A stretch of DNA of 64,000 bases. It comes from an uncultured Mediterraneibacter sp. (lineage in GTDB: Bacteria; Bacillota; Clostridia; Lachnospirales; Lachnospiraceae). The DNA lies in contig CALWTQ010000137.1 in assembly GCA_944384505.1 (NCBI GenBank), forward strand, positions 1 to 64,000. The letters are read 5' to 3'. The position numbers and the translations under genes are program-made. Each line of letters starts with the position of its first letter. Within the stretch, counting starts at the first letter, position 1. Shown here one piece after another: positions 1 through 64,000 of the stretch. Below the pieces are notes generated by a model that was given only the letters and a program-made list of their open reading frames with translations, had not been told where the DNA came from and ran no database searches.

Positions 1-116
1 TCTCCGGCTTCTTAGATTCTTCCCAGATTTCGGAACGGAACAGTACACACACGTCCCCTCTCCTAGAACACGCTTCAGACATCCGCTCCGCTTCCGGACG
101 TAAGTCACAGGAAATG

Positions 117-1871
117 TTAGTGCGCTAAATAGCTGTTACAGCGCACTTTGCTTCCATCTGTCCACACTGTAACCGCCCCGCTCTCCTGCGTGGAATACAC
201 GCGGCACCCGGCGTATGCAAGCCTTTCCAGTGTCTCTCTATGGGGATGGCCGTACCGGTTGTCCCGCCCGGCGGAGATGAGCGCGATTGTCGGATGAATG
301 ATTTCAAGGAAGTCTTCGGCTCCTGAATTTTTTGAGCCGTGATGAGCAGCCTTTAACACATCGTACTCCCTCAGCCGTCCGCTTTCTATCAGGGATTTCT
401 CACCCGCGCCCTCCACATCGCCGGTTAAGAGCATGTCGAATTCTCCGAAAGATACATCCAGCACAAGGGAAGCTCCGTTTCCTGGTTCCAGGCCGGCGTC
501 TCTCTCCGGGCCGATACAGGTAAATGTCACTCCCTCCTGCCGGATCACATCCCCTGCTTCCATCACTGCTGCCCGGGTTCCGTTTCTGGCCGCCAGAACT
601 GCCAGTTCTGTCAGTTTTTCATCGTGGTACTCCTGAGGCGGCAGCACAAGGCACCGGATCCGGATTCCCATCTCCTGCCCCACCAGCAGCTCCCGTATTC
701 CGCTGATGTGATCCTCGTCCCCGTGAGTGACAAATGCATAATCGATTATGTCAACGCCGTTTGCCAGAAGATAGGGTTCGATCCGATAGGTTCCCGGCTG
801 TGAGACGTCGCTGCTTCCTCCGTCTATAAAGTAATTTCCCGCCGGACCACGGATATGAATCCCGTCCCCCTGCCCCACATCGAGCAGGACTGCCTGCATC
901 TCCCCGGAAGGCTTGTATCCCATCCGGCAGGAGACTGTCATCCCTGCTGCAAACAGAAGCAGAAGAAGTCCCGGCAGACGCACAGACAATCCCCGTGCAC
1001 AGCCCTGACGGCTTTGAGAACTTTGGCAGTCTTTCACACTGTCCCTGTGCCCTTCCCGGAATTCCGCCAGCGAGGCTTTTCTCTCCAACAGGTATCGGAA
1101 AATGATGCAGATCACACCAATTCCCAGATAATAGACGATCAGCCACATCATTTCCGGCTGTCCTGTCACTATGCGGCTCCCCGGAATCATTCCCGCTCCC
1201 GCGCAGGCCAGATCATAAATCCACAGCACACCCCTGCAGACCTGGAGCACCGCGCCGCCTGCCGGATCCCACACAAACGCCAGAAGCGATCCGGCAAGCC
1301 CCGCTCCCATTGCCGCCGGCATAATGGGGATAACCAGAAGGTTCAATATAACAGAATACGGAGGCACTTCAAAATAGAAATACAGAAGCGGCCCCATAAG
1401 GAAGGCACTGACCGCCATACTTGAGGAAAGCCCCCGAGCTGTCCAGGACGCCACGCTCCACCCATACTGCGCCGGAAGTTTTTTCCGCTGTGCGGCTTTC
1501 TTTTTTGAGGCAAACACGTCACACCCGAAAGTCTCAGAGAATACCGGTCCCAGAAGGGACATTCCCAATATCGCCCCAAAGGAAAGCTGGAACCCGGCAT
1601 CCGTCAAATAGAGCGGTTCTTTCCACACCAGGCCCGCTGCTGAGAGGGCCAGGCTGGTGGGAAGGTCATAGTCCCTCCCTGTCATGTCCGCCCCGATGCG
1701 GACAAGAAACATAATCAGCGCCCTAATACTTGAGACTCCGGCCCCGATCATCAGGGTATAAAGCAGCAGGATGCACCCGCCCAGGATGCCGGAGGGGATA
1801 AATCCAAGCCCGCATTTTCGTAAGATGCTGTAAATCCCCATACCGATAAAGGACATATGCAGTCCCGTCAA
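117..1871 (-). pseudogene. comEC: ComEC/Rec2 DNA-uptake channel, 3' fragment split by prophage
   Basis: This is the C-terminal part of the competence channel that carries single-stranded DNA across the membrane. The first half is a run of hydrophobic helices (Competence domain). The second half is a metallo-beta-lactamase-like domain with DVGQGDG, THGDEDHISG, LLTGDVEG and AAHHGSKNS. The reading frame opens at a TTG next to the phage junction, and residues from LHMSFIG onward continue the ComEC sequence that stops at GHLLAISG near 57635. With the 5' fragment the total would be about 810 residues, normal for the family. As it stands the fragment lacks the N-terminal domain and has no clear ribosome binding site, so it is probably not functional until the phage excises. 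Confidence 0.95.
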
Positions 1872-1880
1872 GACTTTCTA
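1850..1880. other. Left phage/host junction (att site within comEC)
   Basis: Read on the minus strand, phage sequence ending AAAGTCTTGACG meets GG and then ACTGCATATG of comEC. The core dinucleotide is at 1864-1865, although a third G makes the register ambiguous by one base. Together with the right junction, the reconstructed phage site has imperfect mirror arms, AAAGTCTTGACG on one side and AAAGTTTGAACA (reverse complement of the other side), 8 of 12 identical. This is the usual geometry of a serine-integrase attP centred on a dinucleotide. Confidence 0.8.
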
Positions 1881-1891
1881 TACTTATTATA

Positions 1892-1912
1892 ATGTAGCGA
1901 AAGTCGCTACAT
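1892..1912. terminator. Perfect 9-bp hairpin just inside the left phage end
   Basis: ATGTAGCGA and TCGCTACAT form a perfect inverted repeat with a 3-base loop, 27 bases inside the att core. It lies between the stop of the leftmost phage gene (2010) and comEC. On the minus strand it is followed by ATAATAAGT rather than a clean T run, so it may be a weak terminator or a recombinase/accessory-protein site. Its position at the element end is the notable point. Confidence 0.4.
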
Positions 1913-2009
1913 ATTAACAGGGGGTAAAACCAAGAGACAATTTCACCCCCCGTTACCCCCGTAACAATCATAATATCATCATTTAATTTGCCTTTTATGC
2001 CATTCAGCA

Positions 2010-3050
2010 TTAGTCAATTGTGGCTTTTATACGATTAGCCAGCTTTTCAATAATATCATTTTCATCTTCCCACATAATGGTATTCTTCTGGGCAATATCA
2101 AAATGCAACTTTACATCTTTCTGGCAAATCTGAATAACATCTTTTCCCAGGCCCATAGCGTATCCTTCCTCGAAATATGCGCCATTATTCTTGTTAGTAA
2201 GATCCACTACCACAAATCTACTATTTTTTATGTATTTTAATAATTCTGGTGTTATAAAATCATTATGCTGCACTTCGTCAATAAAAATGGCAATATATCC
2301 TGCTTTTTCAACCCCTTTACGAATAGCCTCACGTACAGGTACAGTTTCTTCGCCAAACTGCATCGCCACAAAAGCATTTTTCCCATTTGCAGAATTTTTT
2401 TGTAAAATATCTACGCGATCATAACCTTCTGGAGTTAATGAAAGTTTTAAAAAACCATCTTTATCAAACCATTGAGCTCCCTTTCTTTGTTCAATATATC
2501 CTTTCTGTTCTAAACACGATAACATGTAATGAGATTGAGCACTAATTAATTGCACATTTCTATTTGTACGCTTACCAGTACTATAATCAAATCTGTCCAC
2601 AAAAAGCGCACTATATAATTCTTCCTTTCTCAGTGAAACCGTTTCTCCTACATGTTTAATTCGATCATTTAAAAATAGAACTATTTTATCTATCTTTTCA
2701 GAAAAAGTACCAGGATACCAATTCTCTACAATTTCCTTTGATAAATGGACAGGACGACCATGCGTCCGATCCCCTTCATCATATTTTCTTTTCCACTTAT
2801 CACACCATTCCTTATCGCGATTTGTATAATATCTAGGTTCCAATATATTATCGGGGAATTTATTATACAGCAAATAAGAACCCAAATGATTATAGTCAAA
2901 GTCTACCTCTGGCGCATCCAGTGGAAGTTGTATTTCAAAGCGACCGCAGACTGGACATTCATAAAACACTGTAGCAGTAGCCGGATCTGTCTGCTTTTGA
3001 GCCTCAGAGCCACATAATATACATTTACAATTTTCAGGTACACTAGCCAT
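2010..3050 (-). CDS. Zinc-ribbon protein with C-terminal nucleoside deoxyribosyltransferase/TIR-like domain, probable defence effector
   Basis: The 346-residue product starts with two CxxC pairs (CILCG near residue 11 and CPVCG near 33) that look like a zinc ribbon. A middle region of about 160 residues looks like a winged-helix domain (SAQSHYMLSCLEQKGYIEQ). The C-terminal 115 residues read FVAMQFG, then FIDEVQHNDFITPELLKYI, SRFVVVDLT and GAYFEEGYAMGLGK. That order matches the NDT/TIR-like superfamily, where the Glu of the last motif is catalytic and the activity acts on nucleosides or NAD. Such domains are common in abortive-infection systems. The gene is the last one before the left att site, AT-rich, and stands alone. 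The domain assignment is fairly sure; the defence role is inference. Confidence 0.7.
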   Translation of the reverse strand: MASVPENCKCILCGSEAQKQTDPATATVFYECPVCGRFEIQLPLDAPEVDFDYNHLGSYLLYNKFPDNILEPRYYTNRDKEWCDKWKRKYDEGDRTHGRPVHLSKEIVENWYPGTFSEKIDKIVLFLNDRIKHVGETVSLRKEELYSALFVDRFDYSTGKRTNRNVQLISAQSHYMLSCLEQKGYIEQRKGAQWFDKDGFLKLSLTPEGYDRVDILQKNSANGKNAFVAMQFGEETVPVREAIRKGVEKAGYIAIFIDEVQHNDFITPELLKYIKNSRFVVVDLTNKNNGAYFEEGYAMGLGKDVIQICQKDVKLHFDIAQKNTIMWEDENDIIEKLANRIKATID

Positions 3051-3171
3051 ATATTTCTACTTCCTTTCCAATTTATTTCTTTATATCAGTAGTATCTCAA
3101 ATTCATGATATTTCAGCAAGTTTTTCTTTGGATATAGAAATTCCCCCTTCCTACAAGACAAAATACGTTTT

Positions 3172-3477
3172 TCAAATTTTATTTGTTGAAAAAAGGTATC
3201 CATAATCATACATTTTCATACTGAGATATTTTCCTATATCCAGAAGATTATTTATAATAATTTCCACATCTCTATCCTCTTGATCCGGCTTCCCAAGTCT
3301 GACACAGATTCTTTCATAGGCATCACACATTTCTGAATAAAGCCTGCTACACAGTTTTCCTTCCTCATATTCATTTTCCACATATTTACTCTCTGCCACA
3401 GGAAAATGCTCCAGATCAAAAGATCCGTTTACCAAGTCATAAATCAGATTTTTGAATTCATTACTGTTCTTATCCAT
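3172..3477 (-). CDS. Small acidic hypothetical protein
   Basis: This 101-residue product begins MDKNSNEF after GAGG. A longer open frame upstream lacks a good ribosome binding site. It is acidic, has no membrane segment and ends with a predicted helical part (VEIIINNLLDIGKYLSMKMYDYG). It loosely resembles the small DUF6809-type phage proteins, one of which occurs at 32007-32288, but the similarity is weak. It lies between the effector gene and an XRE regulator on the same strand. The function is unknown. Confidence 0.6.
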   Translation of the reverse strand: MDKNSNEFKNLIYDLVNGSFDLEHFPVAESKYVENEYEEGKLCSRLYSEMCDAYERICVRLGKPDQEDRDVEIIINNLLDIGKYLSMKMYDYGYLFSTNKI

Positions 3478-3603
3478 TTCTATACCTCGTTTTTCATAAT
3501 TTATTATTCCGTGGCGCACAGAAATCCTTATTAGTATTTTTTTTCTTTTGTATCTCAAATAAAAAAGGAAACAGTTCTGCGGATTTCACATAGAACTGCT
3601 TCC

Positions 3604-3927
3604 CTACTTGTTCTTCAGACTGCGGACAAATTGTAAAAGAATTCTTCGTTCCTCTCTTCCCAATTCATCCCACGTTTCAATTATTTCTCTCTGCTCTTTT
3701 GATAAATCCGGCCGCTTTCCCTCTCCAGCAAAGAACTGCGCCAGCGTGATCCCAAATGCATCACATATCTTTTCCAAAGTTGATATCGTAGGTATACTCT
3801 TCATCTTCATGATATTTCCTACAGCCGTCTGAGACATTCCAGTTAATTGAGCAAGCCGATATTTTGAAACATGATATTTCTCACACAATTCTCTTACCCT
3901 AGCAGCAGTATACTCTTCTATACGCAA
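3604..3927 (-). CDS. XRE-family helix-turn-helix regulator
   Basis: The product is 107 residues. The HTH occupies roughly residues 17-66 (KYRLAQLTGMSQTAVGNIMK), and a short helical tail ends in ERRILLQFVRSLKNK. The start is TTG preceded by AGAGAGGTG; no ATG fits better. It faces away from the other XRE gene at 4329, with a 400-base operator-like region between them. It probably represses one or both of the divergent promoters that control this accessory block. Confidence 0.8.
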   Translation of the reverse strand: MRIEEYTAARVRELCEKYHVSKYRLAQLTGMSQTAVGNIMKMKSIPTISTLEKICDAFGITLAQFFAGEGKRPDLSKEQREIIETWDELGREERRILLQFVRSLKNK

Positions 3928-4328
3928 GTAAATTACACCTCTCTTCTGTTTTACATACGCTTATTGTAACTGCAAATCAGAAGTTTTATTAGAACTGTAA
4001 TACTTGACTATTATACTTAATTATAATGGAGTATTCGGATAAAAAAAATTAGAACCATAAGTTCCGCATTCTATCTATGTTTTTTTCACTTCTCAAGTTC
4101 TTTTGTATGCCTTTTTCTGATACTATTTCACCTCTTTTTCTGGCACAAGTATATCATTGTTCCATATTTTCTTCAATAAAAATCAATCGACAAATTCTCT
4201 CATATTTTGCTATTTTCCCTCATCCAAAATTACTCCACTTCTCTTACACAAAATACCTAACCAAACAAGGGGCTTTTCATCTATCGTTAAAGTGACGTGC
4301 CAAACGTCAGAAAGGTAGGTATTATACT
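3928..4328. promoter_or_regulatory. Divergent intergenic control region between two XRE genes
   Basis: This is about 400 AT-rich bases with no gene. TTAGAACTGTAA (3989-4000) and TTAGAACCATAA (4049-4060) are near-identical direct repeats exactly 60 bases apart. TTGACT at 4004 and TATAAT at 4022 lie between them, although their 12-base spacing is too short for one promoter. GACGT/ACGTC around 4291-4305 forms a small dyad just before the plus-strand gene. The stretch 4070-4285 shows nothing else I can name. Operator function is inferred from layout. Confidence 0.4.
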
Positions 4329-4703
4329 ATGGATATCAATTTTAAACTTATTGGAAAACGAATCAAAGAGGTAAGAAAGCAGCGGTCACTCACCCAAGCC
4401 GATCTAGCTGAACTAACTGGAATGTCGGATTCCTATATTAGTTACATTGAAACTGCTAAGAAACAGGCAAGTCTCGAATCACTTGTTCAAATTTCTAATG
4501 CTCTTGGAGTCACTGTAGATGAATTGCTCTGTGGAAATCAACTCTATAGCCCCACTGACTACCAGACCGATATCGATTTGTTGATGGATGATTGCTCTCT
4601 TCTGGAACGCCGTTTCATTTACGAGTTAATTTCTGTGGCCAAATATATTATTCGTAATAATGGCTGGGAATTAATTGAAACAGAGAAAAAACAGGACTCA
4701 TGA
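4329..4703 (+). CDS. XRE-family helix-turn-helix regulator
   Basis: The product is 124 residues. It has a clear HTH at about residues 8-64 (LTQADLAELTGMSDSYISYIE and the following recognition helix) and a C-terminal helical part probably used for dimerisation. AAAGG lies 12 bases before the ATG. It is the first gene to the right of the divergent control region and ends in a strong terminator, so it is transcribed separately from the recombinase operon that follows. It is likely the autoregulated repressor of that operon, though no binding data can be seen. Confidence 0.82.
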   Translation: MDINFKLIGKRIKEVRKQRSLTQADLAELTGMSDSYISYIETAKKQASLESLVQISNALGVTVDELLCGNQLYSPTDYQTDIDLLMDDCSLLERRFIYELISVAKYIIRNNGWELIETEKKQDS

Positions 4704-4709
4704 CTCTTC

Positions 4710-4754
4710 GACCAGAGGTTAACCACTTGACCTCTGGTCTATTTTCTTTTTTTA
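4710..4754 (+). terminator. Rho-independent terminator after XRE gene
   Basis: GACCAGAGGT (4710-4719) and ACCTCTGGTC (4730-4739) form a perfect 10-bp stem, followed by TATTTTCTTTTTTT. It isolates the regulator gene from the downstream recombinase operon, which must have its own promoter. A TATAAT at 4764-4769 is a candidate -10 for it, without a clear -35. Confidence 0.85.
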
Positions 4755-4801
4755 CGATGAAAATATAATAATATGTAACAATACATGAAAGGCGTGAAAA
4801 A

Positions 4802-6682
4802 ATGAATCATTCGGAAGAACACTCCATCAGCATACAGGAGCAAAAAACCAAAATCCGTGAACGATATCGTGGCGTAGATCCAGATACATTGGAATGTCTC
4901 CCTGCAAAGCCACCTGAAAATATTTACGATGAAGACCGTGAATTACGAGTAGCTGTCTATGCCAGGGTATCCACCGATGACCCTAGGCAAACATCTTCTT
5001 ACGAACTGCAGAAAAACCACTATACGGATTTTGTCAACCGACATCCCAACTGGAAACTGGTGGAAATATATGCCGATGAAGGCATCAGTGGTACATCCCT
5101 GAATCATCGTGAATCATTCCTCCGAATGATTGAAGATTGTTATAGGGGAAAAATTGATATGATCATCACCAAAAGTGTTTCCAGATTTGCCAGAAATATC
5201 ATGGACTGTATTGGCTATGTCCGGCAACTCAAAGAATTAAAACCCCCTATAGGAATACGCTTTGAGGCAGAAGGGATTTTTACTCTTGATGCAAACAGTG
5301 AAATGACTCTCTCGTTTATGGCTGCAATGGCACAAGAAGAAAGTCATAACAAAAGTGAAATCATGAACGCCTCCATTGAAATGCGTTTCAAACGTGGCAT
5401 TTTCTTAAAGCCTCCCCTCTTGGGATATGATGTAGATGAGGAGGGCGAACTGATAATCAATGAAGAAGAGGCCAAAACGGTGCGTCTTATTTTTTTCATG
5501 TACCTATATGGATATACCTGTCAGCAGATTGCTGATCAACTAACTGCTTTAAAAAGGCCAACTAAAAAAGGCAACCTAATCTGGAATCCCGGAAGTATTT
5601 TACAGATTCTGCAAAATGAAAGACATTGCGGCGATATTCTTGCCCGAAAGACCTGGACTCCTAACTACCTAAACCATAAATCCAAAAAGAATAAGCAAGA
5701 TCGAAACCAATATCGTAAATATGGAGACCACGAAGCAATTATCTCCAAAGATGACTTTGTCGCTGTACAGCATCTTATTTTGAATGCAAAATATGGTGCG
5801 AAAGGATTACTCCCAGAACTCCACGTAATTTCAGATGGTGTCCTCAAGGGCTTTGTAACAGTCAATCCTCGCTGGGCCGGTTTTAAGGCTCCCGACTACA
5901 ATGCGGCATGCAGAAGTATTTATGACTACGATGACTCTATTGAGTCTGTCTTAGCGCTAGATGTTTCTCCCGGAGATTTTGATTTGAGAGGATTTGAAAT
6001 CACAAGAGCGCAATTTTTAAATCCTCGTGATAAGCCTTACATATTGATTACGCACAAAATGTTAAAATTTAACTTAATTGCGCTCCAAAAATTTCATGAT
6101 ATTGATTATATAGAACTGCTAATACATACAGTTGAAGGTCTGTTAGCTATCCGTCCCAGCACAAAGGAAAAACGCAACAGTATGAAATGGTCTAAACTCT
6201 CTGAGGTAAAGAAAGTACCTAAAGGAATCGGAAGTGCAGCTTTTATTCCCACTTTATACGAACTATGTGGTTGGAATCATAAGTATACATACCGTTGCCT
6301 CGGCCAGTTCCATCAAAAGGGAGACGAAATGGTATTGGTTTTCAACTTAAAAGAACCGGAAGTTTTTATTCCCACTTCCGAAGATAAAAACACAAATGAT
6401 ACCCACCCCAAATCCGATTACTTTGGAGCCTCTTCTAAAAGTTTACTTGCCTACCCAGCAGATTGGCGGCATACTTTTGGCAATAATTTTTATCATCAAT
6501 CCCAAGCTGCGGAAATGGCCGCGTTTTCACAAAGCCAAGAATGGCATACACAGAATGAGGGAGTACCCTACCATACAGATAATCTTAACGTCACTACTCC
6601 CGATAAAGCTCGTGAAGAGATTCAACAAATCATTCAAAATATGAAACAGGAGGAACCGCATGAACGAGTTACTGATCGTTGA
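4802..6682 (+). CDS. Serine recombinase with non-standard C-terminal module in place of zinc ribbon
   Basis: The product is 626 residues. The resolvase-type catalytic domain runs from about residue 48 to 200, with catalytic Ser57 in YARVSTD and the SVSRFARN motif near 125-132. A Recombinase domain follows to about 330. Usual large serine recombinases then have a CxxC zinc ribbon and coiled coil, but here residues 340-560 contain neither. Instead there is a module with DYIELLIHTVEGLLAIRP (435-452), GWNHKYTYRCLG, FNLKEPEVF and YPADWRHTFG. The same module recurs in the next two genes. The gene opens a coupled operon and overlaps the next gene by 23 bases. It could be the comEC integrase or serve a different locus. 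Confidence 0.88.
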   Translation: MNHSEEHSISIQEQKTKIRERYRGVDPDTLECLPAKPPENIYDEDRELRVAVYARVSTDDPRQTSSYELQKNHYTDFVNRHPNWKLVEIYADEGISGTSLNHRESFLRMIEDCYRGKIDMIITKSVSRFARNIMDCIGYVRQLKELKPPIGIRFEAEGIFTLDANSEMTLSFMAAMAQEESHNKSEIMNASIEMRFKRGIFLKPPLLGYDVDEEGELIINEEEAKTVRLIFFMYLYGYTCQQIADQLTALKRPTKKGNLIWNPGSILQILQNERHCGDILARKTWTPNYLNHKSKKNKQDRNQYRKYGDHEAIISKDDFVAVQHLILNAKYGAKGLLPELHVISDGVLKGFVTVNPRWAGFKAPDYNAACRSIYDYDDSIESVLALDVSPGDFDLRGFEITRAQFLNPRDKPYILITHKMLKFNLIALQKFHDIDYIELLIHTVEGLLAIRPSTKEKRNSMKWSKLSEVKKVPKGIGSAAFIPTLYELCGWNHKYTYRCLGQFHQKGDEMVLVFNLKEPEVFIPTSEDKNTNDTHPKSDYFGASSKSLLAYPADWRHTFGNNFYHQSQAAEMAAFSQSQEWHTQNEGVPYHTDNLNVTTPDKAREEIQQIIQNMKQEEPHERVTDR

Positions 6683-7340
6683 TAAGAAGCTTACCCCGAA
6701 GGAAAAACCTTCTATAAATAGAGAAATGGAAATTATACAGGATGACTCTTTTAATTATGATGGTTACCAAGTCGTCCGGGGAGAATTTTTCTCACATCTT
6801 CACGAACCCTGTATTACATTCAACAATTTCAAAGTCTATATGAATACAGCATGTATCAAAAAACTTCCCGAAACCGATTATGTTCAGATTCTTGTCAATC
6901 AGGAGCAAAAAAAACTGGCGGTTCGCCCTTGCTCCGAAGATTCTAAGGATTCATTCCGCTGGTGCAGTGCCACTGCAAAACGTACACCAAAACACGTTAC
7001 ATGCCGTGTATTCTATGGGAAAATTACAGAGTTGATGGGATGGAATCCTAATTACCGATATAAGCTGGTCGGAAAGCTGATTCAATCCAATGGGCAACTT
7101 CTATTCATTTTTGATTTAACAGCGCCAGAAATATTCACTAAGATGTCCCAAAATGGAGAAAAATCTCAGGCGTCCCGGACGCCTGTATATCCTGCCGAAT
7201 GGGAACATCAATTTGGCGTTCCTGTAGAAGAACATCAAAAATCCCTCCAGATCGACATATTTGATGGATATGCTCTATTTGGCATGAATGATAAAAGCGC
7301 AAAAAATAATATCGAAAGAGAGGATATGCAACATGAGTAA
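6660..7340 (+). CDS. Stand-alone paralogue of the recombinase C-terminal module
   Basis: The product is 226 residues and has no catalytic domain. Residues 30-190 align by eye along the whole C-terminal module of the preceding recombinase: DYVQILVNQEQKKLAVRP (73-90) against DYIELLIHTVEGLLAIRP, GWNPNYRYKLVGKL against GWNHKYTYRCLGQF, FDLTAPEIF against FNLKEPEVF, and YPAEWEHQFG against YPADWRHTFG. A good AGGAGG precedes the ATG inside the end of the recombinase gene, so translation is coupled. I do not recognise a named family. An accessory subunit that assembles with the recombinase is the simplest reading, and that is inference. Confidence 0.8.
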   Translation: MNELLIVDKKLTPKEKPSINREMEIIQDDSFNYDGYQVVRGEFFSHLHEPCITFNNFKVYMNTACIKKLPETDYVQILVNQEQKKLAVRPCSEDSKDSFRWCSATAKRTPKHVTCRVFYGKITELMGWNPNYRYKLVGKLIQSNGQLLFIFDLTAPEIFTKMSQNGEKSQASRTPVYPAEWEHQFGVPVEEHQKSLQIDIFDGYALFGMNDKSAKNNIEREDMQHE

Positions 7341-7725
7341 CTGTACCAATTCATTACCGATTATTTGCATTGACTTTAAAAAAAGTCGTTTTCGCATTCA
7401 TAAGAACACACTCCGAATGCTTGGTAATCCAGATTATATCCAACTATTAGTCAACCCTTACAAAAATATGCTGGCCATTAGATGTTCTATCCGGGAGGAT
7501 CGCTTATCGCATGAAGTGCGTCTAGAACGTTATCCTTCCAAGAATAGTTACGAACTGTATAGCAACAGCCTCGCTGCTAACCTTTTACATAGCAATCAAC
7601 ATCTGCATTTTGGCAATTCATATCGTTTTTATGGAACATTGAATTCATCTCACAAAATCGCACTGTTTTGCTTAGATGATGCAGTTTCCATTTCATCAAA
7701 TGACTATGGAGAGGTGGCTATATGA
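7333..7725 (+). CDS. Shorter, divergent paralogue of the same module
   Basis: The product is 130 residues, starting at ATG 7333 after GAGAGG and overlapping the previous gene by 8 bases. PDYIQLLVNPYKNMLAIR (33-50) and NSYRFYGTL (95-103) match the first core and the W-YRY-G core of the two upstream proteins. It lacks the tryptophan of the second core and the YPADW tail, so it is a reduced version. Three module copies in a row within one coupled operon suggest duplication with specialisation. No catalytic motif is visible. Confidence 0.75.
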   Translation: MSNCTNSLPIICIDFKKSRFRIHKNTLRMLGNPDYIQLLVNPYKNMLAIRCSIREDRLSHEVRLERYPSKNSYELYSNSLAANLLHSNQHLHFGNSYRFYGTLNSSHKIALFCLDDAVSISSNDYGEVAI

Positions 7726-8666
7726 AAGTAGATTATTATCCCGTTTTGAAAATTGACCCAGAATTTAAAAGCCTTATGCACCCTCTATCTGAAAAAGAAT
7801 TTCTTTCTCTCCGGGAGAGTCTCTTAGAGGGTAAAGCAGCATATTCCATTGCAGCATGGAATGATTATCTGATAGATGGCTATGAGCGGTACATGATATG
7901 CCGCCAAGAAAATCTTCCCTATCACGTCCATCACATCGGATTTAGCTGCCGTGAACATGCGATCACTTGGATATGCCGTGAACAATTAAAAAAAGAAAAT
8001 CTTCCAAATGAGCGCTTTCGGTACCTCATCGGAAAACGATATGAAACAGAACGTATCGTACGCAAAGGCCCCTCAGGTGATACAGCATCCCAAACCAACC
8101 ATAACAAGCTGCAAAACACAAACAGTTACCAGACTGCACTTAAATTAGGAAAAGAATATTCCCTTTCCCATAACACGGTTTATAAATATGGCATATACTC
8201 TCGCATGGTAGATATCGTTATGGAAAAAGATGCCGATTTGGCACAAAAAATCTTATCGGGCAAACTACGCATTTCGCATGACAACATCATAGAATTATCC
8301 CGATTACCGCAGGAGAACATCCGAAGGCTAAACAAATCCCTTTCCAAAGACGGGATTGAACATATTGTCATTTCCGATATTCTCCGGGGATTCCAATGGA
8401 AACGGGTTGTAGAGCCTCGCACAAAAACAATCCCACAAGAGGAAATCCCGATAAAACAAATGCCTCAATTCGATCCAAACGCCGCACCTTCCAGCTTGGC
8501 ATATACTATGCCCTCTTGGGAAGGTACTATAAAGAGAATCCAGAGTGAAACGGATTTCCAAATTGTCAGCGAAGACGTAAAAAACAAATTAGCATTCCAG
8601 ATCCGGCAATTGCAGAATACACTTGCCACACTATCAGAGAAAATGGAGGATACCAGAAATGAATGA
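7722..8666 (+). CDS. ParB-like nuclease-fold protein with helix-turn-helix
   Basis: The product is 314 residues. The N-terminal 90 residues resemble a phage-type ParB/Srx domain (PLSEKEFLSLRESLLEG, then the IDGYERYMICRQENLPYH position equivalent to the GxxR motif). A central HTH-like segment (TALKLGKEYSLSHNTVYKYG, about 138-157) and a C-terminal helical tail follow. It overlaps the previous gene by 4 bases (ATGA). No ParA ATPase is next to it, so classic plasmid partition is unlikely. A DNA-binding partner of the recombinase module is possible. Confidence 0.7.
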   Translation: MKVDYYPVLKIDPEFKSLMHPLSEKEFLSLRESLLEGKAAYSIAAWNDYLIDGYERYMICRQENLPYHVHHIGFSCREHAITWICREQLKKENLPNERFRYLIGKRYETERIVRKGPSGDTASQTNHNKLQNTNSYQTALKLGKEYSLSHNTVYKYGIYSRMVDIVMEKDADLAQKILSGKLRISHDNIIELSRLPQENIRRLNKSLSKDGIEHIVISDILRGFQWKRVVEPRTKTIPQEEIPIKQMPQFDPNAAPSSLAYTMPSWEGTIKRIQSETDFQIVSEDVKNKLAFQIRQLQNTLATLSEKMEDTRNE

Positions 8667-9549
8667 CCTTTCAAAATATGTGCCGAACGTATTTTTCGAG
8701 CAAATTCCTATTAATAACCTTGTTTCCAGCCAGGAATATCAGCGCAATCTTTCCATCAAACACGTTCAAAAAGCGGCTGCAAATTTCGATCTCTATCAGA
8801 TCAATCCCGTAAAAGTCAGCCGCAGAAATAACATCAATTATGTTTTTAACGGGCAGCATACGATTGAGATTGTCGCTTTGGTTTCCGGTTCCCGTGAAAC
8901 GCCTGTATGGTGCATGGTTTATGATGATTTGGAGTATCAGCACGAAGCGGACATTTTTGCAAACCAGATGAAGTATGTAAAGCCCCTGCTTCCCTATGAA
9001 ATCTTCATGGCAAGCATTGAGGCTGGGAGTGATAAACATATCCTGATAAAAGATTTAGTGGAGTCATTCGGCCTGGAAATCGGATCGAACTCTTCTCCCG
9101 GATGTATCTGTGCGATTTCCACTTTGGTAGAACTTTATGATAAATATGGTTATGACCTGCTCCAGCACACCCTTGCATTATGCATTGGCACATGGGAAGG
9201 GAGCCAGCATTCCTTCAGTTCCAATATGCTCAAGGCCGTTGCCCGCCTTCTCTACGTTTACGGGGATTCCTTAAAAGATGACGTGTTCAAGGATAAAGTA
9301 GGACGTATCTCCGTAAAAGAGGTTATCCGTTCCGCAAAAGACCGTAGGGCGGGATCGCTCGGTTATGCGGAGGCACTCCTGCTCTTCTACAATAAAAAAA
9401 TGAAATTTCCATTGAAATTGGAATATTTATACAGTAGAAAGCCTCCCCAGAATGTTTCCCTGACCTCGGAAATACCTACAGAAGACTATGAAAACGATGA
9501 GGGTGAAGAAAATCCCGAATCCAGTCAGTTAGAATTGTTTCAATCATAA
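8659..9549 (+). CDS. ParB-like / DUF6551-type protein
   Basis: The product is 296 residues, starting at ATG 8659 after GGAGG inside the end of the preceding gene. The N-terminal part has VSRRNNINYVFNGQHTIEIV, the ParB-like NGQHR-type motif seen in DUF6551-like phage proteins. The remainder is helical, with an acidic tail. Two different ParB-like proteins in one operon is unusual. This is the last gene of the five-gene unit and is followed by a hairpin shared with the convergent recombinase pair. The DUF name is from memory and needs checking. Confidence 0.68.
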   Translation: MNDLSKYVPNVFFEQIPINNLVSSQEYQRNLSIKHVQKAAANFDLYQINPVKVSRRNNINYVFNGQHTIEIVALVSGSRETPVWCMVYDDLEYQHEADIFANQMKYVKPLLPYEIFMASIEAGSDKHILIKDLVESFGLEIGSNSSPGCICAISTLVELYDKYGYDLLQHTLALCIGTWEGSQHSFSSNMLKAVARLLYVYGDSLKDDVFKDKVGRISVKEVIRSAKDRRAGSLGYAEALLLFYNKKMKFPLKLEYLYSRKPPQNVSLTSEIPTEDYENDEGEENPESSQLELFQS

Positions 9550-9554
9550 AGGTT

Positions 9555-9589
9555 AGTGGCACCCTGTACGTTTTAAGCAGGGTGCCACT
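9555..9589. terminator. Bidirectional hairpin between convergent operons
   Basis: AGTGGCACCCTG (9555-9566) and CAGGGTGCCACT (9578-9589) form a perfect 12-bp stem. It sits exactly between the stop of the ParB-like gene and the stop of the minus-strand recombinase, so it probably ends both transcripts. T runs are weak on both sides. Confidence 0.75.
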
Positions 9590-10978
9590 CTATACACTCA
9601 CCGTCTCCTGACTGCCATCCATGAACGTAAATTCATATTTTTTCGCTCCTTTTATGATAACCATCTGGATCACCAACTGTGCTAATTCCGGCACATAACA
9701 CTCTAATTTCGGTTGCTCCGATAATTCCATGAATTGTTTCGCCCGTAATTTTTCCAATGCATTGCCAGTTTCTATGGTTTTCTTCCAACGTGGAAGCAAT
9801 TCTTCTTTCCGGCTCATGAGCATATTATAGGCTCTCATAAATCCCAATTCCAGATTGCTCTGACTTACAAACCTATTAATGCAGGTCACCTTCCCATTTG
9901 TCATGTGATTTTTGCACTGCCATTGCATAATTCCTCTGCTCTTCCATGTATGTCGGGTATAGGAGGAACCGCATTCACCGCAGAAAATTCTTGAAGTAAA
10001 TGGATTGCATTCTCGACCGTACCCGTACCCTTTCAACCCATGTTCTTTTACAAATTCCTCTCGGCGGGCAAATTCCAGCTGGACAGCATTCCATATTTCT
10101 TTATCGATAATACCTATATGGCTGCCTTTCACATAAACTTGCGTAACCTCTCCATGATTTTTCACCTGCTTTTTGGTAAGGAAATCGGCGGTATAGGATT
10201 TCTGCAGCAAAGCATCTCCCATATGCTTTTCATTTTTTAAGATGTTGATTACTGTAGAAGGATACCATTTTTTCGCTCCCATACACCCTTCAATTTTCTC
10301 ATCTTCCAGCCCTTTTGCAATCTCCTGTGGGCTATGGCCCCAGAGAAATTCTCGGTAAATTCTCCGTACAATTTTAGCTTCTCGCTCATTAATAACCAGC
10401 TTGCCATCCACCTTATCGTATCCCAGAAACTTATGCGTATTTAAGTGCATCTCACCTTTTTTGAATTTGGATCGTATGCCCCATTTACAGTTCTCGGAAA
10501 TGTTCCTCGACTCGTCCTGCGCCAAAGAACTTAATATCGTAAACAACAACTCTCCGGAAGAATCCAGTGTATTGATATGCTCCTTCTCAAACAATATCCC
10601 AATCCCTAAGTTTTTCAACATTCTTGAATATTGTAAACAATCCTGCGTATTTCTTGCGAATCGGCTGATAGATTTTGTAATCACCATATCAATCTTCCCA
10701 GACTCACAATCGGAAATCATCCGTCTAAACTGCTCTCTTTTCTTTGTGTTTGTACCTGTGATTCCTTCATCAGCGTATATGCCTGCCATTTCATAATTAG
10801 GATGGTCACTGATATAACGGGTGTAATAATCCACCTGCGCATCAAAACTATGAAGCTGATCTTCCTGATCCGTGGATACTCTGCAGTATGCAGCCACTTT
10901 AAGTTTCTTCTCAGTCCTGCTCTTCCCTTGCAGCTCGTTCCGGCTTTTTGCAGGAATAACTGTAATGTTTCGTGCCAT
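9590..10978 (-). CDS. Large serine recombinase (downstream member of tandem pair)
   Basis: The product is 462 residues. Catalytic Ser35 lies in YCRVSTD, SISRFARN follows near residues 103-110, a Recombinase domain runs from about 185 to 300, and a zinc ribbon has Cys333, Cys336, Cys355 and Cys366. A short C-terminal region, IQMVIIKGAKKYEFTFMDG, ends the protein. AAAGGAAGGG precedes the ATG. It overlaps the upstream recombinase gene by 68 bases, so both are made from one message and probably act together. It lies at the end of the late module next to lysis genes, the usual location of a phage integrase, which makes this pair strong candidates for comEC integration and excision. Confidence 0.92.
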   Translation of the reverse strand: MARNITVIPAKSRNELQGKSRTEKKLKVAAYCRVSTDQEDQLHSFDAQVDYYTRYISDHPNYEMAGIYADEGITGTNTKKREQFRRMISDCESGKIDMVITKSISRFARNTQDCLQYSRMLKNLGIGILFEKEHINTLDSSGELLFTILSSLAQDESRNISENCKWGIRSKFKKGEMHLNTHKFLGYDKVDGKLVINEREAKIVRRIYREFLWGHSPQEIAKGLEDEKIEGCMGAKKWYPSTVINILKNEKHMGDALLQKSYTADFLTKKQVKNHGEVTQVYVKGSHIGIIDKEIWNAVQLEFARREEFVKEHGLKGYGYGRECNPFTSRIFCGECGSSYTRHTWKSRGIMQWQCKNHMTNGKVTCINRFVSQSNLELGFMRAYNMLMSRKEELLPRWKKTIETGNALEKLRAKQFMELSEQPKLECYVPELAQLVIQMVIIKGAKKYEFTFMDGSQETVSV

Positions 10979-12425
10979 TTCTACCCTTCCTTTCTTTGAT
11001 GTAAATCGCTTTCCGTATCGGCATGAAAGCCTTCACCACTCGATCAGGAATCCTGACCCCTTCACAATAAGCTGCTCCTTTCCGCTTTCTGCCATTACAC
11101 TCCCATACAATATCCCCATGCTTTTTTATATGCCGCACCAGTCTGCTTCCGCACTCGGCACAAAAAATGCTACGGTAATAAGGATAATTTTCTTCCGTAA
11201 GCTTCGGGACATCCCGGACAAACTCTTTCTTCTTATGCCGCCGACTCCATGAAGACTCTTTTATATAGGAAAATTCTTTTATGGATTTGCGGCTATCCTT
11301 TACACTGATGTAAATATTTCCATCAAATTGCCATTGCCGTACCTCCGTATCAGGAACATGGATACCGTCACAAAAGTCTTTTCCGTGGCGTGTTCTTCCC
11401 GAACAATCCCAACTCATGCGGTTCCCGTTACTGTAAATGCGATGCGTAAGAAGACTTCCGCATTTCGCACAGAAAAGATGTCCTTTATATGGATAATTTT
11501 CTTCCGTCACTTCCCGGATCTGGCAATCCATATCCAAATAATCTCGCTTCTTTTTTCTGGCCGCCTGAGCCTTATCCCAAAGTTGCCTCGACACGATAGG
11601 CGGATGATCGTCTTCAATATACCAGGCATCCACCTCTCCTCGGTTCTTTACCAATTTGCGTTCCTCATTCACATAATTTTTGTGCATGATATAGTCGCCT
11701 TTATAAATCTCATTCTCCAAAATCCGTTTTACTGTGCTTTCCACCCAGCCAGCGCCCTTGTCCGTTTTTATGCCTGCAGCGTTCATTTCAGCCGCTATTG
11801 TGGAAAGCGAATACCCTTCTGCAGCCATCTCGTAGATTTTTACGATCCACTTGGCTTGCTCCACATCCGGAACAAACTCGCCTTTTTCATTTTTGGTATA
11901 TCCAAAACACCGCTCCAGATACTGAACAGGAATCCCCTGTTCATATTTTCGCTGATATACCATCTTCGCCCCAATACTGCCGCTCTCGCTCTCTGCCTGT
12001 GCGAATGCCGCCAGAATAGTAAGCATCAGTTCTCCCTGCGAAGACAATGTATTGATATTCTGCAGTTCAAAAAAAATACCGACATTGAGTTCCTTCAGCT
12101 CTCTGGAAGCCTTCAGGACGATGGCGGTATTTCTTGCAAACCGTGATACGGATTTTGTGTATATCAGATCAATCTTTCCGTTTCTGGCATCCATAAGCAT
12201 TTTCTGAAGGCCAGGACGCTTTTCTTTATAACCAGAAATGGCGAAATCATAATAGACACCTGCATATTCGTACTCTGGATTCGATTGGATCAGATTTTCA
12301 TAGTATGCGATCTGGTTTTCCAATGAGTTCTCCTGCTCCAACGCATCTGTAGAAACACGGCAATATGCACATACTTTTTTCCGATAGTCTTTCAATATTC
12401 TGGCTTCCAATACTTGAATTTCCAT
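10911..12425 (-). CDS. Large serine recombinase with duplicated zinc ribbon (upstream member of pair)
   Basis: The product is 504 residues from ATG 12425, with GGAAAGGAG before it. An in-frame extension upstream covers the promoter and is rejected. Catalytic Ser25 lies in YCRVSTD and SVSRFARN is at 92-99. It carries two zinc ribbons in series: Cys319/322/341/352 and Cys422/425/443/454, each introduced by the same EENYPY sequence. Most family members have one, so this looks like an internal duplication that could widen DNA contact. The C-terminus is basic (KKPERAAREEQD) and overlaps the start of its partner. Confidence 0.92.
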   Translation of the reverse strand: MEIQVLEARILKDYRKKVCAYCRVSTDALEQENSLENQIAYYENLIQSNPEYEYAGVYYDFAISGYKEKRPGLQKMLMDARNGKIDLIYTKSVSRFARNTAIVLKASRELKELNVGIFFELQNINTLSSQGELMLTILAAFAQAESESGSIGAKMVYQRKYEQGIPVQYLERCFGYTKNEKGEFVPDVEQAKWIVKIYEMAAEGYSLSTIAAEMNAAGIKTDKGAGWVESTVKRILENEIYKGDYIMHKNYVNEERKLVKNRGEVDAWYIEDDHPPIVSRQLWDKAQAARKKKRDYLDMDCQIREVTEENYPYKGHLFCAKCGSLLTHRIYSNGNRMSWDCSGRTRHGKDFCDGIHVPDTEVRQWQFDGNIYISVKDSRKSIKEFSYIKESSWSRRHKKKEFVRDVPKLTEENYPYYRSIFCAECGSRLVRHIKKHGDIVWECNGRKRKGAAYCEGVRIPDRVVKAFMPIRKAIYIKERKGRNGTKHYSYSCKKPERAAREEQD

Positions 12426-12453
12426 AGGCTTCTCCTTTCCTTTTGGTAGTCTA

Positions 12454-12482
12454 TCTATCACTCTAAACGCCAAGAATAGCAA
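12454..12482 (-). promoter_or_regulatory. Candidate promoter of the recombinase pair, shared leader type
   Basis: On the minus strand TTGCTA (12482-12477), a 17-base spacer and GATAGA (12459-12454) precede ACTACCAAAAGG and the start codon. The layout CTTGCTATT ... AGAG.GA ... ACTACC is shared with leaders at about 31926-31954 and 33350-33378. Here the CGAATATGTG box is replaced by a divergent sequence, so the recombinases may be controlled differently from the other two. Confidence 0.5.
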
Positions 12483-12529
12483 GTAGAATAATCGTACCGT
12501 CCACCTTTCAGTTATTGGCATTACCACAC

Positions 12530-12564
12530 AAAAAATTGCCCACGGAAGCCGAAGCCTCCGTGGG
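12530..12564 (-). terminator. Terminator after the lysis genes, UUCG loop
   Basis: On the minus strand CCCACGGA pairs with TCCGTGGG, capped by a cUUCGg-type loop and followed by AATTTTTT. It ends the long late transcript after the amidase gene and insulates the recombinase pair, which has its own promoter immediately beyond. Confidence 0.85.
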
Positions 12565-12573
12565 GATCGCTAC

Positions 12574-13515
12574 TCATACTCTCTTAGCATAGTCAAGGGA
12601 AATCCAGCCAGCGCCGCTCTTGAGTTTCCCCCATCCTGCGGTGGAACCCGTGCCGGACTTTACCTCGGTAATGGTGAATACGCCTTTCCCCGTATACTTA
12701 CCAGTCCTGGCATAATTCGTACCGGGGCCTTTGCGGATGTTCAGATCCGTTGCTGTTACCTGTACCAGGAAGGAACCAGTGGAACTTCCAGAGCCAGTCT
12801 GCTTTCCGGTGTAAACTACCTTGCCACTTTCATCAAATACAAAATAGCCAGCATTGGAGTCAGCGCATTTCTTGGCATTATCCAGATTGTTGAAAGCCCC
12901 CTTCTGGCTCTTGGCATCCGACCAGCTTTTGCGGACACGGTATAAGACCGAGCCTGCCGATCCGGAAGACGAGTCTCCCAGTGCTGCCGTTACCTTGGAG
13001 GCCAGATCCCCAAGCCGGGAATGCAGCCAGTCCCCCGGACAGGATTTGTTCGCAAACCAGCGATGGACGGTGAGTACCATCTCATCAGACTTCGGCGAGT
13101 AATTCAGCGTCTTATTCTTATCCCCCAGCCAGAGAAGTTTCTTCTTCCCATTCCGTTTGCAGATGTCCGTACACAATTTCACAAGGGAATTGTACACGGC
13201 TGTGGTCATTGCGTAGGGAGCGTTCAGGTCGCTGGCGCACTCGATAGTGACCGCCCTCTGGTCGTTGGCGTTACTGGAAGAACACCAGGAGCGGTTCTTT
13301 TCCTCCACGCAAAGGGCGATCTTCCCGTCTTTTCCAATGCCGTAGTTACAGCTGGCCTCTCTGGACGGACTGGTAAAGCATCCGCAGATGCTCTCCGCCG
13401 TCAGCTGGCCGACCACGCAGTGGGGCGTGATCCGGTCAATGGAATGCGTCCTCTGCCCGGAGTGGTTGGGGCTGAGTTTTGTGTAAGATACAAGGGAACT
13501 GTTTGTGTAAGCCAT
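12574..13515 (-). CDS. Endolysin: N-acetylmuramoyl-L-alanine amidase with SH3-type binding domain
   Basis: The product is 313 residues. The N-terminal 160 residues are an Amidase_2-type zinc hydrolase (HCVVGQLTAESI, SYNYGIGKDG-like CNYGIGKDG, VTIECAS, VHRWFANKSCPGDWL) that cuts the amide bond between muramic acid and the stem peptide. A short SPOR-like repeat (AFNNLDNAKKCADSNAGYFVF) follows. The C-terminal bacterial SH3 domain (VTATDLNIRKGPGTNYA) binds the wall. There is no signal peptide, so release depends on the adjacent holin, whose stop overlaps this start region. Confidence 0.93.
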   Translation of the reverse strand: MAYTNSSLVSYTKLSPNHSGQRTHSIDRITPHCVVGQLTAESICGCFTSPSREASCNYGIGKDGKIALCVEEKNRSWCSSSNANDQRAVTIECASDLNAPYAMTTAVYNSLVKLCTDICKRNGKKKLLWLGDKNKTLNYSPKSDEMVLTVHRWFANKSCPGDWLHSRLGDLASKVTAALGDSSSGSAGSVLYRVRKSWSDAKSQKGAFNNLDNAKKCADSNAGYFVFDESGKVVYTGKQTGSGSSTGSFLVQVTATDLNIRKGPGTNYARTGKYTGKGVFTITEVKSGTGSTAGWGKLKSGAGWISLDYAKRV

Positions 13516-13937
13516 TATTCATTACCTTCCTTTCCGTTTTCTGCTCTGTCATGGAGCTGCTCTAATACCGTTTTGATCTTTTCCGGGATGGGGAGTCCCA
13601 GATGTCCCGCATTCTCCAGCAGGCTCACGCCTTCATTGGAGATGTAGAAAAAGATCACCGCTGTCCGTAAAACTGCTCCCGTACCAATCACCTGCACATC
13701 GATGATGTTTGCAATCCCGACCAGCAGGAAGATCAGCACTTTGCGGAAGATCCCCTTAAAACCGACTGCGCTGGATAACTCCCGGTTGATGATGGCGCAC
13801 ATCACTCCCGTGATGTAGTCGATCACCACGAAAGCGATGAGGGCATAAAGCAAACCGTCACAGCCTCCAAGGAAATACCCCAGCCAGCCGCCCACAGCGG
13901 TAAAGATGAGTTGGATGGTGTTCCAGAATTCTTTCAT
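13515..13937 (-). CDS. Holin, toxin-secretion/phage-lysis type (phage_holin_4_1)
   Basis: The product is 140 residues with three to four hydrophobic segments (LIFTAVGGWLGYFLGG, LLYALIAFVVIDYITGVM, VLIFLLVGIANIIDVQVI, VIFFYISNEGVSLLENAG). The DYITGV and SNEGVSLLEN motifs are typical of the family. It forms the membrane lesion that lets the amidase reach the wall. A strong AGGAGG precedes the ATG, and the stop overlaps the amidase start. Confidence 0.93.
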   Translation of the reverse strand: MKEFWNTIQLIFTAVGGWLGYFLGGCDGLLYALIAFVVIDYITGVMCAIINRELSSAVGFKGIFRKVLIFLLVGIANIIDVQVIGTGAVLRTAVIFFYISNEGVSLLENAGHLGLPIPEKIKTVLEQLHDRAENGKEGNE

Positions 13938-13995
13938 GTTGCATTCCTCCTTTAAATTTTGATATTAAAAAACGGCCCCCATAAGCGAACCATTT

Positions 13996-14397
13996 TTAAT
14001 CGGATTTTTCCTCCAGCATAAAACTGCAGTTATACAGTATTACTGGTTCAATATTGATATCGGATGCCTCCAGAATGGATTCCGGCACCTTCCAGACAGG
14101 CACCTCCACTTCAATATCCAGAAGCTCTTTCATTCCTTTCTCCCATTCCTTCTGGTGTTCCGGCAGGATATCTATCTGGCCGGTTGTCAGATATAACGGC
14201 TTCCCTTCACTGTCCTTCCTGTTGTACTCATCCAGCAGCCGGTTCCTCGCTTCCTCAATGTTGCGGTTCTCCGGTTCCAACGCCCGATAGTTCTTCAGCA
14301 GGGCAAAAGAAAACCGGACGGGATATTTTTCCCTCCGGTTGATAATCTCCGTGATGTCCCGGAAATGTGCTGCGATTTCTGCGTTTGTCAGCTTCAT
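13996..14397 (-). CDS. Phage protein, DUF1617-like
   Basis: The product is 133 residues beginning MKLTNAEI, with ...KYPVRFSFALLKNYRALEPE and a charged helical middle. This pattern resembles DUF1617 proteins found between the tail tip and holin of clostridial and lactococcal phages. It has no membrane segment or enzymatic motif. It overlaps nothing and follows a good GGGAGG. The function is unknown; position suggests a tail or baseplate accessory role. Confidence 0.6.
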   Translation of the reverse strand: MKLTNAEIAAHFRDITEIINRREKYPVRFSFALLKNYRALEPENRNIEEARNRLLDEYNRKDSEGKPLYLTTGQIDILPEHQKEWEKGMKELLDIEVEVPVWKVPESILEASDINIEPVILYNCSFMLEEKSD

Positions 14398-14401
14398 AAC
14401 A

Positions 14402-14620
14402 TTATTTTCCTCCCTGGTTAAAGTAAAAAGTCTCTGTCTTGGCAGGTGTGGGGTTTACCACTTCCGCCCTCGTTACCTGCCGGAACCTTCCGCTCTCATA
14501 TTCTGCATAGAAGAGCATCCCTTCTGCCTCCAGTCGATCCAGTTCCTCCTCATCATACTCGTTGATGTATGTCTGGCGGGTCTGTTCCGGATCTCTGTAT
14601 ACATGCGCGATAATTCCCAT
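14402..14620 (-). CDS. Small phage protein of unknown function
   Basis: This 72-residue product (MGIIAHVYRDPEQTRQTYINEYDEEELDRLEAEGML) is acidic and follows AGAGGTG. It lies directly after the tail-tip gene and before the DUF1617-like gene, in the cluster of small genes typical of this position. No domain is recognised. Confidence 0.65.
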   Translation of the reverse strand: MGIIAHVYRDPEQTRQTYINEYDEEELDRLEAEGMLFYAEYESGRFRQVTRAEVVNPTPAKTETFYFNQGGK

Positions 14621-14641
14621 ACTTTTTCACCTCTTTCTTTA

Positions 14642-17503
14642 TTACGTCACAACGGAATATCCCGTCAGCAAGCCGTTCTTAAATGTCAGACGAAAGGTTC
14701 CATATCTCCATGAAATAGAGCCGTCACTATTAGCGGTAATGGACTTGACAATCGGCTGGCTGACGGAACCCGTATACCCTTCCGTAACAGTCACAGAAGA
14801 GCCGAAGGAAGAGTATCCTGCCACACCTATTCTGGGAGCAAGAATGAACACACCACTCCTCCCGGCCACCCTGGTCCCGTACACTCCATCATCTGTCCAA
14901 TAATTGTTAAAGCTCACATATCCAGTGGAAGCCGTTCCTCCGCCTCCGGTACCATAAAGCTGCCCGTTAGCCATGGTGATCCACGCAGACCCATTCCCAG
15001 TGCTGATACCGGAAGTGGATACGTAGACACCACTGGTTGCTGATGTCAGGCTGGTCTTTCCCTTATAAAAGGCTGTGCTGTTCAGCGTAAATCCTGCAAT
15101 CGTACCTGCAGAAGCTGTCAGTGTCCCGGAAATTTTTGCGCCATAGGCAGTCAGTACCCCGGACTGGATATTGACATATTTGGTGCTGGATGCATACTGG
15201 CGGATTCCATTAGTTCCGATATAAGTTCCCGCTACCGTAGAAGTCATGGAGGTGGTCTTGTTATATAGGGAAGTCGTTCCAATTGTCCACCCACCTATCG
15301 TAGCCCCAAAGGCCCGCAGATCTGCCACGTTGACAGCATCCGCATCAATTGTTCCTGTTATGATGTGGTTCCCGTCAATCACAGTCGTATTGGCAGGTTT
15401 AAAAATTCCCGGTGACTGACTGGCCGATTCCACTTCTTCAATCATGATAGCGTCGAACCACATGGTCACGCCGCTGCCGCCGTTATTCTGTACCCGGATG
15501 GAAACGTAAGGATAACTGCTGGTCACGGTAAAAGAGCGTACCAGACGAACCCATGATGTCCCCACAACTTTCGATACGGAAGTAAGAGAACTGTTCGTGG
15601 CGTTGACAGCCGTGTGCTTGGAAACGTATAAATATGCTGTTACATTCTCCCTGTCTGCTTTTACATAACAGCTTGCCAGATAGGTCTTCCCTGTCTGTAC
15701 AGGAATGCACCCATAATGGTTTGTGGAGTGTCCCAGATAAACATACGCACTGGAGCCCGTAGCCGTAATCTGAAGAGCCTGCTGTCCGTAATATACATGT
15801 CCGGCATCGCTGACCAGTGAAACGGTTGCATAGGTGGATTTGGAATAGTACAGGATATCCTCCGTGATATTATCAAACGTATCATATCCACGGTTGTAGA
15901 GGTTCCCACCCGTCCCAATCGTCAGCTTATCCGCCGTAATAGTATTGGTCTCAATATTACCTCCAAAAATGCTGGTTCTGCCAGAGGTGGAGAGGTCTGT
16001 CATCGTCACATACCCGGTCAGATCCAGTCTGGAACCATTGATCTTTACTGTTTCCGCACTCATATTAATGGAAGAAATCAGGTTTTCCACATCCACTTTC
16101 AGTTCTATGGAGGCTTCCAGCTCCCCTATGTCGGTATTGTAATCCGAGGTCTTCACATAGGAGGCAGATACGATCTGCAGGATGGAACTGGAGGTCTGGC
16201 TGATCTGGGACATGATATCTGCAGCTTCCTGTTCAAAGTCTGTCTTGAGAAGATAGTTTTCACTGACCGTCATCAGGATCTCTTCCGCCGTTTTCGTAAT
16301 CTCCGAGCGGTACTCCTCCACCTTTGTCACCAGGCCGTTCACCTTTCCTGCCGTCTGTTTCTCCACACCAAAGATATAGGATATATCTTCCTTCACTCCG
16401 GCCAGCCCTGCATCGGATTCTTCCTTCAGCGTCTTCTGGGAACGTCCCACTGTAATAGTGGAATTCTGTGGCTGTGCCAGTTTGATGTTCATGGCCGAGA
16501 CCTGCATATAAGCATCCAGGCCATGAGGTACCGACACCACCCGGATGGAGTCCCCCAGCTTGATCTTCTCCACGTCCACATCCAAAAGATGCAGGTCAAT
16601 GGCGTTCAGCGTAATGGTGGACAGGAGCCGGGCGGATTCTTCCAGATCCCGGTACCCGGCACTGAGGAGGTAAGTTTCCTCCGTGACATCTTCATGGATC
16701 ACAACTTTCACAATCCGTCCGTAAAGGGCTACGGCTTCTTCGTCTTCCAGATAATCCCTGCCATTATTCACCCCCGCTATCGTCAGCCGTACCTCAGAGT
16801 CCGTCCCCTGGTAATTCTCATCCACTTCGGACATCCTGGCTCCCAGAGGGATCACCACGGTAGCCACGTCTTCTCCTTTAATCTGGTGTGTCAGATCCAA
16901 CAGGTTCTCCCCAAAACGGATCTCCTGTGTGCAGATGTTGGGATATTCCTTCAGCCAGTCAATATAAGTGACATTCCCTTCATGGCGGGTTCTGACATAT
17001 CCTCCACAGCTTCCTTCAAAACATTTATTCTTGACGGTCTCCCAGGAGGTTTCATAGGTACTGGAACTGTAATAAAGCTCGTCATTTCCATCCGTGACAG
17101 TCACTTCCCCAACCGTGAATTTTTTCCAGTCATCCACATCGGCATTATGCCGCTCAATGATACTGGCAAACCATTCCTTTGGAGAAAGACCATCACACAC
17201 ATAACAGCGCTGGTTGGAATCATTCAGATATCCCAGCTCCCCTTCCACGGAAATCTGCTTGATATTATGAAAGTTCTTTTCATCATTCAGCACACGCCCG
17301 GAAAATACCCACTCACCATCCTGGTACAGCGTGATAACCGACTTTAATTTCCTGATCTTGTCATAACACGGATGTGTCGGCGGCAGAGAGAACGACAAGG
17401 TACCGGAAGTGTTGACTGCCAGTTCCAGAGTAGGGTCACCCACCAGATACTCTTTCTGCCTTGGATCATACAGAAGCTCCCCATCACAATAGATCTGATA
17501 CAT
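14642..17503 (-). CDS. Tail-tip / minor structural protein with receptor-binding region
   Basis: The product is 953 residues from ATG 17503. The first 350 residues match the prophage endopeptidase-tail (Tal/gp18-like) N-terminal region, beginning MYQIYCDGELLYDP and including GYVRTRHEG and WLKEYPNICTQEIRFGENLLDL. A helical linker with EEYRSEITKTAEEI follows. Residues near 530-690 look like a carbohydrate-binding jelly-roll (GQQALQITATGSSAYVYLG, WFDAIMIEE). The last part carries repeated IGGWTI / IAGFTL units with SLYNKTTSMTS / AFYKGKTSLTS. These features indicate the baseplate hub fused to host-recognition repeats. The stop of the preceding Dit gene overlaps the start. Confidence 0.88.
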   Translation of the reverse strand: MYQIYCDGELLYDPRQKEYLVGDPTLELAVNTSGTLSFSLPPTHPCYDKIRKLKSVITLYQDGEWVFSGRVLNDEKNFHNIKQISVEGELGYLNDSNQRCYVCDGLSPKEWFASIIERHNADVDDWKKFTVGEVTVTDGNDELYYSSSTYETSWETVKNKCFEGSCGGYVRTRHEGNVTYIDWLKEYPNICTQEIRFGENLLDLTHQIKGEDVATVVIPLGARMSEVDENYQGTDSEVRLTIAGVNNGRDYLEDEEAVALYGRIVKVVIHEDVTEETYLLSAGYRDLEESARLLSTITLNAIDLHLLDVDVEKIKLGDSIRVVSVPHGLDAYMQVSAMNIKLAQPQNSTITVGRSQKTLKEESDAGLAGVKEDISYIFGVEKQTAGKVNGLVTKVEEYRSEITKTAEEILMTVSENYLLKTDFEQEAADIMSQISQTSSSILQIVSASYVKTSDYNTDIGELEASIELKVDVENLISSINMSAETVKINGSRLDLTGYVTMTDLSTSGRTSIFGGNIETNTITADKLTIGTGGNLYNRGYDTFDNITEDILYYSKSTYATVSLVSDAGHVYYGQQALQITATGSSAYVYLGHSTNHYGCIPVQTGKTYLASCYVKADRENVTAYLYVSKHTAVNATNSSLTSVSKVVGTSWVRLVRSFTVTSSYPYVSIRVQNNGGSGVTMWFDAIMIEEVESASQSPGIFKPANTTVIDGNHIITGTIDADAVNVADLRAFGATIGGWTIGTTSLYNKTTSMTSTVAGTYIGTNGIRQYASSTKYVNIQSGVLTAYGAKISGTLTASAGTIAGFTLNSTAFYKGKTSLTSATSGVYVSTSGISTGNGSAWITMANGQLYGTGGGGTASTGYVSFNNYWTDDGVYGTRVAGRSGVFILAPRIGVAGYSSFGSSVTVTEGYTGSVSQPIVKSITANSDGSISWRYGTFRLTFKNGLLTGYSVVT

Positions 17504-18162
17504 TACAGGCACCCCTTTCGATAGCGGAATGTCAGGGAAGTATCTCCAAAAATATACAGTTGTGTATCGCCTTCCTTCAGGATAAAATCTGCGATTTTCT
17601 GTTCCCCTTCTTCCAGACTAATAATGGAAGACCCATAAACCATGCTGCAGGCCTTTGTTGCGGTAATCGCAGGGACTACCCACATCCGGTCATTGGACAG
17701 GACACACTGCCACTCCCCAGTCCCGGTAAATGTCACGTTTGTTTCCTCTATTTCATACCGGTAAGGTTCACAATCCACTGAAATATTCACCTGGCCTGCG
17801 ATCTGTGATCTTGCTGCGCTCTCCACCGTCACCCTGCCATAAAAATAGTGGGACGGTTCCTCATCCAGAATCACCTTCACAGCCTTCCCATGAAGGGCAT
17901 TATAAATTTTGTTCGTGATCTGCGGCCACAGGGAAGGCATGGACTTCATGGCCAGTTCGAAGGTCAGCGTCCGGTTGGAATAGGTCACATCCCCGGTCAG
18001 CGCTTCAGTAAGGTCAATACAGCCATTGCTTCCCGGCACCTCCACGTAATTGGTATTTGGTGTGGGTGAGCCAACGATATCTGAATTCTGGATCACCGCA
18101 CGGAAATCTCTCCATGTATGAAAGCCGCCTATCGTAGCGGCACGGTAAATACATTCTCCCAT
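17503..18162 (-). CDS. Distal tail protein (Dit-like)
   Basis: The product is 219 residues from ATG 18162 with AAAGGGGG upstream. The N-terminal part (GFHTWRDFRAVIQNSDIVGSP) and the middle segment (VEVPGSNGCIDLTEALTG) are typical of phage Dit / tail component proteins that form the ring between the tail tube and tip. It lies between the tape measure and tail-tip genes with 1-base overlaps, the canonical siphophage order. Confidence 0.9.
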   Translation of the reverse strand: MGECIYRAATIGGFHTWRDFRAVIQNSDIVGSPTPNTNYVEVPGSNGCIDLTEALTGDVTYSNRTLTFELAMKSMPSLWPQITNKIYNALHGKAVKVILDEEPSHYFYGRVTVESAARSQIAGQVNISVDCEPYRYEIEETNVTFTGTGEWQCVLSNDRMWVVPAITATKACSMVYGSSIISLEEGEQKIADFILKEGDTQLYIFGDTSLTFRYRKGCL

Positions 18163-21152
18163 CACCGGTTCCCCCTTTCTCCCCGTATACTGTAATCTGC
18201 AAGCCCGGCGTCCACAGCCGGAAGGATTCTGCCCACCAGAGTGCCGTCATCCAGATAAATCCCCTTCCCGGAGTTTTCTGCGATAATGGCCAGATATTTT
18301 TCCATCCCGGACATATCCAGCTTCTGATCGAGCATGGCCGAAAGCTGGCTGTAAAATCCCTTTAACGGCAGTATCGCTTCCCGTCCTGCCTCACCGCCTG
18401 CCATCAGGCTGCTGCCGTTCATCCCAAAGACAGTCGGCCTTGTCATGATACCGCCCTCTTTATACCATTCAATCGAAAGATGAGGTACACTGGGCGGAGC
18501 CAGGGACAGCTTTCCTGTGATCTTAAAATGCGGCAGCTTGATCTTTGGCAGTTCCAGCTTTATCCCGGAGAAAAAGCCGCTGATCTTATCCACGATCCCC
18601 TTGATCGTATTCTTCGCCGCCTCAATCGGCTTCGTGATTGCGTTCTTAATCCCGTTCCAGACCGTTGTGGCTGTATTTTTAATCCCATTGAACACGTTGG
18701 AGACCGTATTCTTTACGGCATTGAAAACACTGGAAACCTTGCTCTTGATCCCATCCACCACAGTCGAAACCACGGACTTTATGCCGTTCCAGACAGTGGA
18801 AGCCACGGATTTAATCGCATTAAACACAGATAACACTGTATTTTTAATAGCGTTCACCACAGCGGTTACCTTGCCGCTGATGGCATCCCAGATGGAACTG
18901 ATGACATTCCGGATTGCTCCCATGATACTGGAGATCACCCCGGAGATGGCATTCAGCACAGTGCTGACTGTATTTTTAATCCCATCCCAGGCGGAGATTA
19001 CGATATCCTTACAGTTCTCCCAGATAAAACGGAAGGGCAGGGTAATGATATCCACGGCCCCCTGTATAATGGAGCCGAGGAGCATCACTGCGGTCTGTAC
19101 CACGTTGCAGATCCCATCCCAGACACTCTGCAAATGAGACCAGAGGTTGGAAAACCAAGTCTTCACGCTCTCGATCATCGTTCCAATCCCGGTACAGATG
19201 GTATTCCACAGGTTCCCGAACCACTCCGTAATCGCACCCCAGTTCTGGATAATGGCGATAATCCCGGCAATGGCCGCCGCTACCGCCGCAATCACGGCAA
19301 TAATTGGTAGGAGCGAAATATTCAATGCCCCAACCGACACAGCCACGGCGGCAATGACCGGAGTCAGGGCCGTAAAAGCTGCAAGCAGCACCCCAAGAAT
19401 AACGATAAAGTTCTGTACCGGCCCCGGCAGCTGCTGGAACCACCCGCTCACCGTCTGAATCATGGAAACCAGCGGGGGAAGAATCGTATTGGCGATTTCT
19501 GCCAGCTTTTCTCCCAGAGGAACCAGAGACTCCTTCAGCTTCCGGGTATTGGATTCCATCTCCTGCATGGGAGTGGTCGTAGCGTCAAACATCCCCTGTG
19601 CGGAGCCTTTCACACTGTCATAGGTACTGCCTACGGATGTCAGGGACGTGATAAATTTCAGGTTACCATCCTCGGCCATGGTGCCAAAGGCCAGCGCCGC
19701 AAGGTTTAAGGCTTCCTGCTGGTTCGTACACCCGGCAATATCCGCAACGATGGAGTCGATGACCTCTTTCTGCGTGGCACCGCCGCTCTGCCAGGACGCA
19801 AACAATTCCTGTGTCTTTGTGGAGAACAGCTCGATGGATTCTCCAATGGTGCCGTCCACCAGACGGGTGGTAACCTCGTTGATGGCATCGTTGACCTTGT
19901 CCAGGTTGTAAGCGCCATTCTTCAGTCCGTTATCCAGAAGCTGAAAATACTCCGATGCGGAATATCCCGCCTGTGAAAATTTACCGGCGTACTCGGACAG
20001 GTTATCACCCAGCTCATTGGTCTTGTCCAGACCGTTCTGGGTACCCACCACAATGTAATCCATTGCTTCCTGTGCCGTAAGGCCATACTGCTGCATCAGG
20101 GAATTGACACCCCGGAGGGTTTCGTTCATATCAATCCCGTACAGTTCCTCCAGCGTGATGGCCTGCTGGGTGAGGTTAGTCAGGTCAGTTTCACTCAAAT
20201 CCCCAAGATTCTTCTTTACCATGAGGACTGCATTGGCTACAGCGTCCATGCTCTCGCCAACACCGGAGGAGTACACGTTTTTGATCACGTTGGCGGACTG
20301 TTCTGCTGCCTGCCCTGTTTCACCAAAGTAAGCGTTCACCTTGGTCACGGCACTTTCTGTATCTGTATAGGCATCCAGTGCCTTTTCCCCGATCTCCTGA
20401 ATCTTATCGCCCACAGCGGACAACTGATCCGCCGCCTGCAAAAGCGCAGCACCTTTGGTATTCTCCGCAATCTGTCCCACATCGTCCGCTGTATTTTCCG
20501 CAGCGTCCCCAGCCTCGTTCAGCTGCCGGATCAGGTTTTGGATGGCCTGTCCGTCATCCACGGTATCCAGAGCGTCCGTCAGCTGCCGGATATCCGCCTT
20601 GCCGCCTGTGGCGGACTTCCCGATCTTCTCAAGGGCCGTCCGCAGCTGGTCAGAACTGGCCGTTCCGGTTTTAATCGCCGAGGTCAGCCGACTGCCAAGA
20701 ACATCCGCATAATCGTCTACCTCTGTTCCCGTAGCGGCAAACAGCTTTTCCAGCCGTGCGGTATTCTGGGAAAGGGCATCCTGCTCCGTCTGTAAATCAG
20801 AGAGGTCAGCTTTATATTTATTCAGTTTTCCACGGGTTTCCTCAATCTCCCGCTGGAATGCCTGATACTTGTCCGCCCCGATATCCCCACGGGCAAAGGC
20901 TGCGGCCACCTGCTCCTGTGCGGTTTCCAGCGCCGACAGCTTTTCCTCGGTCTGGCTGACTGCCTGCGCCAGCAGTTCCTGTTTCTGCGCCACCAGCACC
21001 GTATTGGAAGGATCGAGTTTTAAGAGCCGGTTCACATCATTTAAGGCAGACTGCGTTTTCGTAATGGAAGAATTGACGCTCTTTAATGCTTTGTCAAGAC
21101 CAGTGGTATCGCCGCCGATCTCCACTGTGATTCCTTTAATCCGGTTCGCCAC
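18162..21152 (-). CDS. Tape measure protein
   Basis: The product is 996 residues. The start is GTG 21152 directly after AAGGAGGTGAGGG; upstream in-frame codons are not needed. It begins VANRIKGITVEIGGDTTGLDKAL. The N-terminal coiled coil is long, the middle has a PhageMin_Tail-like part (SVGVGESMDAVANAV-type, LAALAFGTM), and a hydrophobic stretch of about 60 residues lies near residues 600-660. Residues from about 700 to 870 hold many short repeats of the type V.N.IKN.V..VFNAIK / VWNGIK. These repeats determine tail length in this family. The C-terminal segment GGEAGREAILPL is also typical. Confidence 0.93.
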   Translation of the reverse strand: MANRIKGITVEIGGDTTGLDKALKSVNSSITKTQSALNDVNRLLKLDPSNTVLVAQKQELLAQAVSQTEEKLSALETAQEQVAAAFARGDIGADKYQAFQREIEETRGKLNKYKADLSDLQTEQDALSQNTARLEKLFAATGTEVDDYADVLGSRLTSAIKTGTASSDQLRTALEKIGKSATGGKADIRQLTDALDTVDDGQAIQNLIRQLNEAGDAAENTADDVGQIAENTKGAALLQAADQLSAVGDKIQEIGEKALDAYTDTESAVTKVNAYFGETGQAAEQSANVIKNVYSSGVGESMDAVANAVLMVKKNLGDLSETDLTNLTQQAITLEELYGIDMNETLRGVNSLMQQYGLTAQEAMDYIVVGTQNGLDKTNELGDNLSEYAGKFSQAGYSASEYFQLLDNGLKNGAYNLDKVNDAINEVTTRLVDGTIGESIELFSTKTQELFASWQSGGATQKEVIDSIVADIAGCTNQQEALNLAALAFGTMAEDGNLKFITSLTSVGSTYDSVKGSAQGMFDATTTPMQEMESNTRKLKESLVPLGEKLAEIANTILPPLVSMIQTVSGWFQQLPGPVQNFIVILGVLLAAFTALTPVIAAVAVSVGALNISLLPIIAVIAAVAAAIAGIIAIIQNWGAITEWFGNLWNTICTGIGTMIESVKTWFSNLWSHLQSVWDGICNVVQTAVMLLGSIIQGAVDIITLPFRFIWENCKDIVISAWDGIKNTVSTVLNAISGVISSIMGAIRNVISSIWDAISGKVTAVVNAIKNTVLSVFNAIKSVASTVWNGIKSVVSTVVDGIKSKVSSVFNAVKNTVSNVFNGIKNTATTVWNGIKNAITKPIEAAKNTIKGIVDKISGFFSGIKLELPKIKLPHFKITGKLSLAPPSVPHLSIEWYKEGGIMTRPTVFGMNGSSLMAGGEAGREAILPLKGFYSQLSAMLDQKLDMSGMEKYLAIIAENSGKGIYLDDGTLVGRILPAVDAGLADYSIRGERGNR

Positions 21153-21260
21153 AACCCTCACCTCCTTAAAAATGGGCATGAAAAAAGCCCGGATTGCTCC
21201 GAGCATGAAAAAAGCACCGATTATTTCTAACCGATGCTTATGTACATATACGGTATGAAC

Positions 21261-21590
21261 TTATAAGGTACAGGCGAAGGGATACAGCTCTGCAATCCGA
21301 TTCTTCGCAAACGCTTTTATAAAAGCAATGATCACATCATCACTAAAATCCTTTGCCTTCTCCGTGGTATTCTCCATTGCTTCTCTAAATAGCTGAACAG
21401 ATAAATCTTCCCACGCATTGTTACGCAATACCTGATTAAATGCAACCATGATCTTCCCTTGTTCCTCAAAAGATATGCCGCAATTCAGACACAGCAGACT
21501 CACCGATATCGGATTTTGGTTGGAATGCCCCAACGCTTCCGCTATCTCATTTAACGCACATAATAGTAAATTATTATCCATAGTTTCCAT
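21261..21590 (-). CDS. Hypothetical protein between tape measure and lipoprotein genes
   Basis: The product is 109 residues and follows TGGAGGAAACAG. It is helical, with a few cysteines (LLCLNCGISFEEQG) that do not form a clear metal site. It sits with the lipoprotein gene in a two-gene patch that interrupts the usual tail chaperone to tape measure order, so it may be part of the same moron. The function is unknown. Confidence 0.65.
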   Translation of the reverse strand: METMDNNLLLCALNEIAEALGHSNQNPISVSLLCLNCGISFEEQGKIMVAFNQVLRNNAWEDLSVQLFREAMENTTEKAKDFSDDVIIAFIKAFAKNRIAELYPFACTL

Positions 21591-21674
21591 TCTGTTTCCT
21601 CCAAAATACGGTTTCGGATTTTTACTTTTTACGTTTATCCAAAATAAGGTACCCCATTTTTATTCATTGATTTT

Positions 21675-22016
21675 TTATCTGTCTGACGGACTTTTTAATG
21701 TTATGGCATATACAGTATTTATCTGTAATGGATCACTCTCTGCTATTTCACCATTGAAGTATACAACAACCTCATCGCCTACAGCTACATCTGTGTAGCT
21801 GTCACCATTCTCAACGTCCAATGAGACTGTACAATCTGCGCCATTAGGATAACTGTCTGTTTCTATATAAATAACTATATAATTATCATTGACTTCTTCT
21901 ACTACTCCTGTAATACTTGGTTTGTTCTCAATTATATAGTTCATACTTTTATTGTTACAGCCAGCAACCGCAAATACGATGGATAATGATAAAATTATCG
22001 CTATAATTTTTTTCAT
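21675..22016 (-). CDS. Phage-encoded lipoprotein, probable lysogenic conversion / exclusion factor
   Basis: The product is 113 residues with a classical lipoprotein signal (MKKIIAIILSLSIVFAVAGC), cleaved before Cys20. The mature part is a small beta-rich, OB-like domain (ITGVVEEVNDNYIVIYIET, DVAVGDEVVVYFNGEIAES). It would be anchored on the outer face of the membrane. It has its own promoter (22070-22098) inside the tail gene cluster, a hallmark of a moron expressed in lysogens. Surface lipoproteins of lactic-acid phages (for example Ltp of TP-J34) block superinfection; a similar role here is inference. Confidence 0.8.
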   Translation of the reverse strand: MKKIIAIILSLSIVFAVAGCNNKSMNYIIENKPSITGVVEEVNDNYIVIYIETDSYPNGADCTVSLDVENGDSYTDVAVGDEVVVYFNGEIAESDPLQINTVYAITLKSPSDR

Positions 22017-22069
22017 ATAAATCTCCCCTTCAGCTTTATCGCTGAATCTTCAGCCTTTTCATGGCTAAA

Positions 22070-22098
22070 ATTATATCAAGAAAAGGCTGACAATTCAA
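22070..22098 (-). promoter_or_regulatory. Dedicated promoter of the lipoprotein gene
   Basis: On the minus strand TTGAAT (22098-22093), exactly 17 bases, then TATAAT (22075-22070), about 54 bases before the start codon. A 10-bp inverted repeat TCAGCCTTTT / AAAAGGCTGA (about 22051-22090) brackets the -10 and could be a regulator site or a terminator of the preceding tail genes. Confidence 0.65.
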
Positions 22099-22104
22099 CG
22101 ATTA

Positions 22105-22269
22105 TCAAAACTTGTCAAAGTCCTCCTGAGTGGCTATCCGCTTATATTTCACGCCGTCATTGGCTTTTTCCGTCCACATATCCAGAACCAGCCCAATCGT
22201 AAGCAGATCCAAATCCCGGATGGAAATCCCCAGTTCCACACTCCGCAGAAGGAACAGCGGCGTGGTCAT
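22105..22269 (-). CDS. Small tail-chaperone partner protein (gpT-like position)
   Basis: This 54-residue product begins MTTPLFLLRSVELGISIRDL and ends IATQEDFDKF. It is the short protein that regularly follows the tail assembly chaperone in clostridial siphophages. Its ATG overlaps the stop of the chaperone gene (ATGA), so translation is coupled, and in related phages the pair may alternatively be made by frameshifting. It is followed by the moron promoter rather than by the tape measure gene. Confidence 0.82.
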   Translation of the reverse strand: MTTPLFLLRSVELGISIRDLDLLTIGLVLDMWTEKANDGVKYKRIATQEDFDKF

Positions 22270-22640
22270 TTCCCGCTCACTTCTGCCAATCTTTTTTTTG
22301 ATGTCACATCCGTTACAAGGTTCTCACCCCACAGTTCCAAAATCTGCGGCAGCACTTCATAAATGGAGAACATATCAAACTGATCCAGCCAGTCCTCTAT
22401 ATTCGCAGGGATACTGTTATCCGCATGGTAGGCCATCACATAGGCTACGTTCTCAAAGATTTCCAGATCTTCGATCTGCAGCTCATCCCCATTCTCAGTT
22501 TTGTCCTTATAAGATTTTTCCAGCTTGGACAGATCCTTAAAAATATCCCGCTTGAACTTTGCCCGGTACAGGCGGGGGATCGTGGCAGAGGAACGGAACG
22601 GCACCTTCTTCCCACTGATTTCTATCTCACGCCTGATCAT
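22266..22640 (-). CDS. Tail assembly chaperone (gpG-like)
   Basis: The product is 124 residues beginning MIRREIEISGKKVPFRSSATIPRLYR, a pattern typical of Gram-positive phage tail assembly chaperones (Phage_TAC). It contains an ENGDELQIEDLEIFENVAYVMAYHA stretch and an acidic helical body. It lies between the major tail protein and the short partner gene and overlaps both by 4-5 bases. It is expected to coat the tape measure during tail assembly. Confidence 0.88.
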   Translation of the reverse strand: MIRREIEISGKKVPFRSSATIPRLYRAKFKRDIFKDLSKLEKSYKDKTENGDELQIEDLEIFENVAYVMAYHADNSIPANIEDWLDQFDMFSIYEVLPQILELWGENLVTDVTSKKRLAEVSGK

Positions 22641-23227
22641 GACTGTTCTTCCTCCGTTTCCACAGGTGTATAAACTGTTTTATACCAGTTATCGTAGGTC
22701 GTCTGATCTGTAGTATCACCCGTCCTCGCTTTTACCAGACCATCGGAGCGGGGATCTGCTGTCAGGGAAAGGGTTTCCGTTCCCGGTTCAATCGTGTCTT
22801 CCTTTGTCTCCGATTCAATAGATGGACGGGAAGCAGAGCAATTATACAGGACATGCCGGATAGCGTTCACATCCCCATCGAATTCAAACATCAAGGCGAA
22901 CTTTACGCTCTCCGCCACATTACTTTTCTCAATCAGGACACCCTTATCATCCTTTTTCTCCTGCAGGATCTCCGTGCGGAACCACTCCGGGATCAGGGCA
23001 ATCTCCAGATCCCCGCTGTATCCGTTGTTCGTCACAGACCGGAAGTATACAATTCCATCCGCATAAAATGGACTGGATTCCCCCTCCGCATCCAGACTGA
23101 TACTCACCGCACCCGGAATGGCCTGGGGTGTCGCATAGGCAAACACTGAAGATCCTCCATCATCTGCCATTTCCGTCAGCTTTGCGGCATGGACATTTTT
23201 CAGGTTATATTTCACCTTATTTCCCAT
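22637..23227 (-). CDS. Major tail protein
   Basis: The product is 196 residues from ATG 23227, about 10 bases after GGAGG; an upstream TTG is too close to the ribosome binding site. MGNKVKYNLKNVHAAKLTE and the EWFRTEILQEKKDDKGVLIEKS segment match phi13-type major tail proteins that polymerise into the tail tube. It lies downstream of the tail-terminator gene and upstream of the chaperone. Confidence 0.9.
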   Translation of the reverse strand: MGNKVKYNLKNVHAAKLTEMADDGGSSVFAYATPQAIPGAVSISLDAEGESSPFYADGIVYFRSVTNNGYSGDLEIALIPEWFRTEILQEKKDDKGVLIEKSNVAESVKFALMFEFDGDVNAIRHVLYNCSASRPSIESETKEDTIEPGTETLSLTADPRSDGLVKARTGDTTDQTTYDNWYKTVYTPVETEEEQS

Positions 23228-23232
23228 AAAAA

Positions 23233-23550
23233 TCAAACCTCCATTTCAAACGAGTAGAGGACTTCGTAGAGTTTTTCACTCTCGATCCAGACCTCTGTTT
23301 TGTCATAAAAAATACTGTACGCATCCATCACGGCTTCCAGCTTCTGCTCCACAGACAAATCTTTGCTGTCTGTGTACAGTTCGATATTTACACTGCTGAC
23401 CTTCAGATAAACCCTCCCATCTGCGGAAAAGTTATCGCTCTGAGGAAGAAGATAGCAGATGAACGGAGGATCGGGGGATTCCCCTTCCGCAAAATGGTCA
23501 TAAGCAAAAGGGATGCCCGTTTCCTCTAAAAGTCTTACCAAATCATCCAT
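23233..23550 (-). CDS. Tail completion / terminator protein
   Basis: The product is 105 residues. The pattern is a small minor capsid-like protein (LLEETGIPFAYDHFAEGESPDPPFICYLLP, then VNIELYTDSKDLSVEQKLEAVM), typical of the gene between the HK97-gp10 protein and the major tail protein. Its likely role is capping the tail tube and joining it to the head. It overlaps the upstream gene by 8 bases. Confidence 0.8.
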   Translation of the reverse strand: MDDLVRLLEETGIPFAYDHFAEGESPDPPFICYLLPQSDNFSADGRVYLKVSSVNIELYTDSKDLSVEQKLEAVMDAYSIFYDKTEVWIESEKLYEVLYSFEMEV

Positions 23551-23926
23551 TCGTCAGGCTCCTTTCAATCTCCCGTTCCAGCTGTTCAATACCCGCCTCT
23601 TCCGCAGCGGCGATATGGGGCCTCGCTGCCACCCGGCCGCCGCCCCGCTTCGCATGGCCATGTTCCAGCAGATGGGCGATCTGATACCGGTTCCGGGAAT
23701 GCACTGTTACCTGCAAGGCGTTGGAACTCTCCTTTGTGGTCTTTACCGCCCAGCTTTTCGCATAGTCCCCGGTGTCTCTCGGTGCGCTGGCCTCGATATC
23801 CTTCCGGACAGCCTTGCCTGCCTTTTTCACCGCTTCTTTCATATCCTCCGTGGCCAATTCTGCGTACTCGGTCAGCTGTTCCATCACAGCAGAAGAAAGC
23901 TGACTGATTGGAATTTTCCTCGCCAT
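23543..23926 (-). CDS. HK97 gp10-family head-tail joining protein
   Basis: The product is 127 residues from ATG 23926, preceded by GAGGCGG. The core ASAPRDTGDYAKSWAVK and the RYQIAHLLEHGHAKRGGGRV segment are diagnostic of the HK97-gp10 family. It lies in the standard position between the head-tail adaptor and the tail terminator. No anomalies were seen. Confidence 0.92.
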   Translation of the reverse strand: MARKIPISQLSSAVMEQLTEYAELATEDMKEAVKKAGKAVRKDIEASAPRDTGDYAKSWAVKTTKESSNALQVTVHSRNRYQIAHLLEHGHAKRGGGRVAARPHIAAAEEAGIEQLEREIERSLTNG

Positions 23927-23928
23927 CA

Positions 23929-24261
23929 CTACCGCCTCACTTTCTCGCAGGACAGCTTGATACTCTTGCGCCTGTAATTCATATGATCCACAGCGGCGAT
24001 GTTATAAAGTTCCCCATTGAACTCCACACGGAAATGGGTACTGTCAATTTCAGCTGCTTTCTTACACCAACGAATCGTAAAATCGATACTGGAGTCATCC
24101 ACCACCATACCGGCATCGGTCTGTTCTTTCCCAGCCTCACCGCTGACAGTCGCATAGCAGGTATAGAAAGGCTGCCATTCATTCCGGCGGTTTCCAATGG
24201 AATCGATGACCACCGTATTCTTGGATATAAAAATCCGTACATTCAACAGTTCGATGTCCAT
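23929..24261 (-). CDS. Phage head-tail adaptor (head closure protein)
   Basis: The product is 110 residues, beta-rich (VSGEAGKEQTDAGMVVDDSSIDFTIRW, YNIAAVDHMNYRRKSIKLSCEKV), and matches the phage head-tail joining family. The conserved ending in a basic strand after NYRRKSIKL is characteristic. It overlaps the connector gene start and sits in the expected order. Confidence 0.88.
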   Translation of the reverse strand: MDIELLNVRIFISKNTVVIDSIGNRRNEWQPFYTCYATVSGEAGKEQTDAGMVVDDSSIDFTIRWCKKAAEIDSTHFRVEFNGELYNIAAVDHMNYRRKSIKLSCEKVRR

Positions 24262-24536
24262 CAGAAAGCCTCCTTCCTCGAACCGAACAGGAGGGAACGG
24301 AGCGTCAGGATTAAATCATGGTGATCCGCTTCCTCCCGGTGTTCATATAAATACGCAACCGCATACATGGCTGCGGTTTTTACTTTTCCATCTCCGCTTA
24401 GATCAGCTTCCCCATCTACTCGGAGGACATCCCTGCAAATCTGCTCCGCCGAAGTGATAAAATCGGTAATCAGCTGGTCATCGTCTTCATAGTCCACCCG
24501 GAGATACTGTTTCATTTCCTCCAGCGTTACAATCAT
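24261..24536 (-). CDS. Head-tail connector (gp6-like)
   Basis: The product is 91 residues: MIVTLEEMKQYLRVDYEDDDQLI and ITSAEQICRDVLR form the helical phage_gp6 / DNA-packaging connector fold. An AGGAGG precedes the start. It lies just after the capsid gene and completes the portal-connector complex. Confidence 0.9.
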   Translation of the reverse strand: MIVTLEEMKQYLRVDYEDDDQLITDFITSAEQICRDVLRVDGEADLSGDGKVKTAAMYAVAYLYEHREEADHHDLILTLRSLLFGSRKEAF

Positions 24537-24561
24537 AGGGTCTCCTCCTCACATAAAAAGG

Positions 24562-25746
24562 TTATGCTGTAGGCGTATCAGCTTTCAGCTTAAGGATCTG
24601 CACCGCTTCCGGCAGGATCAGTTTGCCATCCACACGTTCTTTCGCCACGTAACCGATCATGCCGTTGCCAGCGAACAGTTCCCGCAGTTCAGAGAAGGAA
24701 CGGGTGCCACGGTCACCGATGTTGTAGTATTTGTAATCGCCAAAGGCAATCGCATCTTCCGGAGCGTAGGTAGAGGTATGCACCGCATAGCCCAGTACCC
24801 GATCCGGCTCCCCAGCCTGATAGGACGGCTGCCAGATATACGCCCCGTTATTATCCTTCAGCTTACGCAGGGAAGAGAGGGTCTTATCATTCATGATAAA
24901 GGAGGCTTTCTTCCGGTACGGACGCTTCAGGGCATACACCAGATCCAGCATATCGTCCGACTTGATCGCAGCCGTTAAGGTTCCGGCCACCGTACCGCCG
25001 CCTGTCGCTGCAAAAAGCCCCAGAGGCTTCCCTGTGCCGTCCCCGTTCAGGAAAGCGTCCTCTTCCGCATTGCCCAGCGCCTTTCCAAACTGATCCAGAA
25101 TGTAGCCTTCCAGATTAAAGGCGTTATCATAGAGAAGTTCTTCCGTCACCTTGATTGCCACATGGAGTTTATGGGCATCCAGCAGGATCTGGCTGAAAGT
25201 AGCGTCTCCAAACGTAAGAGCGCCGCCCTCTTCAATCCAGCTGGCGGCGGGTTTCGTTGCGGCGATATTGATTTTGTGTTCCCCGGAGGTGGTGATGATC
25301 GTGGCCAGACGGCGCATGATATTCTCTTCCGACAGGGTATCAATCAGACGGCGGTCATATTCTTCCGGCACCAGATAACCGCCATCCGCATCCACGCCTT
25401 CCTGCAGGATATTGGACACCCGCTTAAAATTGGAGCGGAACGCATCCAGCATAGCTTTCCGGTATTCATCGGAAGCACGTCCCGTCTTCGGTTCCTCTCC
25501 TCTGCTGCTGCCCGGTTTGCTCGTCAGCGGCTGGTTCACCGGGCGGTTCAGTTCCGCTTCCAGCGCCTCCTGACGCTCCAGACGGGCGATCTCTTTCCCA
25601 AGGTCGTTGATCTCCTGCTCCATCTGGGTATAGGTGGCATCGTCTTCCGCAGTCAGTGTCCCTTTCTCCGTGCGGTGGGATTCCAGAAAGGCTTTTGCGG
25701 CCTCCCACGCTTTGTTCCGCTTCTCACGCAGTTCTAAAATAGTCAT
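24562..25746 (-). CDS. Major capsid protein, HK97 fold
   Basis: The product is 394 residues. The first 110 residues are a charged coiled coil acting as built-in scaffold (delta domain), followed by the HK97 shell domain (GGYLVPEEYDRRLIDTLSEENIMRRLATI, FLNGDGTGKPLGLF, LGYAVHTSTYAPEDAIAFGDY). The ClpP-type protease encoded next to it is expected to remove the delta domain during maturation. No decoration protein is encoded nearby. Confidence 0.95.
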   Translation of the reverse strand: MTILELREKRNKAWEAAKAFLESHRTEKGTLTAEDDATYTQMEQEINDLGKEIARLERQEALEAELNRPVNQPLTSKPGSSRGEEPKTGRASDEYRKAMLDAFRSNFKRVSNILQEGVDADGGYLVPEEYDRRLIDTLSEENIMRRLATIITTSGEHKINIAATKPAASWIEEGGALTFGDATFSQILLDAHKLHVAIKVTEELLYDNAFNLEGYILDQFGKALGNAEEDAFLNGDGTGKPLGLFAATGGGTVAGTLTAAIKSDDMLDLVYALKRPYRKKASFIMNDKTLSSLRKLKDNNGAYIWQPSYQAGEPDRVLGYAVHTSTYAPEDAIAFGDYKYYNIGDRGTRSFSELRELFAGNGMIGYVAKERVDGKLILPEAVQILKLKADTPTA

Positions 25747-25761
25747 AATCGTTTACCTCCA

Positions 25762-26520
25762 TTACAAATGTTGTTTGATCAGGTTCAGCCGCTCCATCAG
25801 GGAATCGACTGAACGCCCGGTTTCTTCCGGCTGCTTCTGGATACGGCATTTTGCCGCCAGCTTGTTCATCAGGGAATTCGTGACCGCCGCACGGGAGAAC
25901 ATCATCGGCACTCCCGCCACGGCCAAGTCCTCTTTCTCCTCGGCATCCTCAGATGACCGTTTCAAGATGTCATCGGCAAAGCCCAGTTCCACTGCGCTGT
26001 GGGCGTCCATCCAAGTTTCCGCATCCATCAGATGGGAAAGTCTGGCACGGGACAGCCCCGTCTTGATCTCATAGGCGTTGATGATGCTTTCTTTTACTTC
26101 CGAGAGCATACTGATCGCCTTTTCCATCTCAGCGGTATCGCCAAAGGCAACCGTGGCCGGATTGTGGATCATCATCATGGAAACAGGGGAGACCAGCACC
26201 CTTGTCCCTGCCATAGCGATCACGCTCGCCGCAGAAGCCGCAATGCCGTCAATCTTTACGGTCACATTTCCGGGATAGTCCATCAGCATGTTATAGATCT
26301 GGGCCGCTGCCACGCAGTCCCCGCCCGGAGAGTTGATCCAAACTGTGATGTCCCCGCTTCCAGACGTCAGTTCCTCTTTAAACACCTGTGGCGTGACGTC
26401 ATCATCAAACCAGCTTTCCTCTGCGATGGTACCGTTTAGGAACAGCGTCTTCTCCTGTATCGGCTCCTGCGTCTCCTGATTCAGAACCGTCCGGTTCTTC
26501 CACTTCCAGAACTTCTTCAT
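25762..26520 (-). CDS. Prohead maturation protease, ClpP type
   Basis: The product is 252 residues from ATG 26520 with GGAGG 9 bases upstream. ClpP/crotonase-fold motifs are clear: INSPGGDCVAAAQIYNML, the DGIAASAASVIAMAGT nucleophile region and the MMMIHNPATVAFGD histidine region. It trims the capsid delta domain. The gene overlaps the end of the portal gene by about 116 bases in a different frame, so the portal C-terminal tail and the protease N-terminus share DNA. Confidence 0.93.
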   Translation of the reverse strand: MKKFWKWKNRTVLNQETQEPIQEKTLFLNGTIAEESWFDDDVTPQVFKEELTSGSGDITVWINSPGGDCVAAAQIYNMLMDYPGNVTVKIDGIAASAASVIAMAGTRVLVSPVSMMMIHNPATVAFGDTAEMEKAISMLSEVKESIINAYEIKTGLSRARLSHLMDAETWMDAHSAVELGFADDILKRSSEDAEEKEDLAVAGVPMMFSRAAVTNSLMNKLAAKCRIQKQPEETGRSVDSLMERLNLIKQHL

Positions 26521-27778
26521 CGGATTCTTCCTCCTTCCCGCTGCCGCCACTGGCAGCAAATATTCCCGCATCCGCAAGTTTGGTCATGTTCCCGTTGATC
26601 AGGTACAGGTCACCGCCCTGCTCATCCGGGATGCGGTCAAGATTTTCAAGTTCCCGGATGTCATTGGCGCTCATCCAGCCGTTCTGGCGGGCTGTGGCAT
26701 AGCCGTTCATCCTGCTCTGGTAGTCCCCACGGAGCAGGCCATCCACGTTGAACTTGACAAAATAAGCAGCCTTCTCAGATTCCGTAAGAAGCACACGGTT
26801 GATGGACTGTTCCCAACGGACAATCCACGGTTCCAGCGTGTATTTCACGAACTCCAAAGACTGCTGCTCAATATTAGAAAAGCTCGACTTTTCCAGATCC
26901 CCGACCATATGGGGCGGTACCCGAAAAATCCGAGCAATCTCATCAATCTGAAATTTTCTTGTTTCCAAAAACTGTGCCTGCTCCGGGGAAATAGAGATCG
27001 GCGTATACTTCATCCCTTCCTCCAAAACAGCGACTTTATTGGAATTTCGGCTTCCTCCGAAGGCTTCATTCCAGCTGTCCCGTACTTTGGCCGGGTCTTT
27101 CACCGTTCCGGGATGCTCCAAGATCCCACCGGGTGTTGCGCCGTTGGCGAAGAATTTCGCCCCGTACTCCTCACAGGCGATGGCCATACCGATAGCGTTT
27201 TTTGCCATCGCAATGGGGCTGTAGCCCACAAGGCCGTCAAAGCCCAATCCGGGAATATGCAGCACATCCGTAGGCTTTAGGATCACCGTCCCACTCTTCA
27301 TGGTGGGCGCATCAGAATCCGACACCAGATAGCTGTAATACAGATGCCCTTTCTCATCCCGATCCACGGTCATGCGGTTCGGCATCAGGGGATACAGCCC
27401 CAGCACCTGCCCTTTCCCGTTACGGATGATCTGTGCATAGGCATTTCCCCATAGAAGAAGATGCGTCATCAGCGTCTCCCGGAACACGAACGAGGTCATT
27501 TCCGGGTTTGGCTCATCATGCAGAATCCGGTACAGCGGATGGTCAACCGCCTTTTCCTTGCTGCCGTCTTCCCGGTATTTGTATAGATGAACGGGTAGTC
27601 CTGCAATGGATTCTGAAAGTATCCGAACACAGGCATACACTGCCGTCATCTGCATGGCTGACCGTTCATTCACGGTTTTCCCAGAAGTGCTGCCGCCAAA
27701 GAAAAAGCGGTAGGCACTGCCGGACGTACTGTTCTTCGGCTTATCCCGTGACCGGAACAGCCCTGATAAGATACCCAT
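26405..27778 (-). CDS. Portal protein, HK97 family
   Basis: The product is 457 residues from ATG 27778, beginning MGILSGLFRSRDKPKN. Typical phage_portal sequence includes AVYACVRILSESIAGLPVHLYK, HLLLWGNAYAQIIRN and RIFRVPPHMVGDLEKSSFSNIEQQ. It forms the dodecameric DNA gate. The C-terminus is very acidic (EEESDEEVLEVEEPDGSES) and then basic, and is encoded in the stretch shared with the protease gene. Confidence 0.94.
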   Translation of the reverse strand: MGILSGLFRSRDKPKNSTSGSAYRFFFGGSTSGKTVNERSAMQMTAVYACVRILSESIAGLPVHLYKYREDGSKEKAVDHPLYRILHDEPNPEMTSFVFRETLMTHLLLWGNAYAQIIRNGKGQVLGLYPLMPNRMTVDRDEKGHLYYSYLVSDSDAPTMKSGTVILKPTDVLHIPGLGFDGLVGYSPIAMAKNAIGMAIACEEYGAKFFANGATPGGILEHPGTVKDPAKVRDSWNEAFGGSRNSNKVAVLEEGMKYTPISISPEQAQFLETRKFQIDEIARIFRVPPHMVGDLEKSSFSNIEQQSLEFVKYTLEPWIVRWEQSINRVLLTESEKAAYFVKFNVDGLLRGDYQSRMNGYATARQNGWMSANDIRELENLDRIPDEQGGDLYLINGNMTKLADAGIFAASGGSGKEEESDEEVLEVEEPDGSESGDAGADTGEDAVPKRYHRRGKLV

Positions 27779-27795
27779 AAAGATCACGCTCCCTT

Positions 27796-29385
27796 CTATA
27801 TAAAGAGGATTCCTCTCTCGTCATACACACTGGTGGGTGGGATACTGCGGATACAGCGGTCAAGCCCCATGATCAAGGCCACGATGCCGTCAATCTTTTC
27901 CACCGACCGCTCCTTATCCGGCTTGATATTCCCGGCCGGGTCTTGGCGCATCACCACGTTCTGGGCCATCCATTTGAGAACCGGATTCCCGCCGTGGATG
28001 ATATTTCCTTCCATCAGCAGCTTATAAAGTTCCTTGGACGGAGGGGACATATCCTTAAAGCCCTGCCCGAAGGGAACCATCGTAAATCCCATATCCTCCA
28101 AGTTCTGCACCATCTGCGTGGCATTCCAACGGTCATAGGCAATCTCGATGATGTGATACTTCTCTCCCAACTGCTCGATGAACCGTTCAATAAATCCGTA
28201 ATGGATCACGTTCCCTTCCGTGGTGAGGATGTATCCCTGACGCTCCCACACATCATAGAGGACATGATCCCGGCGGCAGCGCAGTTCCAGTGTTTCCTCC
28301 GGCAGCCAGAAGAAGGGGAGTACAATGTATTTCTCCTCTTCCGTCCTCGGTGGAAACACCAGCACCAAAGCCGTGATATCCGAAGTGGAGGAAAGGTCAA
28401 GCCCCGCAAAGCAGTCCCGGCCCAAGAGTGAGGCGTAATCAATCTTCTGATTTCCCCGGTCGTAGATATGCTCCGGTATCCATGCCACCGCTGAATTTGT
28501 CCAAATATTCAATCTCAGCTGCTTAAATACATTTTCCTCTGCCGGGTTATCCAAAGCCTCCCGGTAAGCGTCCCGGACTCGGTCGATGCTGATGGTGTAT
28601 CCCAGAGACGGATTCGCTTTATACCAGTTTTTCTCATCGTTCCAGTCATCCTCATCACTCAGGCCGTAGATCACCGGGTAAAAGGAATGATCCGCTTTCC
28701 GGCCATTCATGATATCCAGCGCCTTGGTATGCAGTTCATAACAGATACTTTCCTTATCCGTCCCAGCCGTGGTGATGATAAAAAACAGCGGCTGCTCACG
28801 GGCATCGCCAGAACCTTTGGTCATGACATCATAAAGTTTCCGGTTCGGCTGGGCGTGGATCTCATCAAAGACGAGGCCGGAAATATTCAATCCGTGTTTC
28901 GTGCCTGTCTCAGCGGAAAGCACCTGATAAAACCCGGCGTTCCGGTAATTGACGATCCGCTTCGTGGCCGCCGCAATCTTTGACCGCTTTAAAAGCGCCG
29001 GACATTTCTCCACCATCCGCTTCGCCACATCAAAAACAATGGACGCCTGACTTCGGTCATTGGCGCAGCCATACACTTCCGCACTGGCCTCGCCATCCCC
29101 ATAGAGAAGATACAGCGCAATAGCCGCCGCCAGTTCTGACTTCCCGTTTTTCTTCGGAATTTCCACATAGGCGCTGCGGAATTGCCGCTTTCCATCCGCT
29201 TTTACGATGCCAAAAATATCCCGGACGATCTGCTCCTGCCACGGGAGCAGCAAGAACGGTTTTCCATCCCATTTGCCCTTCGTGTGTTTCAGGTTCTGGA
29301 TAAAAGCCACCGCATGATCCGCCCGCTTCGCATAGTAATGGGAAGTGGGGAGCATAAAGGGGGAAGGTGTGTATTGAAACTCCAT
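27796..29385 (-). CDS. terL: Terminase large subunit
   Basis: The product is 529 residues, Terminase_1 type. The ATPase part has YVEIPKKNGKSELAAAIAL (Walker A region) and GLVFDEIHAQPNRKLYDVM (Walker B). The nuclease part has FAGLDLSSTSDITALVLVF, an acidic metal-binding strand, and DRWNATQMVQNL. It drives DNA packaging. It overlaps the small subunit stop by 1-2 bases. Confidence 0.95.
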   Translation of the reverse strand: MEFQYTPSPFMLPTSHYYAKRADHAVAFIQNLKHTKGKWDGKPFLLLPWQEQIVRDIFGIVKADGKRQFRSAYVEIPKKNGKSELAAAIALYLLYGDGEASAEVYGCANDRSQASIVFDVAKRMVEKCPALLKRSKIAAATKRIVNYRNAGFYQVLSAETGTKHGLNISGLVFDEIHAQPNRKLYDVMTKGSGDAREQPLFFIITTAGTDKESICYELHTKALDIMNGRKADHSFYPVIYGLSDEDDWNDEKNWYKANPSLGYTISIDRVRDAYREALDNPAEENVFKQLRLNIWTNSAVAWIPEHIYDRGNQKIDYASLLGRDCFAGLDLSSTSDITALVLVFPPRTEEEKYIVLPFFWLPEETLELRCRRDHVLYDVWERQGYILTTEGNVIHYGFIERFIEQLGEKYHIIEIAYDRWNATQMVQNLEDMGFTMVPFGQGFKDMSPPSKELYKLLMEGNIIHGGNPVLKWMAQNVVMRQDPAGNIKPDKERSVEKIDGIVALIMGLDRCIRSIPPTSVYDERGILFI

Positions 29386-29858
29386 CAGCAGCCGCCCCCT
29401 TCCAGCAGTTTCTCCATCTCATCTTCCTCATCGTTGTTCTCACCGCCAACGATCCGGCTCCGGGCCGATGGGGTAAGGCCAAACTGTTCACAGAACTTCA
29501 GCATGATCTTCATATTGGTCTGGGCAATGGATACCTGCGGCACCTGCTGCAGATAGCCATTGGGCGTCCGCACCATCGAGCCGTGCTGCGTCAGGAATTC
29601 CTCCGCTTCCTTCCAACGGGCATAGGCTTGGCAGTACCCGGCAAAGGCCGCCATATCCATCTCCGTCAGAAGCCCCATCTGCTCCAGCACTTTCGCCATG
29701 CGTTTCCATTCCTTTTTCGCCTCATCCTCCAGCCAAGAAGGGCAGCGGGGAGCCTTCTTCTCTGGCTTTGGTTCTTTCGTATTTAAAGGCCGACCGCCCG
29801 GATTGCCCTCCAGCATCTTCAGTGCGGTCGGCTTCGGTTTCCTACCTCTCTGCGCCAT
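29385..29858 (-). CDS. terS: Terminase small subunit, P27 family
   Basis: The product is 157 residues from ATG 29858 after GGAGGTGGG; the upstream in-frame methionines are less well placed. MAQRGRKPKPTALKMLEGNPGGRPLN is the diagnostic P27-type N-terminus that recognises the packaging site. The C-terminus is acidic. It starts the structural gene run. Confidence 0.93.
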   Translation of the reverse strand: MAQRGRKPKPTALKMLEGNPGGRPLNTKEPKPEKKAPRCPSWLEDEAKKEWKRMAKVLEQMGLLTEMDMAAFAGYCQAYARWKEAEEFLTQHGSMVRTPNGYLQQVPQVSIAQTNMKIMLKFCEQFGLTPSARSRIVGGENNDEEDEMEKLLEGGGC

Positions 29859-29933
29859 CGCTCCCACCTCCATTTCATGGCACAAAAACAGGAGCCTTGC
29901 GGCTCCCATTCAATTTTCTATCTTTAGCAAAAT

Positions 29934-30146
29934 TCAATCGTTAATTTCTCTCCTTTGCCGATGAATAATCGCTAGGATCTCTTCCTGTTCCTGACGATCC
30001 ACATCAATGCTCTCCAACGCCTCTCTGGTTCCACAGTCCGGGCAGATCAGTGTTTGGTTATCCGTTCTGGAAATAGCGGGTGGCTCGTAATAAGCCTTCC
30101 CGCAGCGTGGACAGATTTTAATGTGAGTAACATTTGTTTCTTTCAT
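29934..30146 (-). CDS. Small zinc-ribbon protein
   Basis: The product is 70 residues from ATG 30146 after AGGAGGAG. It contains CPRCGKAYYEPPAISRTDNQ and CPDCGTRE, two CxxC pairs that should bind one zinc. Small proteins of this kind often sit before the terminase genes in clostridial phages. The function is unknown. Confidence 0.8.
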   Translation of the reverse strand: MKETNVTHIKICPRCGKAYYEPPAISRTDNQTLICPDCGTREALESIDVDRQEQEEILAIIHRQRREIND

Positions 30147-30163
30147 AATCCTTTCTCCTCCTG

Positions 30164-30364
30164 TCACACGACATAATCCCATACTTTTTCTCCAGCCAGT
30201 TTCCGATAGGCTTTCCCATTCGGAAGGTCTTTCGTGTAACGCCGCACCTGCCGGTTAAAATATCTCTTATTTTTCTTGATCGAAAATTTTAATTCTCCAC
30301 GCAGGCTATAAGGCCCCCGGCCTCTGCGCCAACTATGCTTTGTCCATCTTTTTGATCCGATCAT
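30164..30364 (-). CDS. Small basic phage protein
   Basis: This 66-residue product is very rich in Lys and Arg (KHSWRRGRGPYSLRGELKF, KKNKRYFNRQVRRYTK). Its ATG overlaps the stop of the upstream cyclotransferase gene (ATGA), supporting expression. It may bind nucleic acid, but no domain is recognised. Confidence 0.7.
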   Translation of the reverse strand: MIGSKRWTKHSWRRGRGPYSLRGELKFSIKKNKRYFNRQVRRYTKDLPNGKAYRKLAGEKVWDYVV

Positions 30365-30825
30365 CCTTCCACCTCCCGGCTTCTGTCATAGGCCTTCTGC
30401 AGAAATTGAGAATCAAACCGGAAACTTTTATATCCGCTTAGACACGTTTGCATATAAAACTTGCTCGGTACCCCAAAGGGTCTGTCCTCGTGCATGATGT
30501 ACACAAAGGTATTCCGCATTCGGATTTTCCCACTTCTGATCCCCTTGATTGGAAGCATCATCTCTTTTTTGTAGTAAAATGTGGGAAAGCCTTCATAGCG
30601 ATCCAGCACCAACTCGTCCTCAGCGCTTACTTCCCACGCTGCAACCGGAACACGGCTGCCTTCCTTCGGCTCAATCGTCAGGTAAGATCCTGTCTTGCTT
30701 CCCTTAAAAAGAAGTTCATAATCCGGGATCTCGGAAGTCCCGATGATCCGTGCGGATGGGCAGCGCAGCCGCATCTGCCGGATGTTCAGGTTGCTGCCAT
30801 AAGCAATGTAGTATCGTTTTTTCAT
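30361..30825 (-). CDS. Gamma-glutamylcyclotransferase / AIG2-like protein
   Basis: The product is 154 residues beginning MKKRYYIAYGSNLNIRQMRLRCP. YGSNL is the substrate loop of the GGCT fold, and AEDELVLDRYEGFPTFYYKKE supplies the conserved acidic residue region. Enzymes of this fold cyclise gamma-glutamyl groups to 5-oxoproline. It lies next to an amidoligase gene; this pairing was predicted to build and remove peptide-like tags (amidoligase genome surveys by Iyer and colleagues). Confidence 0.85.
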   Translation of the reverse strand: MKKRYYIAYGSNLNIRQMRLRCPSARIIGTSEIPDYELLFKGSKTGSYLTIEPKEGSRVPVAAWEVSAEDELVLDRYEGFPTFYYKKEMMLPIKGIRSGKIRMRNTFVYIMHEDRPFGVPSKFYMQTCLSGYKSFRFDSQFLQKAYDRSREVEG

Positions 30826-30844
30826 ATTGGTATCCGTCCTTTCC

Positions 30845-30917
30845 GAAGGGGTTACCCTTCTACCACCTTAAGACCGCCGAAGCGGTCGGAGGTAAGGTGG
30901 CAGGAGGCTAACTCCTG
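30845..30917 (-). ncRNA. Three consecutive hairpins between amidoligase and cyclotransferase genes
   Basis: Three perfect inverted repeats occupy 73 bases: CAGGAG/CTCCTG (30901-30917), CCACCTTA/TAAGGTGG (30863-30900) enclosing GACCGC/GCGGTC, and GAAGGG/CCCTTC (30845-30860). Read as RNA from the minus strand, the middle one ends in a cUUCGg tetraloop, which points to a structure made in the same direction as the genes. There is no T run, so it is not a simple terminator. A cis-acting leader, processing site or small RNA are all possible. Confidence 0.5.
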
Positions 30918-30925
30918 CGGTTCCT

Positions 30926-31876
30926 TCAAGCGGCGGCCCTGCCCCTCCTGAAGGCGGTGTCTCCTGCAAGTCTCTTGGTCAGGATCTCCCTTGCGGTTTT
31001 AAATTCATCCCCGATAAATCCCAGCCGGAGGAGCCAAGTCCGCATGGCGTATTTTGGATTTTCGTTCTGCTGTGGTTTCGGGCTGGCGGTTTTTACTGTC
31101 TTTGCCATCTGGCTCAGTGCAAGGCAGAGCTGGATGTAGCTTTTCAGCTGTCCGGCATGAAGCCCGCCCCTGCGGTCTCCGCTCGGAGCATCGAACTGGA
31201 AGAGCCGGAATTCGACCGTCCCTTTTGTAAAAGTCGCATGGTAGTTCAGCATATGGTAGCGGCTGTCGTTGTAGTGATGGCTTCTGCCGTAATTGGCATC
31301 ATGGCTGCTGTACCAGATGTCTGCAAGCTGTGTCATCGTGGTAGGTTTTCTCCGATTGACCTGCTCCAAAAAGCGGGGATCGACCGTCCGGCAGTAGCGT
31401 CTCATCCGGCCCCGGTCAAGATTCAAAGCGTCTGCGATCAGGCTCTCGTGGCTTGCCATAATGTTTGCCAAGTTGCGGAGCGTCTGCGGTGTATGGCCTT
31501 TGGCTCCGATGTGGATGTGAACACCGCAGCCCCTGGTGGCATCGCTCTTTGCTCCTGCGTGACGAAGCTGCCGGATCAGTTCCTGCAGCGTTTCCATATC
31601 CGAGTAGGTCAGGATCGGGGTAACCATTTCGCATTTCTCGCTTTCCGGGCCTTCAATGCTGACATCCTTCTGAAATTTCCATTCCCGGCCCTGTGCGTCC
31701 CAAGCTGACCATGTGCTGTATCCGTTACGCCCTGCCGTATTTTCATACCGTCGGGTTCCAAAATATCTGGCTGCCACCTTTGCGGCTTTCTCTCTGGTGA
31801 TGTTGTTCATCTCCACCTCAACCCCGATGGTCTGCTTCTTCATTTCCTCAATCTGCCTCGCAACTTTCTCATTCAT
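30926..31876 (-). CDS. Amidoligase-family enzyme (glutamine synthetase-like fold)
   Basis: The product is 316 residues from ATG 31876 (GGAGG before it). IGVEVEMNNITREKAAKVAARYF, REWKFQKDVSIEGPESEKCEMVTPIL, CGVHIHIGAKGHT and GTVEFRLFQFDA are the conserved stretches of the amidoligase family, which form amide bonds using ATP. The last 45 residues (YAMRTWLLRLGFIGDEF, DTAFR) form a module also found at the end of the 32491-33318 product. An in-frame extension upstream is rejected because it crosses the promoter. The substrate is unknown. Confidence 0.85.
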   Translation of the reverse strand: MNEKVARQIEEMKKQTIGVEVEMNNITREKAAKVAARYFGTRRYENTAGRNGYSTWSAWDAQGREWKFQKDVSIEGPESEKCEMVTPILTYSDMETLQELIRQLRHAGAKSDATRGCGVHIHIGAKGHTPQTLRNLANIMASHESLIADALNLDRGRMRRYCRTVDPRFLEQVNRRKPTTMTQLADIWYSSHDANYGRSHHYNDSRYHMLNYHATFTKGTVEFRLFQFDAPSGDRRGGLHAGQLKSYIQLCLALSQMAKTVKTASPKPQQNENPKYAMRTWLLRLGFIGDEFKTAREILTKRLAGDTAFRRGRAAA

Positions 31877-31922
31877 CGTAGAATCCTCCGTTTCGTTTTG
31901 TGTGTTTTCCCTTTCGGTAGTA

Positions 31923-31955
31923 CACATATTCGCTCTGAAGGCCGATAATAGCAAG
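31923..31955 (-). promoter_or_regulatory. Promoter/operator of amidoligase gene with CGAATATGTG box
   Basis: On the minus strand TTGCTA (31954-31949), 17 bases, then GAATAT (31931-31926) overlapped by CGAATATGTG (31932-31923), and then ACTACC before the gene. The box is identical to one at 33347-33356 and present in inverted form at 51129-51138, in the immunity region. Confidence 0.6.
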
Positions 31956-32006
31956 TCAATTCTGAGGGATATCCTGCACAATCTTTTACGGGATAATTTG
32001 TGTATT

Positions 32007-32288
32007 TTACAGCTGGTTTTTGCTGTCCAAACCTGCTGCCACAAGCTGCATCCCAAGACGGAATCCATATTTGAAACTCTCTTTTACCTGAAAGCGCTCC
32101 ACCTCTGAATGATTATCCAGAAGCCGTTCCAAAACACTTTTGCCAACTTCGTCCAGCAGCTTTTGCAGATACTCGATATCTTCACATATCTGGTCGCTGT
32201 ACTTTTCGATCTCCGGCGGCTTCTCTACCTGTCTTTCCCAAGGGACGATCCTGCCAAAATACAGCTGGTCAATGATATCTTCTTCCAC
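32007..32288 (-). CDS. DUF6809-like phage protein
   Basis: The product is 93 residues, starting at GTG 32288 after GGAGGAGGAAAG. QLYFGRIVPWERQVEKPPEIEKY, a helical middle and FKYGFRLGMQLVAAGL fit the small DUF6809-type proteins found in Lachnospiraceae phages. The function is unknown. It is followed by the operator-controlled amidoligase gene. Confidence 0.7.
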   Translation of the reverse strand: MEEDIIDQLYFGRIVPWERQVEKPPEIEKYSDQICEDIEYLQKLLDEVGKSVLERLLDNHSEVERFQVKESFKYGFRLGMQLVAAGLDSKNQL

Positions 32289-32519
32289 TTAACTTTCCTC
32301 CTCCAGCTTTCTCACCCGATCCTCTCCGTAGATCACGTTCAGACGTGATCCGTTATCCCATCGAACCAGTAAGGAACCGGTATCGTCCACACCCTTTACC
32401 GTTCCATGCGTCCCTATGGGTGGAGCCTGAAAATCATCCATCTCCAACAGTTCAATCCGGGTACCTTCCGGATATTCCCTGCGGATCGACTCAACAATCT
32501 CTTTCTTCGGAAATCTCAT
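32289..32519 (-). CDS. DUF4314 protein
   Basis: The product is 76 residues from ATG 32519, about 10 bases after AAGGAG. YPEGTRIELLEMDDFQAPP, GTHGTVKGVDDTGSLLVRWDNGS and a short tail give the compact SH3-like DUF4314 domain common in clostridial mobile elements. It overlaps the end of the preceding gene by 29 bases. The role is unknown. Confidence 0.82.
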   Translation of the reverse strand: MRFPKKEIVESIRREYPEGTRIELLEMDDFQAPPIGTHGTVKGVDDTGSLLVRWDNGSRLNVIYGEDRVRKLEEES

Positions 32520-33318
32520 CTGAAGCATTCTCCTTTCCTTCCAAATATGCTGCCTTCACAGCGGCACGTTTTTTCTTCTGGGCGATGCTGAATTTTTCTG
32601 CAGCTTCTTTTGTCCGGAAAGCCGTGTGGCCTTTCAGTCCAGCCAGCAGCGCCTTCCTCGACTCCTTATTTGCTGAACCGGCCATGCCAAGCTGCACCAG
32701 CCAGATGCGGAGATAATATTTTTCATTTTCTTCTACCACCGGAGTGGTGCTGACTCTCTTGGCTTCTTTCGCTTTTTTGACCATCTTCGCTGCCAGTTCA
32801 GCGTATGCTTTATTCTTCATAACGTCTGGCGAAAGGGGAAAGGCAAAGGTCACTCTTCCATCCTCCACCACAATCCCCTTCAGACCTACACTGTCCGCTG
32901 TCAGAAGTGTCTGGAAAGTTTCGTAGGCGTTCTCCTCTGGAAGCTGCTCCAGCTTTTCAAGCAGAGTATCGCTGACCGTAAAAGTCTCATACCTTGTGAT
33001 CCGGTTGAGCAGGTACGCCCGTGCGTGAATCATGGCAAGTAAGTTTTGCAGAAATTTCCCATCTCTGGTATCCGCCGGAATCTCAATTTTCACTTCATCT
33101 ACAGGTGCTTCCAGATAGCCTTTCTCCTGCAAAAACTGTGTCAGAAGATCTTCTCCTTCCTCTGTCTCGCTTGTGATAACGCCGTCCCGGTCAATAGCAA
33201 GGCGCCCCACTGTGTAGGAAAAACTGGGCGGCCCCACATAGTGCAGTTCTTCTCCGGTAAATTCTGCGATGTCCTGCACCATCTTTCTCCGGTTGTCTGT
33301 TTTGGTTTCAATCCTCAT
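32491..33318 (-). CDS. Phage protein of unknown function sharing the amidoligase C-terminal module
   Basis: The product is 275 residues. The N-terminal part begins MRIETKTDNRRKMVQDIAEF and reads like the proteins often labelled virulence-related in clostridial elements. Its C-terminal segment YYLRIWLVQLGMAGSANKES followed by LLAGLKGHTAFR matches the end of the amidoligase (YAMRTWLLRLGFIGDEF ... DTAFR). It starts an operon under the CGAATATGTG-type promoter at 33347-33378. No catalytic motif is visible. Confidence 0.7.
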   Translation of the reverse strand: MRIETKTDNRRKMVQDIAEFTGEELHYVGPPSFSYTVGRLAIDRDGVITSETEEGEDLLTQFLQEKGYLEAPVDEVKIEIPADTRDGKFLQNLLAMIHARAYLLNRITRYETFTVSDTLLEKLEQLPEENAYETFQTLLTADSVGLKGIVVEDGRVTFAFPLSPDVMKNKAYAELAAKMVKKAKEAKRVSTTPVVEENEKYYLRIWLVQLGMAGSANKESRKALLAGLKGHTAFRTKEAAEKFSIAQKKKRAAVKAAYLEGKENASDEISEERDC

Positions 33319-33346
33319 TGATTCTGCCTCCTTTACTTTTGGTAGT

Positions 33347-33379
33347 CACATATTCGCTCTGAACCGCCAGAATAGCAAG
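33347..33379 (-). promoter_or_regulatory. Promoter/operator with CGAATATGTG box
   Basis: On the minus strand TTGCTA (33378-33373), a 17-base spacer, then GAATAT (33355-33350) embedded in CGAATATGTG (33356-33347), then ACTACCAAAAG and the ribosome binding site. About 25 bases around the box are nearly identical to the leader at 31923-31955. It drives the 33318 gene and probably the next two. Confidence 0.6.
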
Positions 33380-33406
33380 CATTATCCGGAGATATTTTAT
33401 ACCAAA

Positions 33407-35167
33407 TTACAGGGAATGGTTTTGTGTATAGTAGACAATACCAGCCAGCACAAAACAAACATTCGGCAGGGCCACGCCATTTCCCCACAGACGATACTCT
33501 GCGGAATCAGAATACGGATTCTGCAGCCATTTGGTGATCTGCCTTTCCGTCTTCGGTCTGGAGGATTTTCCCACCACGAGTCGCTGCGTTTCAAAGACAT
33601 CCGCCCACCAGACAATCTCTTTCTTGGAAGGAGCCTGTGTTCCAAGTTCCTCACACCACCAGTCCGGGAATCCCTGCAACCTTGCGCACTCTTTTGGCGT
33701 AAGGCGGCGGACGGTATATGCCGCCTCATTTACTACGGGAGGATCTTTATAATCCCTTGCCATCAATGTCGGCGATTTTTCTTTTACCGGAACACCATAA
33801 TTCCCCGTTGGCATACAGTAAGCCGGGAATCTGACCATTTCCGCATATGCCACGGCATGGCGGTCTACCGTGTTCAGCGTAAAACTTACATTCTGATTCA
33901 CACCATCACCCTGCGGTCCGTTCCTATCCTGCCGGCCGATCATGGAACCCTGCACAGCCACGACAGCCATGCCGCCCTGATTGCAGGATGGATTCCCGCC
34001 ATTCGCATCAAGCGTCCGGGAAGTCTCCGCTTCATAAAAGCCGCTGTGGGGATTATCCGACTGCATGGCGTTTGACGCTTTGGAGCAGATGCCATATGCC
34101 TTTGGCACGAAAACAGTCTGATCGTTATTGGTCGAAAGCGTTGCCGACAGGTTGTCCTGAACCAGCGCACCCTTACCGCCGCCAGAACAGCCGGAACGGA
34201 TCTTGAGCGTTTTCGGTGTCTCCACCACAAATGGCTGGTTATTGCCACCTGTCCCATAAGTCGCTAAAACAGTCTGTGCAATCTCCAGCGGCCCCGTGTA
34301 TCTGCCGTCCTGGGAATGGTTCTCGAACACTGCCGGCACATCACATACAGGCTCAACCACGCACGGCGGATGGCCGCTTTCAGCACGGAGGGTATTCGTG
34401 ACTTCTTCCGTAACATCCATCCGCTGCCCACCCTGGTCATTCAGGCAGACCGCTCCGCCTGCTGTATTAACGCAGTTTTCAGCAGTTCCGGCAGTTCTTT
34501 CCCACGGGCAGCCGCCCTGTGGAGGATACCCAGACAGGCCTTCCGACTCAAATAATATTTTTCCGGCACATCCTGAAGCAAAATCTGCGACAAGGTAGAT
34601 CCTGCGGCGTCTCTGGGGGACTCCCCAATACTGTGCATCGAATGTACGCCACGCAACGGAGAATCCATCTCCCACGATCTCTCCGGCTTTTGCCCATTCC
34701 TCAGGTCGAGGAACAGGAAATTCCCCTTTGACTGAGCAGACCTCTTCGAGGACTGCCCGGAAGTCTTCTCCTTTATTGGACGAGAAGGCTCCCGGCACAT
34801 TTTCCCAAACGATAAATCTCGGATATTTTCCATCTGTAGCACACCTCATTTCTTTTATGATCCGGATCGCTTCATAAAACAGGTTTGACCTCGAACCGTC
34901 CAGGCCGGCCCTTTTCCCTGCAATCGACATATCCTGACACGGGGAGCCAAACGTGATAATGTCCACCGGTTCAATGGAACTGCCATGTATCCGGTTGATG
35001 TCCCCTAAATGTTTTACCTGCGGCAGCCGCTTTGTTGTCACACGGATGGCAAAAGGCTCCACTTCCGAGGCCCATTTCGGAGTGATCCCGCAGAGCAGAC
35101 CGCCTAACGGGAAGCCGCCGGAGCCGTCAAAAAGACTGCCAAGCGTTAACCCACAATTCTTTCCCAT
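33407..35167 (-). CDS. Phage cytosine-5 DNA methyltransferase with expanded target-recognition region
   Basis: The product is 586 residues. Motif I is GSLFDGSGGFPLGG, motif IV is FGSPCQDMSIAGKR with catalytic Cys77, motif VI is WENVPG, motif VIII is PQRRRRIYLVADF, and motifs IX-X are RLTPKECARLQGFPDWW and GNGVALPN. Between VIII and IX lie about 290 residues, far more than one recognition domain. They contain successive T-L units near residues 259, 343, 385, 430 and 467 (and T-V near 299). No restriction enzyme is adjacent, so it is an orphan enzyme, probably protecting phage DNA against several host systems. Confidence 0.88.
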   Translation of the reverse strand: MGKNCGLTLGSLFDGSGGFPLGGLLCGITPKWASEVEPFAIRVTTKRLPQVKHLGDINRIHGSSIEPVDIITFGSPCQDMSIAGKRAGLDGSRSNLFYEAIRIIKEMRCATDGKYPRFIVWENVPGAFSSNKGEDFRAVLEEVCSVKGEFPVPRPEEWAKAGEIVGDGFSVAWRTFDAQYWGVPQRRRRIYLVADFASGCAGKILFESEGLSGYPPQGGCPWERTAGTAENCVNTAGGAVCLNDQGGQRMDVTEEVTNTLRAESGHPPCVVEPVCDVPAVFENHSQDGRYTGPLEIAQTVLATYGTGGNNQPFVVETPKTLKIRSGCSGGGKGALVQDNLSATLSTNNDQTVFVPKAYGICSKASNAMQSDNPHSGFYEAETSRTLDANGGNPSCNQGGMAVVAVQGSMIGRQDRNGPQGDGVNQNVSFTLNTVDRHAVAYAEMVRFPAYCMPTGNYGVPVKEKSPTLMARDYKDPPVVNEAAYTVRRLTPKECARLQGFPDWWCEELGTQAPSKKEIVWWADVFETQRLVVGKSSRPKTERQITKWLQNPYSDSAEYRLWGNGVALPNVCFVLAGIVYYTQNHSL

Positions 35168-35179
35168 ATCGTTCCCTCA

Positions 35180-36445
35180 CTAAAAAAGCGGGATATCTTC
35201 ACTCCCATCATCAGCTGCCAGCTGTGAGAATGGGATTTTCTGATCTTCCCGCAAAACATATACATTCTGATTGGAGCCAGTTTTCTCCAGATACCTTTTC
35301 ACGATCACATCGCAGAACTTCTCATCCAGTTCCACCCCATAGCAGATCCGCCCGGTCTCTTCGCAGGCGATCAGGGTAGAGCCAGATCCGAGGAAGGGGT
35401 CTAAAACAATACAGTTGCTCATACAGGAATTCTGAATCGGATAGGCCATCAGCGCCACCGGCTTCATGGTCGGATGATCCTTGCTGGACTTCGGACGGTC
35501 ATACTCCCAGATGGTGGTCTGCTTCCGGTCGGAATACCACTGATGCTTCCCACCGACCTTCCATCCGAACAGGCACGGCTCGTGCTGCCACTGGTATGGG
35601 GAACGCCCCAATACCAGAGCGTTCTTCTTCCAGATACAGCAGCCGGACAGATAAAATCCGGCATCGTGGAATGCCTGCCGGAAGATCAACCCTTTGGAAT
35701 CCGCATGGAACACATAGATGGACGCATCGTTCTCCATGTTCTGTTCCATATTTACGAAAGCAGCAAACAGGAATTTATAAAAATCCGCATCCGGCATATT
35801 GTCGTTCTGAATCTTTCCAGCGGTCTCTTCCACATTTACATTGTAGGGCGGATCGGTCAGAACCAGATTGGCCCTCCGGCCTTCCATGAGTTTCGTGTAT
35901 GTCTCCGGAAGGGTGGAGTCTCCACAGATCACACGGTGTCTGCCTAAGAGCCAGATGTCACCTTTCCGAGAAATCGGCGGATTCTTTAATTCCTCCTCCA
36001 CATCAAAATCATCTTCCTTGATGTCCTTATTGTGGACTTTGGAAAACAGCTGCTCGATCTCCGGAGCCTCAAAACCCGTCAGATCCGTATTGAAATCTAC
36101 GCTCTGCAGATCTACTAACAGGTCAGCCAGCAACTGCTCATTCCATGCGCCCGTAATCTTATTCAGAGCGATATTCAGCGCCTTCACCTTATGCTCATCT
36201 TCAATATGCACCACAACGCACTGGACTTCTGTATATCCTAAGTCTTTCAGCACCGTCAGACGCTGGTGCCCTCCGATAACCGTCATATCATAATTGACAA
36301 TGATCGGCTCCACATATCCAAACTCCAAAATGGAATTCTTGATCTTCTCATATTCCTTATCCCCGGCTTTCAGTTTTTTACGGGGATTATATGCCGCCGG
36401 ACGCAGTGCATCCACGGGCAGGGTTTTCCATTCCATTGCGCTCAT
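35180..36445 (-). CDS. ParB-domain / DNA N4- or N6-methyltransferase fusion
   Basis: The product is 421 residues. The N-terminal ParB-like domain (RPAAYNPRKKLKAGDKEYEK, IIVNYDMTVIGGHQRLTVL) occupies about 100 residues. The methyltransferase follows with NLVLTDPPYNVN (DPPY motif IV) before VLDPFLGSGSTLIACEETGR (motif I), the beta-class order. It methylates an exocyclic amino group of A or C. Such fusions are common orphan phage methylases. AAGGAGG precedes the ATG, and the stop is close to the cytosine methylase start. Confidence 0.9.
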   Translation of the reverse strand: MSAMEWKTLPVDALRPAAYNPRKKLKAGDKEYEKIKNSILEFGYVEPIIVNYDMTVIGGHQRLTVLKDLGYTEVQCVVVHIEDEHKVKALNIALNKITGAWNEQLLADLLVDLQSVDFNTDLTGFEAPEIEQLFSKVHNKDIKEDDFDVEEELKNPPISRKGDIWLLGRHRVICGDSTLPETYTKLMEGRRANLVLTDPPYNVNVEETAGKIQNDNMPDADFYKFLFAAFVNMEQNMENDASIYVFHADSKGLIFRQAFHDAGFYLSGCCIWKKNALVLGRSPYQWQHEPCLFGWKVGGKHQWYSDRKQTTIWEYDRPKSSKDHPTMKPVALMAYPIQNSCMSNCIVLDPFLGSGSTLIACEETGRICYGVELDEKFCDVIVKRYLEKTGSNQNVYVLREDQKIPFSQLAADDGSEDIPLF

Positions 36446-36921
36446 GCCTGTACCTCCTTACGCTCAGCGGGGCCGACATAAGGCTCCCGTCCTTCTTCTT
36501 TCCTCCAGAACCGATCCCTCACATAACATTCATGGGAGCAGTACCGGCGGTTCTTATTTCCATACGAGCGGAAGGTCTTTCCACAGTAAACACAGGTGGC
36601 TTCATAATAAGCGCTTTCCTTCCGCTTAATGGCTTCCGGATGGGCTGACCACCATTCCCGCCTGCATTTGTCTGAGCAGAACTTCCGCTTCCTTCCAGTG
36701 GAAGGCTGGATCAATTCTTTGCCGCAGCAAAGACACGCTGTCCCGCTTTCCATCTGTTCCTTTACGTTCAAAACAAGGGCAGAGGCGTATCCATCCAGCC
36801 CGTGGCTTTTACAATAGTTCCGGACAGTATCTCTCGACAGCCCGACAGCGGAAGCAATGGATTTATATCCAGCGCCCCTAAGCCGTAATTCCCGTATCTG
36901 TTTTGCCTGAAAATCCGTCAT
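36442..36921 (-). CDS. Helix-turn-helix and zinc-finger protein
   Basis: The product is 159 residues. The N-terminal HTH is (LRLRGAGYKSIASAVGLSRDTVRNYCK). Cysteine motifs follow: CLCCGKEL with RKFCSDKCRREWW, and CVYCGKTF with RRYCSHECYVRDRFW, i.e. two MYM/FCS-like zinc fingers. It is likely a DNA-binding regulator or recombination accessory of the phage. It is co-transcribed with the methyltransferases (4-base overlap). Confidence 0.78.
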   Translation of the reverse strand: MTDFQAKQIRELRLRGAGYKSIASAVGLSRDTVRNYCKSHGLDGYASALVLNVKEQMESGTACLCCGKELIQPSTGRKRKFCSDKCRREWWSAHPEAIKRKESAYYEATCVYCGKTFRSYGNKNRRYCSHECYVRDRFWRKEEGREPYVGPAERKEVQA

Positions 36922-37119
36922 TGCTTCACATCCTTTCGCTAAATGGTTCCAAAAGAAAAAGCCGGAAAACCCACCTTTGCGGATAAGTTTCCCAGCCTAA
37001 AATTTAACTTTTTGGCAAATGATATTTTGTTTGTCAGGCAGCTCAGATGCAGGAAATCCGCATCTTTTCTCGCCGCCTGTTAAAAATTTTTCGTATTTTC
37101 TTCGCCCCGGCAGGTATCC

Positions 37120-37158
37120 CCCCTCTTTAATTTCGCAGAAATTCACGTTTGAGGGGGC
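37120..37158. other. Nested inverted repeats in a gene-free gap, candidate cos region
   Basis: CCCCCTC (37120-37126) pairs with GAGGGGG (37152-37158) around an inner perfect repeat AATTTC-GCA-GAAATT (37130-37144). The gap between the HNH gene and the next gene (36922-37179) is 258 bases, unusually long for this phage. HNH nucleases frequently sit beside cos in packaging modules. The terminase genes are 7 kb away, so this is only a candidate; a regulatory structure is possible. Confidence 0.35.
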
Positions 37159-37179
37159 GCCGGTCTTTTGAGGGACAAG

Positions 37180-37563
37180 TCACAGAGATTTCGACCGCCC
37201 CTCCGGGTAATGAAATTCCTCATATCTGTCCTCTGTCATCGTTTTGGAATCGTGGCAGGATTTGCAAAGGGCCTGCCAATTGTCCCGATCCCAGAACAAT
37301 TTCCGATCTCCCCGATGAGGAATGATATGATCCACAACCGTTGCCTTCACATAACGTCCTTTGGCAAGGCACCTCACACAAAGGGGATGAGACCGCAGGT
37401 ACACAGCCCTTGCCTTCTGCCAGCGGCTCCCGTATCCTTTCTCACTGGTGGTCTTCCTGTCGTGTTGGTGTAGGGGTTTGTGTTCCTCACAGTACACGGT
37501 ACCGTAGGGAACCAGCCTGCCGCAGCCCGGATGCTTGCATGGTGTGTTCGGTCTACGTGGCAT
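37180..37563 (-). CDS. HNH endonuclease
   Basis: The product is 127 residues from ATG 37563. The HNH core is VVDHIIPHRGDRKLFWDRDNWQALCKSCHDSKT, with framing CVRCL and CKSCH cysteines, and an N-terminal zinc-binding part (CKHPGCGRLV ... YCEEHKPLH). Phage HNH proteins assist terminase cutting at cos sites. It overlaps the small upstream gene by 11 bases. Confidence 0.9.
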   Translation of the reverse strand: MPRRPNTPCKHPGCGRLVPYGTVYCEEHKPLHQHDRKTTSEKGYGSRWQKARAVYLRSHPLCVRCLAKGRYVKATVVDHIIPHRGDRKLFWDRDNWQALCKSCHDSKTMTEDRYEEFHYPEGRSKSL

Positions 37564-37735
37564 GGTACCCACAACCTCTCCGGTTCCGTTCCACCACCCG
37601 GTCAATGCCACGAATCGCACCGTCTTCATCACCGGCCAGAATCTGCCCTTTGATTGTGCGGTACTGCTGCACGGTCAGTTCCGGTTTCTTTTTCTTCAGA
37701 TACGACAACGCTGCCCGCATCTTCTCTGTATCCAT
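37553..37735 (-). CDS. Small phage protein upstream of HNH gene
   Basis: This 60-residue product (MDTEKMRAALSYLKKKKPELTVQQYRTIKGQILAGDEDGAIRGI) is helical and basic, preceded by GGGAG. The same small gene often precedes HNH genes in clostridial prophages, judging from the sequence type. The function is unknown. Confidence 0.7.
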   Translation of the reverse strand: MDTEKMRAALSYLKKKKPELTVQQYRTIKGQILAGDEDGAIRGIDRVVERNRRGCGYHAT

Positions 37736-37794
37736 ACGCTTCCACTCCCTTCTATGTACAGACGGGTGAAAGGATAAAGCCCCGTCCGGCCACG

Positions 37795-37828
37795 AAAAAA
37801 GGGCCTGAAGTTTTTCACTACAAGCCCT
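37795..37828 (-). terminator. Terminator downstream of the MazF-type gene
   Basis: On the minus strand AGGGC and GCCCT close a longer imperfect stem with a GAAAA loop, immediately followed by TTTTTT (37800-37795). It lies 70 bases after the toxin stop and separates that transcript from the HNH unit. Confidence 0.7.
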
Positions 37829-37900
37829 CGTCTTATTTTGGCAATTCTAATGATAGCACAATGAAATGGGAATGTCAGTGCAAGGGTAGTGCAAATTTTC

Positions 37901-38275
37901 CTACCGGCTGTCATTATACCGCTCCACTGCTCCAATCTGGATCTGAAGCGCCTTCGTTATCTTTTCCATAACAGCAGCATCTTCCACAGATCCTTTCTTT
38001 TCCAGTAAATATTTTTTATCAATCGTCTCCACCTGTTCTGCCAGAGCCATACTGCTTTTTGGTAATCCTGTCCCACAGCCCCGTGGAATATATACATGGG
38101 TGGGGAGCGATCTTTTTTTATGAATCCGGGAAGTCAACGGCACAACCGTGATAACAGGGGAATAGACGTTTGCTCGGTTATTGCTTACGATCACAGCCGG
38201 ACGGATACCGCTCTGTTTACAGGATTCTATGTTATGGCCAAAATCAACATAATAAACATCTCCACGTTTACACAT
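37901..38275 (-). CDS. PemK/MazF-type endoribonuclease, no adjacent antitoxin
   Basis: The product is 124 residues. KRGDVYYVDFGHNIESCKQSGIRPAVIVSNN and the segment ITVVPLTSRIHKKRSLPTHVYI are the standard MazF motifs; the family cleaves mRNA. A helical tail ends in QIGAVERYN. No antitoxin gene precedes or follows; the upstream gene is a sigma-like activator. Orphan copies are frequent in clostridial prophages and may act on host transcripts or be controlled by an unlinked antitoxin. Confidence 0.88.
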   Translation of the reverse strand: MCKRGDVYYVDFGHNIESCKQSGIRPAVIVSNNRANVYSPVITVVPLTSRIHKKRSLPTHVYIPRGCGTGLPKSSMALAEQVETIDKKYLLEKKGSVEDAAVMEKITKALQIQIGAVERYNDSR

Positions 38276-38287
38276 AGTCTGCTCCTT

Positions 38288-38779
38288 TCAGCTAAGCATA
38301 TAATCTACAATCTCGTTTTCATGGTGCTGATACAGTTTCTCCATCTCAGCAATGGCCTTTCTCCGGTAATTCCCAACCGACCTGCGGCTGATATAATGTT
38401 TCTCTGCCATCTGATCCCATGTCAGCTGTTCAAAAACAAGATCCGCCAAAACCTCTCCTGCTATTCCAGAGACCGAGCGAACCGCACTTTCAAAGAACCG
38501 TAATTCTTCTGTCAATTCCAGATATTCCTTTTCGAGATGTTCATACCACTCATCATTGATCCGTCCCATACGCTCTCGGAAATTAAGGGCAATATTTGCC
38601 GTCTTATTGGACGTTCCACTGGTCTGTACCCGTTCTCCCTCCGGCTGTGAAAAATACATGGTATCAATAGTTTCCTGTTCCGAGATTCCATGAAAATCTG
38701 CAAGCTGATAATACAGACATTTCTGCTGTCTCTTCAATTTAGGATAATCCCGGATTAATTTTTCTATCCTTTCGCTCAT
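38288..38779 (-). CDS. Phage transcriptional activator, sigma region 4-like (ArpU/RinA type)
   Basis: The product is 163 residues: a helical charged N-terminal half and a C-terminal HTH (LTWDQMAEKHYISRRSVGNYRRKAIAEMEKL) typical of sigma70 region 4-like phage activators. In many siphophages such proteins turn on the packaging and structural genes, which here lie directly downstream. AGGTTAAGCG precedes the ATG. Confidence 0.82.
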   Translation of the reverse strand: MSERIEKLIRDYPKLKRQQKCLYYQLADFHGISEQETIDTMYFSQPEGERVQTSGTSNKTANIALNFRERMGRINDEWYEHLEKEYLELTEELRFFESAVRSVSGIAGEVLADLVFEQLTWDQMAEKHYISRRSVGNYRRKAIAEMEKLYQHHENEIVDYMLS

Positions 38780-38782
38780 CGC

Positions 38783-40126
38783 TTAACCTCCAATCCTTGC
38801 ACGGACAGCTTCGATCAGACTGGACTGCCGCATATCTTTCTTTTCCAAAGCCTTCATCACGTCCTCGTCATGGGTATCCTTAGTGATGATGTGGTGGATC
38901 ACCACCGTGTGTTTCTGTCCCTGTCTCCAAAGTCTAGCATTCAACTGCTGGTATAGCTCCAGAGACCATGTCAGGCCAAACCAAACGATGGTGCAGCCAC
39001 CCTCTTGAAGATTCAACCCATGTCCGGCAGAGGCGGGATGGATCAGTGCCAAAGGGATCTCACCATTATTCCAGTCCGTGATGTCCTCCGAGGTGTCAAT
39101 GCACCGAGCATGTGGGAACCTCTCACGAATACGGGAAAGATCATGCTTGTACCAGTAAGCAACCAGAAGCGGTTTTCCATTGGCTGCTTCCACCAGATCC
39201 TCCAGAGCGTCCAGCTTCCGGTCATGGATCGGGAGAACTTTCCGGTCGCTATTATACACGGCACCATTGGCCATCTGCAGAAGTTTATTGGACAGAGCGC
39301 CTGCACTGACCGCATCCAGTTCCTCCTCACCGATCCGCACCACCATATCCCGGCAGAAGTCATCATAGATTTTTCTCTCTTTCCGGCTCATCTCCACTTC
39401 CACACGATTGTAGATACATTCCGGCATATCCAGATAATCCACGGCTTTCATCGAAATACAAATGTCTGATATCAAGGAGTAGATCGCTTTCTCCGCTCCC
39501 TCACGGGGTTTGTAACTGTAAATAATCTCCCGGTTCCGTTTATCCGGTGTAAAGAACCGCTCCCGGTACCCAGTGATAAACCGCCCCAGTCTCTGCCCCA
39601 TATCCAACAGATACATCTGGGGCCAGAGATCCAGAAGGGAGTTAGGAGCCGGAGTCCCTGTCAGCCCGATTACCCGGTTCACCAGCGGCCGCACCTTTTT
39701 CATGGCTTTGAACCGCTGTGCCTGATTGGATTTAAAGCTGGAAAGTTCATCAATGACTACCGTGTCAAAATCCCACCGATGGTTCTGCACCAGCCAGCTA
39801 ACATTCTCTCGGTTGATGATATATATAAACGCCGGACGGGCAAGTGCGTCTTCCCGTTGTTTCTGACTTCCCACAACCAGTGAAGCGGTCAGTCCTGTCA
39901 GGTGTTCCCATTTCTGTAATTCCTTCGGCCAAGTGTCCGTGGCCACACGCTTTGGTGCGATCACCAGAATCTTTCCAATGTCAAAACGATCAAGAACCAG
40001 TTCCCACAGGGCAGAAAGCGTAATCACGGTTTTCCCAAGTCCCATATCCAACATCAGACAGCAGACCGGATGTTCCAGAATAAAATCCTTTGCATATTGC
40101 TGATAGTTATGTGGTCTGTATTTCAT
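38783..40126 (-). CDS. SNF2/DEAD-type helicase
   Basis: The product is 447 residues from ATG 40126 after TGGAGGG. Helicase motifs are visible: MLDMGLGKTVITLSAL (motif I), VVIDELSSFKSN (II, DEXX as DELS), GLTGTPAPNSLLDLW (III) and LNARLWRQGQKHTVVIHHII (VI). It is the standard helicase of this clostridial phage replication module. It overlaps the VRR-NUC gene by 20 bases. Confidence 0.93.
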   Translation of the reverse strand: MKYRPHNYQQYAKDFILEHPVCCLMLDMGLGKTVITLSALWELVLDRFDIGKILVIAPKRVATDTWPKELQKWEHLTGLTASLVVGSQKQREDALARPAFIYIINRENVSWLVQNHRWDFDTVVIDELSSFKSNQAQRFKAMKKVRPLVNRVIGLTGTPAPNSLLDLWPQMYLLDMGQRLGRFITGYRERFFTPDKRNREIIYSYKPREGAEKAIYSLISDICISMKAVDYLDMPECIYNRVEVEMSRKERKIYDDFCRDMVVRIGEEELDAVSAGALSNKLLQMANGAVYNSDRKVLPIHDRKLDALEDLVEAANGKPLLVAYWYKHDLSRIRERFPHARCIDTSEDITDWNNGEIPLALIHPASAGHGLNLQEGGCTIVWFGLTWSLELYQQLNARLWRQGQKHTVVIHHIITKDTHDEDVMKALEKKDMRQSSLIEAVRARIGG

Positions 40127-40388
40127 CCAAAATCCCTCCAATTCTTTCTTTGCAATCCACGGTATAAACACGAAAGCCCAGTGCGGTCAGCTGCCTTGCC
40201 CGATACTGCTGCAGAGGCCGCATGGTTTCTCCCGGAGCCTTCAATTCCACAAAGGCCATCTTCCCACCGGGGAAGAGAACCAAGCGGTCAGGCACCCCAT
40301 TGAATCCGGGGGAGACGAATTTGACAGCCAGCCCACCACGCTTTTTTACCTCCGCAGCGAGCTTCTTTTCTACCACATTTTCCCTCAC
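40107..40388 (-). CDS. VRR-NUC domain nuclease
   Basis: The product is 93 residues, starting at GTG after CAGGAGG. GLAVKFVSPGFNGVPDRLVLFPGGKMAFVELKAPGET holds the catalytic pattern (PDR, then ELK) of the PD-(D/E)XK VRR-NUC family, which cuts branched DNA. It is coupled to the helicase gene. Confidence 0.92.
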   Translation of the reverse strand: MRENVVEKKLAAEVKKRGGLAVKFVSPGFNGVPDRLVLFPGGKMAFVELKAPGETMRPLQQYRARQLTALGFRVYTVDCKERIGGILDEIQTT

Positions 40389-40618
40389 GACAATACCTCC
40401 TGTTCCTTTGTGCTGTTCCCAGTGCTAAAAATCCTATACGCACGTACACGTATATACGTGTGCCTATTTCTATATATTTTTCTATCTTTTATCCTCAATA
40501 TGGTTTTTCTTAGGAACATAGGAACAGGCTATCGCCAAATGCTTAATTTTAAAGGCTTTGCGCCTGTTCCCGTCCTTCGTTCCCAGAGCTTCTTAGGATA
40601 CAACGGAACGTTCCCAAG
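40389..40618. other. Gene-free gap after the primase gene, candidate origin
   Basis: This gap contains an imperfect palindrome CACGTACACG-TATA-TACGTGTG (about 40441-40463) followed by an AT-rich run. It also has repeated GGAAC / GTTCC pentamers (at least six between 40512 and 40618). Iterated short repeats plus AT-rich DNA beside a primase gene fit a replication origin. No terminator or promoter is clear. Confidence 0.3.
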
Positions 40619-42994
40619 TTAGTCCCTTTGTTCCTTACTCCGCACGAATGTCTTCTGCGTCCCATAAAGGGGAAAACGGGTTTTCCCGCTTTTGAGTCCC
40701 TGTATCGGCTCCCAGCCTCCGATCTTCATTAGGATGGATTCCACCTCATAGGAATCCGTGCGTTTCAGGTTCTGCCGCTCTTTTCCAAAGCACTCACACC
40801 AGATTTCCATGATGCAGACCTTCTCCCGGCGCACGGTTCCCGTCGTGGGCGCACCGTCAAACTCGCTGCCGCCAAGGAAACTTCTCCGCTGATAAAGATC
40901 CATCCGATCCCAGTTCGCAGGAAGCAGCGTCTCCAGATACTCTGCGATCACGCCTTCCCGGTCATCGGACTCCATCGCTTCCTGCTGCATGACATAGGCA
41001 TCTGCCGCCACCCGGCCCTTCAGATACAGTTCTTCGACGTTGTGGTAACGTTCCAGCGCCTCTGCCCAGATCTGATCCACTTCCTTCAGTTCCCACGGAT
41101 GGAACCGGCCATGCCCGGAAACGTGTACCGGCCAGAAACGCCGGTTCCCGGTGATATCCCGCAGGAAGCCTCCCTCAGAGTTTGTGCTTCCCACAATAAT
41201 GCAGGATCTGGGATGGCTCTCCACGGCCACGCCATAGGACTGCCGGAACTTATCATCGGTTCTGGTGACAAAGGATTTTACTACCTCCACATCCACCTTC
41301 TTGATCCCGGCCAGTTCGCCCAGTTCCAGAATCCAGTAACCCTGCAGCTTCTCTGCAGCCGTCTTATCTTTCATGTCAGAAATGGAAAGGCTGTCCGAAT
41401 ACCACTCTTTCCCAAGCAGGGCAAACAGGGTAGATTTCCCGATTCCCTGCGGGCCATTCAGCACAAGAATGGAATCGAACTTAATCCCCGGCTCATACAC
41501 TCTGGCTACCGCAGCGGTAAAGGTTTTCCGGGTGACCGCCCGGACATAAGGTGTATCTTCCGCACCCAGATAATCAATCAGAAGGGTATCTAGCCGCTCT
41601 GTCCCATCCCACTGCAGGGTAGAAAGGTATTCTTTGATGGGGTGATAGAGCCGCTCCGCAGACACCACGGCCAGTAAGGCATCCTTAAATTTTGTCGGTG
41701 ACCAAATCCCATAGACTCGTTCAAAATACAGCTTGGCGCAGGAAATGTCGGTATCGCCCCAGCCGGGTTTCACCTGCCGCCACGGCAACAGGCCAATTAC
41801 ATCCACCATACATTTAAATTCGTTGAATACGATATTTTTCAGCTGTGGATCGTATCGGAGGATGAGGGCAATGTTCGTCATGGTATCCTTCACTTTTCCC
41901 TGCTTGCCCAGTTCCAGAAGGGTCTGCCAGTTCTCTCCATCTTCCTCCGTAAACTCGGCCTGCGCCGCCTCCGTCCGCTCCTTGGCCAGTTGGGCCTTCA
42001 CCCGGTGATCTTGGATGGCAAACTCCTGCATGGCCTTAAAGGATGGCAGCTTCGCCGGATCGGTATCCTCACTTGTTTTTGCATCTAAGGCTCCAAATTT
42101 ATGGATACGGACAACATCGAAAGCATTCATCAGCTTCCCGCAGGCCGGATCGGTAGCATGATGACTGTATGCAAAACGGTCTTCATAGATCACGACACCA
42201 GCCTGTGAGTCAGCGGGGATGTAATCGTATCGGCCGGACATGGCGCTGTGTTTATACACATCCGTCAGGAAGGTATCGATTGCCTCCGTGATACTGTAAG
42301 CACGGCAGAAGGCTCCCACCATGCCCGGTTTTTCCAGCGGATCGGCCTGCTTTTTCATGTCCCGGCGTACAATCGTCTGCTGCCGTTTGGAAACCGGCCA
42401 CTCCGCTGTATTATGCCAGTCCGTATATTTTGCCAGAACCGCATCCGGATCGAGCAGGTCTCCCGTGATCTCCCGGAACACGAACTCCCCATCGGACGAG
42501 GTGGAAGGCCAGTACATCAGCCTGCTCGGTTCATAGGTGGTATCATCGAAAAGTTCAATCCCGATCTCTTCCGCTACTTTTCTGGAGACGGCGCAGTATT
42601 CATCCGGCGTCACCTCACGGGAAAGCGGGATGATAAGGCGGAGACGGGGCTTTTCCGGTGTGTGCTTATGGGTAGAGTACACATAACACTGGAAAGAGAA
42701 GAACATCTCAATCTGATCGATGATATCTTCTGTTGCATAGTCCATATCCAGCGACAGGCCAGAACGGGTAAGAACGCAGTCCTTCTTCCGGCGGCCGCCT
42801 TTTAAAGTGCCAAGGACAAAACCTCCCACGTCTTTGATCTCATCCTGCTTCGCCTTCCCCAGCTTCCGGTACTGCTCCACCGTCTCGGCCGTCCGCCGGG
42901 TGTGGGAGATCCGTTCTCTAAACTCAGACAGTTCCATTTCCACAAGGTTCCAGTGTTTCTCCATTCTGGAGTTGCCAATACTCAGTCGGATCAT
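40619..42994 (-). CDS. Virulence-associated E (VirE)-type primase-helicase
   Basis: The product is 791 residues from ATG 42994 after GAGGAGGG. The N-terminal half resembles the phage primase-polymerase part (GLSLDMDYATEDIIDQI, YSTHKHTPEKPRLRLIIPL). The C-terminal half is the VirE ATPase with Walker A GPQGIGKSTLFALLG and SIIVGSTNSEGGFLRDITGNRRFWPV. It probably initiates phage replication. The 230-base gap downstream contains a palindrome (about 40440-40463) and several GGAAC/GTTCC copies and could be the origin. Confidence 0.9.
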   Translation of the reverse strand: MIRLSIGNSRMEKHWNLVEMELSEFRERISHTRRTAETVEQYRKLGKAKQDEIKDVGGFVLGTLKGGRRKKDCVLTRSGLSLDMDYATEDIIDQIEMFFSFQCYVYSTHKHTPEKPRLRLIIPLSREVTPDEYCAVSRKVAEEIGIELFDDTTYEPSRLMYWPSTSSDGEFVFREITGDLLDPDAVLAKYTDWHNTAEWPVSKRQQTIVRRDMKKQADPLEKPGMVGAFCRAYSITEAIDTFLTDVYKHSAMSGRYDYIPADSQAGVVIYEDRFAYSHHATDPACGKLMNAFDVVRIHKFGALDAKTSEDTDPAKLPSFKAMQEFAIQDHRVKAQLAKERTEAAQAEFTEEDGENWQTLLELGKQGKVKDTMTNIALILRYDPQLKNIVFNEFKCMVDVIGLLPWRQVKPGWGDTDISCAKLYFERVYGIWSPTKFKDALLAVVSAERLYHPIKEYLSTLQWDGTERLDTLLIDYLGAEDTPYVRAVTRKTFTAAVARVYEPGIKFDSILVLNGPQGIGKSTLFALLGKEWYSDSLSISDMKDKTAAEKLQGYWILELGELAGIKKVDVEVVKSFVTRTDDKFRQSYGVAVESHPRSCIIVGSTNSEGGFLRDITGNRRFWPVHVSGHGRFHPWELKEVDQIWAEALERYHNVEELYLKGRVAADAYVMQQEAMESDDREGVIAEYLETLLPANWDRMDLYQRRSFLGGSEFDGAPTTGTVRREKVCIMEIWCECFGKERQNLKRTDSYEVESILMKIGGWEPIQGLKSGKTRFPLYGTQKTFVRSKEQRD

Positions 42995-43395
42995 TCGGTT
43001 CCCTCCTCTATCAAGATTTCCATGTTTCTTTTTATCCTCTGCAGCATCTGTTTCCACTCCCGGATACAGCGCTGCAGTTCCCGCTTTTCTGACTCATCTT
43101 CCGTCTTTTTCTTCCGGTTCTGATACGCCTTTATCCGGGAGCGGTAATTCATCTCTTGTTTTGTTAGAAACTGCCGCAGTTTTTCCTTTTCTGATTTTTC
43201 ACAGTACCGCCGGAGCAACGGAGATAGTTTCTTTGCTTTTGCAACGGTACAGGGGAAGAAACGCTCGATTTCCAAAACCATCTGCCCGGTTGGATACCGG
43301 ATGTGTAACCTCTTTTCTTCCGCTTCCATATGCTGTACGGCATAATAGGCTGTCGGATCAGGACAGCCTGATCCATTCTTATAACTGATCCCCAT
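42991..43395 (-). CDS. Coiled-coil hypothetical protein in replication module
   Basis: The product is 134 residues from ATG 43395 after GAGGAGG. The C-terminal half is strongly charged and helical (SRIKAYQNRKKKTEDESEKRELQRCI). It overlaps the primase start by 4 bases and is therefore coupled to it. No enzymatic motif was seen. A replication accessory role is inferred from position. Confidence 0.7.
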   Translation of the reverse strand: MGISYKNGSGCPDPTAYYAVQHMEAEEKRLHIRYPTGQMVLEIERFFPCTVAKAKKLSPLLRRYCEKSEKEKLRQFLTKQEMNYRSRIKAYQNRKKKTEDESEKRELQRCIREWKQMLQRIKRNMEILIEEGTE

Positions 43396-43408
43396 AGCGC
43401 ATCCTCCT

Positions 43409-45346
43409 CTAATCTTTTTTATAAAACGCACACTCGTAACCATCCGCACGAAGGGGCAGACCAGCCGCCCAGTCCGGCTGCTCCGACATGATCTGGCAGA
43501 TTTCCTCTACACTGGAGACACCGTCTGGAACTTCCAATACCGCTTCATCGTGGATATGCATCACAATGTCAAAGCCTTGATTCCTAAGCCGGAGCATGGC
43601 CTGCGCCAAAAGGTCACGGGCTGTGGCCTGCACGATATTCTCCACCAGCTTCGGGCCGTAAGTTTCAATCCGCATCCACTTTTTGCTTTCCCCGACACCT
43701 TCGTAGGAAAGGCTCTCCCGACCGAACCGGTTCTGGGTCATCCGGGGCTTGATATAAGAGAGCTTCCGGCCGGAGGGGAGGGTGACAAATAAGATGCCGG
43801 AACGGTAAGTAAAGCACAGGTTTCCCAGCACTACCTTCGTCCGCTCCTTTACAGCCTTCACTGCCGCTGCGTCCACATCCCACCAGAACTTTGTGATATG
43901 GGGATTGGAATTCCTCCACTGGCTCACCAACGGCTGCAGTTCTTCTTCCTGCATTCCCATGTCCAGAGCGCCCATTGAGGTGAGCGCCCCAACAGCGCCT
44001 CCGTATCCAAGTGCCAACTCAGCAATCTTGCCCTTTTGCCGAAGATGGCCGTTCACACCGTGCTTCACCACCGGGACGCCAAACATCTTCGATGCGGAAG
44101 CACAGTAAATATCCCCGCCTTCCGCAAAGGTGTGAAGCCGCCACTGCTCCCCGGCGAACCACGCCAGCACCCTTGCCTCAATTGCGGAAAAGTCTGCCAC
44201 GATGAACCGGCATCCGGGCTTTGGCACAAAGGCGGTACGGATCAGTTCCGACAATACTTCTGGGGTAGATGCATAAAGCAGATCCATATCTTCAAACCGC
44301 TGCTCTTTTACCAGACTGCGGGCAAGCTCCAGATCCGGAATGTGGTTCTGGGGGAGGTTTTGCACCTGCACCAAGCGTCCGGCCCAGCGCCCCGTGCGGT
44401 TCGCCCCATAAAATTGGAGCAGACCATGCACCCGGCCGTCCGAGCAGACGGAGCGCTCAATGGCTTCATACTTTTTTACACTGGTCTTTGCCATCAAAAG
44501 CCGGAGTTTTAATACTTCCAGTACTTCTCCATCCGTTTCCGAAATCAGCCCTTTGACCGTCTTTTTATCCAGCTTTTCCGCTTCCACTCCATGCTCAGCA
44601 AGCCAGCCCTTGATCTGCACCGGGGAGTTGGGATTAGAAAGCCCGGTCAGTTCATAGGCTCTGGCCGTGACCATCTGGCGGTACTGGTTATCGCAGAGAA
44701 CTGCATTCTCCACCAGCTGCTGATCCACCAGAATGCCACGGTCATTGATCTCCTGATCCATCCGGTACAGTTCCATCTCGGATTCCGGGATGGGAAACTT
44801 CCACAGCTTCTGCCGGATCTCACGCTCCGCATCCACGTCCCGGATACAGTAAGTTTTGAACCGTTCCCATTTCTCCGGTGCGTCTTCCGGCCGGTTCCGT
44901 GTCCGGCCGCCGTTGGCCTTTGTGGGTTTACACGGCATAGAGAAAAACCGCACAAGGTCAGCGCCCTCCTTCAGCTTTTTCCTCTGAATATTCAGCACCT
45001 CGCCCACGCTGTCCAAAGACAGGGGAAGGGCCAGCATGGCAGACTGGACAGCCGTACACTGCCACCCGGAAGGGGAGAGTCTCCGTCCCAGATACTTAGA
45101 AATACAGGTACGCTCAAATTGAGCATTGAAGGCTGCTTTCGTAATTACCGGATCTTCCAAGGCAGCCAGTACCCTTGCTGGAAGCTGCTCCCCACAAGCA
45201 AGATCCACGATCTGTGTTGTCTCCTCATCAAAGGCATAAGCAAAGAGTAAAATTTCAAAGTTCGGACTGTCCGAATAGGCATACACGCCACATTTGGACA
45301 GATCCACATCCGAATAAGTTTCAATATCTATTGACAGGATCGGCAT
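43409..45346 (-). CDS. DNA polymerase, family A (phage type)
   Basis: The product is 645 residues. The N-terminal 3'-5' exonuclease domain starts LSIDIETYSDVDLSKCGVYAY (DxE). The polymerase domain has RFIVADFSAIEARVLAWFAGE (motif A), VKHGVNGHLRQKGKIAELALGYGG (motif B region) and MHIHDEAVLEVP (motif C, HDE). There is no 5'-nuclease domain, as is usual for phage PolA. Ribosome binding site AAGGAGGG. It replicates phage DNA together with the VirE protein and SNF2 helicase. Confidence 0.94.
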   Translation of the reverse strand: MPILSIDIETYSDVDLSKCGVYAYSDSPNFEILLFAYAFDEETTQIVDLACGEQLPARVLAALEDPVITKAAFNAQFERTCISKYLGRRLSPSGWQCTAVQSAMLALPLSLDSVGEVLNIQRKKLKEGADLVRFFSMPCKPTKANGGRTRNRPEDAPEKWERFKTYCIRDVDAEREIRQKLWKFPIPESEMELYRMDQEINDRGILVDQQLVENAVLCDNQYRQMVTARAYELTGLSNPNSPVQIKGWLAEHGVEAEKLDKKTVKGLISETDGEVLEVLKLRLLMAKTSVKKYEAIERSVCSDGRVHGLLQFYGANRTGRWAGRLVQVQNLPQNHIPDLELARSLVKEQRFEDMDLLYASTPEVLSELIRTAFVPKPGCRFIVADFSAIEARVLAWFAGEQWRLHTFAEGGDIYCASASKMFGVPVVKHGVNGHLRQKGKIAELALGYGGAVGALTSMGALDMGMQEEELQPLVSQWRNSNPHITKFWWDVDAAAVKAVKERTKVVLGNLCFTYRSGILFVTLPSGRKLSYIKPRMTQNRFGRESLSYEGVGESKKWMRIETYGPKLVENIVQATARDLLAQAMLRLRNQGFDIVMHIHDEAVLEVPDGVSSVEEICQIMSEQPDWAAGLPLRADGYECAFYKKD

Positions 45347-45404
45347 AAGATTTCCCTCCTTATTTGCGCTAAAATTTTTCTTTTACGGTATTTCATACTC
45401 AAGT

Positions 45405-45536
45405 AAAGTGTAGTATAATAGTCCTGTTAACAGGGGTCGCAGATCCAGTGGACTCAGGAAATAATCGAATGGTAAGTCCTCCGCTTCCGGCTTTCGCTTC
45501 ACTGCTGAATACAGCCGGACGAGCGGAGGCATTTTT
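45405..45536 (+). ncRNA. Candidate structured small RNA antisense to the replication operon
   Basis: TATAAT at 45414-45419 is followed by the short palindrome CCTGTTAACAGG and then a strong stem. CCTCCGCT-TCCGGC (45478-45491) pairs with GCCGGA-CG-AGCGGAGG (45514-45529), and CATTTTTAT follows, resembling an intrinsic terminator on the plus strand. No convincing -35 exists. The region lies beside a DUF2815 gene, and I recall an RNA family named after DUF2815, but cannot verify that this is a member. An alternative is a 48-residue minus-strand reading frame from ATG 45532 that lacks a ribosome binding site. Confidence 0.4.
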
Positions 45537-45583
45537 ATGTAGGGCAGAGGGGAGAGGTTTTCTCCCGCTCTGTCTGAGATCAA

Positions 45584-46126
45584 TCAGGACAGGAAATCCT
45601 CGTCCTCTTCCGTCTCGAAATCTTCTGCCGCAGTGGTACGTCCGCCAAGGCTCTCTCCATCCCGCAGTTTCTGAATATTGCCGAGTCCAGCTGCGATCCC
45701 ACGGTTTCCGTTGGAGTTATATCCGTAGAAGGTCACGCTGATCTTTCCGTAACAGCCGGAATACACTTCGCTCTGATCCAGAATCGGCTGTACATGAGAA
45801 TCCACCACCTGCGGAGCCTGACGGCTGTTCGCATTGAAGAAGTAGCTGTTGGCGTAGGCTTCATCCTCCGGGCGGTCAATATCTCCATCACGAAGCGGCA
45901 GTTTCAGGTTGGCCGGAATCTTCCCACCCCATTTGGAAATGGAGTCCTTCTTGGCCTGCTCTACGGCAGCTTTGATAGCGTTGATGGTTTTCGTGTCGCT
46001 CTTCGGAATAATCGCCGAGACACTGTACTTGGGATCGCCGCCATTGACGGAATCCGGCTCCCAGCAGTGCAGGTAGGAAAAACGGCAGGGTACGATTACT
46101 TTGGTAGGGTTCATATTTTTAGACAT
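45584..46126 (-). CDS. DUF2815 protein, probable single-strand DNA-binding protein
   Basis: The product is 180 residues. VIVPCRFSYLHCWEPDSVNGGDPKYSVSAIIPKSD and the SEVYSGCYGKISVTFYGYNSNGNRGI segment are characteristic of DUF2815, a Gp2.5-like OB-fold family. The tail is acidic (EDFETEEDEDFLS), as in single-strand binding proteins that recruit polymerase through their C-terminus. It lies between the nuclease and polymerase genes. Confidence 0.88.
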   Translation of the reverse strand: MSKNMNPTKVIVPCRFSYLHCWEPDSVNGGDPKYSVSAIIPKSDTKTINAIKAAVEQAKKDSISKWGGKIPANLKLPLRDGDIDRPEDEAYANSYFFNANSRQAPQVVDSHVQPILDQSEVYSGCYGKISVTFYGYNSNGNRGIAAGLGNIQKLRDGESLGGRTTAAEDFETEEDEDFLS

Positions 46127-46129
46127 AGA

Positions 46130-47260
46130 TTAGTCCTCCTTCTGAAAATCCGCTTCTGCGGTTGATGTTTGAATGGCTTCCCGCTTGTCCGACTCCGGGA
46201 CAAGCGTAATCTTTCCTGTGGGCTTATACACCAATGGGCCGAGAATACGGGCAAACTCCTTTTTGCCCATCAGGCGCTCCATGTCAGTGATGCCAAGCAG
46301 GGTGTGTTTATAAATATCGGTATAGCCTGCGGCTTTTGCTGCTGCAGCGACCTCTTCTTCCGAGGTGTATTTCCGGTTGCTCTTTCCCATCACCAGCTTG
46401 AAACCTTTCCACTGCTTGTGATGGACAATGGCCTGATCCTGTGCGTAGGCATACACATCGGCCGCCCATTTGGAAAGTTCATCGGCCTGCTTCAATACTT
46501 CCGCTATTTCCTCATCCGTAAGAAGCGCAGGTTCTTTAAATTCCATCTGGGCCAGCTTCAGATTTTCCTCGGCTCTCTGCCTGCAGGTAAACCTTGCTTT
46601 ACAGAACCGGCACCAGCTTCCGGCGCTTAAATTTCCTTCGCCTTTCAGAGCCAGTTCCCCTGCAGGCCGGAGAACCTCATCACCCCATGCTTTCAGTTCC
46701 TTCGGGGCGATCTCCCAAGTGCTGGAATTAGAGAGCCTTGGCTGGAAGATGGTCAGACGTACTGTCTCCACTGGAAAAAGCATCTCTGCGATCTCCAACA
46801 CGCCAAGCCCGTAGATCATCAGCTGTGGATTTTTTTCTGCATATACCGGAACGCCTTTTCCTAGCTTCAGGTCAATGATGTGTACCAGCTTGTCCGTCAC
46901 GATCACCATATCCGCCGTTCCGAAACAGTCCGGCACGTAATCGGAAATATCCACCTTCTGTTCCACGGAGAAGACCGGATCAGCACACTGTCTTTTTGCC
47001 TCTTCGATCTCGCCGATCACAAAACTGACGTAATCGTCCACCGCCTCCAGCAGGTCATCGGAATAGTAATCGGATACCGGGCGGCGAGTCTGTTGTTTCA
47101 GATGCTTTTTTATCAAGTGTTCTGCCAGCGCATGACCAGCAGAGCCTTCCGCTGCATACGGACTCTCTTCCTCCTGAAACGCCTCTCCCAGCACCAGAGA
47201 GGGCGGGCAATGGATGAGGCGGTTTGCCGCCGAGGGAGAGAACCGTGCATGAGCGCCCAT
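46130..47260 (-). CDS. DUF2800 protein, RecB-like PD-(D/E)XK nuclease
   Basis: The product is 376 residues. FSPSAANRLIHCPPSLVLGEAF opens the family. FGTADMVIVTDKLVHIIDLKLGKG carries the D...DxK nuclease centre, followed by NPQLMIYGLGVL. A four-cysteine set around WCRFCKARFTC suggests an iron-sulphur cluster as in AddB-type nucleases. It is a standard member of this phage replication-recombination set. Confidence 0.9.
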   Translation of the reverse strand: MGAHARFSPSAANRLIHCPPSLVLGEAFQEEESPYAAEGSAGHALAEHLIKKHLKQQTRRPVSDYYSDDLLEAVDDYVSFVIGEIEEAKRQCADPVFSVEQKVDISDYVPDCFGTADMVIVTDKLVHIIDLKLGKGVPVYAEKNPQLMIYGLGVLEIAEMLFPVETVRLTIFQPRLSNSSTWEIAPKELKAWGDEVLRPAGELALKGEGNLSAGSWCRFCKARFTCRQRAEENLKLAQMEFKEPALLTDEEIAEVLKQADELSKWAADVYAYAQDQAIVHHKQWKGFKLVMGKSNRKYTSEEEVAAAAKAAGYTDIYKHTLLGITDMERLMGKKEFARILGPLVYKPTGKITLVPESDKREAIQTSTAEADFQKED

Positions 47261-47556
47261 CAGAGCGCCTCCGCATCGGCCAAAAGTGCCGCATAGTTTT
47301 CCGGATTTACACCAGAAAGCTTCCCAGAATCGTATTTCAGAAGAAGTTCCTTTACTTCTCTGCGCTTTCCGGCCTGTGTCTTGGCGGCTAATACTGCCCT
47401 GACATCTTCAATGGCAATCGGTTTCTTTTCCGGTTCTGTCTGCACCGCTGGATCAGGCATTGCTCCTTTTTCATCCTTCTGGTCTTTCGCCAAAGCACGG
47501 TAACCAGCGGCCAACTTTTCATACCCTTCAGCGAGGGTCTTATAAATTTCATTCAT
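47260..47556 (-). CDS. Hypothetical phage protein
   Basis: The product is 98 residues from ATG 47556; the upstream ATG is too close to the ribosome binding site. Two helical parts (MNEIYKTLAEGYEKLAAGYRAL and IEDVRAVLAAKTQAGKRREVKELLLKY) are joined by a charged linker. The second looks like a short LIM/Rho-type helical motif seen in phage accessory proteins. Its stop overlaps the DUF2800 start. The function is unknown. Confidence 0.75.
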   Translation of the reverse strand: MNEIYKTLAEGYEKLAAGYRALAKDQKDEKGAMPDPAVQTEPEKKPIAIEDVRAVLAAKTQAGKRREVKELLLKYDSGKLSGVNPENYAALLADAEAL

Positions 47557-47571
47557 ATATGGCATCCTTTC

Positions 47572-47967
47572 TTACGCAAATTTCAGACCGTACACTACTT
47601 TCTGGTAATCGGCAGTGATACACTTGTCTAAACTAATGGTCTCTGGATCGATTTCTCGCAGATCTTCATCATAGAGCCGAACAGGGATGCAATACTTCTT
47701 TGCAACATTCAGTTCGAAAGCCATACCCGCAGTGATAATAGTCCCTACTACCCAGATTTCATCTACGCCTTTCATAAGTTCAATACCCAACTTGATACCT
47801 TCGATACGCTCGTGTTCATCGAACTCATCCAAGAAAGTTGGGAAATAAAGATGTGGAACTATAGGAAGGTATCCGCATCCAACCACAATACGGGCAACCC
47901 ATTTTGCTCTCCGAGTGTTGGTTTTTATATCGCCCCTGTAAGGTGAGCAGATAAATACTTTTTTCAT
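47572..47967 (-). CDS. Nucleoside 2-deoxyribosyltransferase-like protein (DUF4406/DUF7768 type)
   Basis: The product is 131 residues. MKKVFICSPYRGDIKTNTRRAKW and YLPIVPHLYFPTFLDEFDEHERIEGIKLGIELM are the typical openings of the phage NDT-like family, followed by VDEIWVVG and ITAGMAFELNVAK. The fold handles nucleosides or nucleotides. An 11-base poly-G/C run lies about 32 bases before the start. It is first in the replication operon after the HTH gene. Confidence 0.82.
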   Translation of the reverse strand: MKKVFICSPYRGDIKTNTRRAKWVARIVVGCGYLPIVPHLYFPTFLDEFDEHERIEGIKLGIELMKGVDEIWVVGTIITAGMAFELNVAKKYCIPVRLYDEDLREIDPETISLDKCITADYQKVVYGLKFA

Positions 47968-48021
47968 GTTCAATCACCTATGCCTTTCATAATCATTCGG
48001 GGGGGGGGGTGCTCCCGTGTG

Positions 48022-48342
48022 TTAGTACGGAGCGAACTGAGAAATAATGCTGTTTAGGACTTCGAGATTGTGGCCTTCCAATCCCGGAGCCAGCTTTTTC
48101 AGAAGTGTCACCTGTTCCGGGGAGAGTGTTTTACGGTTCTGGTGGTACCAATCCATCACCTTCACTCCTCCGCCGTAGCGGCCACGAACTGTCTCAATGG
48201 GGTATGAACACGACAATTCCTCAATATCCCGGCGGATCGTCTTTTCATTCACGCCGAATTCTTCTGCCAGATTGGCTATCGTATCCTGCCTGCGGATGCA
48301 AAGCGCATCCAGAATTGCCGCCCGCCGTTCATTGGGTCTCAT
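48022..48342 (-). CDS. DeoR/HTH_11-type regulator
   Basis: The product is 106 residues from ATG 48342 (AAAGGAGG 10 bases upstream). The winged HTH is (RRAAILDALCIRRQDTIANLAEEFGVNEKTIRRDIEELS) with a short C-terminal part and no ligand domain. Similar small regulators head the early replication operon of clostridial elements. It probably controls the replication genes downstream. Confidence 0.82.
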   Translation of the reverse strand: MRPNERRAAILDALCIRRQDTIANLAEEFGVNEKTIRRDIEELSCSYPIETVRGRYGGGVKVMDWYHQNRKTLSPEQVTLLKKLAPGLEGHNLEVLNSIISQFAPY

Positions 48343-48494
48343 CGTGTTCACACCTCCTTTCGCTTCGTTGTCTATAATCTAGGAGTTAAACCGGACACCT
48401 TTTGCCCGCTTTAAAAAATTTTCCTAAAGATTTTTGTTCGCACCGCCCCATGTTCCAGTACAGTTATCTGGCATTGCTTTGCATAAAAAAGGAC

Positions 48495-48540
48495 AAAAAA
48501 AGAGCCTGACGAATAACTTTAAAAGCTACTCGTCAGGCTC
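48495..48540 (-). terminator. Rho-independent terminator downstream of zinc-ribbon gene
   Basis: On the minus strand GAGCCTGACGA pairs perfectly with TCGTCAGGCTC (48540-48502) around a 17-base loop, then TTTTTTT (48501-48495). It ends the regulator transcript coming from 50744 and separates it from the early replication operon. Confidence 0.88.
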
Positions 48541-48572
48541 GTATGTCACTGCATCGTGCGCTGTACAGGGTA

Positions 48573-48770
48573 CTATTCGATCTTTCGGATTCCTATCTGA
48601 TTTTTACACTGTGGGCATTTCTGAAAATAATCAGGTTTCCAGTCATCTGTAATTTCCGACTCTGCTTTCAATTCAGAGACATTATCAATGCTAGCATCAA
48701 TCAGCCGCCCGAACCCACAGACCGGGCAGGCCAGCTTTTTCTTAGTCTTCCTGCTTCTTGCTTTCAGCAT
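48573..48770 (-). CDS. Small zinc-ribbon protein
   Basis: The product is 65 residues with CPVCGFGRLIDASIDN and CPQCKNQIG, two CxxC pairs of a single zinc ribbon, preceded by a basic N-terminus (KARSRKTKKKLA). It overlaps the end of the XRE-ImmA gene by 29 bases. It resembles small cysteine-rich proteins found in Bacillota mobile elements. The function is unknown. Confidence 0.75.
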   Translation of the reverse strand: MLKARSRKTKKKLACPVCGFGRLIDASIDNVSELKAESEITDDWKPDYFQKCPQCKNQIGIRKIE

Positions 48771-49968
48771 TATCTACCTCCATCGTGGGTCTCTTAAGCT
48801 GTATAATACGAGGGGAATCGCTTTCCACCTTAAGTGTATCTTTCCGCAGATGAAGAAGTTCCTCAATGTCTTGAGCATACAGCGTCACACCGTATTTTTT
48901 GAACAAACGTAGCAGTGTAGCGGGATTCAGGTATTCTGCTTCAAACAGCACATCTATCGCCCCTTGAAAAATGTTCTCATTTAAGAAATACGGAGTGTCA
49001 CCTGGCTCTTTTGTGCGCCAACCCTTTTTGGAAACCTGGCGCATCATATACTGGTATTGATTGTCCGTTATCGCACCCAGCTGATGGGCTCGATAAATCA
49101 TGGCCTGCATAGAGCAGTTCCATCTCTTCTTCAGATGCAGATAATAATTTAAATCGGTCGGATACGCCTGAATTTCCTGAAGAAACGACTCTCTCGGCAG
49201 AAGGAATGCGCTTGCAAACATATTTGCCTGCGTTTCCCTCATTTTAAACTCCTCTTTGCTGATAAGATCGAGACTCTCGCTCCACGGATGAAGTAAAATA
49301 TGCCCAAGCTCATGTGCCATATCAAAGAAAATACGTCCTTTCGGTTTCTCACCAAGTGCAACGGCTACAAAGAATACATCCCCATCATCAATGAGGGTTC
49401 TCTGACTGAAGGCATCAATCTTTCCATCCTTGGTATCAAATCCCGTTACAATGATGCCGTTTTCCTCAAGAATAAGCTGAATATCTTTTATAGGAGCTAG
49501 ATCAAGATGCCAATGCTCCCGTACTTTCAATGCAATCGACTCAATTTCCTCCTGCATGGCTTTCTGCCCTGCATCATCAAATTCATCATCACTTCCTGTA
49601 AATTCCACCTCCGGCAGATTCAAAGTTGGGAAGGATACATACTGAGCCAGTATCTCAAACATTTTCGCCACATATTCTAGCTTAATGCTCTGTGAAGTAC
49701 GGCTCATTTTTGTTGCTGTTGCCAGCGAACGGAAGTACGTCACTTCCGTCACTGTTTTGCAGGAATCCTCCTGCAGAAAATATTCTGGCGGGAACTCCAG
49801 CTCATGCGCCATTACAATCACGCGCTGTATATCGGGAGTACTGCCATTTTCATATTGGGAAATTGACTGTTTACTGATACCTGTCCGTTCAGCAAGTTCA
49901 CTTAAAGTGATACCTCTGAATAGTCGGGCATTTTTCAGCCGTTCTCCTCTAAATCCATTTCTGTCCAT
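48742..49968 (-). CDS. XRE regulator fused to ImmA/IrrE metallopeptidase
   Basis: The product is 408 residues. The N-terminal HTH is (LKNARLFRGITLSELAERTGISKQSISQYENG, about 10-60). The metallopeptidase core is MAHELGHILLHPWSE (HExxH near residue 240) with a downstream Glu in MRETQANMFASAFLLP. Proteins of this build combine DNA binding with cleavage of a repressor after damage signals. It is co-transcribed with the 50744 gene. It is the second ImmA of the prophage. Confidence 0.92.
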   Translation of the reverse strand: MDRNGFRGERLKNARLFRGITLSELAERTGISKQSISQYENGSTPDIQRVIVMAHELEFPPEYFLQEDSCKTVTEVTYFRSLATATKMSRTSQSIKLEYVAKMFEILAQYVSFPTLNLPEVEFTGSDDEFDDAGQKAMQEEIESIALKVREHWHLDLAPIKDIQLILEENGIIVTGFDTKDGKIDAFSQRTLIDDGDVFFVAVALGEKPKGRIFFDMAHELGHILLHPWSESLDLISKEEFKMRETQANMFASAFLLPRESFLQEIQAYPTDLNYYLHLKKRWNCSMQAMIYRAHQLGAITDNQYQYMMRQVSKKGWRTKEPGDTPYFLNENIFQGAIDVLFEAEYLNPATLLRLFKKYGVTLYAQDIEELLHLRKDTLKVESDSPRIIQLKRPTMEVDNAESKKQED

Positions 49969-49991
49969 TGTATTTATCTCCTCGGTTTATG

Positions 49992-50744
49992 TTATGCCTG
50001 ATTTTCCTCCTCCAGTTCAATGAGGCTAGGACGGATACCGGACTTAATAGCAACCAAACTCCTTGCAGATTTAGGCAACTCTGTCATATGTTCTGTCGTA
50101 TCCGGTTGCTCTGCCGTAAGTAAACCAAAATCCGGTTTGATAAAATCACTTACGTCAAGCTCACTAACCACATTGAATCCTCTGTCCAACAGGACCAGCT
50201 TTACTTCTAATAAATTACTGCGCTCAAACTCATAGGTCACGACATAATGATGATAACCGGAATCAGGGCTGAGAATACCAGCCACGATTTTCATGTAGTC
50301 ATCCTCCAGAACATCCTCTTCAAACTGTTCCAGTGAGAAAAGTGTCTGCTGTACATACTGTCCTTGTAAATCTCCGTTTTCCACTGCTAAGATAGACTGC
50401 AAGAAATGCGGACATTTGCGATCCTTTTTCTTGGGGATAGCCTCCAAATTCTGTTTGGTAGTCACAGTATAACTGATTCGATTCTTCTGGTCGATAATCA
50501 TTCTTCCATCCCAAGAATAGCGTCGAAACGAAATCAACATGATATCATCTGATATCACCAGATTTCGGATATTTTCATTTATCTTATCGCCACGAATATA
50601 ACGCACACTGTTCATTGTCTCCATATGGTTTTCTCGGCAAAACTCCGGGATATCTTCTTCAATGGCTTTCTGGATTGCCCGAACCAATCTGCGGATAACC
50701 ATCTCATCGCTCGGAAAATCTGTAACGCTCACATTATCTGTCAA
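49992..50744 (-). CDS. Hypothetical partner of the XRE-ImmA protein (DUF5986-like)
   Basis: The product is 250 residues, starting at TTG after AAAGGAGG. It contains alternating helical and strand parts (FCRENHMETMNSVRYIRGDKINENIR, LISFRRYSWDGRMIIDQKN) and an acidic tail. I recall DUF5986-type proteins paired with XRE-ImmA regulators, which fits here, but the name needs checking. It is the first gene of the leftward transcript from the strong promoter at 51139-51167. It could be a co-regulator or an immunity factor. Confidence 0.65.
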   Translation of the reverse strand: MTDNVSVTDFPSDEMVIRRLVRAIQKAIEEDIPEFCRENHMETMNSVRYIRGDKINENIRNLVISDDIMLISFRRYSWDGRMIIDQKNRISYTVTTKQNLEAIPKKKDRKCPHFLQSILAVENGDLQGQYVQQTLFSLEQFEEDVLEDDYMKIVAGILSPDSGYHHYVVTYEFERSNLLEVKLVLLDRGFNVVSELDVSDFIKPDFGLLTAEQPDTTEHMTELPKSARSLVAIKSGIRPSLIELEEENQA

Positions 50745-51081
50745 GGTAAACGCCTCCTTTATTTTTATTTGTCTTATATTTTTACATTTTTTTATTTATT
50801 TGTCAAGCATATTTTCTTTTCTCGGCTTGTTTGTACATCATTCCAAGCACAACAACACTGCACACCACTTTTCCTAAAATGCCTCATATTTGTTCTTTTT
50901 TCTTTTATCGCCAGTTGTCAGTTTTCAATTTTGCTTGCTCTATACTTTGCCTGTTCTCAGCTACGCCATACAGTACTACGACCTTCCCTATTGATTAAGA
51001 TGTAGCATCTTTCCACAAAGTCATAAAACAGTTCAGATCGCCTTGTAATATGATTTTTCCGACTTTATTTCATCCTCTCTC

Positions 51082-51110
51082 TTGACAAATATGTGCAATC
51101 AAATTACAAT
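51082..51110 (+). promoter_or_regulatory. Rightward promoter of the cI-like repressor gene
   Basis: TTGACA (51082-51087), exactly 17 bases, then TACAAT (51105-51110). A CAAATATGTGC box lies inside the spacer, so the repressor could regulate its own synthesis. The leader to the ATG at 51211 is about 95 bases and contains the second operator pair. Confidence 0.75.
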
Positions 51111-51138
51111 AAATGTGTAATTAAGTTTCACATATTCG

Positions 51139-51167
51139 ATTATAGACAATTCAATCGCACTTGTCAA
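51139..51167 (-). promoter_or_regulatory. Leftward consensus promoter flanked by operator boxes
   Basis: On the minus strand TTGACA (51167-51162), 17 bases, TATAAT (51144-51139): a full consensus promoter. One CGAATATG-type box lies just upstream of the -35 (51171-51180) and another directly after the -10 (51129-51138), in opposite orientation. This is the arrangement expected of a phage operator that shuts off early leftward transcription. Confidence 0.8.
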
Positions 51168-51210
51168 GAGCGAATATGCAATTCATTTTCACTATAAGAA
51201 GGAGGCAATT

Positions 51211-51627
51211 ATGAAATTCGGAGAAAAGATTAAACAACTCCGCACAAATAAAGGTGCGTCCCAAGAAGAAACCGCAAAAGCGTGTGGTATTTCCAGAAGA
51301 ACTTATATAAGTTATGAACAGGAAGGAAGATATCCGAGAAACCGAGAAGTCTATTCTCGGCTGGCAGATTTTTTTGACGTGGATCAGAATTATCTTTTAA
51401 CTGAAGATGAGAACTTTGTTACAAGCGCAGCAGAACGCTACGGCTCCAGAGGAAAGCATCAGGCAGAGCAGCTGGTCACGGAATTGTCCGGGATGTTTGC
51501 TGGCGGTGAACTATCCGAAGAAGATAAAGATGCCGTCATGCTTGCGCTGCAGAAAGCCTACTGGGCCTGCAAAGAAGACAATAAAAAATACACCCCGAAG
51601 AAGTATCGCCAGAAATCTGAGTCCTGA
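51211..51627 (+). CDS. cI-like XRE repressor
   Basis: The product is 138 residues. The HTH occupies residues 4-60 (IKQLRTNKGASQEETAKACGISRRTYISYEQ). The C-terminal half is charged and helical, without a LexA-type peptidase domain. AAGGAGG precedes the ATG. It is followed by an ImmA metallopeptidase gene, the ImmR/ImmA pairing known from ICEBs1-type elements, where the peptidase cleaves the repressor. It is the best candidate for the factor binding the CGAATATGTG boxes. Confidence 0.88.
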   Translation: MKFGEKIKQLRTNKGASQEETAKACGISRRTYISYEQEGRYPRNREVYSRLADFFDVDQNYLLTEDENFVTSAAERYGSRGKHQAEQLVTELSGMFAGGELSEEDKDAVMLALQKAYWACKEDNKKYTPKKYRQKSES

Positions 51628-51673
51628 TTATTGGACATCTATTTTGGTATGATACGATTGAGGAGGTGTAAAA

Positions 51674-52201
51674 TTGAACTCAAAGGCTATTTACCAAAAG
51701 GCAAATGCTCTTGTCCGCCAGACCGGAACAAGAGATGCGGAAAAAATCGCAAAGGATATCGGCATATGGATTTTTGACGAACCATCCTTTCAAGACCTGC
51801 TCGGTATGTACACCTTCCGCTGGAACCACCGTCTCATTTTTCTGAATCCCCGGATGGAGCATTATCTCCGTCAGATGGTGATTGCCCATGAATTAGGGCA
51901 TGACGCAGAACACCGGGATCGGGCAAAAGAATCAAAAGACGGATTAAAAGAATTTACACTTTTCCAGATGAAGGACACCACGGAATACGAGGCGAATGCT
52001 TTCGCTTCCCATATTCTTTTGGATAATGAAGAAGTATATGACTTAGCCCGTTCCGGCTACGATGTTGTACAGATTGCCCAGCAGATGGGATCAGACATCA
52101 ATCTTATGCTGATCAAATTGCAGGAAATGAATAAACTGGGATATGATTTCAATATCCCGTATGATCCAGACAGCCGGTTTTTCAGAAAAATTCATATCTG
52201 A
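51674..52201 (+). CDS. ImmA/IrrE-family metallopeptidase
   Basis: The product is 175 residues, starting at TTG after AGGAGG. The zinc motif is VIAHELGHDAEHRD (HExxH near residue 74) with a downstream ligand in EYEANAFASHILL. It lies directly after the repressor gene and is likely its anti-repressor protease, triggering induction. Confidence 0.92.
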   Translation: MNSKAIYQKANALVRQTGTRDAEKIAKDIGIWIFDEPSFQDLLGMYTFRWNHRLIFLNPRMEHYLRQMVIAHELGHDAEHRDRAKESKDGLKEFTLFQMKDTTEYEANAFASHILLDNEEVYDLARSGYDVVQIAQQMGSDINLMLIKLQEMNKLGYDFNIPYDPDSRFFRKIHI

Positions 52202-52226
52202 TCCGGCCAAGAAAGAAGGTATCACT

Positions 52227-52643
52227 ATGATAATAATCGCTGCCGTTGACGATAGAAACGGCATGATGTTCAACCATCGCCGCCAGAGTCAGGACAAGGT
52301 ACTACGTGAAAAAATCCTGTCGCTGACCGCTGGCAAGCTGCTGTGGATGGATCACTACTCTGCCAAACAGTTTGATGGTTGTACCGTTCCACAACTGAAT
52401 ATAGATGATCGCTTTATGTGGGAGGCCGCTCCCGGCGAGTATTGTTTCGTGGAGGATATATCTGTCGCACATTTTGAAAAGTGGGCCGAACAGATCATTC
52501 TCTTTAAATGGAACCGGAAGTATCCCGGTGATTTCTATTTCGATATTGATGTGCAAAAACCGGAATGGAAATTGAGCCATACAGAGGACTTCGCCGGATC
52601 TTCCCATGAAAAAATTACAATGGAGGTATATGACCATGCGTAA
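52227..52643 (+). CDS. Conserved hypothetical protein of lysogeny module
   Basis: The product is 138 residues from ATG 52227 after GAAAGAAGG. MIIIAAVDDRNGMMFNHRRQSQDKVLREKIL, CTVPQLNIDD and FVEDISVAHFEKWAEQIILFKWNRKYPGD suggest a compact alpha/beta protein. Similar proteins travel with the ImmA and nuclease genes in Lachnospiraceae elements and are sometimes labelled ribonuclease Z without clear support. It overlaps the nuclease gene start by 8 bases. Confidence 0.65.
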   Translation: MIIIAAVDDRNGMMFNHRRQSQDKVLREKILSLTAGKLLWMDHYSAKQFDGCTVPQLNIDDRFMWEAAPGEYCFVEDISVAHFEKWAEQIILFKWNRKYPGDFYFDIDVQKPEWKLSHTEDFAGSSHEKITMEVYDHA

Positions 52644-53622
52644 ACTGCAAAAGACATTCCTGCCTCTTTTACTGGCAGTTCTTCTTTGTTTTACCGGATG
52701 CAGTGGAACAACTGCAGATGCTGACAATACTCCAAGTACTTCATCGCAGACAACAACTACCTCAACTGAGGAGCCTACTCCGCAAGAAGATACACAGCCT
52801 GCTCCTGAAACCACCACGGCCATAGATCTAGGCAGTATCCCGGCATTTTCAGGAGAACCGTATGTCGCTATCAACAATAACGTCCCATATTTTACGGACG
52901 CTGATCTCACAACTTCTTCTTTCGAAGAATACAGTAGTTTGGATTCACTTGGACGCTGCGGTGTTGCATATGCCTGCATCGGGACAGATCTAATGCCAAC
53001 CGAGGATCGTGGCTCCATCGGACAAGTAAAACCGTCCGGTTGGCACACTGTAAAATATGATTGTGTGGATGGGAAGTATTTATATAACCGCTGCCATCTG
53101 ATCGGCTATCAGCTTACAGCGGAAAATGCCAATGCAAACAACCTGATCACAGGTACTCGATATTTGAATGTAGAGGGGATGCTTCCGTTTGAAAATATGG
53201 TTGCCGACTACATAAAAGAAACCGGGAACCATGTCCTATATCGTGTCACTCCAATTTTTGAAGGAAATAATCTGGTGGCTAGCGGCATTCACATGGAGGC
53301 CAAATCTGTAGAGGATAATGGGGAAGGCATTCTCTTTAATGTTTATTGCTACAATGCGCAGCCCGGTGTTGGAATTGATTATGCTACCGGTGAAAGCTGG
53401 CTGGATACTGGCTCTGGAACCGAAACGCCGAGTAGCTCTCCATCCAGTTCTGTAGAAAGCGGAGAAGTCACCTATATTTTGAATACCAATTCCCATAAGT
53501 TCCACGATCCTTCCTGCTCCAGTGTAGATCAAATGAGCGACAGCAATAAAGAGGAATTCACTGGAACAAAGGATGAAGTCATTGCAATGGGCTATGAACC
53601 GTGTGGACGTTGTAATCCATAA
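52636..53622 (+). CDS. Lipoprotein DNA/RNA non-specific endonuclease, DNA-entry (EndA) type
   Basis: The product is 328 residues from ATG 52636 (GGAGG 9 bases upstream). It has a lipoprotein signal MRKLQKTFLPLLLAVLLCFTGC, a Ser/Thr-rich linker to about residue 60, then the nuclease domain. YNRCHLIGYQLTAENANANN carries the catalytic His, and NLITGTRYLNVEGMLPFEN and HVLYRVTPIFEGNNLVASGI are typical of the EndA/NucA group. A C-terminal domain ends with YILNTNSHKFHDPSC and EPCGRCNP (metal-binding-like). It would act at the cell surface on extracellular DNA. Confidence 0.9.
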   Translation: MRKLQKTFLPLLLAVLLCFTGCSGTTADADNTPSTSSQTTTTSTEEPTPQEDTQPAPETTTAIDLGSIPAFSGEPYVAINNNVPYFTDADLTTSSFEEYSSLDSLGRCGVAYACIGTDLMPTEDRGSIGQVKPSGWHTVKYDCVDGKYLYNRCHLIGYQLTAENANANNLITGTRYLNVEGMLPFENMVADYIKETGNHVLYRVTPIFEGNNLVASGIHMEAKSVEDNGEGILFNVYCYNAQPGVGIDYATGESWLDTGSGTETPSSSPSSSVESGEVTYILNTNSHKFHDPSCSSVDQMSDSNKEEFTGTKDEVIAMGYEPCGRCNP

Positions 53623-54125
53623 GAAGTCATTATAAATATTATAAAGAATTATGTGAATGTCACAGTAGAATTCTGCAAGAATAGAATCATGTTGCTATGA
53701 TAAGTCACATGGAAAGATGGTACAAATATGATATTGACTATGTAACTGATATTCAGTAAGCGACAGCAACCAAAACCAACGGTCTAGGTGAAGGATATAT
53801 GGTATGATGTATCAATCAACAGAATTATAGGTATAACATTGGGTACTGATTGTAGAATAGGAAGTGGCAATGTAGTGCTAAAAAGTAGATTGGACAAAAA
53901 ATGCGGAATAGATACAAATCGGGCTTGCATAATGAACCGCATAAAAAATATTCCCATCTGAGTAAAGAAGCACACCTGCACATCAATAAGCAAAAGTGAC
54001 GCATCTAATACTGATACCAGGATATCTATGTAATCCGGTCTCTTGTAACACGAAAATTTGGAGGTAAGAATCACTTTCATTACTATTTGTGTCATCAACT
54101 GCATGGTGACGGAATGGAGATTAGT
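53623..54125. other. 503-base gap without a convincing gene
   Basis: This AT-rich stretch lies between the nuclease and the restriction-modification cassette. Only short frames occur, such as 32 codons from ATG 53901. It has no good hairpin and no clear promoter other than AT-rich patches. It may be the scar of an insertion that brought in the cassette. Nothing specific can be called. Confidence 0.5.
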
Positions 54126-54557
54126 ATGGCAGACGTATTTACTGAACAGGAGCGTTCAAATATTATGAAAAAAGTGCATTCCAGCGGAAACAAATCAACA
54201 GAATTGAAATTAATTAAATTGATGCGTGAAAATGGAATCACAGGCTGGCGTAGGAACTACAAGGTTAAGGGACATCCAGATTTTGTATTTCTTTCTAAAA
54301 AAATCGCCATTTTCGTCGATGGTTGCTTCTGGCATGGACATGACTGTCGCAACACGAAGCCATCATCTCATTCAGATTACTGGCAAAAAAAACGTGAACG
54401 GAATATACGTCATGACAAAGAAGTTACTGCTCTATTTGAAAACCGAGGTTGGATTGTAGTTCGAATATGGGAATGTGAACTTAAAAAAAAGAACCAGATG
54501 ATAGCACTCACCCGAATAACAAATGCGCTTGCAGAAAGGGATCACCCTCATAGGTGA
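54126..54557 (+). CDS. vsr: Very short patch repair endonuclease (Vsr)
   Basis: The product is 143 residues from ATG 54126 after GGAG. MADVFTEQERSNIMKKVHSSGNKSTELKL, the catalytic region GHPDFVFLSKKIAIFVDGCFWHGHDC and WQKKRERNIRHDKEV match Vsr. The enzyme nicks next to T:G mismatches made by deamination of 5-methylcytosine. Its presence next to a 5mC methylase fits a complete cassette. It converges on the restriction gene. Confidence 0.95.
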   Translation: MADVFTEQERSNIMKKVHSSGNKSTELKLIKLMRENGITGWRRNYKVKGHPDFVFLSKKIAIFVDGCFWHGHDCRNTKPSSHSDYWQKKRERNIRHDKEVTALFENRGWIVVRIWECELKKKNQMIALTRITNALAERDHPHR

Positions 54558-54566
54558 TCCCTTAAA

Positions 54567-55625
54567 TCAATTATGATTTCTTACTGTGAAATACAATGTC
54601 TGATCAAATCTGCGTTCTGGGCTCAAAAGCTCTATATATCCATCTTCTATGATAGAATTAACAGCCTCTTTCGGTAAAATCGGTCTCGCCGTTCGATGAG
54701 AAGTAACATAAGTTTTCCATCTATTACCCGGCACAGAAAACTCCTTGTCTGTTTGGTTTCCAAAAGCCATCTGGCGATAAATATCAACTACCCTTATTTT
54801 CCCAGACTTACTAAGTTCCCACAAACATCTGGCTAATCTTGCCGATGCACGCATAGGTCTGCTCATGGTAGAGGTAACCTCATAGGAACTGTCAATAAAC
54901 AAACGAGAAAATGCATAATCACTCCAAATTACTATATCGAATGCCTGATCAGCCAAAAGTGGTGATTTTCCTTGTGTTTTCCACAACGTTTGCATGAGTA
55001 GAGGTTTTTGTCGAGTGTAATAACTTTTTTGAAATTCATCAATACTTTTACAGAGCGATGGTATTTTATGAGTCATTTCAAAATCGTTATCCCAACTTTG
55101 TATGGAAGAACAAGCCTCCTCGAATATCTCTCTTACTTTATGTGCCTCCTGCCAAACTGCATCATACATACCAAGAGCGCAATAGGAAGTCGTTGCCGAA
55201 CGCACTACCATTTCGGACCCCCAGTTTTCTTCCGTTTTCTTATATGTAGTATTATCTGGCAAGACAGTTAATTTAACCTCTAGAGGTGCTAAATACTGCC
55301 CTTGTAAATCTCTAATTACCAAATCGATACCATCAATAGCATCAAAAGAATATTTCTGATATGGCTCAAACACACTTTCAAAGGCAAAATACAATTGATT
55401 TGCATGTAAATTACCACAATTAAAAACTTCTCTAATTGAAATTTCTTTAGAAACAACAGTTGGTTTGTCATCCAAAATATCGAGGCTTATGTAAATTGCC
55501 GGTATATTATTCTCTAACATATAACTCGCCATTGCGGCAGGAAAGCTGGAATTAAAGCAATTCTTCCCCCAATGATCATTCTGCGATCGATTAGAGTGTT
55601 CTATTCCGAATAAACCACTTGGCAT
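54567..55625 (-). CDS. HindVP-like type II restriction endonuclease
   Basis: The product is 352 residues from ATG 55625 (AGGAGG upstream; in-frame codons before it are poorer). MPSGLFGIEHSNRSQNDHWGKNCFNSSFP and the catalytic-looking IDGIDLVIRDLQGQYLAPLEVKLTVLPDNTTY (D...ExK) match the HindVP/HgiDI family, whose known members cut GRCGYC. It is divergent from the methylase and convergent with vsr. The exact site recognised here is not deducible. Confidence 0.88.
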   Translation of the reverse strand: MPSGLFGIEHSNRSQNDHWGKNCFNSSFPAAMASYMLENNIPAIYISLDILDDKPTVVSKEISIREVFNCGNLHANQLYFAFESVFEPYQKYSFDAIDGIDLVIRDLQGQYLAPLEVKLTVLPDNTTYKKTEENWGSEMVVRSATTSYCALGMYDAVWQEAHKVREIFEEACSSIQSWDNDFEMTHKIPSLCKSIDEFQKSYYTRQKPLLMQTLWKTQGKSPLLADQAFDIVIWSDYAFSRLFIDSSYEVTSTMSRPMRASARLARCLWELSKSGKIRVVDIYRQMAFGNQTDKEFSVPGNRWKTYVTSHRTARPILPKEAVNSIIEDGYIELLSPERRFDQTLYFTVRNHN

Positions 55626-55766
55626 AAAAATACCTCCTATGGCCATCAAATGACGTCAATTACTTGACGTCATAATCAAAATATATTATAATAAAGTCAT
55701 ATCGTTAATTCTGTCTATTTGTATAATTATAGCACACTTTTCTTAATTTGAATAGGGGGATTTGTT

Positions 55767-56909
55767 ATGCTATGTGCTGTTGACTTATTTGCTGGCTGCG
55801 GAGGGTTATCCCTCGGTTTCCAGAATGCCGGCATTGATGTAAGAGCCGCTTTCGAATATTGGAATGTGGCTGCTCATTGCTATGAACTTAATTTTAAGCA
55901 TCCAGTTATTAGAATGGATTTGTCCGATACATCATCTGCTATTAAAACGATTTCAACATTCAATCCTAATTTAATCATTGGGGGACCTCCATGTCAAGAT
56001 TTTTCTCATGCTGGTAAGAGAATAGAGGCCGGACGAGCAAGTCTTACCGGTTCTTTTGCCGACATTATCGATGGCATAAGACCACCATATTTTGTAATGG
56101 AAAACGTAGACCGTGCCCAAAAAAGCCATGCATATGCATATGCACGAAATGTCTTTAAAAAGGCTGGATATGGCTTAACCGAAGTTGTATTGGATGCCAG
56201 CTTATGCGGTGTCCCACAAAAAAGAAAGCGTTTCTTTTGCATCGGCATATTAGATGATGAGGACAATGCACTTTCCGAACTTATTAAAAATCGGTTAAGT
56301 AAAAAACCTATGACACTTCGTAACTATTTTGGAGACAGTCTTGGATTTGAATATTATTACCGCCATCCAAGGAACTATAATCGTCGGGCAATCTTTTCTA
56401 TTGATGAACCTGCACCTACAATGCGAGGCGTAAACCGGCCCGTTCCAAAAGGATATCCTGGACATCCAAATGATGCTTGTAAACTGAATGATAATATACG
56501 CTCTCTAACAACCGAAGAGAGGTCATGGATTCAAACCTTCCCTAAGACTTTTATATGGGAAGGGAATAAAACTGATACCGAACAGATGATTGGCAATGCT
56601 GTTCCTGTTAAACTGGCGGAATTTGTTGCTACATCACTAATACAATATATTCAGGGAAAACATAAATCCGAAAAAAAAATCTCTTTTCAAGAGTGGTTGG
56701 TTTCCGAAAAAAATTATTCACCTCGATCAGCTCGTGATGTTGTGTCCAGATGTAAACGAGCAGAACGAATACTCTCTTCAGCAGGGCAGGCTGATGCATT
56801 TTATCTTTTTTCTTTAGAGCAACAAGATAACTACAAACTGTTATCAGTAAATGTTCGCTCACAAATCAAACGTGCAATAAAACTAAAAGGCGAATACAAT
56901 AGCTTATAG
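55767..56909 (+). CDS. Cytosine-5 DNA methyltransferase of the restriction cassette
   Basis: The product is 380 residues. Motif I is DLFAGCGGLSLGFQNAG, motif IV is IGGPPCQDFSHAGKR with the catalytic Cys, motif VI is VMENVD, motif VIII is VPQKRKRFFCIG, motif X is IGNAVPVKLAEF. The recognition region is short. An extra C-terminal segment of about 70 residues (LVSEKNYSPRSARDVVSRCKRAERIL) follows motif X and looks like a small DNA-binding or regulatory domain. It is divergent from the restriction gene over a 140-base control region. Confidence 0.94.
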   Translation: MLCAVDLFAGCGGLSLGFQNAGIDVRAAFEYWNVAAHCYELNFKHPVIRMDLSDTSSAIKTISTFNPNLIIGGPPCQDFSHAGKRIEAGRASLTGSFADIIDGIRPPYFVMENVDRAQKSHAYAYARNVFKKAGYGLTEVVLDASLCGVPQKRKRFFCIGILDDEDNALSELIKNRLSKKPMTLRNYFGDSLGFEYYYRHPRNYNRRAIFSIDEPAPTMRGVNRPVPKGYPGHPNDACKLNDNIRSLTTEERSWIQTFPKTFIWEGNKTDTEQMIGNAVPVKLAEFVATSLIQYIQGKHKSEKKISFQEWLVSEKNYSPRSARDVVSRCKRAERILSSAGQADAFYLFSLEQQDNYKLLSVNVRSQIKRAIKLKGEYNSL

Positions 56910-57119
56910 AATGTAGGGAGCATCTGTTGACCACTCATGCTCCTTATTTTACTTCGTGTTGTTCTAGTATAAGCCATTTTAAATGTATACTGTTTCACTG
57001 AGAATGTTTTTCAATGATCTCACTGTATCCAGTTCTTCCATCTGCTACTTCTTAATGGAAGTGTCAGATATGCTAAATATCAATAATACAACACATTATA
57101 AGTCCAGCCGTGAGGAAAT

Positions 57120-57401
57120 TCACATTTGAATAGTTTTACAAAACATATAATGTTCGATTTTTGAACGTAGATAAGAATAAAAATTCCAAAAATTTGCTGT
57201 TACTGGAAAGTCCTTTCTATATACAAACTTTGTTCTATATTTTATTTTTTGCATAGCACACCACTTATATATATCTCTCATTCTAAAACTGTCACCCGCT
57301 TCTATACGTTTTGATAAATATGAAAACTTCACCACATCTAATTCCGATTGTAAGTGTAAATAAAACCATACATTATAATAACGAATTGTAACTATCCCCA
57401 T
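57120..57401 (-). CDS. Possible small basic protein beside the right att site
   Basis: The 93-codon frame (MGIVTIRYYNVWFYLHLQSELDVVKF) has GAAGGGAG 9 bases before the ATG. The product is rich in Lys, Arg, Tyr and Phe. No family is recognised. It is the only gene candidate between the methylase and the right phage end, where recombination accessory genes often lie, so it could be a directionality factor, but evidence is thin. GTCCTT/AAGGAC repeats lie upstream near 57495-57508 and 57549. Confidence 0.4.
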   Translation of the reverse strand: MGIVTIRYYNVWFYLHLQSELDVVKFSYLSKRIEAGDSFRMRDIYKWCAMQKIKYRTKFVYRKDFPVTANFWNFYSYLRSKIEHYMFCKTIQM

Positions 57402-57607
57402 CTTTGTATTTCTCCCTTCTGTTAAATTGTATTTTTGCCATAATATTACATACTTTCGCCATTTTTTGTAAGAAACCTTCTACCCCCTTGAAGTCCTTAA
57501 AAGGACAATCGCAAAAAATGAAGCTGAAAATTGCAGAAAAAATATGTAAATAAAGGACATCTAACTTGCCAGAAACGGCGTATTTCCGGGCTTTTTCAAA
57601 TTTACAT

Positions 57608-58318
57608 TTATGCCAAGAATAAAGTTTGAACACCTGAGATGGCCAGCAGGTGCCCGATCCCATTCTTCTGATAGAGCTTCTTCATCTCTGCGTCCAGTCC
57701 GCCTTTCTCCCCTAACAGGACTGCGCTCATTGTGCCTCCGTAGTAGTCTCCCAGGTGACGGATGAGCAGCTGATCCCAGGACGAGCGGAGATCAGACAAA
57801 ACCTGGTGCACCTGCCATACCTCGTCTGAGATCACTTCCAGGCTCTCCGGCCAGATGAGGATGCGGATCCCCTGTCTCGCATAGTATACTTTCTGATCGA
57901 AATTTCCCGGGTTGCGGGCGGATTCAAAGCACTGTCCTTCGCCGGACATACGGATCCGGTTCCCGATTTTTAATCCCTGTTTCAACCGCCGTGATTGTTG
58001 TTCCGGCTGTTGTGATTGTTGTTCCAATTGTTGTTTCAGTTGTTGCAGCTGTTCCTGCCTGACATAGGCCATGATCTGAGGTTCTTCATACACCTCATGC
58101 CCATAGACTGTTACGGCAGCATCCTTTACGAATACCGCCGTTACCTTTGCTTTCTCTTCGATTCTGTACACAGTGCCGGTTAAGGTAAGCTCCGCCGCCT
58201 TTTCCGCGGCGTTTTCCAGGGGGGAAGGCTCTGCTCCTTCCGACCCAAAAAAGCTGACCTTCACGGCCTGCGCGATAAGAAACAGTACGCATATCGCACA
58301 AAGAGGTCGTTTTCCCAT
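57608..58318 (-). pseudogene. comEC: ComEC/Rec2, 5' fragment truncated by prophage
   Basis: The product is 236 residues, of which 229 are native ComEC: an N-terminal hydrophobic helix (CAICVLFLIAQAV), the DUF4131/OB-like extracytoplasmic domain (TLTGTVYRIEEKAKVTAVFVKDAAVTVYG) and the start of the Competence domain (LIRHLGDYYGGTMSAVLLGEKGGLD, NGIGHLLAISG). A stretch near residues 95-120 is rich in Gln (QLKQQLEQQSQQPEQQ) and could be slippage-prone. The protein lacks the channel helices and metallo-beta-lactamase domain, so uptake should be abolished in the lysogen. Confidence 0.95.
57615..57650. other. Right phage/host junction (att site within comEC)
   Basis: Read on the minus strand, comEC sequence ending GCCATCTCA meets GG (57634-57633) and then the phage sequence TGTTCAAACTTTATTC. 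Joining the comEC side here to that at 1864 gives CATCTCAGG-ACTGCATAT, in frame and encoding the conserved LAISGLHMS of ComEC. The junction adds seven foreign residues (VQTLFLA) and a stop to the 5' fragment. Confidence 0.85.
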
Positions 58319-58327
58319 CTTCTCTGC

Positions 58328-59257
58328 TTATTCGGCGTCTGCAATAAGATTAACATTCTCCTCAAGAGGCTGTGAAAGATCCACAGCCTCCATGTATTTG
58401 GCATTTGATTCTCCATTGATCGTGAACTGCACTTTCTGCGTCTCTGTTCCCTCTGTCAGAGAATTCACGATCGAGTAGACTGTCAGTTCCGGCAGGATAT
58501 CATAAGTTCCCATCAGAAAAGTACTGTCAAAATTCACATAGCAGGTTCCATCCTTTATCGTAACGCTCAAAAGATTTGCGTCCGGATTGATCGTAGGGTA
58601 CGCGTCGCTGCTCTCCGGACCCTGCATCAGTTTCTCCACGATCAGCTTTTCCTTTGGCACATTGCTGCTGTATCTGACATTCCTCTTTTCCGCCACCAGA
58701 TAGCTGCCGCTTTCATCCGCGAAGTAAAGCGTCAGAGTGTCCGTCTGGTACGTGGTAGGGGATGAACCTGTATTCTCCACGAAATCATCCGCGTTCATCA
58801 GGCCCACAAGCAGGCCGTCTCTGTCTTTGAGCGGCTCCTCATCCACGGTAAATGAAACCGCATTAATCCCGCTGATCCGGATCAGCGACTGGACAACAGC
58901 TGCCCGGATCAGCTTCTCCTCCAGCGGTTCAATCTTTGTATACTCCCCACTGAAATCCACGTCCAGTATACTGCCATGAAGGCTGCATTTCTGAACCTCC
59001 ACCTCTTTTGGAATCGGGGTCGTGTAGTCGATATCTTCTGCCGGTCTCTTTAACTCTTCCAAAACACTCATGGCCTTTTCCTGTACGTCCCCGTCCGGAA
59101 TCTCATAAGAGATCTTAATAAGTCCGGTTCTGTCTCCATTCAGAGCGTAAATGAAAGGATCATCTTTCCCGACCCCTGTCCGTTTCGCACATCCGGGCAG
59201 TGCCAGAGCAAGCGCCAGGCAGAGGCATATCACGAATATATTTTTCTTCTTCCTCAT
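58328..59257 (-). CDS. GerMN-domain lipoprotein
   Basis: The product is 309 residues with a lipoprotein signal (MRKKKNIFVICLCLALALALPGC) and two GerMN domains (EVEVQKCSLHGSILDVDFSGEY and LLSVTIKDGTCYVNFDSTFLMG regions). The family includes GerM and LpqB-type proteins; the latter partner sensor kinases. It directly follows the kinase gene and precedes comEC, so it may modulate that sensor at the membrane. Ribosome binding site AGGAGG. Confidence 0.88.
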   Translation of the reverse strand: MRKKKNIFVICLCLALALALPGCAKRTGVGKDDPFIYALNGDRTGLIKISYEIPDGDVQEKAMSVLEELKRPAEDIDYTTPIPKEVEVQKCSLHGSILDVDFSGEYTKIEPLEEKLIRAAVVQSLIRISGINAVSFTVDEEPLKDRDGLLVGLMNADDFVENTGSSPTTYQTDTLTLYFADESGSYLVAEKRNVRYSSNVPKEKLIVEKLMQGPESSDAYPTINPDANLLSVTIKDGTCYVNFDSTFLMGTYDILPELTVYSIVNSLTEGTETQKVQFTINGESNAKYMEAVDLSQPLEENVNLIADAE

Positions 59258-59291
59258 CCTGTCCTCCTATCCGTTACTGTTCACGGCCCTC

Positions 59292-60767
59292 CTATCCTGC
59301 CACGTAGGTTAAAGGAATCCTTACTGTAAATGTAGTCCCCTCCCCCTTATTGCTGTAGACGCGAATTGAGCCTCTGTGAACGATCACCGCGCTCCTGGCA
59401 ATAGCAAGTCCGAGGCCTGTCCCGCCGATCTCCCTCGAGCGGGACTTGTCCACACGGTAAAAGCGCTCGAAGATATGTTCCTGGTCTTCCTCCGGAATAC
59501 CGATTCCGGAATCCTCCACCTTCACATAGAAATACTTGTGGTCAGCGTTCAGTGAAACATGTACCCAGCCGTTCTCCCGGTTGTACTTGATGGCATTCTC
59601 CACAAGATTTGACACCGCCAGGGTAAACTTCATCTCATCAATCTCCGCATTCACCGGGCGGAATGTCTCCAGGACTATTTCCACGGACTGTTTCTCCGCG
59701 ATAGGCTTTAACCGCTTTAAAATCTGCTCCAGCAGTTCATTAATATTGACAGACTGGATATTCATGGTCTGCCCGCTCCGGTCCATTTTCACAAGGGAGA
59801 GCAGGTCTGTTATGATCTGGTTCTCCCGGTCGATCTCCTTTGCAATGTCTCCCATAAACTCCTGGTACATCTCCACAGGAACATTCTCCTGCTCCAGAAG
59901 AGAGTCCGCCAGCACCTTCATGGAAGTCATCGGCGTTTTCAGCTCGTGGGACACGTTGGAGACGAACTCCTCCCTGGATTCGTCCAGAAGTTTGAGCCTC
60001 CCGAGCATCTTATTAAAAGCCTCGCTTAGCTGCCTTGTCTCCGTAAATGTGTCCACATGCAGCACATCGTCACTGTACCCCTCGCTTACATTCTCAATCG
60101 CCCCTGTAATCTTGTGGAGAGGGCGTACCATGCCGTCTGCAGAAAACACGGCAAGTATGGCAAGCACAAGCAGGACAATGGCTATAATTAAGCCCCCGTG
60201 AGTATAGAATACCTGGAGAGTAACCTCTATGCTGTCTGTGGAAACACTGGCAAGCATGACACCGGCCACATTTTCCCCGGCCACATCCATAATGGGGGAA
60301 GTCACTTCAATATAGTGGCTGTCCCTGTCATAATAATTCGTTGTCTCTCCCCGCATACAACGGACCACATTTTCAGAGACATCGGTTTTCCCTTCATCCA
60401 GCCCGTATGTATCTGTGACTACATTTAAGTTCTTGTCAATAATCATGACCCGTCCGCTGTATATATTTGTAAGCTGCGTCAGGCTCGCATTGATCAGCTC
60501 AGACGAAGGATCCGTAAGGTATCCATAGCTGTTCAGCTGATCGCACAGAATTGTACACTGGTTCTGGATTTCCGCAGTACGAAGCTCTACTGCCCGTGAT
60601 TCATAGAATTTTGCGATTCCGAAGAGCACCGCCATGCATGGCAGGAGCCCTGCCAGCATGACGATCAATATCAGCCGGAACCGCATGTTCTTAAAGATTT
60701 TGTCTCTGAGTCTGAAATGACCTTTAGCCCTGGAAATAATAACCCACTCCCCACTTTGTATGTACAT
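59292..60767 (-). CDS. Sensor histidine kinase (PhoR/WalK/MtrB-like)
   Basis: The product is up to 491 residues; a start at the methionine near 60686 (MRFRLILIVML) is also possible. A transmembrane helix (LILIVMLAGLLPCMAVLFGI), an extracytoplasmic sensor of about 130 residues and a second helix (LIIAIVLLVLAILAVF) are followed by HAMP, HisKA with SHELKTPM (phosphorylated His) and HATPase (NLVENAIKYN, DSGIGIPEED, GGTGLGLAIA). It is translationally coupled to the regulator gene. Confidence 0.93.
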   Translation of the reverse strand: MYIQSGEWVIISRAKGHFRLRDKIFKNMRFRLILIVMLAGLLPCMAVLFGIAKFYESRAVELRTAEIQNQCTILCDQLNSYGYLTDPSSELINASLTQLTNIYSGRVMIIDKNLNVVTDTYGLDEGKTDVSENVVRCMRGETTNYYDRDSHYIEVTSPIMDVAGENVAGVMLASVSTDSIEVTLQVFYTHGGLIIAIVLLVLAILAVFSADGMVRPLHKITGAIENVSEGYSDDVLHVDTFTETRQLSEAFNKMLGRLKLLDESREEFVSNVSHELKTPMTSMKVLADSLLEQENVPVEMYQEFMGDIAKEIDRENQIITDLLSLVKMDRSGQTMNIQSVNINELLEQILKRLKPIAEKQSVEIVLETFRPVNAEIDEMKFTLAVSNLVENAIKYNRENGWVHVSLNADHKYFYVKVEDSGIGIPEEDQEHIFERFYRVDKSRSREIGGTGLGLAIARSAVIVHRGSIRVYSNKGEGTTFTVRIPLTYVAG

Positions 60768-61410
60768 ATTTTGGTTCGCTCGGATTTAACTCAATCTTCT
60801 CCCGAAGCCGCCGGATATGGACATCCACAGTTCTCGCGTCGCCCGGATAATCATATCCCCACACAAGATTGAGAAGATTCTCCCTGCTGTACACTTTGTT
60901 CGGATTCATGGCCAGAAGTTCCAGAACATCGAACTCTTTTGCCGTCAGATTAATCTCCCGGTCTCCGATAAATACTCTCCTGCTCTCACAGTCGATCTTC
61001 ATATTTCCTTTTATGAGTACCGGGCTTCCCGCCGGTTCTTTCCGCTTGGAAGTGCGGCGCATGATCGCCTTGATCCTCGCCTTTACTTCCAGGATATTGA
61101 ACGGCTTTGTGATATAATCATCCGCGCCGTATTCCAGTCCCAGTATCTTATCCATATCCTCACTCTTGGCTGTCAGCATCACCACCGGCATGTCAGAGAA
61201 TTCTCTGATCTGCTGGCACACCTGGAACCCGTCCATTTTCGGCAGCATCACATCCAGAAGAACCAGGTCATATTCGCAGTTTTTCGCATACTCGAGCGCT
61301 TCCTCGCCGTCATAGGCACAGTCCACTTCCATGCCCTCCTGTTCCAGACTGAACCGAATCCCTTTCACGATCAGCTTTTCATCATCTACAACCAAAATTT
61401 TCTTACCCAT
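60724..61410 (-). CDS. Response regulator, OmpR/PhoB family
   Basis: The product is 228 residues. The receiver domain has KILVVDDEKLI, phosphoacceptor Asp in LVLLDVMLPKMDG and the conserved Lys in YITKPF. The winged-helix DNA-binding domain ends with RTVDVHIRRLREKIE and YVHTKWGVGYYFQ. It pairs with the kinase downstream. Its place between comEA and comEC is unusual and suggests that this operon responds to an envelope signal. Confidence 0.94.
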   Translation of the reverse strand: MGKKILVVDDEKLIVKGIRFSLEQEGMEVDCAYDGEEALEYAKNCEYDLVLLDVMLPKMDGFQVCQQIREFSDMPVVMLTAKSEDMDKILGLEYGADDYITKPFNILEVKARIKAIMRRTSKRKEPAGSPVLIKGNMKIDCESRRVFIGDREINLTAKEFDVLELLAMNPNKVYSRENLLNLVWGYDYPGDARTVDVHIRRLREKIELNPSEPKYVHTKWGVGYYFQG

Positions 61411-61433
61411 ACTCCTCTTTTCCGACTCCTGTT

Positions 61434-62138
61434 TTAAACCGTTATGTCATCTTTTATTTTATTAAATACGCCTTCCTTGATCCCCTGTATCTGCATCAGT
61501 TCCTCAATACTTCCGAACTTTCCGTTCTCTTCCCTGTAGTCCAGAATACTCTGTGCTTTCGACTCGCCGATCCCGGTAAGGGTCATAAGCTCCTCTTTTC
61601 CGGCCGTATTAATATTTACTTTTTTATTCTCCGATCCTTCGGTTACGGTTTCCCCAACCCCTGCGCCCTGTTCCTGAAATTCCTGTGCGGTCGGAACCCG
61701 GATCTGCTCTCCGTCCGATACGGTTCTCGCCTGGTTCACCGCATCCGGAGCCGCCTCCCCGGTCAGACCTCCGGCAAGCTGTATCGCTTCAAACACCCGG
61801 GCGCCGCTTCTTAATTCATATACTCCCGGAGCGTTCACCGCCCCGCACACATACACATAGACTTTCTCTCGCGTATCCTGTGCATCCGCACTGCCTGCAT
61901 TCTGTGAGGGATCCGAGCTGTCCCCTGTCTCTTCTGCTGCAGATCCATCTTTCCCCGTTCCTTCGGGACTGCTCTCTTCTGAATCATTCTCCGCAGAAAT
62001 GCTGAGCTCTTCAAGGCTGTCCTCCTGTTCTTCCGCACAGCCGGCTGAAAAAAAGCAGAACAGAACAGCCAGAGCCACTGCAAGCGCGGCTCCTGTTCCT
62101 GATTTCATTTTATATTTATTGCTGTTTTTCTCTGACAT
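61434..62138 (-). CDS. comEA: ComEA competence DNA receptor
   Basis: The product is 234 residues. It has an N-terminal hydrophobic anchor (GAALAVALAVLFCFFSAGC, also lipobox-like), an acidic linker, an SLBB domain (KVYVYVCGAVNAPGVYELRSG) and a C-terminal pair of helix-hairpin-helix motifs (KVNINTAGKEELMTLTGIGESKAQSILDYRE) that bind double-stranded DNA. It delivers DNA to ComEC, whose gene is interrupted 3 kb away. It is the first gene of the host operon. Confidence 0.93.
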   Translation of the reverse strand: MSEKNSNKYKMKSGTGAALAVALAVLFCFFSAGCAEEQEDSLEELSISAENDSEESSPEGTGKDGSAAEETGDSSDPSQNAGSADAQDTREKVYVYVCGAVNAPGVYELRSGARVFEAIQLAGGLTGEAAPDAVNQARTVSDGEQIRVPTAQEFQEQGAGVGETVTEGSENKKVNINTAGKEELMTLTGIGESKAQSILDYREENGKFGSIEELMQIQGIKEGVFNKIKDDITV

Positions 62139-62194
62139 AATATTTCTCCCTCTCTTTTACCGGGAGAAATCCCCTTTTTATGCCGGACAATAAT

Positions 62195-62223
62195 ATTGTA
62201 ACGAATTTTTATCGGAATTACAA
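62195..62223 (-). promoter_or_regulatory. Candidate promoter of the comEA operon
   Basis: On the minus strand TTGTAA (62223-62218), 17 bases, TACAAT (62200-62195), about 57 bases before the comEA start. A palindrome ACAATTAATTGT overlaps the upstream flank (about 62226-62237). No terminator-like T run separates the genes down to comEC, so one transcript for comEA, the two-component pair, the GerMN gene and comEC is plausible. Confidence 0.55.
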
Positions 62224-62345
62224 TAGACAATTAATTGTTTGTTACATAATTACAGACTTATTACATTTTTGTTACAGCAATGTGCTTTTCCTATTTCCCG
62301 TCCACTCTCCTAACTTCCCTTTTCCTGATGTTCCGGCGGCCCCCG

Positions 62346-62777
62346 CTACTCCCACTGGAAAATAGTTATACCGGCTATAGCGAGCAGAAGCCCGCCCACC
62401 TTTCTCCAGTCCAGCGGTTCCCTGTCCATGCCGAACAGCCCGAACAGCTGGATCAGATAGGCAACCGCCAGCTGCGCGATCACGATCAGCAGGGCAGACT
62501 TTGCCGGGCCCAGGGCGTCAATGCTCTTAATTACAGTCCAGGTGATCCCCGCTCCGATCACACCACCTAAAAGCATGTATTTCGGCTCTACCCGGGCAAT
62601 CGCTGTCACGCTGTCGCGCCCGGTAAAGAACCACACCGCGAGACAGACCGCAAAGGCGGTGAGCTGCACCCAGCCGTTGCTGACCCATACCCCTGTCGTC
62701 TTTGTCACCTGCGTGTTAAATACTCCCTGAATGCTCATCAGCGCCCCGGATAACAGGGCAATTAAAAAACCAGTCAT
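62346..62777 (-). CDS. DMT-family small membrane transporter (YdcZ/DUF606 type)
   Basis: The product is 143 residues from ATG 62777 after CGGAGG. It is almost entirely hydrophobic, with about five transmembrane helices (FLIALLSGALMSIQGVFNTQV, LTAFAVCLAVWFF, YMLLGGVIGAGITW, ALLIVIAQLAVAYLIQLFGLFG, GGLLLAIAGITIF). The GxxMSxQGxxN start is typical of the YdcZ family. The substrate is unknown. It is unrelated to the competence operon. Confidence 0.87.
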   Translation of the reverse strand: MTGFLIALLSGALMSIQGVFNTQVTKTTGVWVSNGWVQLTAFAVCLAVWFFTGRDSVTAIARVEPKYMLLGGVIGAGITWTVIKSIDALGPAKSALLIVIAQLAVAYLIQLFGLFGMDREPLDWRKVGGLLLAIAGITIFQWE

Positions 62778-62895
62778 CTTCCATACCTCCGTGCAGTTCC
62801 CTGCTTTTTCGCAGCGTACTCTATTACACATTAGTATGTCCCATGACCGGTTTCTTATGCGCTTCTCCTGTCTTCTGTGCCCTGAGGCGCAATAT

Positions 62896-64000
62896 TTATG
62901 CCAGAGCCTTCTTCAGCTTTTGAATCATCTCATCGATGTGCTTCTCTTCCACAATCAGAGGCGGAAGAAGCCGGAGCACATTCCCCTCCGCCTGAATCAC
63001 AAGCAGGCCTTCTTCCACGGCCTTTTGATTCACCTGCGCGACAGGCTTTGAGAGCGCAATTCCCTGCATCAGGCCTTTTCCTTTCCGCTCTGTGATGCAG
63101 TCTGTCTGCTCCGCAAGCTCGTCCAGACGTTTTGTCAGATAGGGGGCCACCTTGTTGACATGCCCCACAATATCGTCCCGCTCAAAGATCTTAATCACAG
63201 TCTTTACCGCAGTACATGCCAGCGGATTCCCCCCGTAAGTCGCGCCGTGATCTCCCGGCTTCAAGGAATATTGGGCAACCCGTTCCGTCATGGCAAAGGC
63301 TCCCACAGGGATTCCGTTTCCTATTGCCTTTGCCATGGTCATAATATCCGGCTTCACGCCAAATCCCTGCCATGCGAACATGCTTCCGGTTCTTCCCATG
63401 CCGCACTGTACTTCATCACAGATCATAAGGATATCGTTCTCATCACAGATCTTACGGATTCCCTCCATAAATTCCTGTGTGGCGAGATTAATCCCGCCCT
63501 CGCCCTGGAGGGGCTCTAAAATAATCGCACATGTCTTGTCATTTACAAGTGCTTTCACGCTGTTAAGATCGTTAAACTTCGCGAATTTTCCCCCCGGCAC
63601 CACAGGCTCAAACGGCTCGCGGTAGGCATCGTGCCCGGTCACGGACACTGCGCCGAAACTTCTGCCGTGGAAGGAATGTTCCATGGCAATGAACTCATAC
63701 CTTCCGGTTCCTTTTGTATAAGCATATCGTCTCGCCGCCTTTAACGCGCCCTCATTTGCCTCGCTGCCACTGTTTGTAAAGAACACCCTGTCCATGCCGC
63801 TGATCCGGTTCAGCTCTCTGGCCGCCTCGCCGCAGCTTTCATGGTAATAGAGATTTGAGATGTGATACAGCTTGTCAATCTGCGCCTTTAACGCTTCATT
63901 CAGCTCTCTGTTGCCGTATCCGAGGCCGGTCACTGCAAATCCTGCCGCAAAGTCCAGATACTCTTTTCCCTCTGTATCATACACATACATTCCCTCTCCG
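62896..64000 (-). CDS. argD: Acetylornithine aminotransferase (start beyond window)
   Basis: At least 365 residues of a class III PLP aminotransferase are visible and the gene runs off the right edge. Motifs include FFTNSGSEANEGALKAAR (phosphate binding), MEHSFHGRSFGAVSVTG, the Asp in LMICDEVQCGMGRTG and the PLP lysine in MTMAKAIGNGIPVGA. The FHGRSFG and TYGGNPLAC stretches fit ArgD, the step from N-acetylglutamate semialdehyde to N-acetylornithine. Other arg genes would be expected beyond the window. Confidence 0.92.
   Translation of the reverse strand, partial: GEGMYVYDTEGKEYLDFAAGFAVTGLGYGNRELNEALKAQIDKLYHISNLYYHESCGEAARELNRISGMDRVFFTNSGSEANEGALKAARRYAYTKGTGRYEFIAMEHSFHGRSFGAVSVTGHDAYREPFEPVVPGGKFAKFNDLNSVKALVNDKTCAIILEPLQGEGGINLATQEFMEGIRKICDENDILMICDEVQCGMGRTGSMFAWQGFGVKPDIMTMAKAIGNGIPVGAFAMTERVAQYSLKPGDHGATYGGNPLACTAVKTVIKIFERDDIVGHVNKVAPYLTKRLDELAEQTDCITERKGKGLMQGIALSKPVAQVNQKAVEEGLLVIQAEGNVLRLLPPLIVEEKHIDEMIQKLKKALA

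Follow-up and report, generated by a model that had tools for sequence, protein, structure and literature searches.

Large serine integrases of the phiC31, A118 and SPbeta types consist of one kind of polypeptide that is switched by a small directionality factor, and the zinc-ribbon/coiled-coil domain of ordinary integrases serves outer-site recognition and directionality. The closest known systems to the locus described here are the serine-integrase triplets of streptococcal ICEs and the XisF-XisH-XisI set. The sections of the streptococcal study covered here describe triplets that cluster by position, small direct repeats and coding-gene targets, and 10 of its 42 integrases lack a zinc ribbon (PMC4701971). 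For the fdxN element of Anabaena, the sections covered report that XisH and XisI are required for excision by XisF and perhaps for its direction (PMC4874684). Among the listed titles and abstract openings of open-access PMC articles, no description of the gene composition reported below was found.

The window, i.e., the whole stretch of 64,000 nucleotides that was analysed, contains a Heliusvirales-like prophage of about 55.8 kb that interrupts the comEC gene of a gut bacterium. An operon at 4802-9549 is situated between attL and two ordinary large serine integrases, int1 and int2, that are convergent with it, and the five ORFs that an initial annotation had placed there are all present at those coordinates. 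The names of comEC and of the cpaF, tad, relaxase and restriction genes come from reading the sequence. The features are as follows:

117..1871, reverse strand: C-terminal part of comEC, interrupted by the prophage (named by reading)
about 1864-1866: attL junction, GG(G) shared (hand-counted from where the ORF starts)
4329..4703, forward strand: Cro/CI-type HTH protein, a context gene upstream of SR
4710..4739, forward strand: hairpin with a T-rich run behind it, resembling a terminator that closes the HTH unit
4764..4769, forward strand: TATAAT, -10-like, also seen in the displayed relatives (by eye)
4802..6682, forward strand: SR, serine recombinase (resolvase domain 50-199, recombinase domain 221-326, module about 393-591)
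6660..7340, forward strand: M2, the module as a separate protein of 226 aa
7333..7725 (longest ORF from 7288), forward strand: M3, separate module core of 130 aa
7722..8666, forward strand: PB4, with ParB-like PHROG matches in some relatives
8659..9549 (longest ORF from 8623), forward strand: PB5, DUF6551, ParB-like
9555..9589: terminator-like perfect inverted repeat of 12 nt, separating the convergent units
9590..10978, reverse strand: int1, ordinary large serine integrase with zinc ribbon
10911..12527, reverse strand: int2, ordinary large serine integrase with zinc ribbon, overlapping int1
57120..57401, reverse strand: small ORF adjoining attR
57608..58318, reverse strand: N-terminal part of comEC
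about 57633-57634: attR junction, GG (hand-counted from where the ORF ends)

The gene overlaps of 23, 8, 4 and 8 nt originally described hold for starts at 7333 (M3) and 8659 (PB5), each of which has an AGGA/GGAGG-like sequence on its 5' side, but the longest ORFs give overlaps of 23, 53, 4 and 44 nt instead. Promoter-like and terminator-like signals are found at the two ends of the operon, and the TATAAT at 4764..4769 is likely to belong to its own promoter. Comparable hairpins are visible upstream of SR in the displayed relatives.

The first gene product, SR, had been described as a serine recombinase with neither zinc ribbon nor coiled coil; the first absence is borne out, and the second agrees with a predicted structure. 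In Pfam, the window SR matches Resolvase and Recombinase and no zinc ribbon; all 63 SR relatives match the same two families (Recombinase being PF07508), and the 14 Pfam families returned for these 63 include no zinc-ribbon family, PF13408 or other. None of 106 SR proteins has two CxxC motifs after residue 300, and only one has a single motif; at least one such motif occurs in 131 of 136 comparison LSRs, and both int1 and int2 match Zn_ribbon_recom. The structure that AlphaFold predicts for SR lacks a long helical hairpin after the recombinase domain. The active-site residues are intact in the window SR, and R55, S57, D92, R128 and R131 are all present in 108 of the 130 SR sequences scored; the remaining 22, in a set that includes partial copies ending at locus borders, have gaps in some of the active-site columns and never another residue. 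Among the Foldseek matches listed for the SR model (50 of 1061), which concern the catalytic part, 19 have E<=0.001, and all 19 are serine recombinases. Solved relatives of SR include 3g13, 9dxh and 9dxd.

Where an ordinary integrase has its zinc ribbon, SR carries a module that was initially claimed to recur in the next two proteins. Judged by profile-profile comparison, the homology is far above chance: M2 matched the SR C-terminus at 100% (E 6e-40), M3 matched M2 at 98.4% (E 4e-15), and M3 matched SR at 97.6% (E 3e-12). All controls stayed below 0.5%, i.e., reversed profiles, M2 against PB4, PB5 and the catalytic part, and M3 against column-shuffled M2 (nine valid shuffles). M3, however, retains only a core of about 120 residues, and the YPA(D/E)W and GWN motifs proposed for all three copies occur in SR and M2 but not in M3. 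A profile search of the module, which had been suggested as a check, assigned it to no Pfam family across 81 M2 and 59 M3 members: any one family was matched by at most three of the former and at most one of the latter, with a best E of 0.0011. The order of strands and helices in the module of the SR model may resemble that of AbrB, and no AbrB/MazE Pfam match was found among the 59 M3 members.

The description of the last two genes as ParB-like stands firmly for PB5, which matches DUF6551 (8.9e-31) and the ParB-like family phrog_1033 (2.1e-13), and less firmly for PB4, for which it comes through some relatives only. The window PB4 itself matched no ParB family. Its 64 relatives matched phrog_2159 (13) and phrog_4715 (9), both named "ParB-like partition protein", as well as an unnamed family (49) and a family named DNA methyltransferase (25), and in Pfam no ParB family was matched.

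We compared gene order around at least 118 distinct M2 proteins, mostly on viral contigs and many incomplete at contig ends; the loci were drawn from several searches, with regions partly picked by hand, and a scan of viral contigs with query A1 retained 80 of 106 relatives. SR lies immediately 5' of M2 in 92 of the 100 loci with room for it, M3 lies 3' of M2 in 108 of 112, and both PB4 and PB5 follow downstream in 74 of 90. In the eight loci where SR is not immediately 5', the order is swapped once, another M2-like gene takes the place once, and in the other six SR lies at most 0.85 kb upstream or overlaps by more than 120 nt. Genes overlap or lie at most 10 nt apart at 95/107, 98/109, 77/84 and 75/76 junctions, counts that use longest ORFs and are thus biased toward overlap. 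The expectation that all five genes stay together therefore applies nearly always to SR, M2 and M3, across genera and viral contigs, but not to PB4 and PB5: both are absent from 15 of the 90 loci with enough downstream sequence, and so they are not core subunits everywhere. The relatives reveal a real system that is conserved; near ones are deposited in GenBank as hypothetical proteins.

Variant forms of the operon were also found. A two-gene form, consisting of a recombinase core and one separate module, lies beside int1/int2-like genes (PV036427 and PV036429), and at the loci L062/L063 a recombinase core is accompanied by modules as separate proteins. All six split recombinase cores placed in a tree fell within the SR clade (support 0.995). 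The two pieces in which SR of G352 appears (L087/L088) merely reflect a region boundary at 20,000. In a six-gene form (18 of 87 loci), the additional gene upstream of SR encodes a resolvase-domain paralog, and none of 22 distinct paralogs has serine at the catalytic column (17 have a gap and five another residue). Such a catalytically dead paralog is what a heteromeric complex could have, and the split and six-gene relatives fit a recombinase with its parts on separate polypeptides. The idea of a multi-subunit recombinase, suggested in the initial annotation, is strengthened, and the streptococcal triplets and XisF with XisH and XisI offer precedents for it.

The best reading of these sequences is a serine-recombinase module of several subunits that either assists the integrase pair or serves as an alternative to it. 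More specifically, we favour, at slightly less than even confidence, a multi-subunit recombinase of SR, M2 and M3 (with PB4 and PB5 in this clade) that forms an integration module acting with int1/int2. Gene content, homology, active-site residues, linkage and the att junctions are its basis; from these we infer complex formation, the roles of M2, M3, PB4 and PB5, and action on the same att site. The system would belong to the integration module of Heliusvirales-type prophages and of some other Clostridia elements. The resolvase domain of SR would cut and exchange DNA, with the new C-terminal module in place of the zinc-ribbon/coiled-coil domain. M2 and M3 would be further module copies acting in trans, at extra half-site positions or through module-module contacts with SR, and PB4 and PB5 may be helpers, architectural or regulatory, that contact DNA close to the site. 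The whole set would then work with int1/int2 at the comEC attachment site, or switch their direction. More tentatively, and with clear doubt, this could be a new class of heteromeric serine recombinase, in which the recognition/directionality domain has been duplicated and released, one branch has gained a dead resolvase subunit, and the whole provides a paired integrase with a second engine or with a direction switch.

An association with integrase pairs is seen well beyond the window. The Heliusvirales/Heliusviridae phage group is reported, in the sections of the study covered, to be widespread in the human gut (PMC9226167), and the words recombinase, integrase and ParB are absent from that article's main text. 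M2 is present, annotated as hypothetical, in 16 deposited PV0364xx phage records, and the six examined are placed in Ca. Heliusvirales and hold operon and pair together, with 3-5 kb of other genes between them in two. Counting loci with SR and exactly two further serine recombinases of at least 350 aa (loci with any other number being left out), we found 50 distinct loci, window included, in which the pair is convergent downstream (31), tandem upstream (13), divergent (4) or tandem downstream (2). In a tree of the three-recombinase loci, SR forms a single, fully supported clade of 50. SR distances correlate with those of both partners (Mantel 0.405 and 0.452, values reached by none of 999 permutations), far below the value of 0.927 between the partners, whose score-based labels are not cleanly separated in the tree. 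Common ancestry alone can explain the SR-partner correlations.

An obligatory partnership with int1/int2 was dropped because loci without the pair exist: among the 32 distinct M2 loci flanked by 6.5 kb or more in both directions, 13 lack an ordinary LSR within 9 kb, and 44 of all 118 M2 loci, many of them incomplete, show none. Such loci, including islands with no LSR pair near the operon, give weight to an alternative that we consider rather unlikely but that survives best, namely that the operon recombines DNA independently, at sites of its own, for a second integration/excision or for inversion, and that int1/int2 alone handle the comEC att sites. Both int1 and int2 are present at all five comEC-junction loci found, so the comEC reaction may be theirs alone. 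Streptococcus phages have pairs of the int1/int2 type, and none of the 20 phage records matching M2 is a Streptococcus phage, which indicates that the operon is not needed by every such pair. The operon's own promoter-like and terminator-like signals and its direction opposite to int1/int2 agree with independence as well. Independence leaves unexplained, however, why the operon is juxtaposed with two further LSRs in four orientations, and no second site or invertible segment turned up: three short regions near the operon and attL contain no direct repeats of at least 12 nt.

Two cpaF islands that bear the operon have junctions sharing 3-9 bp between CATATAA/TTATATG arms (by eye), and G345 and G348 have the same island end in cpaF. 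The pieces of these putative islands lie on separate contigs, and G345:C1 has no overlap of its ends. In G345 three tyrosine recombinases adjoin the other cpaF half, so another enzyme may move the cpaF islands. The 3-9 bp junctions and these tyrosine recombinases speak against the idea that the cpaF islands are integrated by the operon alone, which we rejected. Relatives of the small ORF adjoining attR lie at junctions of cpaF islands and, in another comEC prophage, at the end marked by attR; the ORF occurs in 9 of 392 genomes, two of these matches being weak and five of the nine genomes having no M2 match, and as a directionality factor it is only a lead.

Presence in phages as well as on islands whose genes include mobilization-like or restriction-like ones (named by reading), near variable genes at element ends, would also suit an accessory or selfish cargo cassette that favours the ends of integrative elements and has no role in movement. 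We consider this improbable, as the two-gene form already adjoins an LSR pair, operon and pair occur together in the examined Heliusvirales records, and no separate cassette ends were found in comparisons for two genera (G291, six relatives aligned, and G017, one), which gave right-side homology only, bar one 45-bp match. Least probable is that the recombinase has been exapted to maintain or regulate the prophage, in a partition-like way or by repression, and that the ParB-like proteins do the work. PB5 falls in ParB-like DUF6551 and a repressor-like gene precedes the operon, but no ParA ATPase was found among the ten proteins scanned, PB4 and PB5 are absent from the loci noted above, and the active-site residues are kept in every SR sequence complete there.

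If the multi-subunit reading is right, replacing the C-terminal domain, copying it to separate proteins and at times adding a dead paralog would be a different route to site choice and direction, found in a phage group reported to be widespread in the human gut (PMC9226167). The system would be a testable subject for the control of integrase direction and possibly a source of new genome-writing tools, with the split, fused and six-gene relatives as an evolutionary series for testing.

SR shares its resolvase and recombinase domains with phiC31, A118, TP901-1 and SPbeta YokA (which works with an RDF), and differs from them in that the zinc-ribbon/coiled-coil domain is swapped for the new module. 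In ParABS partition a ParA ATPase lies next to ParB; the ten proteins scanned include no ParA, and a ParB-like domain is seen in PB5, whereas for PB4 it comes through some relatives only. Like XisF with XisH and XisI, SR is a serine recombinase accompanied by two further element-encoded proteins, but nothing in the sections covered presents XisH and XisI as recombinase-domain copies (PMC4874684), and no Xis-type Pfam family is among the matches of the 81 M2 and 59 M3 members. As in the streptococcal triplets, three serine recombinases lie side by side, in the window and in 49 further distinct loci; the sections covered of that study mention no stand-alone modules, ParB-like genes or dead subunit, and describe one orientation to the target gene, whereas here 31 of the 50 pairs are convergent, 4 divergent and 15 codirectional (PMC4701971).

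The operon at 4802-9549 is most likely a multi-subunit serine recombinase of an integration module. It consists of five overlapping plus-strand ORFs and lies in the part of contig C137 covered by the window (the first 64,000 of 68,328 bases); given starts at 7333 for M3 and 8659 for PB5, the gene overlaps reported in the initial annotation (23, 8, 4 and 8 bases) hold. Upstream of the first gene are a hairpin resembling a terminator and a TATAAT box, both present in the relatives displayed; downstream of the last gene is a perfect inverted repeat of 12 nt.

Operon genes, neighbouring integrases and comEC parts
117-1871: comEC C-terminal part, split from the N-terminal part
4802-6682 (+): SR, serine recombinase
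6660-7340 (+): M2, module protein
7333-7725 (+): M3, module core protein
7722-8666 (+): PB4, ParB-like protein (weaker assignment)
8659-9549 (+): PB5, ParB-like protein (firm)
9590-10978, facing the operon: int1, ordinary large serine integrase
10911-12527, facing the operon: int2, ordinary large serine integrase
57608-58318: comEC N-terminal part, split from the C-terminal part

No zinc ribbon family matches SR, as had been proposed; its matches are to the resolvase and the recombinase family. The module thought to be common to three proteins is borne out for the SR C-terminal part and M2 (187 aligned columns, E 6e-40), while M3 carries the core only (E 4e-15 to M2, 3e-12 to SR); reversed, shuffled and unrelated controls all stayed below 0.5% probability. 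No fitting Pfam family was found for M2 or M3, and the M2 profile had no match among PDB sequences at E<=1. In an AlphaFold model of SR (63 sequences, mean pLDDT 82.7, pTM 0.67), the module is predicted with confidence (10-residue means of 81-94 across 401-520) as two similar strand-helix-strand-strand parts; a likeness to AbrB is possible. All 19 Foldseek matches of the model at E<=0.001 are serine recombinases, which reflects the SR catalytic part.

M2 matches, some of them weak, occur in 24 of 392 genomes from the order, the source genome included, and the loci collected hold 118 distinct M2 proteins. Gene order is directly observed: SR lies directly upstream of M2 at 92 of 100 loci with room, and M3 downstream at 108 of 112. 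PB4 and PB5 are both present at 74 of 90 loci, PB4 alone at one and neither at 15; the regular gene separation given as a refuting case in the initial annotation was found for this pair only. Successive junctions along the operon overlap or lie at most 10 nt apart in 95/107, 98/109, 77/84 and 75/76 cases. All five scored active-site residues are kept in 108 of 130 SR sequences, the other 22 having gaps in some columns. At L162/L317, SR appears as three fragments (99, 511 and 136 residues), perhaps through a frameshift or sequencing error.

The module is also found detached from the recombinase. In L062 and L063 the recombinase (~413 residues) lacks the module; downstream of it come two separate module genes as well as PB4 and PB5. 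In the phage records PV036427 and PV036429 the set consists of only two genes, facing an int1/int2-type pair: one encodes a recombinase core of ~400 residues, the other a module protein of 145 or 142 residues that matches the M3 profile (E 4e-18 and 2.6e-17, respectively). Six split cores belong to the SR clade, at a support of 0.995. Four of them cluster together outside the fused forms; the cores of L062 and L063 branch among the fused forms. Of the 87 loci with enough upstream sequence, 18 have a further gene of 190-260 residues before SR; it encodes a resolvase-domain paralog, with a serine at the catalytic column in none of 22 distinct proteins (17 gaps, 5 other residues). L055, L058 and L191 are among the loci with this dead paralog directly upstream of SR.

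The operon lies between the two comEC halves, together with phage genes similar to the ones in Blautia phage NatCom_24097, whose GenBank record is assigned to Ca. Heliusvirales. The comEC junctions have GG in common, and attP is partly symmetric. Four further loci (L009, L010, L043 and L049) have the comEC C-terminal part, a similar junction and the same gene set adjoining; among them, the N-terminal part was seen for genome G372 only (L361). M2 relatives occur in 16 deposited PV0364xx phage records, 14 of which have int1 at no less than 60% identity, and all 6 examined are placed in Ca. Heliusvirales.

Other genes lie towards the prophage ends. A small ORF adjoining attR (57120-57401, -) is possibly an element-end gene or directionality factor; relatives occur in the comEC prophage of G372, at its attR end, and at the cpaF junctions of G345 and G348, while others adjoin tad-like genes in G360 and G372 (C3). 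Judged by reading the sequence, genes at 54087-56909, close to the attR end, would encode a Vsr-like nuclease, a protein like a restriction enzyme and a cytosine methyltransferase, and the gene at 52606-53622 (+), also near the prophage end, a secreted-looking, non-specific-nuclease-like protein. Between attL and the operon, the protein at 2010-3050 (-), possibly defence cargo, has a weak deoxyribosyltransferase/TIR-like end and a PADLOC TIR effector match (1.8e-9); it is covered by the L010 match and outside that of L009.

SR would perform catalysis, with site recognition or direction supplied by the modules in cis and trans and PB4 and PB5 as DNA-binding helpers, and the set would cooperate with int1/int2, or oppose them, on the att site. 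Gene order, homology, active-site residues and att junctions are observed directly; the complex and its target we infer. The chief alternative is a separate recombination system that uses sites of its own. Among 50 distinct loci at which SR is accompanied by exactly two other recombinases of at least 350 aa, the partners are convergent at 31, tandem upstream at 13, divergent at 4 and tandem downstream at 2. SR distances correlate with those of each partner (0.405, 0.452), and the partners far more highly with each other (0.927), all three exceeding 999 permutations. SR forms a fully supported clade in the 50-locus tree, in which the two partner labels, assigned by score, are not cleanly separated. 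Against a fixed partnership, we count the 13 of 32 well-flanked loci with no ordinary large serine integrase within 9 kb, and several operons in non-phage islands, near which restriction-like or mobilization-like genes were named from sequence.

Islands of this kind split cpaF at one common position in G345 and G348, and their ends resemble each other. Three tyrosine recombinases, which we take to be "Tn554-like", adjoin the other cpaF half in G345 and may move the islands. Counting G352 (L089) with G345 (L081/L160) and G348 (L366/L370), cpaF is cut at nearly one place in three genomes; the G352 element differs from the others and carries another serine recombinase.

Among the entries listed by our literature search, we saw none describing the module or free-standing versions of it, the ParB-like partners or the dead paralog. 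Already known are adjacent serine-integrase triplets, as in streptococcal ICEs (PMC4701971), and a serine recombinase needing two further proteins, as in the fdxN element (PMC4874684).
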